64,000 nucleotides of DNA from the NCBI RefSeq assembly GCF_900115755.1, contig NZ_FOXQ01000010.1, positions 62,001 to 126,000 on the forward strand. Direction: 5' to 3'. A program made the translations under genes and the position numbers. The notes below the pieces were generated by a model. It was not told the DNA's origin. It saw only the letters and a list, made by a program, of their open reading frames with translations, and ran no database searches. Shown piece by piece: positions 1 through 64,000 of the stretch (the stretch's first letter is position 1; each line of letters starts with the position of its first letter). The DNA comes from Parafilimonas terrae. GTDB lineage: Bacteria > Bacteroidota > Bacteroidia > Chitinophagales > Chitinophagaceae.

Positions 1-1
1 T

Positions 2-70
2 ACAAGCTTTAATGGCGGCTGGAACGAAATTGTGAATGTGATGCTGGAAAAGTATTTGGCAAATAAATAA
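2..70 (+). CDS. C-terminal fragment of an unidentified protein (cut by window edge)
   Basis: An open frame runs from the left edge to a TAA at 68-70 and encodes the last 22 residues of a protein, ending in ...NVMLEKYLANK. The tail has an amphipathic-helix look (a tryptophan followed by spaced V/I/L residues). It could be the last helix of a SRPBCC/AHSA1-like or alpha/beta-hydrolase protein, but 22 residues are too few to assign a family. It lies upstream of and codirectional with the ATP-grasp gene, with 375 bp and hairpin structures between them, so it is probably not in the same transcript. Confidence 0.5.
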   Translation, partial: TSFNGGWNEIVNVMLEKYLANK

Positions 71-105
71 AAAAGCTATAAATATTTAAGGCAAGTTCTG
101 AATAA

Positions 106-125
106 CCTAGGCCTTCAGGCCTGGG
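106..125. other. short inverted repeat (hairpin) in intergenic region
   Basis: CCTAGGCC at 106-113 and GGCCTGGG at 118-125 form an 8-bp stem with one G-T wobble around a TTCA loop. There is no T-run directly after it. It sits 36 bp after a stop codon and just before a second, stronger hairpin. It may be part of a compound 3' end structure. Confidence 0.45.
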
Positions 126-142
126 AATAAATAATATTTGCT

Positions 143-182
143 AAAAGGCTTTGGCCAAAGTGCATTTTGGCTAAAGCCTTTT
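143..182 (+). terminator. probable intrinsic terminator
   Basis: The arms at 143-159 and 165-182 are near-perfect inverted repeats (AAAAGGCTTTGGCCAAA against TTTTGGCTAAAGCCTTTT), with a loop of about five bases. The arms begin in A and end in T, so the structure could end transcription from either side. It is the most likely 3' end of the gene that stops at 70. Confidence 0.6.
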
Positions 183-445
183 AAAAACCAATTTATTCAC
201 CCAAAGCTAAACCATTGGGTTAGTTAAAAACTGTTATCCAAACTCATGTTATTTATTTAAACTGCCTGTTTAAAGTTAAATAACCTAAACCGCCGGGCCC
301 GGCATCAATAAATTTCAAGCGTAAAAAATAAACCGCTGTTGTTTATGATAGTTTAATTTGAACCTGTTATCTTCAATAAAAATTAACAGCGCAAAGTTTT
401 ATCCGTGTCAGCACTTATTTTTATTCACTCCAAACATTTAATCGT
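183..445. other. intergenic region upstream of the ATP-grasp gene
   Basis: No gene is supported here. A GC-rich 12-bp perfect palindrome (GCCGGGCCCGGC) lies at 292-303 in otherwise A/T-rich DNA. The promoter of the ATP-grasp gene should lie here. I see only weak matches to the Bacteroidota -7 motif, such as TATCTTCA near 368-375, without a well-spaced TTTG. Confidence 0.4.
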
Positions 446-1402
446 ATGAAAAAGATCGGTATTTTATTCGGTAAAGAAAGAACCTTTCCTGAGGCATTTA
501 TAGAAAGAGTAAACAGTAAAAATATTGATGGCATAACAGCAGAGCCCGTGCACATAGATAAAGTAATACAGGGAGAGCCCTGCGGTTATTCTGTTATAAT
601 AGACCGCATAAGCCAGGATGTGCCTTTTTACCGGGCCTTTTTAAAGAATGCAGCCCTCACCGGAACGGCTGTTATCAATAATCCATTCTGGTGGAGCGCC
701 GATGAAAAGTTTTTTAATAACTGCCTTGCTACAAAAATTAATGTGCCTGTTCCTAAAACGGTGATACTGCCTTCTTACGATTTACCCACTGATACCACCG
801 GCGAGTCTTTTTCAAATCTTGCATATCCTTTAGACTGGGAAAGTATTTTCAATTATATCGGTTTCCCCGCTTACATGAAGCCGTTCGCCGGCGGAGGATG
901 GAAAAATGTTTATAAGCTGAACGACAAAGAAGATTTTTATGCGAAACATAATGAAACAGGCCAGTTGGTAATGCTGCTGCAGGAAGAGATAGTGTTTGAA
1001 GAATACTACCGGTGTTATTGCATTGGTGGCAAGCACGTGCGCATAATGCCTTATGAGCCCCGTAACCCGCATCATTTGCGTTACGTTGCAGGTTTTACGC
1101 CCGGCGCTGAAAAACTGAAGGAGATGGAAGACATTGTATTGCGCATTAATAAATATCTTGGCTATGATTTTAATACGGTGGAGCTTGCACTGCGTGACGG
1201 CGTTCCGTATGCAATAGATTTCTGTAACCCGGCGCCTGATGCAGACCGGAACAGCGTGGGTGAAGAGAATTTTGCATGGGTAGTGGAAACGGCTGCTGGT
1301 TATGCTATTGAAAAAGCGCAATCAAACGAAGAGGGAAAAGATAACCTTACCTGGGGTGAATATGTAAAAAGAAGCGCTGATAAAGTAAGCCTGATAGACT
1401 GA
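446..1402 (+). CDS. ATP-grasp domain protein, probable carboxylate-amine/thiol ligase
   Basis: The 318-residue protein has an ATP-grasp body. A basic strand with Lys145 (YMKPF) precedes a glycine-rich loop at 149-151 (AGGGW), and residues about 240-270 hold the acidic and Asn metal-binding segment (IDFCNPAPD). ATP-grasp enzymes activate a carboxylate as acyl-phosphate and join it to an amine or thiol. It lies 117 bp upstream of a YbdK-type glutamate-cysteine ligase homologue, so the two may act on the same small peptide or amino-acid conjugate. No signal peptide is visible, so it is cytoplasmic. The ATG at 446 is the only sensible start. The substrate is unknown. Confidence 0.8.
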   Translation: MKKIGILFGKERTFPEAFIERVNSKNIDGITAEPVHIDKVIQGEPCGYSVIIDRISQDVPFYRAFLKNAALTGTAVINNPFWWSADEKFFNNCLATKINVPVPKTVILPSYDLPTDTTGESFSNLAYPLDWESIFNYIGFPAYMKPFAGGGWKNVYKLNDKEDFYAKHNETGQLVMLLQEEIVFEEYYRCYCIGGKHVRIMPYEPRNPHHLRYVAGFTPGAEKLKEMEDIVLRINKYLGYDFNTVELALRDGVPYAIDFCNPAPDADRNSVGEENFAWVVETAAGYAIEKAQSNEEGKDNLTWGEYVKRSADKVSLID

Positions 1403-1519
1403 AGCAGATGGAAAATCCTTTTAACTACTGAATGATGCTATCATCATCAAAATTTTTTTATAACAATTTTCGTAACCACGAATTTATAAACTCCCTTCAG
1501 GGAATGGGGGCGTTCTTGT

Positions 1520-2629
1520 ATGCTACACATCAATTATAATCATTTTACGCTTGGCGTTGAAGAAGAATACATGGTTGTTGATCCCGAAACAAGGGAGTTA
1601 AAAAGCCATGAACAGAAGATTGTAAACGAAGGGCATAAAATGCTTAAGGATAAAGTAAAGGCTGAAATGCACCAGGCTGTTGTGGAAGTGGGCACTGACA
1701 TTTGCAAGGATATTGAAGAAGCCCAGCGCGATGTAACCACACTGCGCACGGTAATTTCACAAATAGCCGAAAGCAATGGCTTTTGGATGGGCGCATCCGG
1801 CACGCACCCGTTCAGCCACTGGGAAAGACAGTTGATAACCGATCATGTGCGTTACAGCCAAATAGTGAATGAACTGCAGGAAGCTGCCCGCAGCAATCTT
1901 ATTTTCGGGTTGCATGTGCATGTGGGAATGGAAGACCGCAAAATGGCTATTCACATAGCAAACTCTGCACGTTATTTTTTGCCGCACGTGTATGCCTTAA
2001 GTACGAATTCGCCTTTTTGGGAAGGAAGAATTACGGGCTACAAATCTTACCGCACCAAGGTGTTTGATAAATTTCCGCGAACCGGCATCCCTGAATTTTT
2101 TGACAGCATAGAATCGTATGATAATTATGTAAACCTGCTCATAAAAACCAACTGCATTGATAATGCAAAAAAAATATGGTGGGATTTAAGGGTACACCCC
2201 TTTTTCAATACAGTTGAGTTCAGGATTTGCGATGTGCCCATGACCATTAATGAAACCATTGCCATTGCTGCTTTGTTCCAGGCTATTTGCGCCAAGCTGT
2301 ATAAACTGCGATTACAAAATCTCAACTTCATCATTTATCAACGTGCTTTGGTGAACGAAAATAAATGGCGTGCCAGCCGCTATGGCATTGATGGCAGCCT
2401 TATTGATTTTGGCAAAGAATCAGAAGTAAATACCCGTGTTTTGATTTACGAACTGCTGGATTTTGTGGATGATGTTGTGGATGAATTAGGCAGCCGCCAT
2501 GCTATTGAATATGTACACAAAATGCTGGAACAGGGAACAGGCGCCGACAGGCAAATTGATGTATATAACCAGCGTCAGAATTTCAGCGATGTGGTGGATT
2601 ATATTCACAGCCAGTTTTTAGTGCAGTAA
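1520..2629 (+). CDS. carboxylate-amine ligase, YbdK / glutamate-cysteine ligase type 2 family
   Basis: The N-terminus reads FTLGVEEEYMVVDPETREL. This is the signature of the GCS2 family (YbdK, EgtA-like), where the VEEE acidic residues bind the metal-ATP complex. The 369-residue length is normal. Other family landmarks are GLHVHVG near residues 130-136 and the RVHPFFNTVEFRICD stretch near 225-240, which carry the ATP/metal site. The expected reaction is ATP-dependent gamma-glutamyl or similar amide bond formation in the cytoplasm. With the ATP-grasp gene just upstream it makes a two-ligase cassette. The E. coli homologue YbdK has weak glutamate-cysteine ligase activity, but the true product here is unknown. 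Confidence 0.88.
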   Translation: MLHINYNHFTLGVEEEYMVVDPETRELKSHEQKIVNEGHKMLKDKVKAEMHQAVVEVGTDICKDIEEAQRDVTTLRTVISQIAESNGFWMGASGTHPFSHWERQLITDHVRYSQIVNELQEAARSNLIFGLHVHVGMEDRKMAIHIANSARYFLPHVYALSTNSPFWEGRITGYKSYRTKVFDKFPRTGIPEFFDSIESYDNYVNLLIKTNCIDNAKKIWWDLRVHPFFNTVEFRICDVPMTINETIAIAALFQAICAKLYKLRLQNLNFIIYQRALVNENKWRASRYGIDGSLIDFGKESEVNTRVLIYELLDFVDDVVDELGSRHAIEYVHKMLEQGTGADRQIDVYNQRQNFSDVVDYIHSQFLVQ

Positions 2630-2647
2630 GGCCTGCTTGCTATATTA

Positions 2648-3373
2648 TCACTCATATAACCGCTGCCTGTATTCACTGAAGAATATTTTACGTTTTGAAC
2701 GGCTTAAAATTTTCATGGTTACCTCACTCCCATCAGCGGCATATTGCCGGCGATACACGGAAAAATGCAGGTGCTTATTCCTTTCTATAATTTCATACCA
2801 ATGCTTTGCATATTTCACTGTTTCTTTTATAAGTTTTGTAATTTTTGCTGCCGGTATTTTTCCAACAATGCTTTGCGGATGAATGCCGGCCAGGTATAAA
2901 ACTTCATTACGGATAATATTGCCTGCTCCGGTAAAAATTTGCTGATCCATTAATACGTCGCCAATGGTTTTGCCGCTTTGCATCTTCAGCAACTTTTTCA
3001 CATAAACCATATCAAAATCTTTACTTAAAATATCAGTGCGCCAGTCATATACTTGTGTAACAGGTGCTTTCAATTTTTCTGCACGCACAACATAACCATT
3101 TATTTCACCATTGGTAAATTCAAGAAAAAATGAACGGTTAACCTTTTTGCGTTCATTGATTAGTATATCTCCAAATAAACCCAGGTGCACCCTTACCGTT
3201 CCGTTTGCAAACAGCAGCAATAAATGTTTTCCCCATGTTTTAATATCAAGTAATTTTTTTCCGTTTATCCATCCGGCAGGCATTGGTCCATAACCACCGG
3301 CTTTCTTAACAACTCTGTTTTTAAATGGCAGCAGTTGGTTCCTGATATGTAATATAGACGGGCCTTCAGGCAT
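2648..3373 (-). CDS. Fpg/Nei family DNA glycosylase/AP lyase, zinc-less type
   Basis: Base-excision repair enzyme that would remove oxidised bases and nick at the abasic site. The start is fixed by chemistry: the family uses the N-terminal proline after Met removal as nucleophile, and the ATG at 3373 gives MPEGP. An in-frame ATG at 3403 would add ten residues and kill activity. The conserved beta-lobe Lys (GKHLLL) and the GAGNIIRNE helix-two-turn-helix loop are present. The 241-residue protein contains no cysteine, so the usual C-terminal four-Cys zinc finger is missing. Instead the tail (TMKILSRSKRKIFFSEYRQ) resembles the zinc-less finger of NEIL1-like enzymes. It converges with the ligase gene, leaving an 18-bp gap. 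Confidence 0.85.
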   Translation of the reverse strand: MPEGPSILHIRNQLLPFKNRVVKKAGGYGPMPAGWINGKKLLDIKTWGKHLLLLFANGTVRVHLGLFGDILINERKKVNRSFFLEFTNGEINGYVVRAEKLKAPVTQVYDWRTDILSKDFDMVYVKKLLKMQSGKTIGDVLMDQQIFTGAGNIIRNEVLYLAGIHPQSIVGKIPAAKITKLIKETVKYAKHWYEIIERNKHLHFSVYRRQYAADGSEVTMKILSRSKRKIFFSEYRQRLYE

Positions 3374-3553
3374 ATACAAAATTCTTAGTAAAAGCACAGG
3401 CAAAATGTCTGCCTAAATACAGGCTGTAATACTCGTCGCATAGATAACACCAATCCGGTTTCGTAAAAAATGTGTGGCAGATAATTGTAATTGTTTCCAG
3501 GGTTCGAAGGTTATGCCAAACAAAGAGAAAAGAACACTTTAAGGCAACTATCG

Positions 3554-3868
3554 TCAAGCCGTTTTACGAATGCCACTTTCATATTCATCAATAGCTTTTT
3601 TAATAAGCAGGTTCAGTTTGCCATCACCTTCGCAAAGCCATTTATCTTCACCTTCCTGGAGCCATTTCCCATCTTTTGTTTTCAGTAACCGGTATTCACG
3701 AATATCGTCCACAGGATTTACTTCTACTATATAAGCCAGCTTTTCTTCTGTATCAATTTTTTTCCACGGCATCAGCAAATGCAGAAAAGTTTTTTGTTCT
3801 TTACGTTTAATACCTGTTCTAACGTTTCCCTGCCTGTTGTTTGGCAGGTCGATGAAAAATTGCGCCAT
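3554..3868 (-). CDS. hypothetical protein, 104 residues
   Basis: A small soluble, Lys- and Trp-containing protein without signal peptide or membrane segment. Short motifs such as the paired KWL...KWLCEGDGK stretch and an acidic helical tail suggest a compact cytoplasmic alpha/beta domain. I do not recognise a family. The ATG at 3868 is well placed, and about 160 bp of non-coding DNA separates it from rpiA upstream. It is likely real because no better frame overlaps it, but its function is open. Confidence 0.6.
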   Translation of the reverse strand: MAQFFIDLPNNRQGNVRTGIKRKEQKTFLHLLMPWKKIDTEEKLAYIVEVNPVDDIREYRLLKTKDGKWLQEGEDKWLCEGDGKLNLLIKKAIDEYESGIRKTA

Positions 3869-4030
3869 GTAAAAGTTTTTTATATGCTTAGTAAATTACT
3901 TAACGAAGAACAGCTTAAAATGTTACAGTTGCCGAACGGTGATATAGAATGACCAAAGGGTTAACCGGCTGCGAACCTTTTATATGAACAGTTTTACGAA
4001 ATAAATCCTTGCAGAAAAAGAAATATATGC

Positions 4031-4705
4031 TTAAGATGAATATCCCTGTTTTTCTATAACACGCAAACCATTTTCACCAGCTATAACGGCTTTATGCGCC
4101 ATGTTATAAAACAACGATGATTCCAGCACGCCCGTAATATTTTTTAAGGCAGAATTAAGGATAGGTAATCCAGGAAATTCATCAAACCAAATATCAATTA
4201 ACAAATTTGAATAACGGGTTTTGCTTTCACGAACCTGCATTTTACAAAAAGGGAAAATTTTATGCACCTGTTCCTGTGCAAATTGTATAGCATCTGGAAT
4301 TACTTCAATAACAACCGGGTATTTTGTTTGCAGCGCATCAACGTATTTTGATTCATCGCCCACTAAAATAAATTGCCCGGCCATTGAAGCCAGTAATTTT
4401 TCTGTGGTATGAATACCAGAGCCGCTCTTAAGTGCATTCAGATTTTTATCAAACTGGTCGCACCCATCAAAATAAATATCTAAAGCGCTTACGGCGGATA
4501 TTTCATTTACGGTAAAGCCAGCATCTTCCAATAATTTTTTTGTAGAGAAAGAAGAAGTGAACAGCGTAAGTGAATTGTTTTTATTTACCGTTAAAGCTTT
4601 AACCATATAACTTATTGCAGCGCCATCGCCCAGGCCGATGATTGTATTACCTTCAATAAAACGAATGGCTGCTTCAGCAGCTATTTTTTTAAAATTCATT
4701 TGCAT
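4031..4705 (-). CDS. rpiA: ribose-5-phosphate isomerase A, divergent
   Basis: Interconverts ribose-5-phosphate and ribulose-5-phosphate in the pentose phosphate pathway. The 224-residue length is normal. The N-terminal phosphate-binding motif GLGDGAA is at 24-30. Catalytic residues known for E. coli RpiA can be placed by motif: Asp80 and Asp83 (FDGCDQ), Lys93 (LKSGSG) and Glu102 (TTEK). The surrounding motifs are degenerate: family DGADE reads DGCDQ, and KGGGGALLREK reads KSGSGIHTTEK. It is therefore a diverged lineage, but one with the active site intact. The start could be the ATG at 4705 or the one at 4699. The cupin gene upstream is codirectional, 55 bp away. Confidence 0.85.
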   Translation of the reverse strand: MQMNFKKIAAEAAIRFIEGNTIIGLGDGAAISYMVKALTVNKNNSLTLFTSSFSTKKLLEDAGFTVNEISAVSALDIYFDGCDQFDKNLNALKSGSGIHTTEKLLASMAGQFILVGDESKYVDALQTKYPVVIEVIPDAIQFAQEQVHKIFPFCKMQVRESKTRYSNLLIDIWFDEFPGLPILNSALKNITGVLESSLFYNMAHKAVIAGENGLRVIEKQGYSS

Positions 4706-4760
4706 CGTTTAATAAATTTTACCCGGCCGCAAACTTCGGTTGACCAGTTCTTATACAAAA

Positions 4761-5120
4761 CTATTGTTGCAAAAAATCTTCCCGTGCAGGCGTAAAAACA
4801 TCTATTAATACACCCGCTTCTTTGCAAACGCAACCATGCAAAATACCAGGCGGAACAAAATAACCATCGCCCTGTTTTAATGTTTTCACTTCATCATCAA
4901 TGGTTAGTTCAAAACTGCCGCTTTCCACATAACTTACCTGCACATGCGGATGTTTATGCATAGCGCCCACAGCGCCGGTTTCAAACTTTACTTTCACCAT
5001 CATTATTGCATCGTTGTGACCAAATATTTGTCTTGAAACACCGTTGCCGGCATCAGTCCATTCAATATTATTATTAAGCTGAAAAAAATTGTTGCTGTCC
5101 ATAAGGCCAAGATAATGCAT
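4761..5120 (-). CDS. cupin domain protein, KdgF-like
   Basis: A 119-residue single cupin. The cupin 1 motif spans about 53-73 (GAVGAMHKHPHVQVSYVESG) with metal-ligand histidines, and cupin 2 is at about 83-97 (GDGYFVPPGILHG). The opening (WTDAGNGVSRQIFGHNDAIMMVKVKFETGA) closely follows KdgF, which linearises the 5-keto-4-deoxyuronate released by pectin and alginate lyases. That role would fit the GH88/GH28/lyase locus later in the window, but the gene is far from it. A general small-molecule cupin is the alternative. The ATG at 5102 (MDSNNFFQ) may be the true start. Confidence 0.7.
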   Translation of the reverse strand: MHYLGLMDSNNFFQLNNNIEWTDAGNGVSRQIFGHNDAIMMVKVKFETGAVGAMHKHPHVQVSYVESGSFELTIDDEVKTLKQGDGYFVPPGILHGCVCKEAGVLIDVFTPAREDFLQQ

Positions 5121-5223
5121 TAATTATGGCCAACGCCTTTCATGGCAAAAATGCAAACCGGAGATTATCTCCGGCATACGCATAAATAACCGGCCCGGAT
5201 GCAATATTGTTTCTTTATTCTGT

Positions 5224-5233
5224 TACTTTAGCA
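5224..5233 (+). promoter_or_regulatory. candidate Bacteroidota -7 promoter element
   Basis: TACTTTAGCA resembles the Bacteroidota -7 box TAnnTTTG, with one mismatch. It lies 70-80 bp before the repeat-protein start. I find no TTTG at the proper -33 distance, so support is weak. Confidence 0.25.
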
Positions 5234-5304
5234 TTAATTCATTTTTGCAGATGTTTCTTATTTTTAAACCTTTCTCAAGTATCCGGCAAAACCCTGTAAT
5301 GGTA

Positions 5305-6867
5305 ATGCGTAAAAAACTAATACTGCCTGTTTTATTTATTCTTTTTTGTGCAATATCACATGCACAATCTCTGGGCTGGATGATGGGTACCTGGAAAGGT
5401 ACAGGCGGAATAATTCAGATTGATGATGTTTCAGGTGGAAGCTTTAGCGGTACTAAAACATCTGGCATCAATAATCATAAAATTACTACTGCAATATCCG
5501 GCGCTTTCAGGGGAAGAGGATTGTATTTGGAGGATGGGGAAGTTCTACGTGGTGAAGGACAGCCAACCAGCCAGGGTTATGATTGTTCTGCATGCACGCC
5601 GGTAACTAAAATAGTTATAAAACAAGACAGCCTTGTTTTAGTTAACAGCATTTCAAATTGTGACGAAAAATGCAATGGTGAAACTTTCTTTTACAGGCTG
5701 CTTACTGAATATGACAGCGCCACGCAACGATATCTTGTTGACCGGTTTGGAAGACCTTCAGACATCATTGGTTTCCGGCCACGCCGCCCGCAGGAAGATA
5801 TACCGGTTGCCTCCAACGATAATAATGAGCCTTTAAAAAACGATGTTGTTCCCAACGCAGCAATAAATGATGCAGCAGAAAAAGAGAAACGTATAAAGGA
5901 TTCACTGGATAATATTGCAAGAATAAGGCAGCAACAAATAAAAGATTCTACTTTATTTGCACAACAGAAAAAGCGGGATAAGGAAATAACAGACTCGCTC
6001 AATCTCGCAAAACAAAAGGAACAACAACGCATACAGGATTTGCTGGATAATGTTGCAAGAATAAGGCAACAGCAAATTGCCGATTCCATTCTGCTTGCAC
6101 AAAAAAATAAACGGCAGCAGGAAATAACAGACTCTCTCAATCTCGCAAAACAAAAAGAACAGCAGCGCATACAGGATTCACTGGATAATGTTGCAAGAAT
6201 AAGGCAACAGCAAATTGCCGATTCCATTGTGCTTGCACAACAGAAAAAGCGGGAAAAAGAAATCGCTGATTCACTCAATCTTGTACAACAAAAAGAACAG
6301 CAACGAATACAAGATTCGCTGGATAATGTTGCAAGAATAAGACAACAGCAAATAAATGATTCTACTTTACTCGCACAACAAAAAAGACGGCAACAGCAAA
6401 TAGCCGATTCCTTAGCAGCAGTGCATAAACAACAATATGCTGATTCCCTTCAGCAGGCAGCTTTGGCTAAAACAGTTCCGCCGTCAGCGGCAGACAGTTC
6501 TTCTTCTGGCAAAGCACTTACCACCCGTACCAATGTATTATTAGGAACGTATCACATTACTTCACCGGATATTTTGATTGAACTGTTTGACAACGCTGAA
6601 ATTGATGGCGACAGGGTTAGCGTATATCATAACGACACGCTTATTGTAAGCAACGAAATGCTGGATAAAAAACCCATCACACTAAACATTCATGCTGATA
6701 CAGCAAGCCGCGAACATGAATTTGTGCTGGTAGCGGAAAACCTTGGAAGTATTCCACCAAATTCAGCGCTAATGCGGATAACGGCAGGCAAACAGAGCTA
6801 CAGGTTATCAGTTAAAACCGATATGAAAACGAATGCAAGGATTGTGTTTTATTACGATGGAAAATAG
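5305..6867 (+). CDS. secreted protein with four 46-residue coiled-coil repeats
   Basis: From the ATG at 5305 the protein has a clean signal peptide (MRKKLILPVLFILFCAISHAQ). An upstream in-frame ATG at 5245 would bury it. An N-terminal beta-rich domain follows (about residues 22-165), opening with LGWMMGTWKGTGG, which is lipocalin- or calycin-like in flavour. Residues about 199-380 are four 46-residue repeats, each made of three 15-16-residue units that begin with Asp-Ser and are rich in Gln, Arg, Lys and Ala. They are predicted to form a long alpha-helical rod. The last about 110 residues form another compact beta domain. This layout would suit an envelope spacer linking two globular ends. 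I do not recognise the full-length family. Confidence 0.75.
   Translation: MRKKLILPVLFILFCAISHAQSLGWMMGTWKGTGGIIQIDDVSGGSFSGTKTSGINNHKITTAISGAFRGRGLYLEDGEVLRGEGQPTSQGYDCSACTPVTKIVIKQDSLVLVNSISNCDEKCNGETFFYRLLTEYDSATQRYLVDRFGRPSDIIGFRPRRPQEDIPVASNDNNEPLKNDVVPNAAINDAAEKEKRIKDSLDNIARIRQQQIKDSTLFAQQKKRDKEITDSLNLAKQKEQQRIQDLLDNVARIRQQQIADSILLAQKNKRQQEITDSLNLAKQKEQQRIQDSLDNVARIRQQQIADSIVLAQQKKREKEIADSLNLVQQKEQQRIQDSLDNVARIRQQQINDSTLLAQQKRRQQQIADSLAAVHKQQYADSLQQAALAKTVPPSAADSSSSGKALTTRTNVLLGTYHITSPDILIELFDNAEIDGDRVSVYHNDTLIVSNEMLDKKPITLNIHADTASREHEFVLVAENLGSIPPNSALMRITAGKQSYRLSVKTDMKTNARIVFYYDGK
5899..6450 (+). repeat. four tandem 138-bp coding repeats
   Basis: Repeat starts (GATTCACTGGATAAT and variants) lie at 5899, 6037, 6175 and 6313, exactly 138 bp (46 codons) apart. 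The last copy degenerates after about 100 bp. Each unit splits further into 15-16-codon blocks that start with Asp-Ser codons. Copies are similar at DNA level, so the copy number may vary by slippage or recombination. Confidence 0.9.
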
Positions 6868-7022
6868 ACGGGGTTTATCTATTGATGCCCCAACTGATCC
6901 TGTGGTCAGAAGATTAATTGAAATTGAAGTATAGCCCGAATAATTTAAAAACGTGCAGGATAAATCTAAACATATTCTATTTTCACGGGATATTAACTCA
7001 TTAAAACTAAAAACAACTCTAA

Positions 7023-7544
7023 ATGAAACTACTGCACAGGCTTTTCTTTATAATGGTATTGCTGGATATACTCCCAACAAATAATATATCTGCCCAACTG
7101 GGTGTAAACGCAGCAAAGGTTGCAGCGCATGGCATTGTGGCCATTGCAGGTGGCAGCCGCCAGGAAAAACAGGAAAAAATTATTGAGCAATCCGTAACAC
7201 AGGAAAAAATAAGCGGGTTAAAAGTGACCGTGTTGCGTGTGAAAGAATCAGATATAAAAAGCAAAGCCAAAGCGCATATTATAACGCTGCAAAACCGGCT
7301 AAACCATTACGACTCTCTATATAAAAATAATCAGCCAATTGATATTCCAAAGAATGACAGTGATTTAATCGCGATCATGGATAAAGATGAAGATTGGCCA
7401 ACCGAATATTATGCCGGCGAACTAAAAGCGTATAAAAGATACGCTTTCCAGCAAAAACAAAAAGCAGCAGTTGCACCCGCTGATAGCTTACATGCAATGC
7501 CTGCTAACCCGGCAAACACCGATACTACAAAGGCAAAGTTGTAA
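7023..7544 (+). CDS. small secreted protein of unknown function
   Basis: The 173-residue protein starts with an apparent signal peptide (MKLLHRLFFIMVLLDILPTNNISAQ), then a short Ala/Gly/Val segment (about 29-46) and a charged, mostly helical body. The C-terminal 30 residues are rich in Ala, Pro and Thr, like a flexible tail. It follows the repeat protein by 155 bp in the same direction, and both are exported, so they may be functionally linked. No known domain is recognised. Confidence 0.65.
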   Translation: MKLLHRLFFIMVLLDILPTNNISAQLGVNAAKVAAHGIVAIAGGSRQEKQEKIIEQSVTQEKISGLKVTVLRVKESDIKSKAKAHIITLQNRLNHYDSLYKNNQPIDIPKNDSDLIAIMDKDEDWPTEYYAGELKAYKRYAFQQKQKAAVAPADSLHAMPANPANTDTTKAKL

Positions 7545-7569
7545 TTTTCGGCGGCTGCATATTTTGCAG

Positions 7570-8406
7570 TTAATCTTTAGCCGTAAAATGAACGAAAGTA
7601 AAACATTCAGGCACGTGCGTATCGCTAACGCCGTGCTTATTAAACGCCCATGCTGGATGCGGCTGTATTTCCTTTCCGCCTGATATAAGCTTCTGAAAAC
7701 GGCCAAAAAAAATACGCCAGGTATCGCCTTCTGCAGGCGGTAATGACCTGCCATTAGCCAGCCAGTGCATGCTTTTCCAGGGAATGGCTATTTCCAGTGT
7801 CCAGCCTTTATCTGCGTGATTAGGATCATTTATTTTACCATCAATTTGCACGGCTGTTTGCAGCCCTTCCATGTCGTAATCCAAAAAGGCCCATTTAACA
7901 CCTCTTGGATGCCGTCCCGTCCAAAATGAATCTTCCTGGCGGTCATCATTCCCGCCAAAAGTGTAAGCCTTTTCTTTATAAACATCAAAGGCAGGAACAT
8001 CAAATTTTCCACCTTTTTTATAAGCATCTTTCCATATAAAAAAAACTTCATACACAGTATTCAGCGCATTTATTTCCAGTTCGTAATAACAATCACCGCC
8101 GTCAATAAATACTTCCAGGTCATTTTCGCGGAATATAATGCCATCGCGCTCTGTTATGGTGGCTGCTACATAAGGTTCTTCGGCCCAAAAAGCAATGTAC
8201 AGGTATTCATCATTCCAAAGGGCAGCACAACGGGTGTCATAAAAAGCCGGGCTGCCATCAGTCATATCTACAAACCTGGGCGATTTAACTGCATTTATCC
8301 ATTCCTGTTTGGTTAAATCGCCGTTTATGGTGAGATGCGTTTGTATTTTGCTGCAGGTATAATGTTTTACTTCAGTTTCATCGCAGCCGTATCGTTTAGC
8401 AGGCAT
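7570..8406 (-). CDS. CBM9-like carbohydrate-binding domain protein
   Basis: The 278-residue protein matches the pattern of family 9 carbohydrate-binding or DOMON-like modules. It has an opening INGDLTKQEWINA with phenylalanine and aspartate next, then ALWNDEYLYIAFWAEEP at about 63-79. A central NDLEVFIDGG (about 94-103) precedes EINALNTVYE, and LEIAIPWKS is near the C-terminus. In this family such proteins bind glycans or act as modules of secreted enzymes. Here there is no catalytic domain and no clear signal peptide, which is odd for an extracellular binder. It is convergent with the small secreted protein (25-bp gap). Confidence 0.75.
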   Translation of the reverse strand: MPAKRYGCDETEVKHYTCSKIQTHLTINGDLTKQEWINAVKSPRFVDMTDGSPAFYDTRCAALWNDEYLYIAFWAEEPYVAATITERDGIIFRENDLEVFIDGGDCYYELEINALNTVYEVFFIWKDAYKKGGKFDVPAFDVYKEKAYTFGGNDDRQEDSFWTGRHPRGVKWAFLDYDMEGLQTAVQIDGKINDPNHADKGWTLEIAIPWKSMHWLANGRSLPPAEGDTWRIFFGRFQKLISGGKEIQPHPAWAFNKHGVSDTHVPECFTFVHFTAKD

Positions 8407-8722
8407 CGTTTGAGCATTTGATTTTTGGAATAAAATATTTACCGGCTTAAGATATAATAAAAATGTTTGAGGTAATTTATTTCTTCTATTAATGCGGAAT
8501 TATAATTGAGCTACAAAGATGGCGTTTAGCTGAAGCAAGAAAGAAATACCGTCAACGGGTTACTGCCCTATTAAAATATGCGGATAGCAATAGGGCTGGA
8601 ATGCCTCATAACTTACCTTTTCTACCAGGGTTTTGAGCGCTTCTGGTTAGTAATTGCACCGCTATAGAATATGGATAAATTTTAAGACAGATGCAGTAAA
8701 GCTGCACCTTCATCTGAAACAC
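8407..8722. other. intergenic region with one hairpin
   Basis: No gene is supported. GCCCTATT at 8565-8572 pairs perfectly with AATAGGGC at 8589-8596 (8-bp stem, 16-nt loop), but no T-run follows, so a terminator role is doubtful. Confidence 0.4.
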
Positions 8723-8974
8723 TCAGTTCTTATATGGGCCAACCAATAAACTAAGCTGCCTGAGAATATTCCGGTAAGTAGTTTTGTGTGTAGTTGCTAT
8801 GGGCGCTTCGCTTTGCCAGTGATGGTCTTTATGGATTATTACAATTGAGTTTCCAAGTTCATCTTTATGCTCGTATGGCATTATCATTACAGAACATCCT
8901 GATGATTCAAAATTAAAGATGGCGACAGAACGTATCTGTTCTCCGCAATGGCTGAATTCAATGATTTTAGTCAT
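8723..8974 (-). CDS. small hypothetical protein, about 83 residues
   Basis: A short reading frame with an ATG at 8974 (MTKIIEFSHCGEQIRSVAIF). The composition is protein-like, with alternating strands (SVAIFNF, CSVMIM, NSIVIIHKD) and a basic helical end. No signal peptide or known motif. It has no convincing operon partner. It may be a genuine small cytosolic protein, but chance cannot be excluded. Confidence 0.45.
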   Translation of the reverse strand: MTKIIEFSHCGEQIRSVAIFNFESSGCSVMIMPYEHKDELGNSIVIIHKDHHWQSEAPIATTHKTTYRNILRQLSLLVGPYKN

Positions 8975-9335
8975 AAACAATCGTTTTACGTTTTTAAGCA
9001 GTGTCAGGTAAAAGAACCTTAATAAGAAGTTAGTTTTAATTTACTTTAAACAGCCGGATAATTGTTACACTGGTTGTTTAAAAATCGTGTTGTAAAAAAA
9101 CAAAATTTCAGTATAACAGGTAACTGCATATATGTAAACGCTGCATTGTATTTCGTGACAGTTGTGTTTTTTACTTTTCCCGCAATTTATTTGCATGATA
9201 ATGTTCTGGCTTCTCCCCGACAGTATATAACCTGCTTCAAACCGCACGACAAGACTGCCATCGAATTCAAACAGCGGTCAACATCAGCAGGGCAGATTAA
9301 TCAACAGGGAAGCTGATTCAATCATAGATAAATTG
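8975..9335. other. intergenic region with no supported gene
   Basis: Open frames exist on both strands between 9062 and 9316, but their translations are compositionally random and overlap each other. This is the 3' end of the PUL1 catabolic operon. I see no clear terminator hairpin. Confidence 0.4.
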
Positions 9336-10940
9336 TTACCAGAATCGCCAATAGATATAACACCAGGCAAGTGCATATAAAGCCAGCCATAATTTAATCT
9401 GCTTCCACCATGGCCGTTGCGTTCCCTTATCATCAAGATTTTTAACCCAGGACCACTTCCACAAAAAACGATCTATCTCTTTTAAATCGGGAGGAGTTGT
9501 TTTTAGGGAGACAATTATTATCAGTAACATTGTTAGTACTTCTGCAATAGCACCGGCATATAACCAGTGAAGTTTTATATCTGCAGCCAGCAGAAAAGCG
9601 CCTAATACTATTTGAATGATTACGCCGCCTGTTAATCCGGCAACAGCGCCTGCATAGCTGGTGCGTTTCCAGAATATACCCATCAGCAATACCGAAATAA
9701 ATGGCGTAGCCATATACGTAACGCCGGTTTGAAAATATTTAAAGAGGCCAATGCTTCCCACCAGCGGGGCCAGGAGGGCAGATATGATCAACGCAGCGCC
9801 GCCCGATAACTGCCCGGTAGCAATCAGCTTTTTATCACTGGCGTTCTTATTAATAAATTTCTTATAAACATCTAAAGAAAAAATTGTGGCAATTGAATTA
9901 GACAAGGAGCTTATGCTGGCCATAACCGCTGCAAAAAAACCAGCCAAAATAACCCCCTTTAACCCCGACGGTGCAAAAAGCTGAAGCGCCAGCGGAAAAG
10001 CCCTGTCCTGGTTATCAGGCAACAAAGACGGGCCATTATGTAACACTTCCAGCCAATGATAAAGAATAAGGCCCACAAGACAGGTTACCAATGGGCGGAC
10101 AATATTAATAAAGCCGGAAAATATCAGTCCCATTACGCCATCCCACCGGCTCCGCGCTGAAAGTATGCGCTGTATCATTACCTGGTTGGAAGATTGGTAA
10201 AATAAAAACACGCCAAATGTTGCAAGGATCAGGCCTGCAAATGGCGCTTCCGGGTCGGAAGCAGGCTGGTAGAGATGGAACCGTTCAGGCGCTGCAGCAA
10301 CCATTGCATCCCATCCGCCGGGAATATGGCGTAAGGCCACAAAATAAAATATTATGCCGCCACCAATGAGCATGATGCATTGAATGGCATCCGTCCACAT
10401 TACAGAACTGAGGCCACCGGCAAGCGTATAACTGGCTGTAATGATTATGATGCCTGCCATCACATATCCCTGGTTCCACCCGGTTAATTCACTCAACGTG
10501 ATACTTCCTCCATAAATAACCGGCGGAAGAAAAACGAATACATATCCGATTAATATAACAAAGCTATAGATGGCACCGCAGGCCGGGCCAAAACGGCGGT
10601 TCAGCAATTCCGGTACGGTCATAATTTTATTGCGCAGGTACAGGGGTATAAAGAAAATCATCGTCAATAAATAAGTTGGTAAGGCCCACCATTCCCAGTT
10701 GGCGATACCCAGCCCGCCTTTATAGGCAGCGCCTATCGTTCCCACAATCTGTTCGCTTGAAATGGAAGTAGATACAAACGCAGCGCCAATAAGATACCAG
10801 GGCATATTGCCGGATGCCAGGAAATAACCCGCAGCCGTTCTTTTCACCTTTCGCGCTGCTAAAAAACCAATGATGACAACTAAAAGAATCTCGGCAATTA
10901 TGATCAAAACATCAAGTGCGGAGAGATGAAAATTTTCCAT
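9336..10940 (-). CDS. sodium:solute symporter (SSS family)
   Basis: Inner-membrane Na+-coupled transporter of 534 residues with about 13-14 hydrophobic segments. Family hallmarks are AAFVSTSISSEQIVGTIGAAYKGG (about 52-75) and the GGLSSVMWTDAIQCIMLIGGG segment (about 174-194), which matches the SSS signature. FFAAVMASISSLSNS near 337-351 contributes to the Na2 site. It is the last gene of the eight-gene operon and probably imports the sugar or sugar acid that the upstream enzymes degrade. The substrate of this SSS subgroup cannot be told from sequence. Confidence 0.9.
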   Translation of the reverse strand: MENFHLSALDVLIIIAEILLVVIIGFLAARKVKRTAAGYFLASGNMPWYLIGAAFVSTSISSEQIVGTIGAAYKGGLGIANWEWWALPTYLLTMIFFIPLYLRNKIMTVPELLNRRFGPACGAIYSFVILIGYVFVFLPPVIYGGSITLSELTGWNQGYVMAGIIIITASYTLAGGLSSVMWTDAIQCIMLIGGGIIFYFVALRHIPGGWDAMVAAAPERFHLYQPASDPEAPFAGLILATFGVFLFYQSSNQVMIQRILSARSRWDGVMGLIFSGFINIVRPLVTCLVGLILYHWLEVLHNGPSLLPDNQDRAFPLALQLFAPSGLKGVILAGFFAAVMASISSLSNSIATIFSLDVYKKFINKNASDKKLIATGQLSGGAALIISALLAPLVGSIGLFKYFQTGVTYMATPFISVLLMGIFWKRTSYAGAVAGLTGGVIIQIVLGAFLLAADIKLHWLYAGAIAEVLTMLLIIIVSLKTTPPDLKEIDRFLWKWSWVKNLDDKGTQRPWWKQIKLWLALYALAWCYIYWRFW

Positions 10941-10979
10941 AATAATGCTGCTGCAATTGTGATTGAATGCTGCCTGGTT

Positions 10980-11759
10980 TTATCTTGATTTAAATTTCCA
11001 GTGTTGCCTGTGAGTCACCGAGCCTCCCGGGGCCACTAAAAACCTTTCGCTAAGTGTTTCCAGCTCTGCCCAACCCGGGCAAACAAATATTTCCGTATTG
11101 GATCCTTTATCAACACATAATTCCGCGGTAGTTATATCAGGACTGCTTACAGTGAATTTGCCTTGCTGGCTTATCGCTGTTAATTCAGGAGAAACGCTGT
11201 GCCAGCCTGCCTTTCCCCTGAAATTCCCGTCCTCCACTTTTATTTTACCATCATCCAGCTTCCATTTTGAAGCATCTGTGCCGGGCCAGAAATTAATGGC
11301 CTTTGTTGTACAGGAACCAGATAATTTACAGGAACGCGGCACACAGGTGATGGCCCATAAAGCACCCTCCCACTCCCTTACTCCTGCGTTAAAAAGAACA
11401 TGATCTATATAAAAACCACCCTGCGATGCTTCACTGATTACAAGTGAAAGCACCAACCCATTTGGCCGTTGTTTTGCTGATATGTGTACCGATGTGCCCT
11501 CAAGCCTTACTTCACACGGATCATTGTCGGGATGATAACTTTCGTCATTTTCGGGCGCTGTGGTAAACCTGTGCCCGCCATACATATACCACGCTCCCAC
11601 GCTGAAGCCGGTATGATCTTCATATAAAATATTTTCCCCGCCATTATGCGTAAATGAAAGTATTCTCGGGCCAACAGCAACTCCTATTGCTAAAGTATTT
11701 TGACCTGCAATACATTGCACGGCATCGTTGCTTTTCCATCGCTCAAAGCTTACATTCAT
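10980..11759 (-). CDS. DUF4380-like, mutarotase-fold protein
   Basis: A 259-residue cytoplasmic protein. The N-terminal half has GVAVGPRILSFTHNGGENIL and YMYGGHRFTTAPE, which follow the galactose-mutarotase-like fold of DUF4380 proteins. The GGHRFTTAPE segment carries the likely sugar-contacting His and Glu. Its start overlaps the stop of the PIG-L gene by 4 bp (ATGA, 11756-11759), showing translational coupling. A role as sugar epimerase or sugar-binding protein in this catabolic operon is inference; no DUF4380 activity is established. Confidence 0.7.
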   Translation of the reverse strand: MNVSFERWKSNDAVQCIAGQNTLAIGVAVGPRILSFTHNGGENILYEDHTGFSVGAWYMYGGHRFTTAPENDESYHPDNDPCEVRLEGTSVHISAKQRPNGLVLSLVISEASQGGFYIDHVLFNAGVREWEGALWAITCVPRSCKLSGSCTTKAINFWPGTDASKWKLDDGKIKVEDGNFRGKAGWHSVSPELTAISQQGKFTVSSPDITTAELCVDKGSNTEIFVCPGWAELETLSERFLVAPGGSVTHRQHWKFKSR

Positions 11760-12463
11760 GGTAATATTCTGCTTGTAAGCCCGCGTTGAAAAGCATCAAG
11801 CCTGGTAAACGCTTCTGCATAACGGCAACCAGCGGCCATTCCGCGAAACCGTGCCTGCACTTCAATCATATCAAACAGGTTAGTATCTGCTAAATCTTTC
11901 ATGGCTTCAAACTGGCTTTTATGGCAGGCAAGCATTTGTTTTTTCAGTTCAAATACATCCGAAATATCTACATACTCCGCAGGTGAAAAACCAATGCCGC
12001 CAAGATTATCCATATAATATACCCGGGCTTTGCCAAACCTGCATGCCGGCATTTGCTGATTGGGTATATGCGGAAGGCCTTTTTGGAAATAAGCGTCAAA
12101 CACTAATTGTGATACATAACGGTGATCAGGATGATAGTCATTAGGGGAATGCGTGAAGATAATGTCAGGATCAGCCTTCCTTAAAATATCAATCATCTTT
12201 ATTCTTTGCGCTGCATCAGGAAAAACATGCTCATCTATTACATCGCCCCAAACAAGATTTGCGCCGATAAGGTCCGCAGCCGCCCTGGCTTCCTTTGCAC
12301 GTATATTTTTTAAAACAGCCGGTTCAATAACTGCATCACCCATACTTCCATCTGTGAAGATGGCTATAGTAACGGCATGCCCCGCCTGTATATAGCGGAT
12401 AAGCGTGCCTGCACAAAGTATTTCCGTATCATCCGGATGAGCAACTATACAAAGTATATTCAT
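11756..12463 (-). CDS. PIG-L family zinc deacetylase
   Basis: The 235-residue protein begins MNILCIVAHPDDTEI, the PIG-L/LmbE signature. His9, Asp12 and His114 (HSPNDYHPDHR) are the expected zinc ligands, and Asp11 is the likely general base. The family removes acyl groups from N-acetylated sugars, including GlcNAc-type and mycothiol or bacillithiol precursors. No signal peptide is present, so it acts inside the cell. Its presence suggests that the glycan degraded by PUL1 carries acetylated sugars. It lies 14 bp after the RraA-like gene and is coupled to the next gene. Confidence 0.88.
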   Translation of the reverse strand: MNILCIVAHPDDTEILCAGTLIRYIQAGHAVTIAIFTDGSMGDAVIEPAVLKNIRAKEARAAADLIGANLVWGDVIDEHVFPDAAQRIKMIDILRKADPDIIFTHSPNDYHPDHRYVSQLVFDAYFQKGLPHIPNQQMPACRFGKARVYYMDNLGGIGFSPAEYVDISDVFELKKQMLACHKSQFEAMKDLADTNLFDMIEVQARFRGMAAGCRYAEAFTRLDAFQRGLTSRILP

Positions 12464-12477
12464 AAAAAATTCAATTA

Positions 12478-13161
12478 TTAAAGCACGCCATAACGGTCAT
12501 ACACAACACGTAGAGAATCTCCGTTTAAAAGGTCCCTGCGTGATTCATTTTCCTTAAACACCTTTTCATGCGCCAGTTCCAGCACTTTATCTTCAACCTC
12601 GTTAGGAATAACCACTACGCCATCAAAATCTGAAAATATCAACTCGCCCGGTTTTACAATAACGTCGCCGCAACGCACCGGTACATCATACGCCATTACA
12701 CGGCCACGGCCGAGGCTATCGAGCGGACGGATGCCGCCGCAAAATATAGGGAATTCCATTTCCATTATTCTTCTGCAATCCCTTATCATGCTATCGCATA
12801 TACAACCCACTGCGCCGTTGCGTTTGGCAATTGTGCTCATCAGTTCTCCCCATGGGGCATTGGTGCCTGCAAAATCCGTGGAATGCACAACAACATCGCC
12901 TTTTTTAAGAGAATCTACAGCTTCAATCTCCAAACCATAAGGATCCTCATATTCAATATAATCGGTTTCCATCCAGCGGTAGGTTCTTGCCCTGCCAACA
13001 ATAGTGCAATTATCGGCGTCAAGTGGCCTTAACCGCTGGTGCATGGCCTGGCTTCTATATCCCAGTATATCTAATACATCGCAAACAATTGCCACATACA
13101 GGTTGTCCTTAATCCACCTGAATTTTTCTTCGTCACTGGCAAGTTTGAATTCTGTCATCAT
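12478..13161 (-). CDS. RraA-family protein, probable class II pyruvate-type aldolase
   Basis: The 227-residue protein has the RraA/HMG-CHA aldolase core: a GELMSTIAKRNGAVGCICDSMIRD segment with Arg127 and Asp128, which in characterised aldolases contact the pyruvate carboxylate and Mg2+. FCGGIRPLDSLGRG and GDVIVKPGELIFSDFDGVVVIP follow. True RraA (RNase E inhibitor) is about 160 residues. The longer length and sugar-acid operon context favour an aldolase that cleaves a 2-keto-3-deoxy acid, or a related oxaloacetate decarboxylase. ATGs at 13161 and 13158 are both possible starts. The substrate is unknown. Confidence 0.82.
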   Translation of the reverse strand: MMTEFKLASDEEKFRWIKDNLYVAIVCDVLDILGYRSQAMHQRLRPLDADNCTIVGRARTYRWMETDYIEYEDPYGLEIEAVDSLKKGDVVVHSTDFAGTNAPWGELMSTIAKRNGAVGCICDSMIRDCRRIMEMEFPIFCGGIRPLDSLGRGRVMAYDVPVRCGDVIVKPGELIFSDFDGVVVIPNEVEDKVLELAHEKVFKENESRRDLLNGDSLRVVYDRYGVL

Positions 13162-13202
13162 GATTTGTTGATTTTGGTAGTTCTTTTAATTGTAATTTTT
13201 TA

Positions 13203-13970
13203 TTAAATATCCCAGGTAAACGGTTTAAAATGTTTAGGAATAACGGGTTTGCTCAATAATCTGTGATGATGGCAAAACCATTCAAACACTTCCGGATTTT
13301 CAGCGTTCAGCGGCATAAGGTCATAATGATTGGGCATTACATAGCCGGGGCTCACTGCCTTTGCAAACAATACAGCTTCTTCAGCATTGGTGTTTTTCCA
13401 TTTACCGTTTATGGGAACCAGCATAACATCGGGTTTTGAAGGCGCCGCGTCCAGTACCAATGGGTGAAACTGTGTATCGCTGGTGTGATACACAGTTCTG
13501 CCATTTGAAAACTCAATAAGATACCCGGTGGTGTCAATCACATCTTTCCCGGTAGGTAATGCGAATACGCCCGTTACAGTAACCGAATCAACGGTAACAC
13601 TTTCACCTGCATTTACCACGAGAATACGTTCTTCCGGCACACCTAAGCCGGGCAGCTTTTTTGCCGCTAACCTGGGCGCTATAAACCATGTTTCAGTTTT
13701 ACGGGGATAAGCCCTGATGGTGACCGGATCAAGATGATCAAGATGGTCATGCGTAATAATATATACATCTGCATTTAATGATTCAGGCAATAGTGGCGCT
13801 GCAAAAGCACGGGAAAAACCGGCAACTCCCCCGCTGGCACTGTCAGATAAGTACGGATCGATAACAATAATTTTTCCGCCTGATTTTAAAATATACCCGG
13901 CCTGCCCCAGCCACCATAAAGCCGCTTCGGAAGGTTGCAACAAATAATCCGTAATTATTTTCATCTCCAT
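13203..13970 (-). CDS. metallo-beta-lactamase fold hydrolase, UlaG-like
   Basis: The 255-residue cytoplasmic protein carries THDHLDHLD at 73-81, with His74, His76, Asp78 and His79 as metal ligands. Downstream are HTSDTQFH near 163-170 and the late PNHYDLMP motif. This pattern fits UlaG-type lactonases (L-ascorbate-6-phosphate lactonase family) rather than beta-lactamases or RNases. In this operon a sugar-lactone hydrolase would fit directly after the dehydrogenase. It starts 3 bp after the MR/MLE stop codon, so the two are tightly cotranslated. Confidence 0.82.
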   Translation of the reverse strand: MEMKIITDYLLQPSEAALWWLGQAGYILKSGGKIIVIDPYLSDSASGGVAGFSRAFAAPLLPESLNADVYIITHDHLDHLDPVTIRAYPRKTETWFIAPRLAAKKLPGLGVPEERILVVNAGESVTVDSVTVTGVFALPTGKDVIDTTGYLIEFSNGRTVYHTSDTQFHPLVLDAAPSKPDVMLVPINGKWKNTNAEEAVLFAKAVSPGYVMPNHYDLMPLNAENPEVFEWFCHHHRLLSKPVIPKHFKPFTWDI

Positions 13971-13973
13971 GCC

Positions 13974-15125
13974 TTACAGGTTTATACAAAACCGTTTTAC
14001 TGCTTTTTCGTCAATATCAATTCCCAAACCAGGGCCTTGCGGCACCGGGATATATCCATCTGCATCCAACTGTACCGGGTTGCGGATGATTTCACGCAAC
14101 ATTGGATTATCGCTTACGTTGTATTCAAGAAATAGCGACCTCGGTAAAACAGCATTGAGATGAAGGCTTGCTGCCGTAAGCAAATCAGTCAGCCATGCGT
14201 GGGGACAAACGTCAATACCTGCATATTCAGCTTCCCACATAATCTTTCTTGCCTGGGTAAACCCACCGCACCTTGAAAGATCAGGTTGCACCACATCTAC
14301 GCCACCTTCCGCAATTAATTGCCTGAACCCCCAGGCTGTAGCCTCCTGCTCGCCTGCGGCAATGCGCGTTTTAACGCCTGCATCCTTTACCTTCCTATAT
14401 CCTGTGTATAATTCAGGATGCAAAAAATCTTCCAACCAGTAAATGTTATAAGGTTCCAGCAGGCGGCAAAGTTCAATGGCGTCGTACGCACTCCGGTTCA
14501 CCATCCAGCCGGCATCCACCATTAAAGCTATGTCAGGGCCAAGCGTTTTTCTTGCTGTTTCCACCAGTTTTATATCGAGCTTTCTGTCCTGCCCAAATAC
14601 GCCCCATCCAAACTTTACCGCCTTAAACCCGCGCTGCATATAAAATTCACAGGCATGCCGGATAGCATCAGTGGTTGGACGAAAAAGTGTGGAAGCATAG
14701 GCTTGCACTTTATCTCTTCTTCCTCCACCCAGTATTTTATGTACAGGTTTGCCAATGGCTTTGCCAATGATATCATGGCAGGCAATGTCAAAGCCTGACA
14801 AAACCTGCATGGCAACGCCCCTTCTCCCAAAATAAATAGTGCCCCGGTAAATTTTATCCCATAAACGCTCCACATCAAAAGGGTCTTCGCCTGTTACCAA
14901 TTCCTTCAGCCCTTCAAACATGCCTATCCCGCTTTCCGGTGCATTCACCACGGCTTCACCCACATGTGGTGATGTCTCAACATCCGACCATCCTGTAATG
15001 CCTTCATCTGTACTTACTTTAAGCAAAAGACAATGCTTTACGCCACGCGCCTCCTCGCTGCCCGCCGGGTTCGTGATCTCAAAAGGAGACTGAAGAATAA
15101 ACGGTTCTACATTTGTTATTTTCAT
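13974..15125 (-). CDS. enolase-superfamily MR/MLE enzyme, probable sugar-acid dehydratase
   Basis: The 383-residue protein has the full catalytic set of the mandelate racemase branch. Lys168 and Lys171 (FKAVKFGWG) end the second barrel strand. The Mg2+ ligands are Asp204 (LMVDAGW), Glu232 (YWLEDF) and Glu259 (AAGEQ). The base dyad is Asp282 (QPDLSRCGG) and His309 (CPHAWLTD). Acid-sugar dehydratases of this group turn aldonates into 2-keto-3-deoxyaldonates. Neighbouring dehydrogenase, lactonase-like and aldolase-like genes support that role. Epimerase activity is the main alternative. Confidence 0.85.
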   Translation of the reverse strand: MKITNVEPFILQSPFEITNPAGSEEARGVKHCLLLKVSTDEGITGWSDVETSPHVGEAVVNAPESGIGMFEGLKELVTGEDPFDVERLWDKIYRGTIYFGRRGVAMQVLSGFDIACHDIIGKAIGKPVHKILGGGRRDKVQAYASTLFRPTTDAIRHACEFYMQRGFKAVKFGWGVFGQDRKLDIKLVETARKTLGPDIALMVDAGWMVNRSAYDAIELCRLLEPYNIYWLEDFLHPELYTGYRKVKDAGVKTRIAAGEQEATAWGFRQLIAEGGVDVVQPDLSRCGGFTQARKIMWEAEYAGIDVCPHAWLTDLLTAASLHLNAVLPRSLFLEYNVSDNPMLREIIRNPVQLDADGYIPVPQGPGLGIDIDEKAVKRFCINL

Positions 15126-15144
15126 CTATCTATATCTTAACAGT

Positions 15145-16140
15145 TCAATTAAATACCAACGCAACTTTTAATGCTTTATCATGCCCGTTACTGGCAAGAT
15201 CAAAAGCTTCTTTCCAATCATTAAATGCTATTTCGTGTGTAACAATATTTTCCAGTTGGAGTGATGCATCGCAAATACATGCCAGTGCGTCATCTATCTT
15301 ATGCTCATCATTGCAGGCGCCGGCTATTTCCAGTTCACGCACATGAACACTAAAAAGATCCAGAGAAACCGGTTGGTGAACTGAGCTAAAAATCACCATT
15401 CTCCCACGGGGGCGTAAGGCTTTCATACAGGTATTTATAGCTTCTGCATTTCCCACGGCCAGGATGGCGATATCTGCAACCCTGTCCGGAACGGCAGTAA
15501 GTATTTCTGCACCAGGTATCATTTGCAGGCGGAACGGTGTGCGCCCGTTAACCAATACCCGCTGTGCGCCGGCCCTTTTTGCAAGCCGTGCGATAATATT
15601 CCCAAAAGGCCCGTCACCCACAATGAGCGCTGTTTTATCTTTCATATCGCCAGCACGGGAAACTGCTTCCAGGCAAACGGCTACAGGTTCCAATAAAGCA
15701 CCCACGGCAAAAGGAATATCCTCAGGAATTTTCCTTACCCTGTCTTCACGCTGCAAAAAATATTGAGCAAAACAACCATCGCGGTCTATTCCAAAATGAC
15801 CCATATTTGAGCACAAATGCCCCAGGCCACGCATACATTCTTCACAAACACCACAGGGAACAACGGGATGGACGGCGACCCTGTTCCCAAGTTTCAATTC
15901 TTTAACACCGGCGCCACACTGAACAATTATACCCGCACCCTCATGGCCCATTACACGGGGATATTGTATTCCAAAAGGGTTGCTACTAATATCATGGAGA
16001 TCCGATGTACATATTGTGGCAGCTTTTGTTTGAATCAATACTTCATTCTCTTTAGGCACGGGAACAGGAAGCGTTACCTGCACCAGTTGATCTATACCCT
16101 GCAATTGCAGCGCCTGCATATATGGTGGAATTGTGTTCAC
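15145..16140 (-). CDS. zinc-dependent MDR alcohol/sugar dehydrogenase
   Basis: The 331-residue protein is a medium-chain dehydrogenase. Cys44 and His66-Glu67 (GHEGAG) are the catalytic-zinc site, and Cys96, 99, 102 and 110 form the structural-zinc loop. A Rossmann segment follows (ALIVGDGPFGNIIARLAKRAG). Relatives oxidise polyols or sugars such as sorbitol, L-threonine or L-galactose/L-fucose. It starts with GTG at 16140 in a GTGA overlap with the amidohydrolase stop; an internal ATG at 16119 is an alternative. It most likely does the first oxidation in the operon's pathway. Confidence 0.88.
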   Translation of the reverse strand: MNTIPPYMQALQLQGIDQLVQVTLPVPVPKENEVLIQTKAATICTSDLHDISSNPFGIQYPRVMGHEGAGIIVQCGAGVKELKLGNRVAVHPVVPCGVCEECMRGLGHLCSNMGHFGIDRDGCFAQYFLQREDRVRKIPEDIPFAVGALLEPVAVCLEAVSRAGDMKDKTALIVGDGPFGNIIARLAKRAGAQRVLVNGRTPFRLQMIPGAEILTAVPDRVADIAILAVGNAEAINTCMKALRPRGRMVIFSSVHQPVSLDLFSVHVRELEIAGACNDEHKIDDALACICDASLQLENIVTHEIAFNDWKEAFDLASNGHDKALKVALVFN

Positions 16141-16994
16141 TTTTTTAAAGGATTAGGCAGGTTGAGTAAATGCAATGCATCACGGTGAATAATTTCTTCT
16201 ATTACGTCCGCAGGCACTTCGGGTAAACCGCTTCTGCCGGTAACATTGTTTAGTGCCCGTACCTGTGTTATTGAATCACCGGTTGTTGTAAAAGGAAAAT
16301 CGGAACCAAACAATACTTTATGTTGCGCTTTATATTCAACCAATAACCGCATGGAATTATAAAATTGCCAGGGGCGGTAATAAAGTGCAGAAATATCCGC
16401 ATACACATGAGCATGCCTGCGTATCACGGCAATCGTCTCTCCTTCCCAGGGATGGCCAAGATGTGCCAGCACCATGCGCAGTTCAGGGAAATCTATCGCC
16501 ACAGCATCAAAATGAACAGGGCGGGAATAATCCAAAGGCGTACCGCTTACAAAGGAAGTTCCTGTATGAAAAAGTATGGGCAACCCATGCTGCTGGCAGT
16601 AATGATATATTTCATAACACCTTTTATCCTGCGGGTGCACATTTTGATATAAGGGTGAGAGCTTTACGCCAACAGCGCCCAATTGCTGATGACAGCTTTG
16701 CAATTCTTCCATAAAATTGTCGCACAGCGGATCAATGGATGCAAAAAACAACAACCTTTCAGGCGCTTTTGCCACATGCCCGGCCACCATATTATTGGGA
16801 ATATTCCAGCCTGTTGCCGAGGCCTGCAAACCAAACACTACGGCCACATCTGCAGCTTTAGTTGTTTCCAGATGCCTTTCTTCCACATTGCCCCACACAT
16901 CCGGGTTAACACTGCATCTTTCCAGGTCGGCATTGAGCTTTGGCCCGAAATGATGCGCAGCATTAAAAACATGTGTATGTATATCAATAATCAT
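16137..16994 (-). CDS. amidohydrolase-superfamily (COG2159-type) metal-dependent hydrolase
   Basis: TIM-barrel amidohydrolase of 285 residues. Metal ligands are placed at His6 and His8 (DIHTHVF), His143 (LFHTGTS), His178 (LAHLGHP) and Asp232 (LFGSDFPF). No signal peptide, so it is cytoplasmic. This branch holds decarboxylases and hydrolases; the related COG3618 group holds sugar lactonases, and lactone hydrolysis would fit this operon. It is the first gene of the tight catabolic block, and its stop overlaps the dehydrogenase start by 4 bp. Which of lactonase or decarboxylase it is cannot be decided by eye. Confidence 0.78.
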   Translation of the reverse strand: MIIDIHTHVFNAAHHFGPKLNADLERCSVNPDVWGNVEERHLETTKAADVAVVFGLQASATGWNIPNNMVAGHVAKAPERLLFFASIDPLCDNFMEELQSCHQQLGAVGVKLSPLYQNVHPQDKRCYEIYHYCQQHGLPILFHTGTSFVSGTPLDYSRPVHFDAVAIDFPELRMVLAHLGHPWEGETIAVIRRHAHVYADISALYYRPWQFYNSMRLLVEYKAQHKVLFGSDFPFTTTGDSITQVRALNNVTGRSGLPEVPADVIEEIIHRDALHLLNLPNPLKK

Positions 16995-17007
16995 AGCTTT
17001 TATTTTT

Positions 17008-17067
17008 GCTTTCAGCTATCGGCTATCAGCTTTCAGCCTCATTATTCATTTTTCACCATTCACCATT
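17008..17067. repeat. short intergenic repeat tracts
   Basis: Two internally repetitive stretches fill the 77-bp gap between the GH39 and amidohydrolase genes. At 17008-17037, GCTTTCAGC and GCTATC units alternate. At 17052-17067, TTCACCA is repeated in tandem. This may be a non-coding repeat family of this genome. It marks the likely boundary between glycan-degrading and catabolic genes. Confidence 0.5.
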
Positions 17068-17071
17068 GCCC

Positions 17072-18451
17072 CTACTCAAACGACCAGTAATGCACACCCC
17101 AGGGTTCAAACTTCACGTCGATGGTTTGCGTACCTTTTTTTAGTTTGATAAACGGGTCTGGCCGCAGCCGCTGGTTTTCTTCCAGGCCTGATCCTGATGC
17201 ATCCAGCACAATATGGCGAACCTGCATATCTTTTGGCATATCATCAAGGCTAAGCTTAACCGTTACCGGCTGATCCGAAAAATTCCAGAGCACCAGGTTA
17301 TGCATCAGCATTTTTGTGTCGTGTGCAGCAAAGCCGTGTACTTTATCGTTATCAGAGCTAACGGCAACCCTGTTTCCGCCCAGCCTTGACAATAATTTGA
17401 ATGTATAGTAGGCCGGGCGCAACTGGTTTTGATAATCAATCAACCCGCTGAACTGCGCCTGCCGGTTCCACCAGCGCGTCATAAATGCCGTGCCGTGAGG
17501 TGAGAAAAATCTTGAGAATGTATCAAACGACACATACCAGTCGCGGATATGATAATAACACGACCAGTCAAGGCCCGCATCTTTCATTTGCCAGATTGTT
17601 TCAGCCACATAACAGGGCTGGAACCTGGGATCCAGAGGTGGGTTAAACAGATCCATGTTCCATTCATCCATGATCACTTCCGGTTTCAGCCCGGGATATT
17701 GGCTGATAAGATTTTTTACATATTCTATCTGGCCCCGTATAACAGTTGGGCTGTTGTTATAATGATGAAAAGAAACAAAATGCAGTGGCAGTTTTTCTGC
17801 TGAACAAACGCGCAGCAGTTCGGGTAAAATCGGTGATTTATACCAGGCCAGTGCAGGGCCGCCCACTTTGGCTTTGGGGTCTGCACGAAGGATGGCAGCA
17901 ACTGTATGTTTGTAATACCTGGCGTAACTCTCCGGCTTAAAACGATAGGGCGTACCGCCATCTTCACCTATATCCACTTCATTTCCCACTTCCCAGTAAG
18001 TAATGCCCGCTCCTTTATCCAGGTAATGTTTTACTACGTCATATACAAATTGTTCCCAGCCTGCATAGTCATTGGGCTCAACAATATCGTGATCTACCAC
18101 CGGGAAAAACTGTTTGGGTTTTAAACAAAAACTCATAAATGGTTTGGCGCCGGTTTGAAGGATATTAGACACCATGCTGTCGAGCGTAGCAAAATGATAT
18201 TTTCCGGGTTCCGGGATAACATCATAATATTCACTCACAAATATTCTTATAATGCCGGGATGTAAAGCCCTTATTTCCGTTACCCGGCTGGCCAACATTG
18301 GTTCTTCGGAGAGCCCGCCCTGGCCTAAAGCCATTTGCTCCATTTTCATGGGGCCGAGTTCTTTGTCAAACTCCACTTTTACATTAGTAACCTGTGCATG
18401 TAATTGCACACTAATCAAAATGTAAACAATGATATTTTTTATTTTAAGCAT
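17072..18451 (-). CDS. secreted GH39-type glycoside hydrolase
   Basis: A signal peptide (MLKIKNIIVYILISVQLHAQ) is followed by a clan GH-A barrel. Glu158 in YWEVGNEVD is the expected acid/base and Glu263 in VIMDEWN the nucleophile. After residue about 370 comes a beta-sandwich domain. Length (459) and motif spacing suit GH39, whose members are beta-xylosidases and alpha-L-iduronidases. It lies 27 bp after the large hydrolase gene in PUL1 and likely acts in the periplasm. Related GH-A families are possible because assignment rests on motifs. Confidence 0.75.
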   Translation of the reverse strand: MLKIKNIIVYILISVQLHAQVTNVKVEFDKELGPMKMEQMALGQGGLSEEPMLASRVTEIRALHPGIIRIFVSEYYDVIPEPGKYHFATLDSMVSNILQTGAKPFMSFCLKPKQFFPVVDHDIVEPNDYAGWEQFVYDVVKHYLDKGAGITYWEVGNEVDIGEDGGTPYRFKPESYARYYKHTVAAILRADPKAKVGGPALAWYKSPILPELLRVCSAEKLPLHFVSFHHYNNSPTVIRGQIEYVKNLISQYPGLKPEVIMDEWNMDLFNPPLDPRFQPCYVAETIWQMKDAGLDWSCYYHIRDWYVSFDTFSRFFSPHGTAFMTRWWNRQAQFSGLIDYQNQLRPAYYTFKLLSRLGGNRVAVSSDNDKVHGFAAHDTKMLMHNLVLWNFSDQPVTVKLSLDDMPKDMQVRHIVLDASGSGLEENQRLRPDPFIKLKKGTQTIDVKFEPWGVHYWSFE

Positions 18452-18478
18452 GCTGTTTAATTGAGCCGGAAATGATCT

Positions 18479-21307
18479 TTAATATTTTGCCGTGATATTA
18501 TATTTTCCTGCCGGTGCAGGAATGCTGATATATTCCTTTTTAATATCAAAATTCGTCCAACGCTTTCCGTTTACCATTACAGATTTGATTTGTTTTCCCA
18601 ATGGATGGCGAAAGCGGATAATCAACTGTTTTGGCGGATTGCGTTCCGGCGTTTCAAGCGTTGCTTTGATTTCGTTTTCCTTGTTCAAACCTTCTATTAA
18701 AAATGATATTTTACCGAAATAAGTAGGCGCATCTTTCACGTCTATTTTCTTTCCTTCTTCCAGCCATTGCCGGGGTATTGCCTGGCCAATCATAAGCGTA
18801 TCATTGCCCAACTCATTCAATAACATTTTCCGGTAAATTTCAAACCAGGCGCCGTCTGTGCTTGGAGGGCCGTAATATTGTCCCCATGCCCAGCGATGTT
18901 CAAGCGACGTAAATTGTTCGTGGGAAAACCCACAGGCCATCAAACTATAAAATGCACGTATCACAGCCTTAACATCATCCCTTAAAAAATACGGGGCTGC
19001 CTGCTGCACATACACCGGCTCGTTCGCAGCGCCCTGGTTTTTCAGGAACAAGTTATCTTCATTATCATGCAGCATGGCCGTAGTTAACCAACTATTTGCA
19101 TCAAATACACCAAGACGTGATAAATGCAAAGGGCCGCAATCAACGTCTGTTGGGTACCATTGTTCCATCATGCGGCGCGGGGTAAGCGCATCTGTGGGCA
19201 CATAATTAATCCAGGTGCCATCGGCGAGTCGTACCACAGGGGATTTAACGCTGCTTCTTGAGAATTCCTTTACTACTGATGCTTTTAATTCATCTGCAAT
19301 TTTAGCTGTTTCATCAGCCCGCGGATGCCCGTATAATGCCAGCGCCCTCGCAAACATTTCAAGCCCGCCAACATAATACGCCTGTGTGAAAGCCCATTCT
19401 CTTTCGGCATTGGTTAAGTCATTGAGCGGCGCTAAGATCAGCCCGTTTTTACCGGAACCTTCTTTTGCTTTATTTACCTGCGATATACACCAGTCAAGCG
19501 TTTTAAGTGAATTGGGCAGAAGCTGATCAAACAATTCTTTATTACCAGACAACAAAAAATTTTGCGCAATAGCATATAACTGGCCGGGAGAATATACACC
19601 CCAGTTGGCAAAACCGCCTATCCTGCCATCAGGCTGTTGCTGGCTTTTAAACATGGCGGCGTATTCTTCCTGCGCCGTTGTATCATAACCACGTAAACCA
19701 TAAATCATATAATCCACATAAACTGCCTGGTTAATGGGCCAGTCAGCATTTCTTTGCCCATAAGCCGTGTTGGCGTAAGGCAAATCCATGTGCGGTTTTC
19801 CATCTATATCCAATGTGTGCCGCGGCAGGATGAGTGCATGCCAGAGATTGGCGCGACATAAGTCATTAACGGCTTCTTCGGGTACCTTAAACTGTGCCCC
19901 TTTTGCGAGCCAGTTTTCCCAATAAGCAATTGTTTTATGTTTTTCCGCTGCATAATCCAGGTTATACAATCTCGTTAATCCAGACGGGGCAATAGCAGGA
20001 GAAGGCAGCTTGACTATAAACTCAGCATTTCCCGCTTCTGAAAGCAGGCCTGAAACAGTTAAGGTAAGTTGCTGCCCATTATCGGCAGTTACAGGATTTT
20101 TAGGCGTAACAGTTATATCTTTTCCTGCATCGAGCACTAAAAGAATACTGCCGTTTTGCTTATCTGCAATAATCCATTTACCTGCATCTTGTATTGCCTC
20201 AATATCATGGCTTTTTAATTCATTGCTTAGTGATATATTAAAATTGAATGGCCCGGGTTTTCCTGATATTTTTACCCGGCTATATATCAAACTCGGAATG
20301 TAACCGCGTATAGTGGTTGAGAGATCAGCCAGCGGCCCGGCAAACTGTTCTATCGTGGCTTGCTGCCCATTCTTTTCAAGTGCAGTAACAATAACCGGAA
20401 GTCCGTCACTGATTTTCTGGCCTTTCCACCTGCTTTCAGGCCATGTAAGATCAAGCCTGAACTTGTGCGGGGACGCAAAATCGGGCCGTACATTACCCCA
20501 ACGGTCGATAGCAAATTTATATATTGATCCTGCTGCCGCTGCCGTTACAGTAAGATGGCCGCGGGTGCCCATCCATTGTGTTTGCCAGGATACGTCCCAT
20601 TGGTATGGATTGCCAATATCCGGCCATAACCGGTTAAAAGTTTCTCTTGAAGCATCTGGTTGTTTTGCCACTTCATCCAGCACCCTGCTTCCTTTTAAAG
20701 AAGCAAGATGTTTTTTGAAATCAACAGGTTTATTCGCCAGGGTTATATAAACATCCTGTTCCGGCAGCCACATAGCACCATGTTTTAGCAGTTGCTCCAA
20801 TGCGATGGTAAAACCTGCAGTGCTGTCATCATTCAGGCGTATGGTAAGTAAAGGTGCGTCGGGCCTGAACCATGAATCATCTTTTAAACTTGCCGACTGT
20901 CCCGGAGAACCGTTTTCCATCAGATAGCCCCACATGGCATCATCTTTCAGCGTATAGGAATCTTTATGCCCGGCCAATTTTCTTAAAGGTGCTGAAGGTT
21001 TGATATAATTTATATCCGCAACCAGTTCGTCCACATCACCTGCGCCGCAGTTAAGCATAGCCGAAGCCGCACTTAAGCGATCATTTTTTTCTGTTTGCCT
21101 GCCTGATACTTCTGAAACAATAACACCGGAAGAGCCACTTACCAATTGTACAAAACGTGCATTGCGCACCGAAGCTTTATGCCCCAGCGAAAGTTTTACC
21201 TGTATTCTTTCCGTACTACCTAACTGTGGCTGTGCTGCACCAGCCAGGCAGGTAACCAACCCCCATACTGTAATAACTCCGGTTATAAAACGCGTTGTTC
21301 TTTTCAT
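18479..21307 (-). CDS. large secreted putative (alpha/alpha)6 glycoside hydrolase
   Basis: The 942-residue protein has an N-terminal signal sequence (about 1-25) and a beta-rich N-terminal half (about 26-460). A helical toroid follows, with PHMDLPYANTAYGQRNADWPINQAVYVDYMIYG near 505-537, aromatic and acidic repeats typical of six-hairpin glycosidases, and EHRWAWGQYYGPPSTDGAWFEIYR near 805-828. It ends in a short beta domain (VMVNGKRW...). This overall plan recalls GH63/GH78/GH95-like enzymes, but I cannot assign a family. It sits between susD and the GH39 gene, so it should cleave the PUL1 glycan. Confidence 0.65.
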   Translation of the reverse strand: MKRTTRFITGVITVWGLVTCLAGAAQPQLGSTERIQVKLSLGHKASVRNARFVQLVSGSSGVIVSEVSGRQTEKNDRLSAASAMLNCGAGDVDELVADINYIKPSAPLRKLAGHKDSYTLKDDAMWGYLMENGSPGQSASLKDDSWFRPDAPLLTIRLNDDSTAGFTIALEQLLKHGAMWLPEQDVYITLANKPVDFKKHLASLKGSRVLDEVAKQPDASRETFNRLWPDIGNPYQWDVSWQTQWMGTRGHLTVTAAAAGSIYKFAIDRWGNVRPDFASPHKFRLDLTWPESRWKGQKISDGLPVIVTALEKNGQQATIEQFAGPLADLSTTIRGYIPSLIYSRVKISGKPGPFNFNISLSNELKSHDIEAIQDAGKWIIADKQNGSILLVLDAGKDITVTPKNPVTADNGQQLTLTVSGLLSEAGNAEFIVKLPSPAIAPSGLTRLYNLDYAAEKHKTIAYWENWLAKGAQFKVPEEAVNDLCRANLWHALILPRHTLDIDGKPHMDLPYANTAYGQRNADWPINQAVYVDYMIYGLRGYDTTAQEEYAAMFKSQQQPDGRIGGFANWGVYSPGQLYAIAQNFLLSGNKELFDQLLPNSLKTLDWCISQVNKAKEGSGKNGLILAPLNDLTNAEREWAFTQAYYVGGLEMFARALALYGHPRADETAKIADELKASVVKEFSRSSVKSPVVRLADGTWINYVPTDALTPRRMMEQWYPTDVDCGPLHLSRLGVFDANSWLTTAMLHDNEDNLFLKNQGAANEPVYVQQAAPYFLRDDVKAVIRAFYSLMACGFSHEQFTSLEHRWAWGQYYGPPSTDGAWFEIYRKMLLNELGNDTLMIGQAIPRQWLEEGKKIDVKDAPTYFGKISFLIEGLNKENEIKATLETPERNPPKQLIIRFRHPLGKQIKSVMVNGKRWTNFDIKKEYISIPAPAGKYNITAKY

Positions 21308-21362
21308 AATAATCCTTCCATCGCTGATATACAGCTACAATTATATTTAATTCTATGCTAAT

Positions 21363-22997
21363 TTAATAATTGGGATTTTGTTCCAGGTTAGGATTTTTAT
21401 CAATTGCCGATTGCGGAATAGGAAGTACATAATTCTTTGCAGGATCAAAAACTTTTGCGCCGCCGCCGGCCGGAACAACCGTATAAACTGTATTTCCGCC
21501 AACTATATCAATTTTTATAGCATGCACTGTTCCGTTAAGTTTTGTTTCTGCAAGCTTAAGCCTTAATAAATCCGGTAATCTTTTTTCTTCAAAAGCAAGC
21601 TCCACCCTCCTTTCACGGGCAATTACCTTACGCATTTCTTCCTTGTTTAAGCCGGTTTGAATATCCGGCAGGTTTGAGCGGTTTCTTACGGCGTTAATAG
21701 CATCATATACAGATTGATCAGGACCGGCGGCTTCGTTTTTGGCTTCCGCATAGCTAAGCAATACTTCCGCATAGCGGAAAATGATCCAGTTAGCGCTGTT
21801 GCCATTATCCTGTGCGCCTGCATATTTCGGGTTTACGCCTTTAATAACATAATAGCCTGTTCTTGTTGATATGCTGCTGTTATTTAAATCTGTTGCATTC
21901 AGGCTGCCTACACCCTGTTTCATGATCATGGTAGCGCCCAGCCAAACGGATTCATCGTATATGATGGACTGGTAAAAGCGGTTTTCACGGTTTTCATAAG
22001 GATGCTGCGCATCATAACCTGAAGCCGGATCGGTAATAGGCAGTCCGTTAGCCATGGCATATTCATCCACCAGGTCTTGAGTAGGATCCACATGCCCCCA
22101 TCCTGTAAGAGAGCCATTTACAAAACGCGGCCCTATCTGCCCGATATAATTCGCGAGGGAAGTACCACCGAGATGCTGGCGGCTGAATATCACTTCCTGG
22201 TTATTATTGTTGTCTTCATAAAAAAGTGTTGAATAGTCAGGGAATAAACTGTATTTATTCAGGTCTATTACTTTTTTATATGTGGCTGCAGCCTGCTCCC
22301 AGCGGGATAAATCGTTTGAAGGGTTTTTTAACGGGCTTGCATTAAACAGCTCTGTATAACCTTCAAGCGTAAGCGCTGCGCCTCTCGTTGCCCTTCCGGA
22401 TTCAGCATCTACCGGTAAGTCACCCGCAATGGCCGCACATTCAGAGATGATAAAGCCAGCGGTTTCTTCGGAAGTATTTCTCGAACGGAATACTGCATCT
22501 CCCTGCTCGTTAATATTCAATACATCGGTAATGATGGGCACACCGCCATGATACGTCCATAACAGAGAATAGAAATAAGCCCTCAGAAAACGCGCTTCTG
22601 CCAGCCTTGTTTTTTTCCAGTCTTCGGGCAATGATGAAGCCGTAACTTTTTCTATGAACAAATTGCATTTGCGGATGTTAGCGTACTGTCCCCATTTGTT
22701 GGGCGTATTGGCCGGGGTATAAATTCCGGGCCCGTAAATATTTGTGCTTGTGCGGCCTGCCTGCCCGTTGAGGGAATTATCTGAAAAATTCTCCCAGGGG
22801 TCGCTCACGTCCAGCGTAGGTACGGCCGCATAGATATTGTTCAGGAATAAATCTGCATTATCTGAAGTTGCCCATAATGTTGCATCTGAAACCTGCTGTT
22901 TGGGTACCACTTCAAGGTATCGTTTGCAGGAGCTTATCAAAACAGATGATGAAATGATAATGATGCCAAATGCTATTTTAAAAAATTGCTTATTCAT
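21363..22997 (-). CDS. SusD/RagB-family glycan-binding lipoprotein
   Basis: Surface lipoprotein that captures oligosaccharide and caps the SusC pore. From the ATG at 22997 it has a type II signal peptide ending LISSC (lipobox); a longer frame from 23087 would hide it. TPR-like helices near KTRLAEARFLRAYFYSLLWTYHGGVPI and the C-terminal PIPQSAIDKNPNLEQNPNY are classic SusD features. Length about 544. It starts 17 bp after susC and should be cotranscribed with it. Confidence 0.95.
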   Translation of the reverse strand: MNKQFFKIAFGIIIISSSVLISSCKRYLEVVPKQQVSDATLWATSDNADLFLNNIYAAVPTLDVSDPWENFSDNSLNGQAGRTSTNIYGPGIYTPANTPNKWGQYANIRKCNLFIEKVTASSLPEDWKKTRLAEARFLRAYFYSLLWTYHGGVPIITDVLNINEQGDAVFRSRNTSEETAGFIISECAAIAGDLPVDAESGRATRGAALTLEGYTELFNASPLKNPSNDLSRWEQAAATYKKVIDLNKYSLFPDYSTLFYEDNNNNQEVIFSRQHLGGTSLANYIGQIGPRFVNGSLTGWGHVDPTQDLVDEYAMANGLPITDPASGYDAQHPYENRENRFYQSIIYDESVWLGATMIMKQGVGSLNATDLNNSSISTRTGYYVIKGVNPKYAGAQDNGNSANWIIFRYAEVLLSYAEAKNEAAGPDQSVYDAINAVRNRSNLPDIQTGLNKEEMRKVIARERRVELAFEEKRLPDLLRLKLAETKLNGTVHAIKIDIVGGNTVYTVVPAGGGAKVFDPAKNYVLPIPQSAIDKNPNLEQNPNY

Positions 22998-23014
22998 AAT
23001 GTTTGGTTTGCCGG

Positions 23015-26000
23015 TTAAAAAGTAATGTTCATACCTATTGAAATTGCCTTCTGGTTTGGATAGCCCCAGCTTCCGTTGGGTATCCATGAATTGTTGGGGC
23101 CAATTTCCGGATCGTAATTCATCAGTTTTGTCCAGGTTAAAATATTCTGTCCTGATAAATAAATCCTGGCAGACTGAAGCTTGATCCTGCTCATTACCGA
23201 AGCCGGTATTGTATAAGATAATGTAGCGCTTTTCAGCCGCAGGTAATTTGCATTCCCCATCCAGAAAGAAGATGTTTGAGAGTTATTAACGGTTGGAGAA
23301 GATGTAAGCCTTGGGAATTTAGCGTTGGTATTTTCCGGCGTCCAGTAATCAAAATCCTGTACGTACGGAAGCATGGTTTCCCAGAACGGCATAATAGTAG
23401 AGCCATGATAGTACCAGTCAACTTTTGCCGCACCCTGGAACAATAATTCCAGCCCAAAACCTTTATAGCGAACGGCAGGCGCAAACCCATAAACAATGCC
23501 CGGCACGGCTGTTGGGTTACCAATTACGGTTAAGTCATCATTATCAATCTTCCCGTCCTTGTTCATATCTTCATACCGGATGTCGCCGGGCTGAACTGCG
23601 CCCCAGGGTTGTGTTGCAATACCGGATTTTAAATTACCATCCGCATCAAAATCATCAGCCTGGAAATAACCTAAAGCATGAAAACCAAATTGCGTTCCGA
23701 GCGGCCTTCCGGTAACCCGGCGATTGGGATTATTATAGGTGGTAGGCGTTTCAAAAACCTGGAGCAATTTATTTTTTGCATAAGTCATATTGGCCGATAA
23801 AGACACACTCAGGTCTTTTGAAAATTCATGCACGGACCCGATGGTAAAATCAAAACCCTGGTTTGACATGATGCCTGCATTAACCTGGCTAAGTCCTACG
23901 CCGTATTCAGCCGGTACAATTACATCGGGGCTTACAAGCATGTTAGACCTTTTTTCATGAAAATAATCGAACTCAACATTCAGTAACCCTTTCCATAAAT
24001 TCACTTCCAGGCCAATATCCGTTTTTCTTGCCCGCTCCCAGGTAATGTTAGGATTAGGTTCTGCACTTTCGCTGATGCCTTGCACCGCATTGCCGCCCAA
24101 AACATAATTTGTACCCAACACATTATATATACTCATGTATTGAAACGGACTTCCTGCCAAAGCCCCTACTTCACCATAAGAGCCTCTTATTTTCAGGTTG
24201 TCAAGCCAGTTAAATTTATCCTTCAGGAATTTTTCTTCAGACAAACGCCAGCCCACCGAAAATGCAGGGAAGAAACCCCATCTTTTATCCGGTGCGAAAT
24301 AGTAGCTTCCATCATAACGGCCACTTGCTTCCAGCAAATATTTCTGCGCATAATTGTAAGCCACCCTGTACACCAGCCCTTCCTGTCTTGCAGCGCTGGA
24401 GGCGCCGCCTGTGGTCATATCCGCAGCACTGGAACTGCCCATATTAATCTCATCAACCGTGAGATTAAAATTTCTGCGGGAGGCTGCAAGACTTACCAGG
24501 TCGTTGCCTTTTGCTTCAAATAAACCCAATACTGAAACATTATGCTGTCCGAATGAATGGTCATAGTTCAGGCCAACCTGGTAAGTAAGCTGTGTAGCAT
24601 AATCAATATTTTGACTGAGCGAAGGCTTTGTCTGGCCCCAAATACCATCTGTAATCACATAAGGTGTTTGCGATTTATCAAGGCTTGCCTTGTGCACCGG
24701 CAAAGTCCATAGTTTATTCATGGCATAAGAAGGGTCGAATGCGATGGTACCTTTTGCTTTTAAGCCTGGTATAAAAGGTAATTTCTGTTCAACGGAAAGT
24801 TGCGTATAAAGCGCATTGGTAAGAATTTTTTGATACCCGCTGTTAAACAAGCTGCCGGTAAGAAAAGTTCCGGGCATTCCATTGCTGAAACGCAGTGGCC
24901 CGTACAATGGGTGCAAATAACCAATGAGCTCAAAAATGCGGCCCGTGGAAACCGCGGGATACATATTTTTCTGGTTTCGCCCGTTTACATTTAATGATAC
25001 ATTGGTAGTGGATGTTACCTGCGCATCTAAATTAAGCACGAGATTAAACCGGCGGGTATTGGTGGCTGGCCACATGCCTTCCTGGTACTGGTAACCCAAT
25101 GCTGCATAATATTTCACTCTTTCCGAACCACCGGAAATTTCAACATTATGCTGTGTCAGCAAGGCATTTTTATTGGTGATCATACCCCATATATCTTTAA
25201 AAGTAGGATAAGCATCAGGGTCTGAGCCATCCTGGAATTTCTGCAGTTCTTCGGCGGAATATGGCTCGGGTAAGCCTTCATTTACAGCGGCTGCATTTCT
25301 CAACGTGGCATATTGGTAGGAGTTTACAAATTTTGGTAATACAACCGGGTTTTGAGAACCCACATAACCATTATACGTGAGAGAAGGCGCACCTGATTTT
25401 CCCCTTTTAGTGGTAACCAGTATTACACCATTGGCGCCGGCAACACCATAGGGCGCAACAGCAGCGGCATCTTTTAATACTGTAAAGGATTCTATAGTGT
25501 TGGGATCAAGTTGCTGGAAAGTTCTTGGTATGCCATCAACAATAAGCAAAGGCTGGTTAGACCCTGTAGAGGACAGGCCCCTTATATAAATATTGGAGCC
25601 ATCCCTGCCCGGCTCACCGGACCCCTGTTTGAAAATAACACCGGATACCCTGCCGCCCAATCCATTACTTAAATTGGCAATGGGCACAGAGGCAATTTCT
25701 TTTCCACGCATGGTTGATACGGCAGCCGTTAGGGAAGTCTTCTTCTGTGTTCCATATCCTACCACTACCACATCGCTCAGCACATTTCCTGCCGAAGCAA
25801 TAAGGTTAATGGAGATATGGTCCCCGTTGCCCACTTTTACGTTTTGTGTTTCAAAACCTGTGTGAGAAACTACAAGTGTTTGCCCGCGTGAAACAGACAG
25901 TGTGAACTCACCGGCTTCGTTGGTAACCGTGCCCTGCTGCGTTTCCCTTACCATAACAGAAACATCCGCCAGGGCTGCTTCGCCATCAGTAACTTTACCG

Positions 26001-26110
26001 GATAATGTAAATGTTGTCTGTGCAACCACTCCTTTCGCAAAAAGCAAAAAAACAAACAATGCAAAGAATGTTTGCTTGAGAGAGATAAATTTTGAATGCG
26101 CTGATTTCAT
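23015..26110 (-). CDS. SusC/RagA-family TonB-dependent outer-membrane transporter
   Basis: The 1031-residue importer has a signal peptide (ends GVVAQ). A CarboxypepD_reg-like domain (FTLSGKVTDGEAALADVSVMV, about 35-110) is followed by a TonB box/plug (SDVVVVGYGTQKK, about 112-125; PLLIVDGIPR near 188) and a 22-strand beta-barrel closing with ISIGMNITF. It moves oligosaccharides across the outer membrane with TonB energy. It is the first gene of PUL1 and is divergent from the AraC regulator. There is no N-terminal STN domain, so signalling is not expected through an anti-sigma factor. Confidence 0.96.
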   Translation of the reverse strand: MKSAHSKFISLKQTFFALFVFLLFAKGVVAQTTFTLSGKVTDGEAALADVSVMVRETQQGTVTNEAGEFTLSVSRGQTLVVSHTGFETQNVKVGNGDHISINLIASAGNVLSDVVVVGYGTQKKTSLTAAVSTMRGKEIASVPIANLSNGLGGRVSGVIFKQGSGEPGRDGSNIYIRGLSSTGSNQPLLIVDGIPRTFQQLDPNTIESFTVLKDAAAVAPYGVAGANGVILVTTKRGKSGAPSLTYNGYVGSQNPVVLPKFVNSYQYATLRNAAAVNEGLPEPYSAEELQKFQDGSDPDAYPTFKDIWGMITNKNALLTQHNVEISGGSERVKYYAALGYQYQEGMWPATNTRRFNLVLNLDAQVTSTTNVSLNVNGRNQKNMYPAVSTGRIFELIGYLHPLYGPLRFSNGMPGTFLTGSLFNSGYQKILTNALYTQLSVEQKLPFIPGLKAKGTIAFDPSYAMNKLWTLPVHKASLDKSQTPYVITDGIWGQTKPSLSQNIDYATQLTYQVGLNYDHSFGQHNVSVLGLFEAKGNDLVSLAASRRNFNLTVDEINMGSSSAADMTTGGASSAARQEGLVYRVAYNYAQKYLLEASGRYDGSYYFAPDKRWGFFPAFSVGWRLSEEKFLKDKFNWLDNLKIRGSYGEVGALAGSPFQYMSIYNVLGTNYVLGGNAVQGISESAEPNPNITWERARKTDIGLEVNLWKGLLNVEFDYFHEKRSNMLVSPDVIVPAEYGVGLSQVNAGIMSNQGFDFTIGSVHEFSKDLSVSLSANMTYAKNKLLQVFETPTTYNNPNRRVTGRPLGTQFGFHALGYFQADDFDADGNLKSGIATQPWGAVQPGDIRYEDMNKDGKIDNDDLTVIGNPTAVPGIVYGFAPAVRYKGFGLELLFQGAAKVDWYYHGSTIMPFWETMLPYVQDFDYWTPENTNAKFPRLTSSPTVNNSQTSSFWMGNANYLRLKSATLSYTIPASVMSRIKLQSARIYLSGQNILTWTKLMNYDPEIGPNNSWIPNGSWGYPNQKAISIGMNITF

Positions 26111-26181
26111 AGCAATCGTCTTGTTTGTTTAACTTTAATTGGTTTAATACCGGACAATCAGTTTTATTTTGATTGCGTAAA

Positions 26182-26189
26182 CAAAACTA
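26182..26189 (-). promoter_or_regulatory. candidate -7 promoter element of susC
   Basis: On the minus strand the sequence reads TAGTTTTG, a perfect TAnnTTTG. It lies about 72 bp before the susC start. The TTTG expected about 20 bp further upstream is not clear. Confidence 0.35.
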
Positions 26190-26232
26190 TTTTTCAGGCC
26201 CGCGCATTTTTTACACAATCTTGCTTAATCAA

Positions 26233-26296
26233 TATCTTATCTTGTTAACACTCAAACACTAATTATCCTATTTTGACTTATTATTATCTTATTCTG
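26233..26296. promoter_or_regulatory. three phased 12-bp direct repeats, candidate AraC-type operator
   Basis: TATCTTATCTTG at 26233-26244, TATCCTATTTTG at 26264-26275 and TATCTTATTCTG at 26285-26296 fit TATCYTATYYTG. Start-to-start spacing is 31 and 21 bp, about three and two helical turns, so all three face one side of the DNA. They lie between the divergent susC and araC-type genes, where the regulator would be expected to bind. Confidence 0.5.
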
Positions 26297-26349
26297 CTAT
26301 ATAGCATACAAAATCAGGATAGGTTTTGCCATTTGCTTATGTTTGAATA

Positions 26350-27213
26350 ATGAAGCCGCATTACAAACCAATTCCATCAGAATCAAAGCTGTTTAAGGTT
26401 GAATTTCAGAAAACAAGCCAGGAGTTTTATTATCCCTGGCATTACCATGCCGAGCTTGAATTAACTTTTATATTAAGCGGCCAGGGTGTGCGATATGTGG
26501 GTAATTCCATTGAAAATTTTCATGGGGAAGAACTGGTGCTGCTTGGCTCAAACCTGCCGCATGTATGGACAGAACAGGATGAGCCGGTAACTGCGATTGT
26601 AATTTACCTGAAGGAAGATTTTTTTGATAAAAACTGGATGCACAGTATTGAATTTGAAAGCATCAGGAACCTGTCTGTATTAATGAATAAGGGAATAAAA
26701 GTTGACCCGGAAGTAGCTTCGGCACTTAAGCTGAAATTCTATGAACTGCTTAATGCATCGCCATTTGAAAAATTGATGATTTTGCTGCAGGTGCTTGAGT
26801 ATCTTTCCCATAATCACAAATCCAGGTTTTTATGCGGGCAGGAGTTTACGTTTGACCTGGATGACACGGACAAAACACGCATCAACTGCGTTTATGACTA
26901 CATTCAGAAAAACTATCAGCGCCAGGTATCCCTGGCAGATATTGCTTCAAGATTAAATATGAGCGAAGAATATTTCTCCCGTTATTTCAGCAAAACAATG
27001 AAAAAACCCTTCTTCGAATTTTTGAATGAATATAAAATCAACAGGGCTTGCAAATTGCTTATTGAAACAGATAAACAGATCAGCGAAATATGTTATGCTT
27101 CCGGGTTTGAAAGCATCCCCTTTTTTTACAGGCAGTTTAAGAAATTTAAAGATTGCCAGCCTAAAGCTTATCGCATAAACTTTCAGAAGGTGCTAATGTA
27201 CCAGCCGGTATGA
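26350..27213 (+). CDS. AraC-family transcriptional regulator of PUL1
   Basis: The 287-residue protein joins an N-terminal cupin-like sensor (about 20-110, FYYPWHYHAELELTFILSGQG) to a C-terminal double helix-turn-helix (about 185-280: VSLADIASRLNMSEEYFSRYFSKTMKKPFFEFLNEYKINRACKLL, then ISEICYASGFESIPFFYRQFKKF). Family members bind a small sugar through the cupin and direct repeats through the HTH pair. Its position divergent from susC, with three phased direct repeats between, makes it the likely activator of PUL1 and perhaps of the downstream catabolic operon. Confidence 0.9.
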   Translation: MKPHYKPIPSESKLFKVEFQKTSQEFYYPWHYHAELELTFILSGQGVRYVGNSIENFHGEELVLLGSNLPHVWTEQDEPVTAIVIYLKEDFFDKNWMHSIEFESIRNLSVLMNKGIKVDPEVASALKLKFYELLNASPFEKLMILLQVLEYLSHNHKSRFLCGQEFTFDLDDTDKTRINCVYDYIQKNYQRQVSLADIASRLNMSEEYFSRYFSKTMKKPFFEFLNEYKINRACKLLIETDKQISEICYASGFESIPFFYRQFKKFKDCQPKAYRINFQKVLMYQPV

Positions 27214-27391
27214 TTTATATCCCTGAATATGCTTTGATATGATACGGGCGAATTAAGGCATTACAGAAAGAACATTATTCGCATGCTGATAAATAAGTCC
27301 AATTTCTGCTTTAGCTTTTGTAGAACTATGCTCATATCAGGCGGCGTTTCTTCTATACGTTTCAGCAACTCCTAAATTAATCGCTTCTTTT

Positions 27392-28444
27392 CTAAAGTTT
27401 ACCTACTTCAATAATTGCCTCTGCAAAATCTTTTGGCGCTTCCTGCGGAAGATTATGACCTATACCATTCTTAAGTAATAAATGCTTGTACTTGCCTGTG
27501 AATTTTTTTGAATACACACTACTATCCGGATGGGGAGCGCCATTTGCCTCTCCTTCAAGCGTAATAGCAGGGGTGTTAATTACAGGAAATGTGGAGAGCT
27601 TCTTTTCAATATCATTGTACCTCGCTTCTCCTTCGGCGAGCCCGAGGCGCCAGCAGTAATTATGAACAACTATACTCACATGATCTGGGTTGGCGAATGA
27701 GGCCGCAGATTTTTCAAAAGTAGCATCATCAAACTTCCATTTTGGAGAAGCGAGTTGCCATATTAACCTGTTAAAATCATTCGCGTATTTTTCATAACCT
27801 GCCCTTCCTCGTTCTGTTGCAAAATAAAACTGGTACCACCATTGCAACTCCGCAGCCGGAGGCAAAGGCTGCTTACCGCTTTCCCGGCTTCCGATGAGGT
27901 AACCGCTTACAGATACCATTCCTCTGCATCTGTCAGGCCAGATCGCTGCCACAATATTAGCAGTGCGTGCGCCCCAGTCAAATCCCCCAATAATTGCACT
28001 TTTTATATGCAGGGCATCCATCAGGTTTATAACATCATAAGCTAATGCGGCAGGTTCGCCGTTACGCATGGTTGCATCAGACAGAAAGCGTGTTGTTCCA
28101 TAACCACGCAAATAAGGAACAATTGTTCTGTAGCCCTTTGCTGTCAATATTGGAACAACCTCAATAAAGCTATGAATATCGTAAGGCCACCCGTGCAGCA
28201 ATATAACTACAGGCCCGTTTGCCGGCCCTTCATCCACATAACCAACATTCAAATCCCCGGCGTTAACCTGTTTTATATTTTCGAATACAGTGTTATTAGC
28301 CGGCCTTCGGTTATTCATACGCGGTTCGTTTGAATGGTTCAAAAATCCATCGGTTAATACAGTCATTGCAGGCGGAACAGCTACGATTGACAGTATTGAA
28401 TTGCTTAAGAAATGGCGGCGGCCATATTGTTTTTCTTCTAACAT
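27392..28444 (-). CDS. alpha/beta hydrolase with Tat-like signal (epoxide hydrolase/dehalogenase type)
   Basis: The 350-residue protein starts with a twin-arginine-like leader (Arg9-Arg10-HFL, then a hydrophobic run to about 30). The hydrolase core has the oxyanion-hole HGWP at 84-87, the nucleophile Asp156 in GGFDWGA and a late catalytic His in GIGHNLPQEAP. An Asp nucleophile marks epoxide hydrolases and haloalkane/fluoroacetate dehalogenases rather than esterases. Predicted location is the periplasm. It is followed upstream by the redoxin and epoxide hydrolase genes in the same direction. Confidence 0.8.
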   Translation of the reverse strand: MLEEKQYGRRHFLSNSILSIVAVPPAMTVLTDGFLNHSNEPRMNNRRPANNTVFENIKQVNAGDLNVGYVDEGPANGPVVILLHGWPYDIHSFIEVVPILTAKGYRTIVPYLRGYGTTRFLSDATMRNGEPAALAYDVINLMDALHIKSAIIGGFDWGARTANIVAAIWPDRCRGMVSVSGYLIGSRESGKQPLPPAAELQWWYQFYFATERGRAGYEKYANDFNRLIWQLASPKWKFDDATFEKSAASFANPDHVSIVVHNYCWRLGLAEGEARYNDIEKKLSTFPVINTPAITLEGEANGAPHPDSSVYSKKFTGKYKHLLLKNGIGHNLPQEAPKDFAEAIIEVGKL

Positions 28445-28505
28445 CTTTTTTAATTTTTAAGTGATAAAATTTAAACCCTGGTTAATATTGACATATCAAT
28501 ATATA

Positions 28506-29600
28506 TCAGCCAAACGTCACAGAAAAAGCTTCGGCTCCTCCATTAAGAAATTCAATTTCAACATCCCTGTCAATTATGGTGTCCTGCTGACGGATCAATT
28601 GATATAATCGTTGTTCTTTTACATCACCATATCCCTGTTCATCAATATCAATCCCATGTGCCTGCCCCGGAGGCTTACCATCTATCAATACACGGAAACG
28701 GATAGAAGCATCAGGGGATGATGGCCCCATCACGATGTGCATGTCCCGGGAATGAAAACGGTAAACTATTTTCCCATTAGCTTCATTCAGGCTTATGCGG
28801 TCTTTACCAATAGTCCATTTCCCTGAAACACCCCACTGGTTAAGATTTAAATAACCGGGCAATGTGTAGCTATATGGCTTTTCATGTACCAAACCATGCG
28901 ATGAAAAATTTTCCATTCGTTCATACCCCAGGTAATTTTCCGGCGAGGCTAAATTATTTAAGTCGGCAGCCAACTCAATCCCCTCACCTTCCGTAGCTAC
29001 TAAATCATTATCTGAATCATTAATTCCCGTCTCTTTCAACAATTGCAGGATCACCTTTTCAGATTCCTCATAATCACCTTCCCCGAATTTGCTATAACGG
29101 ATGCGGCCTTTTACATCTATAAAGTAGAGCGCAGGCCAATACCGGTTGCTAAACGCATTCCAGATTGCATAATTATTATCAATTGCAACCGGAATTTGAA
29201 TCTTCATATCCTGCATTGATTTCCGCACGTTATCAATATTTCTTTCAAAGGGAAATTCAGGTGTATGCACCCCGATTACCACTAACCCCTTGTTCTTGTA
29301 TTTTTCCGACCAGGCCCGAACATAGGGCATCGTACGCAACCAGTTAATGCAGGTATATGTACAGAATTCGATCAAGACTACTTTTCCTTTTAAAACCTCT
29401 GCAGTTAACCCGTCAGCATTAATCCAGGCATCGGCCTTGCTGATAGATGACAATTCGCTTTTCATATAAGGTTTATCATTTTGCATTGATTCATTAGAAT
29501 AGTTACCCGAAAAACTCATAGAAACAATGCCGGCGAAACAAATTGTTATCACTAATGCACCCAGCTTACGGCGTGAATCAGAAATAAATTTTTTTATCAT
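28506..29600 (-). CDS. DipZ-like thioredoxin-fold protein with altered CxxC
   Basis: From the ATG at 29600 the protein has a signal-anchor (about 12-31). A thioredoxin-fold/AhpC-like domain spans about 60-200, and a C-terminal beta domain typical of the DipZ C-terminus spans about 210-364 (YLGYERMENFSS, YTLPGYLNLNQWGVSGKWTIG). The expected active site FWTYxCINC is FCTYTCINW here: Cys80 and Cys84 remain, but the second Cys of CxxC is Trp87. It is therefore not a standard disulfide exchanger. An exported redox or peroxide-handling role is possible. Only the soluble part of DipZ is present; the CcdA-like membrane half is absent. Confidence 0.75.
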   Translation of the reverse strand: MIKKFISDSRRKLGALVITICFAGIVSMSFSGNYSNESMQNDKPYMKSELSSISKADAWINADGLTAEVLKGKVVLIEFCTYTCINWLRTMPYVRAWSEKYKNKGLVVIGVHTPEFPFERNIDNVRKSMQDMKIQIPVAIDNNYAIWNAFSNRYWPALYFIDVKGRIRYSKFGEGDYEESEKVILQLLKETGINDSDNDLVATEGEGIELAADLNNLASPENYLGYERMENFSSHGLVHEKPYSYTLPGYLNLNQWGVSGKWTIGKDRISLNEANGKIVYRFHSRDMHIVMGPSSPDASIRFRVLIDGKPPGQAHGIDIDEQGYGDVKEQRLYQLIRQQDTIIDRDVEIEFLNGGAEAFSVTFG

Positions 29601-29693
29601 ATTTTTTATTTGAACCAGTTTCAAATAATGTAATTCAGAAACTGAAGTGGCACACTGGACTGGGCGCCGTTCACGTCTCGCCTGCTATAATTG

Positions 29694-30995
29694 CTATTTA
29701 CGGAGCGGTCTGAATGCAGCCCTTAGCTCCTGTGTAAATAATTGCGGTTCTTCCCAGGCTGCAAAATGGCCGCCTTTATCAACTTTGTTATAATAGATAA
29801 GGGTTTTGTAGGCCTGTTCTGTCCAGGTTTTTGGCGCCTGGTATATTTCTCCGGGAAATACGGTAACGGCAACCGGTACCGAAATTTCTGCAGTTCTTTG
29901 CTCCACCACATTGAAATTATTATTATTGTTTTCCCAGTATAATTGTGCAGAGGAAGTTCCTGTATTTGTCAGCCAGTACAGCGTAATATCATCCAGCATA
30001 TCATGCTTCGAGAGAGATTTCTCTGCATCGCCCCCACTGAATGTCCAGTCATTAAACTTGTCGTAATAGAATGCAGCCAAACCAGAAGGTGAATCGGCAA
30101 GACTATAACCCAGCGTTTGCGGACGGGTTACCATGATGCCCGCATACGCTCCTCCTTTTGTGTACAAATCATTCATTGATTCGTATGCTTTCTTTTCTTC
30201 TTCTGATAAGCCTTCAGGCGCGGGGTCGCCATTCTTAAGCGCTTTTGCAATATCTGCAGGAACAGTTGCGGGCATGTTTACATGAATGCCCAGCAATCCT
30301 TTCGGCGCCTGGCGGCCCATTGCATCACAGATTACCGCGCCCCAGTCGCCGCCCTGAGCCACATATTCTGTATACCCCAATCGCTTCATTAATACGTCCC
30401 AGGCTTTTGCAATACGGTCGGGGCCCCAACCGCTATTTTCCGGTTTGCCGGAGAAACCGTAACCCGGCATTGAAGGAATCACCACATCAAAAGCATCTTC
30501 TTCCTTTCCGCCATAAGCTGTAGGGTCGGTAAGCGGCCCGATTATTTTAAGTTGTTCGATAACCGAGCCGGGCCAGCCGTGCGTTACAATCAGTGGCAAT
30601 GCGTTTTTGTGCTTTGAACGCACATGGATAAAATGTATATCCAGTCCATCAATATTTGTTTTGAACTGTGGCAGTGCATTCAGTTTTGATTCTATCTTTC
30701 TCCAGTCGTAAGCAGTGCCCCAATAATTTACAAGTGTTTTAAACCTTTCCAATTGCACTCCTTGTGAACGGTCTGCAACCGTTTCTTTATCGGGCCAGCG
30801 TGTGGCTGCTATTCTTTGCCGAAGTTCATTTAAATCCGCATCCGGAATATTGATTTTGAAAGGCACTACTGTGTTGTCAATGTGTGCTTCCGGAAGTGAT
30901 GCAGACGACGACGTATCAGAACATCCCGTAGAAGAAGTAAGGGCCATTAAACTAATTATAGTTATATAGCTAAAACCGGCTTTTACATTTTTCAT
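29694..30995 (-). CDS. epoxide hydrolase (EHN-domain type), predicted lipoprotein
   Basis: The 433-residue protein has an N-terminal signal with a possible lipobox (STGC25). The EHN cap domain follows (about 45-155, with RWPD at 66-69 and YDWRKIESKLN), then the alpha/beta hydrolase core: HGWPG at 139-143, nucleophile Asp217 in GGDWGA and a C-terminal KGGHFAAWE with catalytic His. It closely resembles the protein encoded at 33225-34520 over most of its length, so the two are paralogues. The usual reaction is trans-opening of epoxides; the true substrate is unknown. Confidence 0.85.
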   Translation of the reverse strand: MKNVKAGFSYITIISLMALTSSTGCSDTSSSASLPEAHIDNTVVPFKINIPDADLNELRQRIAATRWPDKETVADRSQGVQLERFKTLVNYWGTAYDWRKIESKLNALPQFKTNIDGLDIHFIHVRSKHKNALPLIVTHGWPGSVIEQLKIIGPLTDPTAYGGKEEDAFDVVIPSMPGYGFSGKPENSGWGPDRIAKAWDVLMKRLGYTEYVAQGGDWGAVICDAMGRQAPKGLLGIHVNMPATVPADIAKALKNGDPAPEGLSEEEKKAYESMNDLYTKGGAYAGIMVTRPQTLGYSLADSPSGLAAFYYDKFNDWTFSGGDAEKSLSKHDMLDDITLYWLTNTGTSSAQLYWENNNNNFNVVEQRTAEISVPVAVTVFPGEIYQAPKTWTEQAYKTLIYYNKVDKGGHFAAWEEPQLFTQELRAAFRPLRK

Positions 30996-31054
30996 TGCTT
31001 AAGTTTTTAATATTAAATGGTATGTATGTTTTTTGTTTTTAACTGGCCTCATTT

Positions 31055-31810
31055 CTATTTTTCGCTTATTGATTTTGCTGCAGTGTCAATAACATCTGCA
31101 ACTTCCCTGGCATGAGAAATAAAAACGACATGGCTGGCCTTGATTTCCGTAATAGTGCCGCCGGCCCGTTTGCCCATAAACCTTTCCAGCGCTACCGGAA
31201 TTGAATGATCTTCTGTTGATATGATATGCCAGCTCGGCTTTGTTTTCCACGCTATGTTTTTGTCGAATACATAAGTAAAAGCAGACGATGCTACAGGAAC
31301 CTGGGAATCGTACATAAATTCACTTTCTTCTTTGGACAAATCGGCGCAAAACCCGGAATGATATTTTGCATGATCGTACCAGGCAAACCCATTCACCGCC
31401 GGAAGTATTCCATTAATAGGATCCGCAGGATAATCACCGAATAATTTTCCTAAAGTTTCTCCTTCATCCGGCGCAAAAGCGGCAACATACACAAGGCCTT
31501 TAACCTTGGCCGAATTACCTGCTACAGTAATGATTGCACCTCCATAAGAATGGCCAACGAGAATTACGGGGCCATCCTGCCTGTCCAATACCCGTTGGGT
31601 TGCTGCTACATCGTCTTCCATGCCGGTATTGGGGTTACCAACTACGCTTACGTTGTAGCCACGGTCTTTCAAAATAGAATACACCTTATTCCATCCGGAG
31701 CCATCAGCAAAAGCGCCATGAACCAATACAATGTTTTTAACCTGGGCTACTGCAGTAATGCTAACCATACCCAGGAAGATGGTCGCAAAAAGCAATTTTG
31801 TCTTTGTCAT
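31055..31810 (-). CDS. secreted alpha/beta hydrolase (esterase type)
   Basis: A signal peptide (MTKTKLLFATIFLGMVSITAVAQ) is followed by an alpha/beta hydrolase of 251 residues. The oxyanion loop is VLVHGAFADGSGW (29-40), and the nucleophile elbow GHSYGG carries Ser88. A late His (ASHVVF) completes the triad. The Ser nucleophile sets it apart from its Asp-type neighbours. Similar short proteins are annotated as esterases, salicylate-esterase-like or methylesterases. Codirectional with the epoxide hydrolase, 59 bp upstream of it. Confidence 0.8.
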   Translation of the reverse strand: MTKTKLLFATIFLGMVSITAVAQVKNIVLVHGAFADGSGWNKVYSILKDRGYNVSVVGNPNTGMEDDVAATQRVLDRQDGPVILVGHSYGGAIITVAGNSAKVKGLVYVAAFAPDEGETLGKLFGDYPADPINGILPAVNGFAWYDHAKYHSGFCADLSKEESEFMYDSQVPVASSAFTYVFDKNIAWKTKPSWHIISTEDHSIPVALERFMGKRAGGTITEIKASHVVFISHAREVADVIDTAAKSISEK

Positions 31811-32174
31811 TTTTTATGTTTTTATTGTTTATAGTATGAAGAAGGTCAAGCTCCCGATAACGAAGCCTGCATTTGTTTCGCGCTGTGCCGGTTATGTCAA
31901 ATCAACGCGTTTATTTAAGCTGAAAACCGGTTTTCAAAAATATTAGCAAGAGCGCTCCGTGAACAAGCTTCAACTACTTCACATGGACTAAATAAAAGTC
32001 AGACCGGCCAAATACATCCCTGAAATTCTCTGCAGTTTTTTCATTCACATTGGGCTATTTTATTTCTCATGCGCGTGAAGTTGTTCATGATTAACTGTGC
32101 AGGATAAGAAGCAGCTGCTAATAATATCTCCAACAATTGTTTGAGCACATTGCTGCATGAACAGGCAGGGTGGA
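31811..32174. other. intergenic region with no supported gene
   Basis: 364 bp between the esterase start and the 3' end of the LytTR gene. It must hold the promoter of the minus-strand hydrolase cluster, but I see no convincing TAnnTTTG/TTTG pair, no hairpin with a T-run and no coding sequence. Confidence 0.35.
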
Positions 32175-32693
32175 TTACCGGTTATCCAGCCATTGTAAAA
32201 ACTCAGTCACTCTTTCTTTGGAAACGATAAGTTTATCTTTCATAGGGATTACAGGGTTTACCAATAGCTTCCTGGCAAAATAATGCTCCACTTCTTTTAC
32301 AGCGTTAAAATTGATCAGGTATTGCCGGTTCAAACGGAAGAACTGCTCTTCCGGTAACAAATTTTGAACCTGTTCGAGCGAATAATTGACAAAGTATTCT
32401 TCTCTATTAAAAGTCATAATCATTGCCGACTCATATTTTATATAGAAGAAAGCAATTTTGTCGGTAAGTACATTTACATACTTATTATTCTTAAAGACAA
32501 GGAAACTTTTTTTTCCTGCTGTTGATGTTAATTTATTCAGCGCTTCTTCCAACCATGGAAAACGAATGTGGCGGAAGAAATTTCTGAGTTCTTCCTTTGT
32601 TGTTTCATTGATGTCCGAAGTTGTGTGCTGAAAAAGTATCTCCGGCAATACCACTGCCGGGTTTACATTGTTAGTAACCGAACGAGCTTCCAT
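32175..32693 (-). CDS. LytTR-domain DNA-binding regulator
   Basis: The 172-residue protein has a C-terminal LytTR domain (about 75-170): FLVFKNNKYVNVLTDKIAFFYIKYESAMI..., then EEQFFRLNRQYLINFNAVKEV, a core LytTR motif. The N-terminal 60 residues show no receiver domain, so it is not a classical response regulator. Together with the divergent epoxide hydrolase gene it may control the hydrolase cluster, since LytTR genes often regulate neighbours. No membrane segment is seen. Confidence 0.85.
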   Translation of the reverse strand: MEARSVTNNVNPAVVLPEILFQHTTSDINETTKEELRNFFRHIRFPWLEEALNKLTSTAGKKSFLVFKNNKYVNVLTDKIAFFYIKYESAMIMTFNREEYFVNYSLEQVQNLLPEEQFFRLNRQYLINFNAVKEVEHYFARKLLVNPVIPMKDKLIVSKERVTEFLQWLDNR

Positions 32694-33155
32694 TTCAATA
32701 GATTTTATGATATAGATTAAGATGAATTACAGATTTATTCAGAAACTGCAACCAATGCTGCGGTGCAGTCCGCTTCTTATTTCCACTCGAATACTCCAAA
32801 CAGGAAATACCTATTTGATTTGATTCAACATAGCTGTTTGTGACTATAAATGTTCAGTAATAAAAACAGACGAATTTGAAAAGTTGCCATCCTGTTGTTG
32901 TTTGTGCCATATTGTATTCAAACGGGATGCCATTAGAAATAAATCATTATATATCAATCAATTGCTCTTAGAGCGTTATTTATCACAGCGAAATAGCGCG
33001 GCGATAAACAGCGCTGGCCACGAAATAGAACGGCAGCATACCGCAGCTATCAGAAAAAATCGTAAAACGTATCGAAGAAGTCAATAAATACAATTTAGTC
33101 CGGCCATAATAATGTCCGTTTTATCCACAAAGATGTCTGCCTGGAACATTTTAAG
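32694..33155. other. intergenic region between divergent LytTR and epoxide hydrolase genes
   Basis: No gene is supported. A short frame near 32884-33087 translates to a protein-like but unmatched sequence without a good start. This is where LytTR binding sites would be expected; I found no convincing repeat pair by eye. Confidence 0.35.
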
Positions 33156-33188
33156 ATTGCCATGGCATTGCCACCCGGATAACTTTAG
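33156..33188 (+). promoter_or_regulatory. candidate promoter of the plus-strand epoxide hydrolase
   Basis: ATTG at 33156-33159 and TAACTTTAG at 33180-33188 are separated by 20 bp. They approximate the Bacteroidota TTTG-N19-20-TAnnTTTG promoter with one mismatch in each box. The element ends about 37 bp before the start codon at 33225. Confidence 0.35.
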
Positions 33189-33224
33189 ACCTTATTTAAA
33201 AAACCAGATAAAAAACATCTTAAA

Positions 33225-34520
33225 ATGAAAAAGAATAAAAAAATAATTGCAAATGCCGTGATGGCAGGCGCCCTCGCATTACAAAGCACATTAAGCAACG
33301 CTCAAACAGAAACAGGCACAACTTTCTCACTCGACGAGTCAGTACGTTCTTTCCAGGTACATATTCCGCAGGAAAAAATTGATGATTTAAAAAAAAGAAT
33401 ATTGACAACACAATGGCCAGACCAGGAACTGGTGGAAGATGAGTCACAAGGTGTTCAACTGGCAACAATGAAAGCATTGGCAGCATACTGGGCAACCAAA
33501 TATGACTGGCGTAAAATAGAATCAAAGCTTAATTCCTATCCCCAGTTTATCACAAACATCGATGGGTTGGATATTCATTTCATACACGTCCGTTCTAAAC
33601 ATAAAGATGCAATGCCGGTCATCATTACGCATGGCTGGCCGGGTTCTATAATTGAACAGCTAAAGATTATCGGGCCGCTTACAGACCCTACCGCTTATGG
33701 CGGCAAAGCGGAAGATGCGTTTGACGTGGTCATCCCTTCTCTCCTGGGCCATGGATTTTCAGCCAAAGCAACAGAACTCGGATGGAACCCTGTTAGGGTA
33801 GCAAAAGCATGGATTGAATTAATGAAACGTTTAGGGTACAAAAAATTCGTTGCCCAGGGCGGCGACTGGGGAAATGCAATTTCAGAATCTATGGCATTAA
33901 TTGCCCCACCTGAATTATTGGGTATTCACACCAATATGGCGGCAGCCGAACCGGCAGAAATTTCAAAAGCATTGGCCGCCGGCACCATGCCCGATGGCCT
34001 TTCAGACGATGAAAAGAAAGCATATAAGCAATTGGATTTCTTTAATAAAAAAGGATTGGCATACGCACAGGAAATGGGGCTTCGCCCCCAAACATTGTAT
34101 GGCATTGCAGATTCACCAATTGGATTAGCTGCCTGGATGCTGGATCATGATGACGCAAGTTACAAACTCATCACACGTATATTTAATGGTGAAACGGAAG
34201 GATTATCGAAGGATGATATATTGGATAACATTTCTTTGTATTGGTTTACAAATACCGGTGTCTCTTCAGCCCGGCTCTATTGGGAAGCAACACAAGCCTC
34301 AACCGGTGGCGGCTTTTTTGACCCAAGGAATGTACAGATACCTGTTGCCGTTAGTTCATTTCCCGACGAAATTTATGCAGTCCCAAAACCCTGGGCAGAA
34401 AAGGCATATCCGAAACTGATCTTCTTCAATAAACATAATAAAGGCGGGCACTTTGCAGCATGGGAACAACCTCAGCTTCTTACTGAAGACCTGCGTGCTG
34501 CCTTTAAAACACTTCGTTAG
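33225..34520 (+). CDS. secreted epoxide hydrolase (EHN-domain type)
   Basis: The 431-residue protein has a signal peptide (ends STLSNAQ). The EHN cap (about 40-150, TQWPDQELV, YDWRKIESKLNSYPQF) precedes the hydrolase core: HGWPG at 136-140, Asp214 nucleophile in GGDWGN and KGGHFAAWE near the end. It is a paralogue of the minus-strand enzyme at 29694-30995, with long shared blocks such as IDGLDIHFIHVRSKHK. The two differ in export type: soluble periplasmic here, likely lipoprotein there. A strong terminator follows. Confidence 0.87.
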   Translation: MKKNKKIIANAVMAGALALQSTLSNAQTETGTTFSLDESVRSFQVHIPQEKIDDLKKRILTTQWPDQELVEDESQGVQLATMKALAAYWATKYDWRKIESKLNSYPQFITNIDGLDIHFIHVRSKHKDAMPVIITHGWPGSIIEQLKIIGPLTDPTAYGGKAEDAFDVVIPSLLGHGFSAKATELGWNPVRVAKAWIELMKRLGYKKFVAQGGDWGNAISESMALIAPPELLGIHTNMAAAEPAEISKALAAGTMPDGLSDDEKKAYKQLDFFNKKGLAYAQEMGLRPQTLYGIADSPIGLAAWMLDHDDASYKLITRIFNGETEGLSKDDILDNISLYWFTNTGVSSARLYWEATQASTGGGFFDPRNVQIPVAVSSFPDEIYAVPKPWAEKAYPKLIFFNKHNKGGHFAAWEQPQLLTEDLRAAFKTLR

Positions 34521-34550
34521 TTCAGCAGTTGGTTTTGTTTTGGAAATTAC

Positions 34551-34579
34551 GGGGCGTGACGCAGGTCACGCCCCTTTTT
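34551..34579 (+). terminator. strong intrinsic terminator
   Basis: GGGGCGTGAC at 34551-34560 and GTCACGCCCC at 34565-34574 form a perfect 10-bp GC-rich stem with a GCAG loop, followed by TTTTT. It lies 31 bp after the epoxide hydrolase stop and separates that gene from the two-component locus. Confidence 0.9.
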
Positions 34580-34764
34580 AGTGTGGCGTTACCAAGAGGC
34601 CCGGTTTCTTCCGAAAAAATTAAAGACATGGCTACCGGATGATTTCGTATAATTTTAAAATCCTGAGCTATTGCATAAATCAGCAAGTAAAGTGGCAGCA
34701 AGGATCAGGGCGAAAAGAGAGGAAAATCGCCTGCAAATGAATATATGTACCATTATTTTTGTTG

Positions 34765-34772
34765 TAGATTTG
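34765..34772 (+). promoter_or_regulatory. candidate -7 element of the two-component locus
   Basis: TAGATTTG fits TAnnTTTG exactly and lies about 105 bp before the likely response-regulator start at 34877. A matching TTTG box upstream is not obvious. Confidence 0.3.
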
Positions 34773-34876
34773 ACAATTAATAACCGTTGAAGCAGCTAAC
34801 TGTCCGACGATTAATTTGCCTGAACACGGGATTGAAAGGAATACACGAAAAACAAAATCAAGGCTTTTATCGAGTT

Positions 34877-36751
34877 ATGAAGGAGAAAGTTCTTATTGTG
34901 GAAGACCAGTTTATGGAAGCAGATTACCTGCGCATGATGCTCACCAGGGCGGGTTACCAGATTACAGGCATAGCGCATTCTGTTCCACAGGCACAGGAAC
35001 TGATAGCAAGGGAAAAACCTGATATAGTATTGCTGGATATTTTTGTAAAAGGAAAATTGACCGGCATTGATCTTGCACGCCAATTAGCACAGGAAAATAT
35101 TGCTTTTGTTTACTTGTCTGCAAGTTCCAATGAAGAGGTGCTGAATGAAGCAAAAGCTACGCAACCCTACGGTTTTTTGGTAAAACCATTCCGGGAAAAG
35201 GACCTTTTAATCATGCTCGAAATTGCCCGTTACAGGCACGAGCACAGCATTGAATCGAAACTGAAAAAGGAGCACATTCTAAATGATAAATTAGCGGCCC
35301 TGGTTCATACTTCAGAAACAAATAATAATAAATTGCTTTTTTTATTCCGGGCATTACAACCCTTTATCTCTTTCGATTATGTAACTGCAGGATTTGATGC
35401 AATTGAAGACAAACCCAATGAGGCCGTCAGTTTCCTGCGAACAGGCTTTGACGAGTACCAGCAAATCGGGGTCCCGGAATTGTTAACCATAACGAAGTTG
35501 AAGTTGAAAGAAGTTATCTCCATTATCAATACTTCATCTTTTTATGAACTGCTGTCGCAAACATTTCATATAAATTCTCGCACATCACTTCCTTTGCAGC
35601 TTTCCGGCGGCGGGCAATTCACGATTTCATTTTATTCCCGTCAGAAGGATACTTATACTCCGGAGCTAACCGCATTATTAACGCATTTTAAAAAAGCAAT
35701 TACTTCGGTTGTCGAAACCTTATTCAATAAAAACGAACCTGGCAGTGTTACCATTGCAGGTAAAACACCGGCGACTGAATTTCCTGGAACCGGGCAGGGT
35801 TTTGAGGGCATAGTTGGCAGAAGCCCGGCGCTGTTAAATGTTTTTGACATGCTTACGCAGGTGGCGCCGTCCGACACATCTGTGCTTGTACTTGGAGAAA
35901 GCGGAACAGGTAAAGAGCGAATTGCAGATTGCATTCACAATTTGTCACCCCGAAAAAATAAGCCTTTTGTGAAAGTGAACTGTGCAGCATTGCCTTCCAC
36001 ATTGATAGAATCTGAATTATTCGGGCATGAGAAAGGAGCATTTACCGGGGCATTGGATAAACGCATTGGAAAATTTGAAAAGGCAGACGGCGGCACTATC
36101 TTTTTAGATGAAATTGGAGAGATGCCGCTCGATTTGCAGGTGAAGTTGCTAAGGGTATTGCAGGAAAAATATATTGAAAGGATTGGCACCAGGGATATTA
36201 CAAAAGTTAATGTGCGCGTGATTGCTGCAACGAACCGAAACCTGGAGAAATAAGTAGCAGAAGGCCGCTTCCGCCTCGACTTGTATTACCGGCTTAACGT
36301 ATTCCCGGTTGAACTGCCGCCACTGCGCGAACGCACGGAAGATATTCCTCTTCTCGCCAATCATTTTGCCAGCCATTATAATCGTAAATCCGGGAAAAAG
36401 ATAACCGGCTTGTCGGATAAGGCATTAAAAAACCTGACCAATTATCACTGGCCGGGGAATATCCGTGAGCTTGAAAATATTATTGAAAGAAGTGTATTGC
36501 TTTCAAAAGGAACCATAATTGAAGATATTTCTCTGCCTGTAACCATGCAAAAAAATAGTCCCGGTATTTCTGTAGACTTACACATAAAAACGATGCATGA
36601 AAATGAAAGGGATTACATTATCAGCATATTGAAAAAATGTAATGGCAGGATATGGGGCGCAGGCGGGGCCGCGGAAATATTAAACCTCCCGCCATCTACT
36701 CTAAAGTCAAAAATGAAAAAACTGGGGATTAAGAAAGAGAGCATTGAATAA
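34877..36751 (+). pseudogene. sigma54-dependent response regulator interrupted by an in-frame stop
   Basis: An NtrC-type regulator read from the ATG at 34877 (a TTG at 34787 would add a non-family leader). Residues 1-125 form a receiver with phospho-acceptor Asp54 (VLLDIFV) and Lys103 (LVKPF). A GAF-like segment follows (about 160-285). The AAA+ domain has Walker A GESGTGKE, the sigma54-contacting GAFTGA and Walker [14 protein letters not shown] at 36251-36253 (codon 459) breaks the AAA+ domain in NRNLEK-stop-VAEGRF; the same frame then continues through YYRLNVFPVELPPLRERTEDIPLLA to a Fis-type HTH ending at 36751. Relatives have an amino acid at the stop position. The truncated product would lack the sensor II region and DNA binding. 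Mutation or sequence error are both possible. Confidence 0.85.
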
Positions 36752-36790
36752 TTTCACTTGCATAGTGATAACCCAATAATTGCTGCTTGT

Positions 36791-39096
36791 ATGAAACGGA
36801 TTATTTTACTTTCATTAGTGCTGTTTTCTGCTGCTATTGTTGCAGCACAAGGCATTTCCCGCCACGATGCTGATTCGATGCTGGTTAAATTAAGCAAGGC
36901 CAAAACGGATATAGAACGTATTGATTTGATGGCGGGGATAGCTCAATTTTATATACTCAAGCCGGGCGAAAATCAAATTGACTTTGATAGCGCTGAAGTG
37001 TATTTAAAAAAAGCCGAAGCATTGAATGCACGTATAAAATCTGCCGATGCCACCGGCTATCTGTTACTTGTGCGTGCCGGTATGATCAAAGAAAAAGGCC
37101 AATCCGATAAAGCAAAAAAAATGCTGGAAGATGCCATTGATATTTTAAAATCCGGTACCAATAAAAGCTATCTCGGGCAGGCATATTTTGCCCTTTCATG
37201 GTATTATAATTATGCAGACAGCACAGAACTTCCTATAAGATTAGAGCTTGTCAATCAATCAGTAGTTGCTTTTCAGCAGGCAAATGATTTAAAACGAAAG
37301 GGCCGCAGCCTTGAAATGCTGGGCGACCTGAATGTGAATATGCAAAATTATTCAAAGGCAGTAGAAATACTTAACCAGGCGCTTGCTGCTTATAATGCAG
37401 CAAAATATGAGAACGTGCAGGGGGTGTATGTTTTGCTTGGCATTGCATACAGGTGGCTGGGGAATAACGGGCAGGCGCTATCGAATACGCTGAAGGCTTT
37501 AAAAATAGCACAACAGTTGCATGATAGCAGTACACAGGTGTGCCAGATTGCTACTAATTTGGGTTCAGTGTACAGGTCTATCGGCAGAATACCAATGGCA
37601 ATCAATTACTATAAAATGTCATTGGAAATAGCGCAAAAAAACAAGGATGAATATGATATTTATGCGACAGCAAGCATCCTTGCACAAATGTATATCAATA
37701 AGGGGCAACCGGATGAGGGCGCTAAAATGATGAATTTAATTCCTGCGAGTTTTTTGTCCTATCCGAATATTTCTGACCAGGTTAGCGTTTGCGTAACTTA
37801 TGTCTCGTTGTATCTTAATCTTAAACAGTATGATAAAGCCTGGAGGTATTGTGAAGAATTGTTACAAAGAGTTGACGACCCTATGCTCTGGAATACATTG
37901 CGAACATGGAGTTACCGGGCAGTAGCAACTTATTATCTTAAAACGCATCAATTACCCAAAGCCCGTAACTACCTGGTTAAAGCAGAAAAAATAGATAGCA
38001 GCATAAAATTTGAAACCGGCCTGATCCTAAACCTTCAATTGCGGTATAAGCTCGATTCTGCAGAAGGCAACATACCTTCCGCGTTCAGGTATTTGCTGCT
38101 GTATAAGCAAAAGAACGATTCTGTTTCCGTTACCAAAATGGAAAAACAATTAGAAGTAATAAGTATGGAATATGAAATCGAAATGAAAGAGGATTCCATA
38201 AGGGCAAAGGATAATGATATTTCTTTCCTGAGACAAAAAGCTAATCTTCAGCAGGCAAACCTCCGGCAGGCAAGCCTGATTAAGAATATAACTATAGGCG
38301 GCATTATACTGGCGCTTGCTGTTATCATTTTGCTTTATCGTCAATACAGGCATAAGCAAAAAAGCAATGAGTTGTTGCTATATTGCAAAAGGAAGAGATT
38401 GATGGAAGCAATAAAGAATTGCAGCGGCTGAATGAGCAGCAAACAAAATTGATAATAGAAAAGGATTGGCTGGTAAAAGAAATTCATCACAGGGTAAAAA
38501 ACAACCTGCAGATGATGGTGAATTTGCTGAATGCCCAAACTGAGTTTCTTCACACTCCATCTGCGCTGGACGCTATAAAAGAAAGCCGTGAACGCATGCA
38601 AACTATCGCTATCATTCACCAAAAACTTTACCATGCAGATAACACCACAGTAATCAATATGCCCGGCTACATAAATGAATTGGTGGAAAATATCAAAGAC
38701 AATTTTGCAGACAACAGCCGCATACGATTCAGGCTTGACATTGATAATGTGGCGCTCGATATTGCACAGTCAATGCCCCTTGGCCTCATCATTAATGAAG
38801 CAATCACCAATGCATTGAAGTACGCTTTTTCCAAAGATGAAAGGGGTTTAATACAAATCTCTTTAAACTCGCAGGATAACGAAAGTGTGTTTTTGAAGAT
38901 TGCAGATAATGGAAAAGGGTTACCCGAGGGCATTGATATTATGCATACCAATTCACTTGGACTAAAACTTATCCGTTTGTTCTCAGAGCAATTGGAAGGA
39001 GATCTGCATTTTGCAAATAATAATGGTTTAGAAATTATGCTGAACTTCAAAACGGCTGCGTATCATGCGACATTAGCTGACGCAATTCCGGTTTAG
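36791..39096 (+). pseudogene. TPR sensor histidine kinase split by a frameshift
   Basis: From the ATG at 36791 the protein has a signal peptide (MKRIILLSLVLFSAAIVAAQ), TPR repeats to about residue 440, a coiled coil and a membrane helix (NITIGGIILALAVIILLY). The frame then drifts and stops at 38431. The next frame, entered near 38378-38383, continues the coiled coil (LQKEEIDGSNKELQRLNEQQTKL) into the HisKA_2 box (KEIHHRVKNNLQ) and HATPase (NEAITNALKYAF, DNGKGLPEGI, SLGLKLI), ending at 39096. Removing two bases from CTATATTGC restores one frame, so a TA duplication is the likely lesion. Its stop-free partner would be the upstream regulator, 40 bp away. A separately initiated TTG start at 38383 is possible but would yield an unanchored kinase. 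Confidence 0.8.
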
Positions 39097-39127
39097 CATG
39101 TTTTGGGATAGTATTCCGTTGTGGCAT

Positions 39128-39140
39128 GAAAACGTTTCCG
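39128..39140 (+). promoter_or_regulatory. candidate LacI-family operator upstream of GH88
   Basis: GAAAACGTTTCCG is an imperfect palindrome centred on AACGTT, as in LacI/PurR-family operators. It ends 58 bp before the GH88 ATG. The identical 13-mer recurs at 55741-55753 upstream of the DUF1080 gene. Confidence 0.5.
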
Positions 39141-39198
39141 TTGAAAAATAGTAATAAGTTATGTGCAAGCTCTAATTTTAAAAATACTGTTTTTAATT

Positions 39199-40395
39199 AT
39201 GGATAGCTTGCGTACTTACATTCTTCTTATTATCTCCTGTATTGCCTTTTGCAGCAATAAAACTTTCGCCCAGGCAAATAATAATTTGCCTGTTGACAAG
39301 ATTGTTCAGCTTGCAGAAGAAAAATACCGTTCTTTCATCAATCATTACAATAACCCACTGGTGCACCTTTACAGCTTTGATGATGACTCGGCACTTTTAA
39401 CTGTAAACTATAAAGACTGGACAAGCGGTTTTTTTTCGGGATGTTTATGGTATTTATATGGTTTTAGCAATAACAGCGAATGGAAACATTATGCAGATGA
39501 GTGGACGAACAACCTGCAACCGGCCAGCCTGCTCACGAATAAACACGACCTTGGTTTTATGCTGTTTACCTCTTTTGGCAACGGGCTACGGTTTACAGCA
39601 GACAGCGCTTATAAAAAAATATTATTGCAAGGTGCCAAATCACTCAGCAAAAGGTTTAATCCTGCCATTGGCAGCATCCGCTCGTGGGATAACGGCCCCT
39701 GGCATTACCCTGTAATAGTGGATAACCTTATGAACCTGGAATTGTTATTCTGGGCTGCACAAACTTTTCATGATTCTTCCTTTTTCAATATAGCGATATC
39801 TCACATAAACAACGACTTAAAATACCGTTTCCGAAAAGATGGAAGTACTTTTCATGTGCTCGATTTTGATTCTGCTTCGGGCATGCTCTTAACCCAAAAA
39901 ACATGGCAGGGCTATAGCGATGCTTCCTGCTGGGCAAGAGGCCAGGCATGGGCAATCTATAGTCTTACAATGGCTTACCGGTACACGCACAATAAAAACT
40001 ATTTATCGTTTGCAGAAAAAGCCGCACAGTATTTTATTCATCAAATAAATAAAATACCAGACCACATTCCTTACTGGGATTTTAATGATCCCGGTATTCC
40101 AAATATTGAAAAAGATGTATCGGCGGCGGCTGTTGCAGCATCGGCGCTGATAGAATTAAGCAATTATACCCCAACATCACGAAAGCTATATTATAATACT
40201 GCCCTGCAAATGCTAACCAGTTTGTGCAGCGATAAATACCTGTGCTTTTCAAACGCTGCACCCAATCAATATTTCCTGTTGCGGCACAGCGTTGTAAACA
40301 AGCCAAGAAATAAAGGCGTTGATGTTCCGGTTATTTATGCTGATTATTATTTTCTGGAAGCCTTATGGCGTTATAAACATTACAAAGACAAATAA
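39199..40395 (+). CDS. GH88-family unsaturated glucuronyl hydrolase
   Basis: Removes the unsaturated uronic acid left at the non-reducing end by polysaccharide lyases. The ATG at 39199 gives a signal peptide (ends NKTFAQ); an upstream GTG would not. Family landmarks are DWTSGFFSGCLWY (73-85), Asp117 in KHDLGFM and Asp175 in VDNLMNL, which match the two catalytic aspartates of the characterised Bacillus UGL, then GYSDASCWARGQAW and PYWDFNDP. Length 398 is normal. It is convergent with the PUL2 minus-strand operon (4-bp gap) and sits downstream of the shared palindrome, so it is probably part of PUL2. GH105 is the nearest alternative. Confidence 0.88.
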   Translation: MDSLRTYILLIISCIAFCSNKTFAQANNNLPVDKIVQLAEEKYRSFINHYNNPLVHLYSFDDDSALLTVNYKDWTSGFFSGCLWYLYGFSNNSEWKHYADEWTNNLQPASLLTNKHDLGFMLFTSFGNGLRFTADSAYKKILLQGAKSLSKRFNPAIGSIRSWDNGPWHYPVIVDNLMNLELLFWAAQTFHDSSFFNIAISHINNDLKYRFRKDGSTFHVLDFDSASGMLLTQKTWQGYSDASCWARGQAWAIYSLTMAYRYTHNKNYLSFAEKAAQYFIHQINKIPDHIPYWDFNDPGIPNIEKDVSAAAVAASALIELSNYTPTSRKLYYNTALQMLTSLCSDKYLCFSNAAPNQYFLLRHSVVNKPRNKGVDVPVIYADYYFLEALWRYKHYKDK

Positions 40396-40399
40396 AATT

Positions 40400-42556
40400 T
40401 TACCTGGCCTTGATGTTAACGGTTACGCTGCTTTCATTAGCCGGCGCAGGCAACACAATTGTAAATATATGCGAGGCCGCATCAAAACTTACTTTGCCTT
40501 TATCTGTTGATACAGCATGTTCTGCATAGCCTTTCAAAATAATCGGCTCCTCCCCTTTTGCAAATAATACTTTTACCTGCAATCCTTTATCATTCTGGAT
40601 TATATCTGCAATCCTCTTTTTACCGGTTGCGGTTATTTTGCCCGCATCACCCAAAAATGCAATGCCCGAAGCCGTAACAGGTGCAACAATATAATATGCA
40701 TATTTATCAGCCGGAAGGTTGTCACCAAATTGTTCATCAGCATTTATTACGCTTACTGTATTAAGCCCCGGGTTATACACCACAGCCTTGCCATTTATTC
40801 CAATTTCATTGGTATAAAAACTGAAATGCTTTGATATTGAATAAGCCTCGGCAAAAGCAAATACATACGCTGTTGTAATATTATTATGACGGGTATAGGT
40901 ATAACCTAATAACGGCTTATTTTCTTCTTTGGCTAACTGGATATAATCTTTATCAATAGGCATTATGGGCACATCCGGTTTTACAATTACGCCATCTGTG
41001 CGGCAAGCCGTTAAAATGTTCGCTTTATTTTCCTTTCCCAAAGCATCGCCTGTGCCTACCGGGCTGCCTGATAATACAGAAAGAATAAGATTGCCTGTTT
41101 CGCTGCTTTTAAATACATCAGACCAGGGCCAGATACCCATTTCGTAGGCCAGTTGTGAAGTGAATAAAAAGTTCTTCCACCTTTCAGGTTTAAATCCGTC
41201 GCCGCTTACGCGAATAGTTGTGAGGTTATTATATTTCACGCCCTGCATAAAATATCGTGGCAAACCCATGCAGTATTGCAGGTTAATGCCATTGGCAGCC
41301 GCCGCTTTTGCCATACCATCGGTAAAGGCATTGCCAATATTAATATCGGCTATCATTTCGGGGTTAAGTGTGTACATATAATTCATCCAGTCCTGTTCGT
41401 AATTAATAACGCCCGACTGCTTCAGGTAATGCATAATGTGGTACCAGAAAGCCGTATCCACTGCCGAAATACCTGATATTTTATATTGATTATGATAAGG
41501 GCTTGTTGAGTCAATCCAGCGGTTATGCGTAATAAGCGGCACACCCAGTTTTTGCTGAAAATCTGCGAGGCCATCCGGAAACAACAATGTGTCTGCCGTA
41601 TATCGGTATAGCCCGCCGGAACGGTTCCATAACCCTGCAGGCAATTCTTTCTTTTTTATATCAGCGCCCAGCTTGCCATATACATTATACCTTGTTTTCT
41701 CATACCACCAGCTGTCCAGTTGCATATAGCCCATGGGTATGCCTGCACGTTTATAATAATCCTTTACGGCCAGCAATGTTCCCGCATATCCTTTTGCCGT
41801 ATCATAATTATAATAATAGTCTGCGCCATTGTCTGTCCAGTATCCAAAATATTTAAGCACGGCATCACAATCGCTGGCTGGCCGCTGGCGGTTATACAAT
41901 GCCCTCAAGGTATTACCCCATGTATTCCATGCAGTGCGAATACCATTGGTCATAACCATAATGGTTGAATGGGTAAAACCTGCGGGCAGGTTCTTTACTT
42001 CAGGGTTAAGGCCGCTGCATATTGCGGTGGAGTCTTTATTGGTCATAAGAGAAACAATAAAATCTGATGCCGGGGAAATAAGGCAGGCGTCTGCATTATC
42101 ATTAAAAAGCATCCACGGCGTTGAAGTTTCTTCGAGGAAAAACTGCGGCAGCGGAAAAATCCTGTTGTGAAAACTATAATGATAAGGCATATCGGGCAAT
42201 ATGGTAAAATCGGGAAAGGCTACCGGCGCCTGGTCATTTGCGCCATTGGGCAAGATGAGGTCAAAAACAACAACCGGCTGCTTCATATACCAGCGTATGG
42301 CGCCTGAATAATTAAGGCCTGATTGCCAGCTAAAATGAATGGCCTTATATGCACCTGCCGCATCCTTGCCTTCTGTATGTTGAACATTGCTTAAGGGATG
42401 GTTGATGCTGCCGCCAATTTTATATGCCGGCCCTGTGGATTCAATTAAATAATTACCGCTCTTTTCATCCACTTTCACAGTTATGGTATTACCCTGGCTG
42501 AAAGCTGCAACAGCATGCATAAAAAATATAATAAAGGCCAAAATTCTAACTGTCAT
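40400..42556 (-). CDS. secreted putative TIM-barrel glycoside hydrolase, family not recognised
   Basis: The 718-residue protein has a signal peptide (ends AAFSQ) and a beta-sandwich N-terminal region to about 230. A barrel-like core follows with GIPMGYMQLDSWWYEK (about 272-287) and GVINYEQDWMNYMYT (about 390-404), where the Asp and Glu residues at strand ends could be catalytic. It ends in C-terminal beta domains. The motifs recall clan GH-D (GH27/GH36) enzymes, but I cannot place it. It is the last gene of the PUL2 minus-strand run. Confidence 0.6.
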   Translation of the reverse strand: MTVRILAFIIFFMHAVAAFSQGNTITVKVDEKSGNYLIESTGPAYKIGGSINHPLSNVQHTEGKDAAGAYKAIHFSWQSGLNYSGAIRWYMKQPVVVFDLILPNGANDQAPVAFPDFTILPDMPYHYSFHNRIFPLPQFFLEETSTPWMLFNDNADACLISPASDFIVSLMTNKDSTAICSGLNPEVKNLPAGFTHSTIMVMTNGIRTAWNTWGNTLRALYNRQRPASDCDAVLKYFGYWTDNGADYYYNYDTAKGYAGTLLAVKDYYKRAGIPMGYMQLDSWWYEKTRYNVYGKLGADIKKKELPAGLWNRSGGLYRYTADTLLFPDGLADFQQKLGVPLITHNRWIDSTSPYHNQYKISGISAVDTAFWYHIMHYLKQSGVINYEQDWMNYMYTLNPEMIADINIGNAFTDGMAKAAAANGINLQYCMGLPRYFMQGVKYNNLTTIRVSGDGFKPERWKNFLFTSQLAYEMGIWPWSDVFKSSETGNLILSVLSGSPVGTGDALGKENKANILTACRTDGVIVKPDVPIMPIDKDYIQLAKEENKPLLGYTYTRHNNITTAYVFAFAEAYSISKHFSFYTNEIGINGKAVVYNPGLNTVSVINADEQFGDNLPADKYAYYIVAPVTASGIAFLGDAGKITATGKKRIADIIQNDKGLQVKVLFAKGEEPIILKGYAEHAVSTDKGKVSFDAASHIFTIVLPAPANESSVTVNIKAR

Positions 42557-42618
42557 ATTGTATAAAATAAGTTTTAGAAATTATTAATAACACTGATAAT
42601 TCCCGGAATAAATATTGA

Positions 42619-44235
42619 TTACTTCTTTTGTTTGTTTGCCGGCTGTTGATTAAACACGCCTACTTTTTTTGCCCAGCTTTTCCATAAGCCGGCCATCTCC
42701 TTTACTTTTTCAGGATATGCCTTTGCAAGATCATTTAATTCACTGCGGTCATTTTTAATATTGTACAATTCCCATGGGGCGTCTTCACTTACCGCTTCCA
42801 ATTTATAATCGTCTGCCAATATTGCTTTATGGCCATTAAGCGCCCAGCACACCGGTTTATGCGGTATTATTTTATCATTATTAATTACCGGTAACAAACT
42901 TTGCCCTTCCATTGGAAGAATGGCTTTGCCATTATATTGTTGTGGATAGGTTGCGCCGGCAAGGTCACAAACTGTAGGCATTATATCTGTAAGATGTGCG
43001 GTTTGTTTTATTATGCTCCCTTCCCTTTTTTTTGCTATTGCGGCAGGCCATCTTATAATAAGCGGTGTTGATATTCCCCCTTCATGCAGCCATTTTTTAA
43101 AGAAGCGAAAAGGCGTGTTGCCTGCGTTTGCCCACGACTGGCCATAACTCATATAAGAGTCTTCGCCTCCTGGCGGCAAGCCGTTATTTCTTTTATCAAA
43201 TCCCCATAAACCCTCTTCTGCGCAGGCGCCGTTATCAGATAAAAATATCACGATAGTATTTTCTTTTTTTCCAGCCGTATTCAGCTTATCCAGAATTTTA
43301 CCGATGCCCTGATCCATACGGTCAATTTGCGCTGCATACACCTCCATCTTTGAAGACATGTCTTTCTTTTGTTCATCTGACAATTTATCCCAGGCATACA
43401 CTTCTTTATCACGCGGCGAAAGCTTTGCCTCATTGCTAAGTATGCCAAGCGTTTCCTGTTTTTTGTATCGAAGTGCCCGTAAAGAATCCCAGCCTATATT
43501 ATACTTGTTTTTGTATTTGGCAATATCTTCCGGCAAAGCCTGCAGCGGCCAATGCGGTGCGGTATAAGCCACATACAGAAAGAACGGGTTTTGATCATTC
43601 TTTTTCTCATCAAGCATTTTTATGGCATAGTCTGTTATTGCCTCAGTCATATAAAACCCTTCTTTAGAAGGTGTGTATGGCTTATCGTCAAGCGCCATAT
43701 AACGGACAACATTGTTTCCTTTTGTTTTTGTTATATCAAAATAGTTGGCAGCGCCGCTAATCAACCCGAAATAGTGATCAAACCCACGGTCCGTTGGCCA
43801 GTGTGGTTTAAACTCGCCCAGGTGCCACTTACCCGATAAAGCTGTTGAATAACCGGCTTGTTTCAATACTTCGGCCAACGTTACACAATCATCGGTAAGA
43901 TAACCCTGGTAAGGCCCTTCAGGCCCCGGCTTTGGCCCCGCCAATATACCCATGCCAGCCTGGTGCGGATATAAACCCGTTAACAACGATGCTCTTGAAG
44001 GAGAGCACCAGGCATTATTATACATTTGAGTAAACCTGATACCTTCTTTTGCCAGGCCATCAATATTAGGCGTACTTATTTCACTGCCATAACAGCCAAT
44101 ATCTGAGAAACCCATATCATCCGCCATTATGATAATAATGTTTGGCTTCCCCGGTTTAGTTGCCGTTGGCGCTTTAGGTGTATTATCCGCAGTACCGAAT
44201 AATACAGTTATGGCCAGGTAAACGAGCAGTCGCAT
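42619..44235 (-). CDS. S1 family sulfatase (Cys-type), PUL2 sulfatase A
   Basis: Secreted arylsulfatase-like enzyme. The ATG at 44235 gives a signal peptide (MRLLVYLAITVLFGTAD); a frame from 44313 would mask it. Metal-binding MADDMGFSD (about 37-45) and the formylglycine motif C77-SPSR, followed by LLTG, are intact. GKWHLGEFKPHWPTDRGFDHYFG and SDNGACAEEG contribute to the active site. Length 538 is typical. It needs a formylglycine-generating or anSME maturase, which is not in this window. It lies 81 bp after the GH28 gene and probably removes sulfate esters from the PUL2 glycan. Confidence 0.9.
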   Translation of the reverse strand: MRLLVYLAITVLFGTADNTPKAPTATKPGKPNIIIIMADDMGFSDIGCYGSEISTPNIDGLAKEGIRFTQMYNNAWCSPSRASLLTGLYPHQAGMGILAGPKPGPEGPYQGYLTDDCVTLAEVLKQAGYSTALSGKWHLGEFKPHWPTDRGFDHYFGLISGAANYFDITKTKGNNVVRYMALDDKPYTPSKEGFYMTEAITDYAIKMLDEKKNDQNPFFLYVAYTAPHWPLQALPEDIAKYKNKYNIGWDSLRALRYKKQETLGILSNEAKLSPRDKEVYAWDKLSDEQKKDMSSKMEVYAAQIDRMDQGIGKILDKLNTAGKKENTIVIFLSDNGACAEEGLWGFDKRNNGLPPGGEDSYMSYGQSWANAGNTPFRFFKKWLHEGGISTPLIIRWPAAIAKKREGSIIKQTAHLTDIMPTVCDLAGATYPQQYNGKAILPMEGQSLLPVINNDKIIPHKPVCWALNGHKAILADDYKLEAVSEDAPWELYNIKNDRSELNDLAKAYPEKVKEMAGLWKSWAKKVGVFNQQPANKQKK

Positions 44236-44316
44236 AGGCTTTCTGTAAGCGTGATTAATTAAACTCCCGGTTTGTATCCAAATAAAATATTCCGTTAACG
44301 CCTTCCTGCGCAAAAA

Positions 44317-45858
44317 TTATTTCGGGGCGATTATTTGCACCAGGTCCTTATCTGCATCCAGCTTTTCCCCGCTCACATTATTTAAGATAAACTGCTTACC
44401 GTTGTCATCTTCTTTTACTGCACAGTTGGTTAGCGTTAACCCTTTTACATCATCAAAAACATAAGCCGGGCGATAGTCTTTATCCCTTGCTACAACTTTA
44501 ATATTTTTCAGTGTAAGCCCTTCTGCATGGCGCACATAAAAGCCCCATGCAGGCAACTCCCCAAACATGGAAAATTCAGGATACCCAACTTCAACTTCGG
44601 GAACATCTTTTAAACGGTATAAAGGCAAAATAGCAAGCCCGTCATTACCCCTGCCGGGGTAACTGATCTCTACATTTTCAATGGTAACTTTCTGCACCGG
44701 GTGGCCGGGAATACCCACAATGGAAGAAGGAAATATATTATGGAAGAAAGGCAGGTCCGGCCCCTGCAAATCATATTTATCATCGGGGCGGCCAAACGGA
44801 ACTTCTACTTTTATATTCCTGATGAATACATTTTTAAGCGTGCCCACATTTTCATCTCTGTTACGATGGCCGAGACGTATAAAGATGGCGTTACCGGTAT
44901 TAACGGCATTAATGCCATCTACCAACACATTTTCAAGCACGCCGCCATCTACCGATTCTATTGCAATAGCAGAACGGAAAGTATCAAACACCCTGATGTT
45001 TTTAACGATAACATTTTTAAAGCCGCCTACGGAAGCTGTGCCAAATTTAACAGCGCTGGCGCTGGAGCGAACAGTACAGTTATCAATATAAATACTATCA
45101 TTAAAATACCCTTTGTTTTCAGATTTAAGGCAGATGCCATCATCGGCTGAATTTACATAACTGTTGGTGATGCGCACATTGGAACAGTCCACCACATCAA
45201 TGCCATCGTTGTTCCAGTAAGCATCGCTTTCCACACGGATAGAATCAATGATTAAATTTTTACAGCGTATATAATCCTGCACCCAGTCTGTAGCATTTTT
45301 TATGGTTACACCCGTTATTTTTATATTATTACAATCGAGTATCCGCAAAACATTTGGTCTGGCTTCCGGCCTTTTTCTTCTAAGGTTATAATGGCTGCTA
45401 TCGAGTACGCCTGCATAAAAAAGGCTGTCGAGTGTAAGCGCTACTGTGCGCCCCCGGCCATCTATCGTTCCTTTTCCGGTAATGCTTATATTATTTTGCC
45501 CGGCAGCCACAATCAAACCGCGTATGTAATTGTTTTCATCTTTTGTTTTCTCCAATATGCTTTTTGTGTAAGGATAATCATAAGGGTTAGTGCTGCCCAG
45601 CAAAAAAGCATTGGCAAGCAGGTGAAGGTCAACACCTGACTTCAATATTAATGTTCCGGTTACGAATTTACCTGCCGGTACAATTACCTGGCCGCCTCCA
45701 TCCTGGCTTGCTTTATCTATAGCCGCCTGGATATTTTCGGTACTAAGTTTAACGCCATTGCCTGCAGCCCCAAAATCAACGATATTATAGGTCTTATTTT
45801 TTTCAGGAGGGGCAAATGCAAACAGGGCTACGGAAATAAGCAATAAGATAATTCTCAT
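44317..45858 (-). CDS. GH28-family pectinase-like hydrolase
   Basis: A signal peptide (MRIILLLISVALFAFA) is followed by a right-handed beta-helix of the polygalacturonase family. Active-site aspartates are visible as NNDGID (Asp218, Asp221) and ADDGIC (Asp239, Asp240). The usual GHG histidine is less clear; RLGHRNRDENVG near 325-340 may supply it. The N-terminal YNIVDFGAAGNGV is classic. GH28 members cleave galacturonan or rhamnogalacturonan linkages, so the PUL2 substrate probably contains uronic acids. The weak His motif suggests an unusual linkage specificity. Confidence 0.82.
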   Translation of the reverse strand: MRIILLLISVALFAFAPPEKNKTYNIVDFGAAGNGVKLSTENIQAAIDKASQDGGGQVIVPAGKFVTGTLILKSGVDLHLLANAFLLGSTNPYDYPYTKSILEKTKDENNYIRGLIVAAGQNNISITGKGTIDGRGRTVALTLDSLFYAGVLDSSHYNLRRKRPEARPNVLRILDCNNIKITGVTIKNATDWVQDYIRCKNLIIDSIRVESDAYWNNDGIDVVDCSNVRITNSYVNSADDGICLKSENKGYFNDSIYIDNCTVRSSASAVKFGTASVGGFKNVIVKNIRVFDTFRSAIAIESVDGGVLENVLVDGINAVNTGNAIFIRLGHRNRDENVGTLKNVFIRNIKVEVPFGRPDDKYDLQGPDLPFFHNIFPSSIVGIPGHPVQKVTIENVEISYPGRGNDGLAILPLYRLKDVPEVEVGYPEFSMFGELPAWGFYVRHAEGLTLKNIKVVARDKDYRPAYVFDDVKGLTLTNCAVKEDDNGKQFILNNVSGEKLDADKDLVQIIAPK

Positions 45859-45895
45859 TTTTTGTTGTTTTATTTTTGATTTATTTGGTCTTGAT

Positions 45896-47449
45896 TTATT
45901 TTAATTTTTTAATGCTGTCCATTAACAGGCTTAATTCCTGCACGCGTTGCGGGTATTGCAAATACAGGTTATTTGCTTCCGAAGAATCTTCCCTTATGTT
46001 GTACAACTGGCCTTTGGGCTCTCCTGGTTTGGGTGTATAATTTACGGGCTCGCTAAACCCGCCTGAACCTCTTCCGGCAATTAATTTCCATTCGCCTTTT
46101 CTTACGGCAAACAAACCCTGGGAAGACTCGCTCATTATTACCTGCTGGCATAATAATGAATCTGGCTTGCCGAGCAGCACCGGTAAAACACTGTAACTGT
46201 CCGGCGCTTTTTTACTCAAACTATCTCCACCCATCAATGCCGAACAGGTTGACATAAGGTTGGCAAGCGTTGTTGTGATATTACTTACAGTTCCCGCTTT
46301 TATATGACCGGGCCATCTTACCATAAATGGCACCCTGTGGCCGCCATCCCATGCATCAGCTTTCATGCCCCGGTAAACATAAGCAGCATGATGATTGTAT
46401 TCTTTCACAAACTGTGGTCGCCAGTAAGGGCCGTTATCACTGGTAAAAATCACTATGGTATTGTCAGCATCACCGCTTTGTTCAACTGCATCCAGTATGC
46501 GTTTTACCATGGCGTCTGCCTCCATTACATAATCGCCATAAGCGCCGGCCTTTGATTTGCCTGCAAACTCTTTCGACGGCAGCCAGGGCGTATGCGGAGC
46601 TGGCATGGCGAAATAAAGAAAATATGGTTTGGTTGCCTGTGCATGGCTTTTAATATAATCAACCGCCTTACCAGTAAAATGTGGCAATACATTAGTGAAG
46701 TCAAAACCGGGCGACATGGGGCCGGTCCGCCAAAATGCGCCGGTTGCATAGTTGGGACTGCTCTTCGGGTTTAATTCACTGCCCTTTGTTGAGGCAGTTA
46801 AAGGCTGCGTAAGCGTATCGTTTTCGAGGTAGCAATAAGGCGCCATATCAAGCGAAGCGGGAAGTATATACGAATATTGAAAACCATGTTTCAAAGGCCC
46901 GTCGGTTGGTGGTTTTGTAAAATCAATATCATCGGGATTCATATCCTTTATCATCCTGGCGCCGGAAGGATCATTCTCCGGAACGATCAATGCTTTTTCA
47001 TGGCCGGGCTTCACAACCCAGTCCAAACCCAAATGCCATTTACCAATAATAGCGGTAGCATAATCGTGGTTTTGCAATAAAGAGGCTACAGTTGGTGTGC
47101 CGGGTTCTATTAATGCGCGCCCATATCCCGATAACACGCTTTGCGGAAGCCGGCTTCGCCAGCAATATTCTCCCGTTAATATGGAATAACGCGAAGGCGT
47201 GCAAACAGATGATGCTGCATGTGCATCTGTAAAGCGGATGCCCTGGTTTGCAAAAGCATCAATGTTAGGCGTATTGATTTTTGAACCGGGATTATAAATT
47301 GAAATATCACCATACCCTAAATCGTCGGCCAAAATATAAATGATGTTAGGATGGCTGGCTTCCGCAACATCAATATGCTTTTCTTTTTCTTTTGAATGGC
47401 AACTGGCAACAATGACGCTTAATAAAAACAAATAACGTTTACACTTCAT
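45896..47449 (-). CDS. S1 family sulfatase (Cys-type), lipoprotein, PUL2 sulfatase B
   Basis: The leader ends in a lipobox (VIVASC17), so it is a predicted lipoprotein. ILADDLGYGD (about 39-48) binds metal, and C83-TPSR with SILTGEYCWRSRLP carries the formylglycine site. The GKWHLGLDW and FTSDNGPYWRPQF blocks complete the active site. Length 517. In S1 phylogeny such CTPSR..TGxYxWR proteins are often exo-sulfatases, but specificity cannot be called here. It lies 37 bp upstream of the GH28 gene. Confidence 0.9.
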   Translation of the reverse strand: MKCKRYLFLLSVIVASCHSKEKEKHIDVAEASHPNIIYILADDLGYGDISIYNPGSKINTPNIDAFANQGIRFTDAHAASSVCTPSRYSILTGEYCWRSRLPQSVLSGYGRALIEPGTPTVASLLQNHDYATAIIGKWHLGLDWVVKPGHEKALIVPENDPSGARMIKDMNPDDIDFTKPPTDGPLKHGFQYSYILPASLDMAPYCYLENDTLTQPLTASTKGSELNPKSSPNYATGAFWRTGPMSPGFDFTNVLPHFTGKAVDYIKSHAQATKPYFLYFAMPAPHTPWLPSKEFAGKSKAGAYGDYVMEADAMVKRILDAVEQSGDADNTIVIFTSDNGPYWRPQFVKEYNHHAAYVYRGMKADAWDGGHRVPFMVRWPGHIKAGTVSNITTTLANLMSTCSALMGGDSLSKKAPDSYSVLPVLLGKPDSLLCQQVIMSESSQGLFAVRKGEWKLIAGRGSGGFSEPVNYTPKPGEPKGQLYNIREDSSEANNLYLQYPQRVQELSLLMDSIKKLK

Positions 47450-47501
47450 TTAGTAATGATTTTTTACTTTGAATAAAGCAGTTTGGTTTTACATATTAAT
47501 G

Positions 47502-49037
47502 CTAATCGCCGCTACTGCTCTTATTGCTGGTTGTATAATGCGTAACAAAATTTTGATAGATATTATCCGGCAACTTCAACAGGTCATTTGTATCGCTCAT
47601 GTGTTTTTTTACTTTCTCAATGAGCTGGTTAACGATGGCTTCATACTTTATATTAACGGCCAGGTTATTTTTTTCCAGCGGATCAGTGGAAAGGTTATAC
47701 AGTTCAATAAACACTTCATCTTTAAATGTGTCTATTATCAGTTTATAATCACCCTCTACAATACATCTTTGATTATTGCCATAAGCGCCGTTGCCATCAT
47801 ACTGAATAAATACATTTTTTCTGCCTGTTGCTTTCCCTTGCAGTAAAGGCATAAGCGATTGCCCGTCTGTGTTCCCGGCATTATCGATATCGAGATAGTC
47901 AATCAATGTTGGCCATACATCAATAAGGCTGACGTTATCGTTAACTTCTTTTAATGCCGGTTTATAATCTGAAGGAAATTTTATAATGAATGGCACCCTC
48001 GCTGATTCTTCATACATGCACATTTTTTGCCACAGCGAGTGGCTGCCCAGCATTTCGCCATGATCGGATGTGAAAATGATCAATGCTTTATCGTACAAAC
48101 CATTCGTTTTTAGGGCATCTATTACCCTTCCAATCTCATCATCAACAAGGCTTACCAGCCCAAAATATTTTGGCCATACCTGCTTCCATTGTTCTTTGGT
48201 ATAACGGGTACCAATAAAGCCTGTTAAATTATACAATTGCAATGTTGACTGGCCGGCATACCACTCGCCGATGTTATCAGGAATAGCAAAGTCTTCCGGT
48301 TTAAATTTACTGTAGTAAGGCTCGGGCACATCAAAAGGCGGGTGCGGCGACAAATACATCAGGCTTAAAAACAAAGGCTTTTTATCGTGCTTGCTTTCAT
48401 TAATGGTTTCAATAGCCTTGTCTGTATAATAATTATCATCAAAATATTGCAAGCCGGGTTTATACACATCGTATTTAGGTGTGGAATAATTTTTATACTG
48501 TGTGTATTTGTTTGATACAAGTTCCGGTAACATAGCTTTAAACTGCGGGCCGCCCGGCGCTTTTTCATTCACCGATTTCACCCATTGCTTATAGGTTTGC
48601 GGTGTAATCCATTTTGTTTTTGATTGCGGGTCTTTGTCTATTTTATCCTGCGTTACAAAATGCTGTTTGCCTATATGCCGGCTATTCCAGTTATCGCCCA
48701 GCAAACCATACATGTTTAGGGTGCCGGATTTCACTTCGCCATAATGGGCATCTTCATCCTGCCAGCCATTAATGAGACAGCCATTATCGTTAGGATATTT
48801 TCCTGTAAAAAAAGCAGCCCGCGATGGTGCGCAAAGCGGCGAAGCGCAATAAGTTCTGTTAAATGACACACCATCGGCTTTTAGCTCGTTGATATGCGGC
48901 GTATATTCTCCAATTGCATCATACCGCAACTGGTCGCACATAATGATTATAACGGGCGCCTGTTTTGTTTGAGCAAGCGCCTGCTGCTGAACAATCAATG
49001 CGCCTATAATAAAAACAACAATTTGTTTCATACGCAT
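47502..49037 (-). CDS. S1 family sulfatase (Cys-type), PUL2 sulfatase C
   Basis: Secreted (signal peptide ends QQQALAQ), 511 residues. IIIMCDQLRYDAIG (about 30-43) is the metal site with the extra Gln found in choline-sulfatase/idursulfase-like S1 members. The formylglycine motif is C69-APSR followed by AAFFTGKYPNDNG. GKQHFV and SDHGEMLGSHSLWQK are further active-site blocks. The start codon directly abuts the stop of sulfatase D (no gap), so the two are co-translated. An ATG at 49031 is also possible. Confidence 0.9.
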   Translation of the reverse strand: MRMKQIVVFIIGALIVQQQALAQTKQAPVIIIMCDQLRYDAIGEYTPHINELKADGVSFNRTYCASPLCAPSRAAFFTGKYPNDNGCLINGWQDEDAHYGEVKSGTLNMYGLLGDNWNSRHIGKQHFVTQDKIDKDPQSKTKWITPQTYKQWVKSVNEKAPGGPQFKAMLPELVSNKYTQYKNYSTPKYDVYKPGLQYFDDNYYTDKAIETINESKHDKKPLFLSLMYLSPHPPFDVPEPYYSKFKPEDFAIPDNIGEWYAGQSTLQLYNLTGFIGTRYTKEQWKQVWPKYFGLVSLVDDEIGRVIDALKTNGLYDKALIIFTSDHGEMLGSHSLWQKMCMYEESARVPFIIKFPSDYKPALKEVNDNVSLIDVWPTLIDYLDIDNAGNTDGQSLMPLLQGKATGRKNVFIQYDGNGAYGNNQRCIVEGDYKLIIDTFKDEVFIELYNLSTDPLEKNNLAVNIKYEAIVNQLIEKVKKHMSDTNDLLKLPDNIYQNFVTHYTTSNKSSSGD

Positions 49038-50633
49038 TTAGTTTTTTTTGTTTTGATAAGCCGGGTTATACTTTCCCCTTTCCTTAAATCCCGGAAAGTT
49101 GCGCATAAGCCCAAAGCGCGGGTAACTTTCAAAAATATCCCCATAACCAAGCATGCGCGGATCATGCTGTTCCGTAAGCAATTGCTGCAGTTTATCCTTC
49201 AATGCATCCTTTATTGCAGTATAAGATTTGTCATTTGCAAGGTTGTTAAGGCAGGCTGCATCATTCCTGATATTGAATAACTGTATTTCTTCACGTTTGG
49301 CAAAACCATCATCAAATAAATCAGGCCACCGGTTCCTGTTTTCCAGCATAAATAATTTTGTTGGCGAAGGATCGTCAATATCATTATATCCAACACCAAT
49401 TGCCTTAATATCTTTATTTGCAGGGTCTGGCTTTTCTTCATTATCCGGTGGCGGGTCGCCGGCCGGCCAGCGGTCTGGCTTTATATTCCAGATCAATAAA
49501 AAACTATCTGTACGAATGGCGCGGGACGGATAACCCACATCATCAGGCCGTGCATGTGTATGCCTTTCCCTTCCTGTTAACACGCATGTTCTGTAATTGG
49601 TTTTATTAAATGATTTATTGAAAAGGATATCATGCAGGTTTTTGCCGGTCATGGCGGGTGCATCTTTCACACCGGCAATATCAAGAAATGTTGGCGCAAG
49701 ATCAATAAGGCTTACAAGATCATCTGAAGTGGCGCCGCCCTTAATCTTTGAGGGCCAGCTTACAGCAAGCGGCACATGCGATCCATATTCCATAAGATTG
49801 GCTTTGGCAGATGGAAAAGGCATACCATTATCAGATGTTACAACAATCATGGTGTTTTCCAATTCACCTTTTTGTTTCAGAAAATCAATCATTTTTCCCA
49901 ACTGCGTATCGAACCATTCTATCTCAAGGGCATAATCTTCTATATCGCTTTGCACAACAGCATCATTTGGAAGAAAGCCGGGAACAAATGCCTCCTGAAT
50001 ATTTTTACCGGCTTTTCTTGCTGAACCTTCTTCATAAACACGGTGTGGTTCATTCGCACCAAACCAAAAGAAAAATGGCTTATCACCTTTTCTTTGATTA
50101 TAGAAATCAACAAAGTTTTCGAAGTAATCAATATTGCTTATGCCTTTTGTTGGCGGCTGCAGTTTCTTTGAATTGAACTCAGGCCCAACCGGGTTTCTTT
50201 CCCATCCTGCATCTTTCCAGTTGCCCGGCCCCCAGGGCTTCCCTGTGTAACCAATACGGTAACCTGCATTTTCCAGCAGGTTGGTAAATACCTGGAATTT
50301 CTTTGGAAAATAACTGCTGTGTGTGCCCGCTTCTTCCAGTTGCCAAATATTTTTACCGGTAAGTATAGCCGCACGGGAAGGACTGCATTGCGGTGCCGCT
50401 GCAAAAGCATTGTTGAATAAAATGCCTGATTTGGCTACAGCATCAAATGCCGGTGTTTGCACACCTTTTGCGCCATAGATGGATGCATAAGGATAAGACT
50501 GGTCGTCTGCAATCACAAAAAGGATATTCGGCCTTTTTGCGGGCGCAGCAGTTTGTTTTTCTTTCCATGCAATAATAACGGCGATGCTGCCAAAAGCCGT
50601 CAGCATTATTACCAGCAATTTTATCTTCTTCAT
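49038..50633 (-). CDS. S1 family sulfatase (Cys-type), N-sulfoglucosamine sulfohydrolase-like, PUL2 sulfatase D
   Basis: From the ATG at 50633 the signal peptide is MKKIKLLVIMLTAFGSIAV. IADDQSYPYASIYG (about 41-54) and C83-SPSRAAILTGKNIW resemble heparan N-sulfatases (SGSH), which use the ADDQ metal motif. YTGKPWGPGNW and TSDNGMPFP follow. Length 532. Its start lies 6 bp after the lyase stop. If the SGSH similarity reflects function, the substrate may carry N-sulfate, but O-sulfatases share this architecture. Confidence 0.87.
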   Translation of the reverse strand: MKKIKLLVIMLTAFGSIAVIIAWKEKQTAAPAKRPNILFVIADDQSYPYASIYGAKGVQTPAFDAVAKSGILFNNAFAAAPQCSPSRAAILTGKNIWQLEEAGTHSSYFPKKFQVFTNLLENAGYRIGYTGKPWGPGNWKDAGWERNPVGPEFNSKKLQPPTKGISNIDYFENFVDFYNQRKGDKPFFFWFGANEPHRVYEEGSARKAGKNIQEAFVPGFLPNDAVVQSDIEDYALEIEWFDTQLGKMIDFLKQKGELENTMIVVTSDNGMPFPSAKANLMEYGSHVPLAVSWPSKIKGGATSDDLVSLIDLAPTFLDIAGVKDAPAMTGKNLHDILFNKSFNKTNYRTCVLTGRERHTHARPDDVGYPSRAIRTDSFLLIWNIKPDRWPAGDPPPDNEEKPDPANKDIKAIGVGYNDIDDPSPTKLFMLENRNRWPDLFDDGFAKREEIQLFNIRNDAACLNNLANDKSYTAIKDALKDKLQQLLTEQHDPRMLGYGDIFESYPRFGLMRNFPGFKERGKYNPAYQNKKN

Positions 50634-50639
50634 AAGCAA

Positions 50640-53291
50640 TCAATGTTTTTCAACAGGGATATTTTTAACAGCATCAGGCATTACATCTCCCGCTTCAGAA
50701 AAAACATACTTTCCATCAATCCATTCTGCCAGTTTGCTGCTCCCGTTTATTTTACCATTAAATGTTTCATTACCCATTTTTAGTTCATCACCGCCGGAGG
50801 TAAAAGCAATGCGCTTATCATTGTTAAACGCTTCCAGTAAAGCGGGTTTGGCTGCATCTAATTCCGCTTTTATAACCCAGTTGTCTATAATTAATTCGCC
50901 TTTGCTGTTTAATTGATACGATACCGGCGCTGCATTTACTTCGCCATGCTGGTTTATCTTCATTACAGCGAGGAACCTTATTTTATCAACGTTTGTTGTT
51001 GTGGCTGCCGTTAAATGCCACTGGTCATTTTTATATTCAATGAGGTTGCCATCTTCATCTTCCCTTCCCAGCCAGTTTACAGCCTGCACGGCAAACGTGT
51101 CAGTTATATTCCATTGCAGGTTTTGTGTAGTGAATAAAGAAGTATTGGCTGATACTTTTTCGGAATTGCAATAAAACGCATGCTTTCCTGCATCTATTTT
51201 TATTTGATAAGGGCTGTGGATAAGCCATGACCATTTTGCGGCATGGTCTGCTTCAAGCTCATCATACACAATCAAAATGTCCGGATAAAGAAACAGCAGG
51301 TGGCGGCGGAATTTTGTTAAGCCTGTTTGCTCTTTCTCAGCCTGGCTGGAATATGCCTGCGATGCATCGCCCACCACATAGCCAAGGTTTTTACCATCTA
51401 TGAACCGGGGCAGGTAACCATAGGCTTCTGAGTTAAACGGCTGCCCTTTATTATCTATCAGAATACCGTTGTGCCCCTGGGTGGCTTTATACCAGCCGAG
51501 CCGGTGCGGGTCCTGCATTGCCACTTTGTGGCCCGACATATAAAACAACCTGTCGCCGCCAACCAATACATTGAATGTGTTTTGATCTCCCAGCAAATGG
51601 CCATAAGAACCATAAGGGCTGGAGCGCATGGAAACCATTACATCGTTTTGCCTGTTTGTAATGGCCGAGTGCATATCTGCCACGCCGGTGCCCGGAAATT
51701 TTTGTGCAGCAGAAAGCGTTGATACATCAATAGGATCAGGCCTTTTTACACCATACAGGTAACGCATCCTGAACCAGCGAAGCATATCTGCATCAGATAA
51801 CTTCAGTTTATCATCGGCGCTTTTTTTATACGACGTAACGCCGTTCACCCTTTCTTCTGTTTTTGTATTGTTTTTTCCCATCCTTTCAATTTCACCGGCA
51901 TACCACGCAGCCAGCTTATTGCCGGTTAGCTTAGACAAGGCATCTGCATACGCCAGATATTCTGTTCCCGGCGAATAAATTTTTTCAACATCATCGCCAA
52001 AACCATCAGTTGAAGAACCGGGAGGGAAAGAATAGGCCATCCAGTAAGGGTTCAATTCATACCATTTCTTATTGGCTATAAAATCGTAACCGGTGTATTG
52101 TTTTATAATCATTGGCACATCCAGCAGGGTTTCCATATTAAGCCGGAAATAAGAAGCGCCCTCGCACCAGGCGCCGTCATCGCCGCCTAATACCGGCGCC
52201 CTTGCCAGCCACAGTTCGTAAGCATAATTTATCCAGTTGGCAGCATCGGGCGTTTCGCCATATACCGCAATAGCCGTTTGAAAGAAATAATGAAATATAT
52301 ATTGCCATACATGATTGGAAAGCACCTTGGCATCAATGTTATTAATCCAGCTATGGTAAAAGCGGTCTGCCCTTATATGAATGGCATCTGTTAATATTTT
52401 TTTCTGTGATGGGGTTAACTGGTCGTAAAAAGTATCGAGTGCAAGCGCCATAGACAACATACAGCGGGCGTCACCAAAATCGCTTAATAAACTTAGCCCG
52501 TTTGGGTCCCAGCCCGAAACAGACATGGCCCATTCAATTGCTTTTTTTGCATACTTCTGATCGCCGGTTAATATATAGGCTTTGCAAAAGAGGTGGACCG
52601 CATTATAAATTTTATTGCTGGCGCGGGAACTGGCTACAAGTGCAATCTTATCATTCTCTGCTTTTGACTTCCCCTTTAATTTACTTTTTGCATCTGTTTC
52701 AGGTGGAGGGGCAAGTTTTACCAGTTTAGCGGCTTCTTCAATAATCATTTTTGCATCAGCCGTGTTTTTATTTTGTGCTGAAAATGTTTTTTGCCCACTT
52801 TTATCAATCAATACCCTGGGATGCGCGGCGGGAATGGCTGCATACATTTTTTCAACCGGCGGAGAGAAATTTTTATTGGATGCGCCTGTTATGCGAAAAG
52901 CCAGCACATCAGACCATTTACCATCGTGCTGCCTGTATTGCCAATACCATGTTCCTTCATTTAAGGCACGGTGTGGCGTGTACATCGTCCATTGAATATT
53001 TTGCTTGCTGATGGTTTTATCAGCAGCAAAAGAAGCATCCTGTGAAAGACGAATATCGTAACCGGTTGCTTTTTTATTATTGGGCCAAAGCAATGTTGGC
53101 GAAACACAATCAGCCACATTATTCAACGCCGGCGACGGCCATTGCCTGAACTGCGGATGAATAACAGGATAATCAGCAGAAAAATTTGCCGCCGTAACAG
53201 GCTGGGATAAACCTTTTACGGAGAAGCAGATAAAAATGTATAAAAGGCAGCGTTTTATGTAAGTCAGTTTTATAGTATTACAAGTAATCAT
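50640..53291 (-). CDS. heparinase II/III-like polysaccharide lyase with DUF4962 domain
   Basis: Large secreted enzyme (about 883 residues from the ATG at 53291; ATGs at 53318-53321 overlap the preceding sulfatase). The N-terminal beta domain and helical toroid (about 100-470) follow the DUF4962 pattern, including SNHVWQYIFHYFF and GDDGAWCEGASYFRLN. The C-terminal half has heparinase II/III-type sheets with SSPYGSYGHLLGDQNTFNV and GHNGILIDNKGQPF. Lyases of this group break uronic-acid polysaccharides by beta-elimination, leaving unsaturated ends for the GH88 enzyme at 39199. The exact PL family is not called. Confidence 0.8.
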   Translation of the reverse strand: MITCNTIKLTYIKRCLLYIFICFSVKGLSQPVTAANFSADYPVIHPQFRQWPSPALNNVADCVSPTLLWPNNKKATGYDIRLSQDASFAADKTISKQNIQWTMYTPHRALNEGTWYWQYRQHDGKWSDVLAFRITGASNKNFSPPVEKMYAAIPAAHPRVLIDKSGQKTFSAQNKNTADAKMIIEEAAKLVKLAPPPETDAKSKLKGKSKAENDKIALVASSRASNKIYNAVHLFCKAYILTGDQKYAKKAIEWAMSVSGWDPNGLSLLSDFGDARCMLSMALALDTFYDQLTPSQKKILTDAIHIRADRFYHSWINNIDAKVLSNHVWQYIFHYFFQTAIAVYGETPDAANWINYAYELWLARAPVLGGDDGAWCEGASYFRLNMETLLDVPMIIKQYTGYDFIANKKWYELNPYWMAYSFPPGSSTDGFGDDVEKIYSPGTEYLAYADALSKLTGNKLAAWYAGEIERMGKNNTKTEERVNGVTSYKKSADDKLKLSDADMLRWFRMRYLYGVKRPDPIDVSTLSAAQKFPGTGVADMHSAITNRQNDVMVSMRSSPYGSYGHLLGDQNTFNVLVGGDRLFYMSGHKVAMQDPHRLGWYKATQGHNGILIDNKGQPFNSEAYGYLPRFIDGKNLGYVVGDASQAYSSQAEKEQTGLTKFRRHLLFLYPDILIVYDELEADHAAKWSWLIHSPYQIKIDAGKHAFYCNSEKVSANTSLFTTQNLQWNITDTFAVQAVNWLGREDEDGNLIEYKNDQWHLTAATTTNVDKIRFLAVMKINQHGEVNAAPVSYQLNSKGELIIDNWVIKAELDAAKPALLEAFNNDKRIAFTSGGDELKMGNETFNGKINGSSKLAEWIDGKYVFSEAGDVMPDAVKNIPVEKH

Positions 53292-53310
53292 TTCTTTCAA
53301 AGCTTTGGTT

Positions 53311-54741
53311 TTAATCATCATCACCTTTTTGTTTTTTTCCGTTTAAGGCAGTGTCTAAAATTTCAGCATGAACCTGTTGCAGGTAGTTCATTAATTTATC
53401 ATTAAGCTGTTTAAATTTACCAGGCATCTTTGCAGATAAATCATTTGTTTCACCAATATCGTTATTCAGATCATACAACTCTTCCTTGCCTGTTTTCCAA
53501 AATTTTATCAGTTTATAATTACTGTCAATTATAGCAGAATGCGGATAGCTACTTGCATAACGATGAAAATAAAAAGCATCTTCTTTTCTTTTTATCACAC
53601 CAGATTCCGGGTGTTGAAATGCAGCACAAAAGCTGGCGCCATCCAGGTAACCGGGGAGCGTTTTTTTATTATGGGCAAGCTCGCTTATGGTTGGCAGAAT
53701 ATCGCAGCCGGTAACGGGTATATGCGAATAAGTATGCGGCTGAATGCCCGGCCCTTTTACCATAAACGGCACACGTATGCCGCCTTCATACAACGTCCAT
53801 TTACCGCCTCTTAACGGGTAGTTGCGCATGGGCTTTGAAAAGGAAGACGGATGATCGAGCCTGTTTGAAACCGGCGGCAGAAACTCAACCGCGCCATTAT
53901 CGCCCATTAAAAAAATATAGGTATTATCATCAATCCTTAACTGGTCTATCATGGCCATTAATTTCCCTATGCCTGCATCAAGGTCTGCAAGCATGCCGGC
54001 CCAGCCGGGATTATCGTGTTTCTTACCTTTTTGTTTTTTTAAATAATGCTGATAGGTGCTGTCTTTAGTTTGTATATCAACATGCGTGGCATAATAAGAT
54101 ACCTGCAAATAAAAGGGATTGCCTGCGGCTGCCTGCCGCTGCATAAAATTGATGGCGCGGCCGGTAAGCGTTTCCGTTTTCTTAGGGTCGTTGTTTAAAT
54201 AAAGGCTTGACCATTTTGTTTTTTTATCCAGCATCACATCGCCATTGCTATTGCCTGTATTGCCATCGCTTTCGTCGTAGCCAAGATCTTCAGGATAAAT
54301 ATCTGCACGCAAATCCCACTTTCCAAAATGCGCTGTTTTATAGTTGGGGTTGATAGATTTTAATAAGGCCGGAATGGTTAACCATTGTTTTGCTTTGGGA
54401 CTATAATTTTGTTTAAAAAGCACATTGCCTGTATGAACCGGGTTTTGCCCGAACTGGAGGCTTCTGCGCGAAGGCGTGCATAATGCATCCGGTGCATAAC
54501 CATTTGAAAAACGCATGCCTTCATTGCCAAGCTTATCAATATTGGGCGTTTCAAAATAATCGCTTTTTGAATCGGCATAACGGTTATCCATTAATGAAGA
54601 TACGCCGGTCCAGCCATGATCATCGGTTAATATAAAAACAAAATTGGGGCTTCCCTTTTCTGCATTTTCGGGCGGTTTATGCGCCTGCAAAAAGAAAAGG
54701 CCGAAACCGGCACCCAATAAAACAAGCATGTATTTTTTCAT
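53311..54741 (-). CDS. S1 family sulfatase (Cys-type), PUL2 sulfatase E
   Basis: Secreted, 476 residues, with a signal sequence in the first 20 residues. ILTDDHGWTGVSS (about 37-49) is the metal motif, and C88-TPSR is the formylglycine site. Beyond it the usual TG is replaced by FG (SRRSLQFGQNP), an unusual variation near the active site. FGKWDLRADI and LMGDNGAVEFLPP follow. It lies 10 bp after the DUF1961 gene and is the first sulfatase of the run. Confidence 0.88.
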   Translation of the reverse strand: MKKYMLVLLGAGFGLFFLQAHKPPENAEKGSPNFVFILTDDHGWTGVSSLMDNRYADSKSDYFETPNIDKLGNEGMRFSNGYAPDALCTPSRRSLQFGQNPVHTGNVLFKQNYSPKAKQWLTIPALLKSINPNYKTAHFGKWDLRADIYPEDLGYDESDGNTGNSNGDVMLDKKTKWSSLYLNNDPKKTETLTGRAINFMQRQAAAGNPFYLQVSYYATHVDIQTKDSTYQHYLKKQKGKKHDNPGWAGMLADLDAGIGKLMAMIDQLRIDDNTYIFLMGDNGAVEFLPPVSNRLDHPSSFSKPMRNYPLRGGKWTLYEGGIRVPFMVKGPGIQPHTYSHIPVTGCDILPTISELAHNKKTLPGYLDGASFCAAFQHPESGVIKRKEDAFYFHRYASSYPHSAIIDSNYKLIKFWKTGKEELYDLNNDIGETNDLSAKMPGKFKQLNDKLMNYLQQVHAEILDTALNGKKQKGDDD

Positions 54742-54751
54742 TGCTTACAGT

Positions 54752-55486
54752 TTATAAATTGGCATTGTTTATTTCCCACACTTTAAAATTGCGATATCGG
54801 AAATCAGTCCACCGCATTTGCCGGAAACCTATTTTGCCCGCAGTGTACAAAGGGCCATAGATTTTACCATCATCGGTATAATCAATTACTTTTCTTTCAT
54901 CAATAAACATAACAATGCGGGCTGCTGCTTTTACCAGCCGCACATGATGAATACCTGCAGAAGAGGTTGGAATACCTTCTTCGCCGGTTTGCAATAAATC
55001 AAATGCTGGGTCTTTTCTTAAATGGGTGTTGCCGCGGTCCGGCGCTTTGGGGTTATTGGCATAGTAAGAAATATGATAACAATTCATCTGGCCTTTATTA
55101 TAGTATTTAAAAGTGCCATCGCGTTTGGGCATGGATGGGCTAAAAATATCTTCGCCATTACTTCCTTTTGCTGCAAAAAAAATAATGGTAAGCCCGTTGG
55201 CGGTATCAAGGTTTTGCACATCCCACTCTGCTATAAAACTACCGGGAAAATCTTTGGGGCACCAGAAAACATGATCCCATTTTTGTTCCGGCGAATACAT
55301 CTCCATCCAGCCACCGGCAAACTTTAATTCGCCGGGGCCTTCCATAATCCAGTCTTTTACCTGCTGCTTATCACCGAACGGATTTTCGTAGATCAATTTG
55401 CCTTTGGCATACCCGGTTGTATCTGCATACGGGTTATCGCACGTCATCAGAAAATTAATAAACATCAATATGGAAAGCTTAATCAT
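54752..55486 (-). CDS. DUF1961 (YesU-like) lipoprotein
   Basis: From the ATG at 55486 it has a lipobox leader (FLMTC). The rest is a concanavalin-like beta sandwich: LIYENPFGDKQQVKDWIMEG, WDHVFWCPKDFPGSFIAEWDVQNL, then TAGKIGFRQMRWTDFRYRNFKVWEI. This pattern belongs to DUF1961, the family of B. subtilis YesU from the rhamnogalacturonan cluster. It is about 245 residues. It heads the minus-strand operon. A glycan-binding or lyase/hydrolase accessory role is inferred from context only. Confidence 0.8.
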   Translation of the reverse strand: MIKLSILMFINFLMTCDNPYADTTGYAKGKLIYENPFGDKQQVKDWIMEGPGELKFAGGWMEMYSPEQKWDHVFWCPKDFPGSFIAEWDVQNLDTANGLTIIFFAAKGSNGEDIFSPSMPKRDGTFKYYNKGQMNCYHISYYANNPKAPDRGNTHLRKDPAFDLLQTGEEGIPTSSAGIHHVRLVKAAARIVMFIDERKVIDYTDDGKIYGPLYTAGKIGFRQMRWTDFRYRNFKVWEINNANL

Positions 55487-55808
55487 AACAGTACCGTATG
55501 TATGTTTAGATTGTTTAATTATTAGTTTCAATAGCGCATTCTTTTCATCGCCCTTCAGCGAAAAAAATTACGGGCAACCGGCATAGCTTAAAGCATCCTG
55601 GCTTTATCGTAATTGTACATCCGCAACCTGTATTTTGATGATATATGCCTAATAAGAAATTAGTATTGCAACCGATATTGTTGGTTTAAAACCAGTGAGC
55701 AAATTATAGTTTTTCAAAAATCATAAAACGTTTAATCTACGAAAACGTTTCCGCAGTTTGGCTTATTTACAAGCATGGCCAGTGCCTAATTTAGAGCAAA
55801 AAATAAAC
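55487..55808. other. divergent regulatory region of PUL2
   Basis: 322 bp between the divergent DUF1961 and DUF1080 genes. No gene is seen. It contains two copies of AAAACGTTT, at 55725-55733 and 55742-55750, described separately. It must hold promoters for both directions. Confidence 0.6.
55725..55753 (+). promoter_or_regulatory. paired LacI-like operator sites
   Basis: AAAACGTTT occurs at 55725-55733 and again at 55742-55750, 17 bp apart. The second copy sits within GAAAACGTTTCCG, identical to the site upstream of GH88. The pair lies about 55-80 bp before the DUF1080 start and between the two divergent PUL2 transcription units. Confidence 0.55.
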
Positions 55809-57179
55809 ATGCATTCTACACGAAACAAGCTTGCCATTGCTGCTTTTGTAACCGCTTTTTCGTTGTTGGGCACAAACAGTTTTGCCCAACAATGGACACC
55901 GTTATTTAACGGCAAAGATTTAACCGGCTGGCATCAACTGAATGGTAAGGCAAACTATAAAGCAGCAAACGGGGAAATAATTGGCGAAACAGTTGCCAAT
56001 ACACCCAATTCTTTTTTAGTTACCAATGCTGTATATGGTGATTTTATATTGGAACTTGAGTTTAAGCTGGATAATGAAATGAACTCCGGCATACAGGTAA
56101 GAAGCGAGAGCAGCCAGGATTATAATAACGGAAGAGTGCATGGTTACCAGGTTGAAATTGACCCTTCGGAAAGGGCATGGACCGGCGGTATATATGATGA
56201 AGCACGAAGAGGCTGGCTATACCCGTTAACCTACAATCCTGATGGCCAGAAAATTTTAAAGTTGAATGAATGGAATAAGATGCATGTGGAATGCATTGGC
56301 AATACTATCCGCACATGGATCAACGGCGTTTATACTGCATCTGTAGTGGATGATATGACGAAGAAGGGGTTTATTGCCTTACAGGTACACCAGGTATCGG
56401 ACGCTTCAAAAGCAGGCCATACCATACGGTGGAAGAATATACGTATTCAAACAAACAATCTTCATGCAACACCGCCGGGGCATATTTATGTGGCCAATCT
56501 TATTCCCAACACTATTTCTGCTGAAGAAAAATACAATAACGTTGCCCTTTTGTGGGATGGCAAAACAACAAACGGATGGAGGGGCGCTTATAAAAAATCT
56601 TTCCCTGATAGCGGGTGGGCTATTAAAGACGGCACTTTAACCGTATTACGTTCCAATGGCCAGCAGGAAGGGCGCGGCGGCGATATTGTTACCGATAAAG
56701 AATATCATGCATTTGACCTGCAGTTCGATTTTAAATTAACGCCTGTGGGCAACAGCGGCCTTAAGTATTTTGTAAAAGAATCGTATGATGTTAACGGTGC
56801 ATCGGCCATTGGTTTGGAATACCAGGTATTGGATGATGACAGACATCCCGATGCAAAGCTTGGCAGGGATGGCAATAGGACCATTGCTTCTTTATACGAT
56901 ATGATTGCCAGTAAAAAACCAAAGGGCGCAATAAAACCAATTGGCGAATGGAACCACGGGCGCATTATTGTTTATCCCAACAATCACGTTGAACATTGGT
57001 TAAACGGTTATAAAGTGGTGGAATATGAAAGAGGCTCAAAAGAATTTAAAGACCTTGTAGCTATAAGCAAGTATAAAAAATGGGAGAATTTTGGTTTAGC
57101 AAATGAAGGGCATATTCTTTTGCAGGACCATGGCGATGAAGTTTCGTATAAGAGCATTAAAATAAAAATACTCCAATAG
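55809..57179 (+). CDS. secreted protein with two DUF1080 (3-keto-glycoside hydrolase-like) domains
   Basis: The ATG at 55809 gives a signal peptide (ends NSFAQ). Two concanavalin-like DUF1080 domains follow: about 28-225 ([13 protein letters not shown]...) and about 235-455 ([13 protein letters not shown]...). Single DUF1080 domains are named 3-keto-disaccharide hydrolases and work with dehydrogenases on 3-keto sugars. Here two copies are fused, with no separate catalytic module. The gene faces the opposite way from the rest of PUL2 but shares the LacI-like sites, so it is likely part of the same regulon. Confidence 0.85.
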
Positions 57180-57502
57180 ATTATTTCCTTATTTATGGTG
57201 AAGGCTTGCCTGGTTATTCTTACAACAAGTATCTACGGCCAGGCTTTGCCGACCCCATTTATCTGAATAGCAGGAAGATGAGAGTTTTATATCGCAAAAA
57301 AGCACTACGGCTCAAAGGCAATTGCTTATCTCACATTCAATCCAAATAAGCCGGATTTATTAGTTTGACGGGAAACAGCAATACATTACACCTGAGAACG
57401 GTTTCTGTGTAATCAGCAATATGACTTACGGCAGGCTTATAATAAAAACGGAATAACCTGCTTTTTACAATTCAACCATTATAATACTATTGAAAATTAA
57501 TT
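57180..57502. other. convergent intergenic region with possible gene remnant
   Basis: 323 bp between two convergent genes. A 23-codon frame at 57195-57266 encodes what looks like a signal peptide (MVKACLVILTTSIYGQALP) and then stops. A second short stretch around 57288-57365 reads KKHYGSKAIAYLTFNPNKP in another frame. This could be a decayed secreted gene. No clear terminator is visible. Confidence 0.35.
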
Positions 57503-59521
57503 TTATTCGGCTTTATACATGCGCAGCAGTACAACACCATGATATGGTATAGTTGTTTTAAACTGATTGTTATAAAAACCCACATCCTTTTGCCTCCACA
57601 CGTCTCTTAATTTCCATTTTCCATGCAAACCGGCCTTTGCGAAATTAAATTCAAATGATGCCGGTTTTTCGTTACCCCACCTGAAATAGGATTGCGGCGT
57701 TTTTCCGTAATCATCTGTATTAAATAATCCAACAGCATAAGAACCGTCAGCCATTGGTTTTACCCAAACCTGTACGCCTTTGTCTTCAATTATTAACCGT
57801 GCAGGCTTACCCAGGGGATCCTGGTCAATCTCTATTACCTCATCGTTGGACAATAAATTAAGGGTAAAAGCATCTAACATGTTGAGCTGGCATCCAATCA
57901 GCATTGGTGCGGCCAGCAGGCTGTAAATGCTGATATGGCTGTATTGTTCATCCGGCGTAAGCCTGGTAGGATGTAGTTTGCTGCCTGCAGCCATATCACC
58001 TACAATCATCATATCCGGGTCATTCCAATGGCCGGGGCCGGCATAAGGGGCCCATTTATCAAGTGTAAACGCCAGCATATAAAGGTTATTCCAGCTATCG
58101 TGGATATCCGGGCCGGTGCGGTACATATTGGATGTATGCATCCAGTCTTCTACTTTTTCGAACGGTGCATTGTTAGATAAGCTGAAGACAATATCTCTTC
58201 CCGATTGCCGAAGCGCCTCTGACATCCGTTCCGCTGAATTGACATCTATGCGCCAGTCGTATTTCAAAAAATCAAACCCCCAATCAGCTATTTGTAAAGC
58301 ATCATTTTTCTCAAAACGATATTTTCCTATGCGCATAAACGGCTGCCTGCCGGCTTTTATTAATTCATGCGTTTCACCGCCTTCAGGATAATCGGATGAT
58401 CCACCCACATATCCCCCATAGCTTGATATATAAGGAGTGGAATAAATACCTGCTTTTAAGCCAAGTGAATGAATTTCCTGCACCATTTTACCAATGTTGG
58501 AGAATTGTTCATTTGGCTGAAGCGCATGTAACAGCCCTGCTCTTTTACCCTGCCAGCTATCGTCAATATTTATATAGCTCCAGCCGTGATTATTTAATCC
58601 CAGGGTTATCATGGCGCGGGCTGAAGCCATCACATTTTCTTTATTCAGATTACCGGCCAGCGCATTCCATCCATTCCAACCCATTGGTGGTGTAAGGGCA
58701 ATCGTATCACCAATTTTTATTTCTAACGCTTTGGTATATTCTCCAAATCTGTTGTTGGCTTTAAGCGTTACAACATATTCCCCTCTCTGCTTTACATTAC
58801 CCGTTATAATACCCGAAGCCGTATTTAACGTAAGGCCTTGTGGCAAATTATCTGCGGAAAAAGTTATGGGGCGACCGCCGGTTGCAGCAATGGCGTAGAA
58901 AAAAGGATTCCCCGGCGTAGCGCCAAATACGGCAGGCGAGTTAATTCTTGGCTTTTCCGAAGGCGATGGCGTTAAAATATATTTTTCATTATCATTAGGA
59001 AAGAGTGCGGGCATATTATCATTCACCATAGTAAACTTTGCATCCGCCCAGTCACAATAAGTTCGTTTATTGTTTATGCCTCCAATATCATCGGTTGCCA
59101 AAAGCCCTAAACGCACTACATTAGTCAAGTCAACATCTACAGGTTTTGCGGCATCGCCAACCTTCATTTCATCGCTTGCATAAAGTATTTTTCCGTCGGC
59201 CAGCACATAAAATTTAACGGGTATTTCCTTATTGCCTTTATCATCCGCCCCTATAAAAGCTGTAAACCTTTTTGCTTTTTTATTGAGGAAGAATGAAAGT
59301 ATGGATACTGATTGCGCCCCTATTCCCCTTTGATAAAAAACATTGTTTATTTTGATGGAATCATTGCTGTAGTTTGTCTTTGCCTTGGTAGGCCGGATGC
59401 TCCCGGAAAAAGACATAATATCCAGATCGTCAAGCCACACAGTTTTTAATGATTGCGAACCGGCATGAAATGATGTAAGCAGTATTAACAGAAAAAGAAT
59501 TCCGGCTACTATTTTTTTCAT
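57503..59521 (-). CDS. GH27 alpha-galactosidase with N-terminal NPCBM-like and Ig-like domains (copy 1)
   Basis: The signal peptide starts at the ATG at 59521 (MKKIVAGILFLLILLTSFHAG). An NPCBM-like module follows (about 25-165, WLDDLDIMSFSG ... RGIGAQSVSILSF), then a putative Ig/He_PIG domain (about 185-272) and the GH27 barrel from about 275 (TPPMGWNGWN). Asp422 in FLKYDWR is the nucleophile and Asp472 in RTGPDIHDSW the acid/base, by alignment with human alpha-galactosidase A. C-terminal beta domain to 672. It should release alpha-galactose, or alpha-GalNAc or beta-L-arabinopyranose, from the PUL2 glycan. Its paralogue lies next upstream, 33 bp away. Confidence 0.9.
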   Translation of the reverse strand: MKKIVAGILFLLILLTSFHAGSQSLKTVWLDDLDIMSFSGSIRPTKAKTNYSNDSIKINNVFYQRGIGAQSVSILSFFLNKKAKRFTAFIGADDKGNKEIPVKFYVLADGKILYASDEMKVGDAAKPVDVDLTNVVRLGLLATDDIGGINNKRTYCDWADAKFTMVNDNMPALFPNDNEKYILTPSPSEKPRINSPAVFGATPGNPFFYAIAATGGRPITFSADNLPQGLTLNTASGIITGNVKQRGEYVVTLKANNRFGEYTKALEIKIGDTIALTPPMGWNGWNALAGNLNKENVMASARAMITLGLNNHGWSYINIDDSWQGKRAGLLHALQPNEQFSNIGKMVQEIHSLGLKAGIYSTPYISSYGGYVGGSSDYPEGGETHELIKAGRQPFMRIGKYRFEKNDALQIADWGFDFLKYDWRIDVNSAERMSEALRQSGRDIVFSLSNNAPFEKVEDWMHTSNMYRTGPDIHDSWNNLYMLAFTLDKWAPYAGPGHWNDPDMMIVGDMAAGSKLHPTRLTPDEQYSHISIYSLLAAPMLIGCQLNMLDAFTLNLLSNDEVIEIDQDPLGKPARLIIEDKGVQVWVKPMADGSYAVGLFNTDDYGKTPQSYFRWGNEKPASFEFNFAKAGLHGKWKLRDVWRQKDVGFYNNQFKTTIPYHGVVLLRMYKAE
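57762..57849. repeat. near-identical 88-bp segment shared by the two GH27 genes (copy 1)
   Basis: This segment and 59814-59901 differ at only two of 88 positions, while the flanking coding DNA differs much more. Both encode the NDEVIEIDQDPLGKPARLII region. Confidence 0.8.
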
Positions 59522-59554
59522 GACAACTTTATTTATACTCAGCGGCATCTTTAA

Positions 59555-61573
59555 TTATCCGGCTTTATACATTCTCAACAGCACCACGCCATGATGCGGT
59601 ATAACTGTTTTAAATTGGTTGCTGAATATCCCCATATCTTGTTGCTTCCACACATTCCTCAGCTTCCATTTGCCGAGAAGGCCCGCTTTGGAAAAATCAA
59701 ATTGGTACGATACAGGTTTTTCATCGCCCCAACGGAAAAAAGATTGCGGGGTTTTGCCAAAACCAGCAAGGTTAAATAAGCCAACAGCATAAGAACCGTC
59801 TTCCATCGGCTTCACCCAAACCTGTACGCCTTTGTCTTCAATTATTAACCGCGCAGGCTTACCCAGGGGATCCTGGTCAATCTCTATCACCTCATCGTTG
59901 GTAAGCAGGTTTAAAGTAAAGGCATCAAGCTGGTCTATGGGACAACCAATAAGCAGGGGTAAATTAAGCAGGCTAAATATGCTGACATGGCTGTATTGCT
60001 CATCGGGCGTTAATCTCGTAGGGTGCATTTTGGAACCTGTGGTTACATTGCCCACAATAAGCATATCTGCATCATTCCAATGGCCGGGGCCTGCATAGGG
60101 CGCCCATTTATCCAGCAAAAAAGCTGAATAATAAAGACTGGTCCAGCTATCGCGTATGTCGGGGCCGGTGCGCCATACATTCGCTGTTTTTTTCCAGGTG
60201 GCCGCGCTGTCAAATGGCGCTGAATTTGATATGCTGAATACAATATCCCTTCCTGATTTTCTCAATGCTTCCTGCATTCTTTGCGCAGACTGCACATCAA
60301 TGCGCCAGTCGTATTTTAAATAATCAACGCCCCAGGCCGCCATTTGCCGGGCATCAGCATTTTCAAACCGGTATTTGCCTGTGTAACGGTATTGCCTTTT
60401 ATTATCCCTTACTGAATCAGGGTAACTTCCATCTTCAAAATTTGAAGAGCCGCCGGCATATCCCGCATAACTTGTTATCCACGGCGTAGAATATACGCCC
60501 AGCTTTAAACCAAGTGCGTGTATAGAATCTGCCATATCCTTAAAGCCGGGAAATTTTTCATTGGGCTGAAGCGCTTTATCGCTTCCCTCCCGCCGGCCCT
60601 GCCAGGCATCATCTATATTTATGTACGTCCATCCGTGATTGTGCAGGCCCTTACTCACCATGGCATGGGCAGAAGCCAGCACTTTATCTTTATCAATCTC
60701 CCTTGCCCATGAGTTCCATCCGTTCCAGCCAATTGGCGGCGTAAGGGCAATGGTATCGCCAATTTTTATTTTCAGAATATTCGTTGTTTCACCCCATTTG
60801 TTTTTTGCTTTAAGCACAACCGGGTAAATGCCCTTGTTATTAACCTTTCCGCTAATAATGCCGGTGGCGCTATCAATATTCAAACCCTGGGGTAAGTTGC
60901 TTGCAGTAAAATACATAGGCCGCACGCCTGTTGCCGCTACTGCAAATAAAAACGGGTTGCCCGCAGTTGCGCCAAACACTTTTGCCGAATTTATTTTTGG
61001 CAATGCAGAAGAAGCTGGGGTAAGTATATATTTCTCACCGGTATTGGGAATATGCTCCGGCATATAGCCCGGTTTCATTACAAATGCAGCATCCACCCAG
61101 TCGGAATAAGACCTGGAAAGATTGGCAGCATCTACCATCACTAATAATCCCAGGCGCTGAATACCGGAAAGGTTAACCTGTATTTTTTCAGGCTGGTCAC
61201 CAACTTTCATATCCTTGCTTTCAAACAATATTTTTTTATCGCCAATAACATAAAACTTATATGTTGATAATGGGTTGGCTTCATCATCGGGCCCAACACC
61301 TGCAGTAAAACTAATAGCATCGCCATCAAGCAGGAATGGAAGAACGCTAACGCCATTTGTTCCGATGCCACTGGAAAAATAATGGCCGCCAATTTTAAGC
61401 GGGCCGCCGCCTGCATTGGTTTTGGTTACAATGCCCGGAATGCCTTCGGAGAAAGATTTAATATCCAGCGCATCAAGCCTGGCTATATTATTTTGAGCGC
61501 TGCCAACCGCACACCACAATGTGCAGGCAACAACAAGCAGCATTATTCTTAATGCATTTATCTTTCTTTTCAT
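59555..61573 (-). CDS. GH27 alpha-galactosidase with N-terminal NPCBM-like and Ig-like domains (copy 2)
   Basis: Tandem paralogue of copy 1 with the same layout. The signal peptide (MKRKINALRIMLLVVACTLWCAVGSAQ) precedes an NPCBM-like module (ARLDALDIKSFSEG) and an Ig-like domain. The GH27 barrel (TPPIGWNGWNSW) has DYLKYDWR and RTGPDIRDSW as catalytic segments. Length 672. The N-terminal modules differ more between copies than the barrels do, so the enzymes may bind different parts of the same glycan. It is followed upstream by the 736-residue putative hydrolase, 58 bp away. Confidence 0.9.
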   Translation of the reverse strand: MKRKINALRIMLLVVACTLWCAVGSAQNNIARLDALDIKSFSEGIPGIVTKTNAGGGPLKIGGHYFSSGIGTNGVSVLPFLLDGDAISFTAGVGPDDEANPLSTYKFYVIGDKKILFESKDMKVGDQPEKIQVNLSGIQRLGLLVMVDAANLSRSYSDWVDAAFVMKPGYMPEHIPNTGEKYILTPASSALPKINSAKVFGATAGNPFLFAVAATGVRPMYFTASNLPQGLNIDSATGIISGKVNNKGIYPVVLKAKNKWGETTNILKIKIGDTIALTPPIGWNGWNSWAREIDKDKVLASAHAMVSKGLHNHGWTYINIDDAWQGRREGSDKALQPNEKFPGFKDMADSIHALGLKLGVYSTPWITSYAGYAGGSSNFEDGSYPDSVRDNKRQYRYTGKYRFENADARQMAAWGVDYLKYDWRIDVQSAQRMQEALRKSGRDIVFSISNSAPFDSAATWKKTANVWRTGPDIRDSWTSLYYSAFLLDKWAPYAGPGHWNDADMLIVGNVTTGSKMHPTRLTPDEQYSHVSIFSLLNLPLLIGCPIDQLDAFTLNLLTNDEVIEIDQDPLGKPARLIIEDKGVQVWVKPMEDGSYAVGLFNLAGFGKTPQSFFRWGDEKPVSYQFDFSKAGLLGKWKLRNVWKQQDMGIFSNQFKTVIPHHGVVLLRMYKAG
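59814..59901. repeat. near-identical 88-bp segment shared by the two GH27 genes (copy 2)
   Basis: Partner of 57762-57849 with 86 of 88 bases the same. The patch looks like recent gene conversion. Confidence 0.8.
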
Positions 61574-61631
61574 GGCGTTGCAAACTTTACCGAAACTGTT
61601 GAGGTCTGGTTAGCTGATGAAAGTACGCATG

Positions 61632-63797
61632 CTACAGGTTGTTTATTAATGGCGTTATTTTTTTAGATGCATCGGCAAGGGTAATAAAATATTGGCCATT
61701 TTTACTGGTTATAAACACATCTGCTGGTTCATTCAATTGAAGTAAGGTTTTGCCATTTTTAACCAACTGCACAAAACCTGCAGCGGCAAACTTTTTTAAA
61801 CCGCTTTTTTTATCAGCATCAATTATTGCGAGCCCTTTGTATTGGCCTGCATATACATCCCCGCTGATGTTTACAGAAAAAGAAGCAATACTATCTGTTC
61901 TTATAGAAGCAAGATTGGTAAACACGTAAGAGCCATCGGCATTTTTAGCGCCATCTTCCAGCCTGTTCTTTAATAAACCAAGCTTTCCAATACCTTCCAC
62001 AGAATATCCTTTTACAGTGGCTTTATTATAGATAGTTTTAAATCTTTCCGTAATATTATTTGTATTAAAATCGTGATCGGCGCTGCCTTCTATCATCAGC
62101 TTGCCACCTTTGTTTTCATACGTTTCAAGAAAATTTAACTGCGCTTCTTTTGCGTACTGTGGATTAAGATAAAGTATAGCATCGAAAGTATGCCCGTTCA
62201 ATACCGGCTTGCCGTCTTCATTAATTTTCAGTTGGCCGGTTGTAATTAAATCTGAAGGTACGAGTGCATTCAAATAACCGGCATTCCATAGCTCAATAGC
62301 TTTCTCATCAATGCCCAATTTATCATTTATATCATAGGTGCCCCTTTTACTGAAATCAGGATACCAGTTTTGCAATGCTTCCATACCAAATACAACCAGC
62401 AATTTTATATCGGGCAGCGAAGGGTTGAATTTGTTGAGAAGACGGCTGCAACGTTCCACTTTATTAATGCCATCAATTGCAACGGGCATTTGCAGGTCGA
62501 AGCGGTTAGGCCGCTTATCGTGCAGTGCATGGTAATGTGTTCGCACACCATACCGCAGGTCGAACAATGCCTTTTCCTGCACCGGCGGAAACACTTTATC
62601 ATAATACTGGTTATACATTACATTTTTATAATGCGCCATGGCTACGCCCATGCGCACGGGCAACGATGTTTTTTCATCTGTTTGGCCATATACCAGTGGC
62701 TGCCTCCACCACGCAATACCGTTAGCCCATATTTCATCGTTTACAAGGCTGTTATGATAAGTATCGTGAATACCGATAAAAATATCCTTACCAATAATTT
62801 CCCTTGCTTTTTGATAGGTTGCAGCCTGCACGCGCAAAGGGCCCTGGCGCATAAAATCCATATAATAATTTATGGCCTTCATCCGCACTTCCAGCTTGCC
62901 CTGGGGCGCATAACGGGTATTGAAAAGCACCATATCCAATGGCTGGCCATTTTGTTTTTTGTAGGCATCTGCCATAGCATTGGAATACCACTGGCCGCGA
63001 AAAATAAAATCAGGGCCACGTTCTACCGAACGCTCTACAAACTTGTTGCCGTATTCATCCATAGCAAAGCCGTCAAAAGGCACATCGCTGTAGGTTTTCA
63101 TAGCTTCTGCAAAACCGTTTATTTCAACATCATCCCACATACTGCTCTGGCTGCAATATTCCTGCACCATTACATAAGCGGTAAGCCCTTTTGAAGCAGT
63201 GCCCGCATTTATTTTTATAACGGCGCTGTCTTTGGCAGGCAGCATAGCCGTGCAGTATTGTGTAATATCTTTTAATGTTGAAGGGTCATAAAAACCATCT
63301 GCTGTTTTTTTAAAAGCATACACTTTAAACAAATCTGTTTTAAGCAACCTGTCGGGAAAACGGATATATTTTGCACTGGCCGCATAGCTTGCGTTGCCGG
63401 CATCATCAAGCTGAATTTCTTCACCAACAATCATTCTTTGCGAGCCTTCTATTTGCTTATCCTTATAATTGCCCCAAAGCTGCAGCCCTACCTTTAAACC
63501 ATATTCATGCGCTTTTGCCACCAGCTTTTTAAAAACCGGGTGCATTACATCATAATCATAAAAACTGGCGCCTGCCCTTTCTGTCAGGAACAATAATGTG
63601 TAAGGGCATTCCCTGGCTATGGTATCGAGGTTTTTAAGGTATTCATCATTTTGCAGCAGGTCGGGCGAAATAAACCAGTATCCGATTTCGGGATGGTTTT
63701 CATTGTCAAACCTTTCTACATAACTGAGCTGTTGTGCATAAGCAAACTGAGCACTTAAACAAAACAGCACTATTACAAAAAATACAGCTTTCTTCAT
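61632..63797 (-). CDS. large secreted putative glycoside hydrolase, GH-A-like barrel, family not recognised
   Basis: From the ATG at 63797 there is a signal peptide (MKKAVFFVIVLFCLSAQFAYAQ). Residues about 40-440 look like a TIM barrel (GYWFISPDLLQ, AHEYGLKVGLQLWGNY, VPFDGFAMDEYGNK, FIGIHDTYHN). Residues about 465-610 resemble a flavodoxin/GATase-like domain as in beta-galactosidase trimerisation regions (IKLLVVFGMEAL, NAGYLNALVPSDL, GGKLMIEGSAD). A final beta domain follows. The acidic residues in DEYGNK are candidates for catalysis. I do not recognise the family. It lies directly after susD in PUL2, where key enzymes of a locus often sit. Confidence 0.6.
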   Translation of the reverse strand: MKKAVFFVIVLFCLSAQFAYAQQLSYVERFDNENHPEIGYWFISPDLLQNDEYLKNLDTIARECPYTLLFLTERAGASFYDYDVMHPVFKKLVAKAHEYGLKVGLQLWGNYKDKQIEGSQRMIVGEEIQLDDAGNASYAASAKYIRFPDRLLKTDLFKVYAFKKTADGFYDPSTLKDITQYCTAMLPAKDSAVIKINAGTASKGLTAYVMVQEYCSQSSMWDDVEINGFAEAMKTYSDVPFDGFAMDEYGNKFVERSVERGPDFIFRGQWYSNAMADAYKKQNGQPLDMVLFNTRYAPQGKLEVRMKAINYYMDFMRQGPLRVQAATYQKAREIIGKDIFIGIHDTYHNSLVNDEIWANGIAWWRQPLVYGQTDEKTSLPVRMGVAMAHYKNVMYNQYYDKVFPPVQEKALFDLRYGVRTHYHALHDKRPNRFDLQMPVAIDGINKVERCSRLLNKFNPSLPDIKLLVVFGMEALQNWYPDFSKRGTYDINDKLGIDEKAIELWNAGYLNALVPSDLITTGQLKINEDGKPVLNGHTFDAILYLNPQYAKEAQLNFLETYENKGGKLMIEGSADHDFNTNNITERFKTIYNKATVKGYSVEGIGKLGLLKNRLEDGAKNADGSYVFTNLASIRTDSIASFSVNISGDVYAGQYKGLAIIDADKKSGLKKFAAAGFVQLVKNGKTLLQLNEPADVFITSKNGQYFITLADASKKITPLINNL

Positions 63798-63891
63798 ACA
63801 ATTATAGATGGGATTACTTTGTTGCAGCACCTGCAACCGCATTGCCTGTTTCAGCTTAAATAATATTTTTTGGTATTAATTGAATGTGGGC

Positions 63892-63927
63892 AAAGCGTTG
63901 TGTATTCAAAAGAACACACAACGCTTT
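63892..63927. terminator. bidirectional hairpin between susD and the following gene
   Basis: AAAGCGTTGTGT at 63892-63903 and ACACAACGCTTT at 63916-63927 form a perfect 12-bp stem with a 12-nt loop. It is flanked by a T-run on the plus side and AAA on the other. It lies just after the susD stop and may attenuate transcription so that susC/susD are made at higher level than downstream enzymes. Confidence 0.6.
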
Positions 63928-63934
63928 TTAAATT

Positions 63935-64000
63935 TTAGTATCCCGGGTTTTGCTCAACCGACGGGTTGGAGTTATCCAGTTCGCCCTGCGGAATTGGCCG
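63935..64000 (-). CDS. SusD-family protein, C-terminal 21 residues (cut by window edge)
   Basis: The minus-strand frame entering from the right edge reads RPIPQGELDNSNPSVEQNPGY and then TAA (63935-63937). This is the standard SusD/RagB C-terminus (compare PIPQSAIDKNPNLEQNPNY of the PUL1 copy). It shows that PUL2 continues beyond the window, with a susC expected further right. Confidence 0.85.
   Translation of the reverse strand, partial: RPIPQGELDNSNPSVEQNPGY

Follow-up and report, generated by a model that had tools for sequence, protein, structure and literature searches.

The analysed window, a stretch of 64,000 nucleotides from Parafilimonas terrae, contains a run of 12 minus-strand genes that encodes a SusC-like TonB-dependent transporter (23015..26110; Plug and CarbopepD_reg_2), a SusD-like lipoprotein (21363..23087; SusD_RagB, 205 bits), BIG, a 942-aa protein combining a beta-sandwich with an (alpha/alpha)6 part (18479..21307; AF2 and Foldseek), a GH39-family glycoside hydrolase (17072..18451; 77 bits vs. 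a cut-off of 26) and, at its end, the products of eight genes that are referred to as the cassette (9336-16994). The cassette genes encode: AHY, an Amidohydro_2 TIM-barrel metal hydrolase (amidohydrolase; 16137..16994; Pfam, 126 bits); MDR, a zinc dehydrogenase akin to ketose reductases and to threonine and sorbitol dehydrogenases (15145..16140; GTG start; ADH_N, 94 bits); MR/MLE, an enolase-superfamily protein resembling acid-sugar dehydratases (13974..15125; MR_MLE_C, 203 bits); MBL, a UlaG-like hydrolase of the metallo-beta-lactamase fold and candidate lactonase (13203..13970; Lactamase_B_3, 68 bits); RraA, an RraA-fold enzyme and candidate 2-keto-acid aldolase (12478..13161; RraA-like, 117 bits); PIG-L, a PIG-L/LmbE-fold protein and candidate N-deacetylase (11756..12463; PIG-L, 96 bits); MUT, a mutarotase-like protein (10980..11759; weak NCBIfam match); and SSF, a sodium:solute symporter (9336..10940; SSF, 193 bits). 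The ORFs reproduced the eight minus-strand genes, the 4-bp overlaps at 16137-16140 (AHY/MDR) and 11756-11759 (PIG-L/MUT) and the 3-bp gap at 13971-13973 (MBL/MR/MLE) as given in the original prediction, and the symporter was recognized there correctly. The SusC/SusD pair adjoins glycan-active enzymes, which makes the locus a PUL; the SusD ORF start overlaps SusC and the true start is probably located downstream of it. Divergent from SusC lies a gene for an AraC-type regulator (26350..27213, plus strand; profile match), with relatives at 48-61% identity in loci L016, L019, L021, L023, L028 and L035 and a 57% relative in the L020 PUL.

The cassette is conserved far beyond this genome. The original prediction had proposed a neighbourhood search for the same gene set, and this recovered the neighbourhood around close MR/MLE orthologs (71-94% identity) in 27 loci from Bacteroidota, Verrucomicrobiota, Armatimonadota and Bacillota. 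The cultivated bacteria Agriterribacter humi, Chitinophaga cymbidii and Sphingobacterium chuzhouense are among the carriers. AHY and RraA were each present in 25 of the 27 loci, MDR in 24, PIG-L in 23 and SSF in 19, the symporter being without a match in the seven Bacillota loci. MBL (14/27) and MUT (10/27) were less constant, which rules out obligatory membership and makes them optional. AHY and MDR overlap by exactly 4 bp in 11 of the 24 loci in which both were found (L009-L013, L016, L018-L020, L022 and L026), and six of the cassette families co-diverge (Mantel rho 0.78-0.92; 0 of 999 permutations as high for each of the 15 pairs). Around remote MR/MLE homologs (27-35% identity; 15 loci, four of them shorter than 7 kb) there was one RraA and one MDR match and none for AHY, PIG-L, MBL or SSF. 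The cassette is rare: at E 1e-130 it turned up in none of a further 394 genomes sampled from the phylum. The MR/MLE tree supports a Bacillota clade, leaves 12 of 28 inner branches open and does not resolve the placement of the Verrucomicrobiota and Armatimonadota rows; the high identities suggest, but do not prove, that the cassette was transferred between phyla. The unrooted PIG-L tree does not settle strict orthology of the Bacillota PIG-L proteins. In L009-L011, MDR and MR/MLE are set apart by 494-982 bp that are non-coding and contain palindromic units; a similar repeat insertion in the window could be dismissed, the spacer being only 19 bp with 0 palindrome matches at ≤ 3 mismatches.

The predicted junction of the cassette with SusCD, GH39 and an (alpha/alpha)6 protein was borne out by profile matches for SusC, SusD and GH39, and BIG was without a match in Pfam, NCBIfam or PDB sequences. 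AF2 modelled the whole protein poorly (pTM 0.41) and its C-terminal half with more success (pTM 0.70), and in Foldseek the latter retrieved alpha-L-rhamnosidases first (TMq 0.51-0.57, best E 2.1e-7, rmsd 6.8-8.8). The likeness to alpha-L-rhamnosidases concerns the fold of the C-terminal half only, no Pfam profile being matched, and the model suggests that BIG may belong to an unassigned family of (alpha/alpha)6 glycosidases. The cassette is coupled to different PULs: in L026 a GH39 is fused to a BIG-like region, and three alternative PULs on cassette contigs have BIG-like genes, which do not occur in every cassette PUL. Neither BIG query found such a gene in the genomes of L019, L021 and L022 or in those of the Bacillota loci searched, and one genome (G489) encodes a BIG protein at 60% identity with no cassette gene in the 19.5 kb retrieved around it. 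GH39 matches were found in 13 of the 27 loci, including a distant GH39 in two Bacillota loci. Beside one Bacillota locus there was a weak GH129 match (21.9 bits, below the cut-off of 25.6), to which no weight is given.

MR/MLE, RraA and PIG-L have retained their presumed active-site residues. The MR/MLE residues D204, E232, E259, D282 and H309, which we take to be the D/E/E metal ligands and the Asp-His dyad, are kept in at least 95% of 28 rows, and together with the enolase C-terminal domain they place the protein in the MR subgroup, an assignment that is not specific for dehydratases. The 'full dehydratase residues' of the original prediction are thus conserved without being diagnostic, and judged by its residues the site could serve a dehydratase, an epimerase or a cycloisomerase. 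The nearest PDB entry (3sjn) carries a name without specific function, and among the NCBIfam models the protein comes closest to those of acid-sugar dehydratases, at scores below every named sugar-acid dehydratase equivalog cut-off tested, the best being galactonate dehydratase (200.7 bits vs. a cut-off of 311), followed by gluconate/galactonate (187.1/750), rhamnonate (162.3/393), arabinonate (162.2/650) and mannonate (152/550). In RraA, E106, R127, D128 and E204 are invariant in all 20 aligned rows (including 19 of the 25 loci that have the gene) and align with D102, R123, D124 and E199 of the aldolase 3noj, an HMG/CHA aldolase being among the PDB relatives. In aldolases of the 3noj type, as far as the available text describes them, these positions include the catalytic Arg, an adjacent metal-binding Asp and a further metal-binding Glu (PMC5065237), so that R127, D128 and E204 are the residues of class II pyruvate aldolases of the HMG/CHA type. 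The alignment makes RraA a candidate pyruvate-type class II aldolase, and a pathway whose last step is the action of RraA on a 2-keto acid is plausible; the predicted aldolase function is in keeping with these residues, but is tempered by an RraA-family enzyme of a sugar-acid route that, according to the accessible part of its description, is a dehydratase/decarboxylase (PMC8563752). For PIG-L the nearest PDB entries were diacetylchitobiose deacetylase and BshB1, these sugar N-deacetylases scoring 116.6 bits vs. 65.0 for the hydratase 5cgz. Its H9, D11, D12, D109, D113 and H114, presumably involved in metal binding, are invariant in 19 rows and form the HxDD ... DxxxDH motif that accompanies the family profile match. 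PIG-L is not the housekeeping bacillithiol enzyme BshB1: it scores 134.9 bits against TIGR04001 (cut-off 182.5), a model that another gene elsewhere in the genome matches with 306.3 bits.

The remaining enzymes are less easily placed. The AHY profile retrieved 7 PDB entries at E 0.01, of which only 3irs (uncharacterized) was strong; the weak ones were 3cjp (predicted amidohydrolase), a meta-cleavage hydrolase (two entries), 4-oxalomesaconate hydratase, a decarboxylase and 3nur (amidohydrolase). None of the 7 is a named lactonase and three have no specific function in their name, and by sequence AHY may be of the lactonase, hydratase or decarboxylase type. Among solved structures, MDR comes nearest to ketose reductase and to the threonine and sorbitol dehydrogenases; C44/H66/E67 and C96/C99/C102/C110, which we assume to have metal roles, are invariant in 18 rows. 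Since these relatives oxidise secondary alcohols, oxidation at C1 is not indicated. MBL scored 75.5 bits against an NCBIfam metal-dependent hydrolase model (cut-off 144) and 54.5 against the ascorbate-6-P lactonase model (cut-off 306); of the 'two lactonase-type hydrolases' claimed originally, only MBL has backing from its sequence, weak and below cut-off. The mutarotase fold assigned to MUT comes down to a single weak NCBIfam mutarotase match (45.7 bits vs. 550), next to no Pfam match. None of the eight cassette proteins reached an NCBIfam equivalog cut-off, the only cut-off reached being that of the superfamily model sodium/solute symporter, by SSF.

That these genes take up and degrade a sugar is very likely. 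We give a probability of about one half to the reading that the conserved cassette, which seems to be portable, serves the catabolism of one monosaccharide (or its acid) that is freed from a glycan by the adjoining PUL. It would then be a variant of non-phosphorylative sugar-acid catabolism, and the sugar is possibly N-acetylated. We infer the reactions, their order and the substrate as follows: SusC/SusD would bring glycan fragments into the periplasm, where BIG and GH39 would cut off the sugar for import by the SSF symporter; in the cytoplasm MDR would oxidise it; a lactone, if formed, would be opened by MBL, by AHY or spontaneously; MR/MLE would remove water from the sugar acid; PIG-L would take off an N-acyl group at some point; and RraA would cleave the 2-keto-3-deoxy acid to yield pyruvate plus an aldehyde without a kinase step. 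The original prediction of an unassigned catabolic pathway fits a conserved, PUL-coupled unit in which no equivalog cut-off is reached and of which our open-access literature search found no description, but 'complete' is not justified. Its fixed order of sugar, lactone, aldonate, keto-deoxy acid and pyruvate is not supported: AHY matches no named lactonase, MDR resembles polyol/threonine dehydrogenases, 13 of the 27 loci gave no MBL match and MR/MLE is ambiguous. The 'acetylated sugar' is deduced from PIG-L only; the best solved relatives being N-deacetylases, an N-acetyl rather than an O-acetyl group would be involved.

A plain non-phosphorylative route (dehydrogenase, lactonase, dehydratase, aldolase) that degrades L-rhamnose, L-fucose, L-galactose or another neutral (6-deoxy) sugar, with PIG-L in an accessory role removing acyl groups from the oligosaccharide after import, is possible though rather doubtful. 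The step classes match the L-rhamnose oxidative route as outlined in the available text of PMC3870299, rhamnosidases were the first fold matches of the C-terminal half of BIG, and the L-rhamnose isomerase RhaA (PF06134) was not found in the genome of the window or in any of the 14 genomes with a cassette that were searched from the L009-L023 group (without L018). Over all 25 cassette genomes surveyed (L018 left out; L034 shares its genome with L032), however, RhaA occurred in 10, once weakly (27.6 bits), and the window's genome encodes a protein that resembles a different type of L-rhamnose isomerase (511 bits, below the cut-off of 646.75), so that a simple replacement of L-rhamnose isomerase by the cassette is not supported. 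A fucose-isomerase-family protein in the same genome, the mere 162 bits (cut-off 393) of MR/MLE against the L-rhamnonate dehydratase model, the lack of an aldehyde dehydrogenase family among the selected neighbours scanned with Pfam and the presence of PIG-L in 23 of the 27 loci also speak against this route.

The AHY and PIG-L profiles reach 4-oxalomesaconate hydratases (2gwg, weakly, E 0.0026, and 5cgz, E 6.6e-17, respectively), AHY also a meta-cleavage hydrolase, and HMG/CHA aldolase is among the RraA relatives. These matches could reflect a branch of hydratase and aldolase similar to the one in gallate/protocatechuate 4,5-cleavage: AHY or PIG-L would add water to an unsaturated keto acid, which RraA would then cleave, and MR/MLE would act upstream as cycloisomerase or dehydratase; we consider this unlikely, as sugar N-deacetylases outscore 5cgz with PIG-L and SusC/SusD, GH39 and BIG indicate a carbohydrate source. 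That the genes are unrelated, brought together by chance or in a loosely mixed operon that serves no one pathway, is very improbable: two of the eight vary between loci and the Bacillota loci gave no SSF match, but chance clustering is rejected because the neighbourhood recurs in 27 ortholog loci across phyla and the families co-diverge.

Within the preferred reading of a sugar-acid cassette, a specific amino-sugar route can be drawn, which as a whole is quite unlikely. An N-acetylated aldose, freed by BIG as a new (alpha/alpha)6 glycosidase family, would be oxidised to a 2-acetamido-aldonate, dehydration by MR/MLE would give an enamide, deacetylation by PIG-L would let the enamine collapse to a 2-keto-3-deoxy acid and ammonia, and RraA would release pyruvate. 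If true, these steps would stand in for the PLP deaminase and the kinase that the known oxidative chitin route uses. The cassette has been kept together from Bacteroidota to Bacillota on different polysaccharide loci and therefore probably serves a sugar that is worth a dedicated route; solving it would give functions to clades of MR/MLE, RraA and PIG-L at once and would help to find the activity of the (alpha/alpha)6 family of BIG.

Several known systems share parts of this arrangement. The non-phosphorylative L-rhamnose route comprises, in the text available for it, a sugar 1-dehydrogenase, a lactonase, a sugar-acid dehydratase and a keto-deoxy acid aldolase (PMC3870299). The cassette has the chemistry classes and a central, sugar-acid dehydratase-like MR/MLE in common with the L-rhamnose and L-fucose pathways, and a kinase is absent from it. 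It differs by a polyol-dehydrogenase-type MDR, an AHY without a named lactonase in its profile matches, an added PIG-L, an MR/MLE under all equivalog cut-offs and RraA as the aldolase candidate, the usual aldolase of those pathways being a different one. Relatives of three cassette folds, an RraA aldolase and PIG-L-fold and amidohydrolase-fold hydratases by their PDB names, act in one gallate/protocatechuate 4,5-cleavage route, but on an aromatic substrate, without a PUL and, to our knowledge, without an MR/MLE. The oxidative DEHU route of Flavobacterium employs, according to the accessible text, the RraA-family dehydratase/decarboxylase FlDet (PMC8563752); an RraA-family protein for a 2-keto-3-deoxy sugar acid is likewise predicted for the cassette, but the FlDet route is alginate-specific and the available part of that report does not mention an MR/MLE/PIG-L cassette. 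In oxidative chitin use by the ong cluster of Pseudoalteromonas, as far as the available description goes, TonB transporters, a periplasmic GH, an SSS-family symporter, a deacetylase and a keto-deoxy acid are involved (PMC9537276), and the cassette with its PUL would resemble this in that uptake depends on TonB, the glycosidase works in the periplasm, the symporter is of the SSS family, a candidate deacetylase acts in the cytoplasm and a keto-deoxy acid is the intermediate. Where the ong route, in the accessible texts, relies on a deacetylase of the D-aminoacylase fold (PMC12017989), a PLP-type deaminase and KdgK, the cassette has a PIG-L fold, MR/MLE and RraA.

The minus strand of the window holds a run of 12 genes that extends from SusC (26110) to the SSF symporter (9336), divergent from an AraC-type gene (26350-27213). 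GH39 and BIG, a gene encoding a 942-aa protein (18479-21307), precede the eight cassette genes (9336-16994), whose coordinates, overlaps and gap matched the original prediction. The Pfam/NCBIfam families recovered for the cassette were: Amidohydro_2 (the amidohydrolase AHY), zinc MDR (the dehydrogenase MDR), MR/MLE, the metallo-beta-lactamase fold (MBL), RraA-like, PIG-L and SSF symporter, with a single weak match for the mutarotase-like protein. Elsewhere in the window, a sigma-54 activator (34787-36751; response regulator and Sigma54_activat) is broken into two same-frame ORFs, a stop at 36251-36253 closing the first and the AAA lid and HTH lying on the second; the gene at 39163-40395, with a long minus-strand gene run nearby, has a Glyco_hydro_88 match (30.1 bits, cut-off 26.6).

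We scanned genome_contigs once with the window MR/MLE protein and recovered 42 loci: L009-L035 carry close orthologs (27 loci, 71-94% identity), and L036-L050 carry remote homologs (15 loci, 27-35% identity). Partners were counted in the close loci as matches above 60 bits, and because several contigs stop within the cassette the counts are lower bounds: at least 25 of 27 for both AHY and RraA, at least 24 for MDR, at least 23 for PIG-L, at least 19 for SSF, at least 14 for MBL and at least ten for the mutarotase-like gene, next to at least 13 for GH39 and at least 11 for BIG (ten window-type plus L028). The remote loci (four shorter than 7 kb) gave, at E 1e-8, one RraA and one MDR match and none to AHY, PIG-L, MBL or SSF. 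The pairwise distances of six cassette proteins were correlated (Mantel rho 0.78-0.92), with none of 999 permutations as high for any of the 15 pairs. The gene set noticed originally is confirmed, and the case for it is stronger than the sequence alone could tell.

The cassette is rare. An MR/MLE match at E 1e-100 occurred in one of 147 other relatives (G087, 47% identity), and none was found at E 1e-130 when 394 further genomes were sampled from the phylum. Among the carriers are Chitinophagaceae, Sphingobacteriaceae, Spirosomataceae, Cytophagaceae, Bacteroidales, Clostridia MAGs, one Verrucomicrobia MAG and one Armatimonadetes MAG, the latter with MR/MLE and RraA as the only cassette genes on its contig. 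G087, from the same family as the window's organism, carries a sister cassette (L008) with an SDR in place of MDR, perhaps a related pathway for a different sugar; its MR/MLE (about 45-47%) and RraA (62%) are accompanied by MFS and EamA transporters and SusC/SusD.

MBL is non-obligatory, since in L012-L016 and L024-L027 RraA follows MR/MLE within 76 bp without it, and among the 27 close loci the mutarotase-like gene was seen only in L009-L015, L017, L018 and L024. Four Bacillota loci have a PIG-L gene upstream of AHY that is 30-34% identical to the window PIG-L, scoring 95-122 bits against the latter and 38-59 bits against the BshB1 of the window's genome; the BshB1 score itself is 306 bits for that genome's own BshB1 and 135 bits for the cassette PIG-L. 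In L021 a histidinol-dehydrogenase-family gene lies within the cassette (11157-12434), possibly adding a pathway step; the genes just upstream encode a carbon-nitrogen hydrolase and an Amidohydro_1 protein that also matches NagA_N. In L009-L011 the otherwise tight operon opens between MDR and MR/MLE into a non-coding stretch of 494-982 bp that contains palindromic GTGCTAAGCG units, which are absent in the window.

In MR/MLE, residues D204, E232, E259, D282 and H309, whose functional roles we assume, are conserved in at least 95% of 28 rows, and the motif is K171-x-G instead of KxK. This set would suit an acid-sugar dehydratase, and also epimerases and cycloisomerases; the closest PDB entry, 3sjn, has a name without specific function. 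The AHY profile matched seven PDB sequences at E 0.01, none named lactonase: the uncharacterized 3irs at E 1e-18 and, as weak matches between E 1e-4 and 0.009, 3cjp (a predicted amidohydrolase), a meta-cleavage hydrolase (two entries), 4-oxalomesaconate hydratase, 5-carboxyvanillate decarboxylase and 3nur (an amidohydrolase). The first matches of the MDR profile were an NADP(H) ketose reductase and threonine and sorbitol dehydrogenases; the PIG-L profile reached diacetylchitobiose deacetylase (116.6 bits), BshB1 (101.8 bits) and, lower, the 4-oxalomesaconate hydratase 5cgz (65.0 bits). RraA E106, R127, D128 and E204 are kept in 20 of 20 aligned rows; the HMG/CHA aldolase 3noj has D102, R123, D124 and E199 at these positions, and catalytic or metal-binding roles are given to its Arg-123, Asp-124 and Glu-199 (PMC5065237).

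BIG has no sequence relative in Pfam, NCBIfam or PDB. The AF2 model of the whole protein (pLDDT 61, pTM 0.41) found (alpha/alpha)6 phosphorylases and glycosidases by Foldseek (best E 5.8e-10; TMq at most 0.30 among the 50 matches listed). Residues 440-942, remodelled with one additional, more distant alignment row (pLDDT 69, pTM 0.70), had as their best seven matches rhamnosidases by title or protein name (E 2.1e-7 to 1.1e-5, TMq 0.51-0.57, rmsd 6.8-8.8), among them 8hmm (AoRhaA) and 8iwf and 8iwd (Rha-2), which we take to be rhamnosidases; mainly beta-L-arabinofuranosidases came next. D723, E763, E803 and E832 are invariant even in the L028 protein (24% identity). The models support BIG as a candidate (alpha/alpha)6 glycosidase, perhaps acting on an L-sugar.

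GH39 and BIG are linked by L026, where a single ORF, extending to the contig end, contains GH39 followed by a BIG-like region (GH39 part 45% over 388 residues, BIG-like part 35% over 561). GH39 plus window-type BIG is absent from L019-L023, L028 and L035. BIG-like genes of the L028 type (50-68% identity to L028 BIG) lie 3' of SusD in L020 (three) and L023 (four), accompanied in these polysaccharide utilisation loci (PULs; L072, L074) by GH43 and phosphodiester-glycosidase (PF09992) genes; L028 has one, adjoining its symporter. This type occurred in three of 16 searched cassette genomes (L019-L035), its eight copies all on the cassette contig; a sample of 296 genomes from the phylum had none. 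Against a strict link of BIG to the cassette count both absences and cassette-free copies: neither query matched in the genomes of L019, L021 and L022 or in the Bacillota genomes of L027, L029, L031 and L033, nor was BIG matched in those of L030 and L032/L034 (searched once, the other Bacillota twice); among 395 genomes of the class, window-type BIG occurred in two, that of the window and G489, the latter with no cassette gene in the 19.5 kb fetched around it; and the BIG matches in the genomes of L035 (partial, 35% over 168 residues; SusC and SusD are also matched on its contig) and L024 (31%) had no cassette gene within the stretch fetched. Beside the cassette, each of the five loci L019-L023 has a member of one gene cluster, of which the member examined, that of L019, is ceramidase-like (Pfam PF04734), and PF09992 also occurs in the L022 PUL; the cluster and the PF09992 genes of L020, L022 and L023 hint at a glycan with N-acyl or phosphodiester groups.

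RhaA is absent from the window's genome, which encodes a second-type L-rhamnose-isomerase-like protein (score below cut-off) and one fucose-isomerase-family protein; RhaA was found in 10 of the 25 cassette genomes searched for it. We consider it likely that the cassette is a conserved, unassigned catabolic pathway; this part of the original interpretation is supported, and the proposal that the route is oxidative, complete, set in its order and directed at an acetylated sugar is not shown by these data. The final step could be a reaction other than aldol cleavage, given that a KDGR dehydratase/decarboxylase of Flavobacterium belongs to the RraA family (PMC8563752). The frequency of PIG-L and the N-deacetylases among its relatives suggest an N-acyl group on the substrate. 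A precedent for such an architecture with an N-acetyl sugar acid is the oxidative chitin route, in which TonB transporters and an SSS symporter are combined with a deacetylase and a keto-deoxy acid intermediate (PMC9537276).
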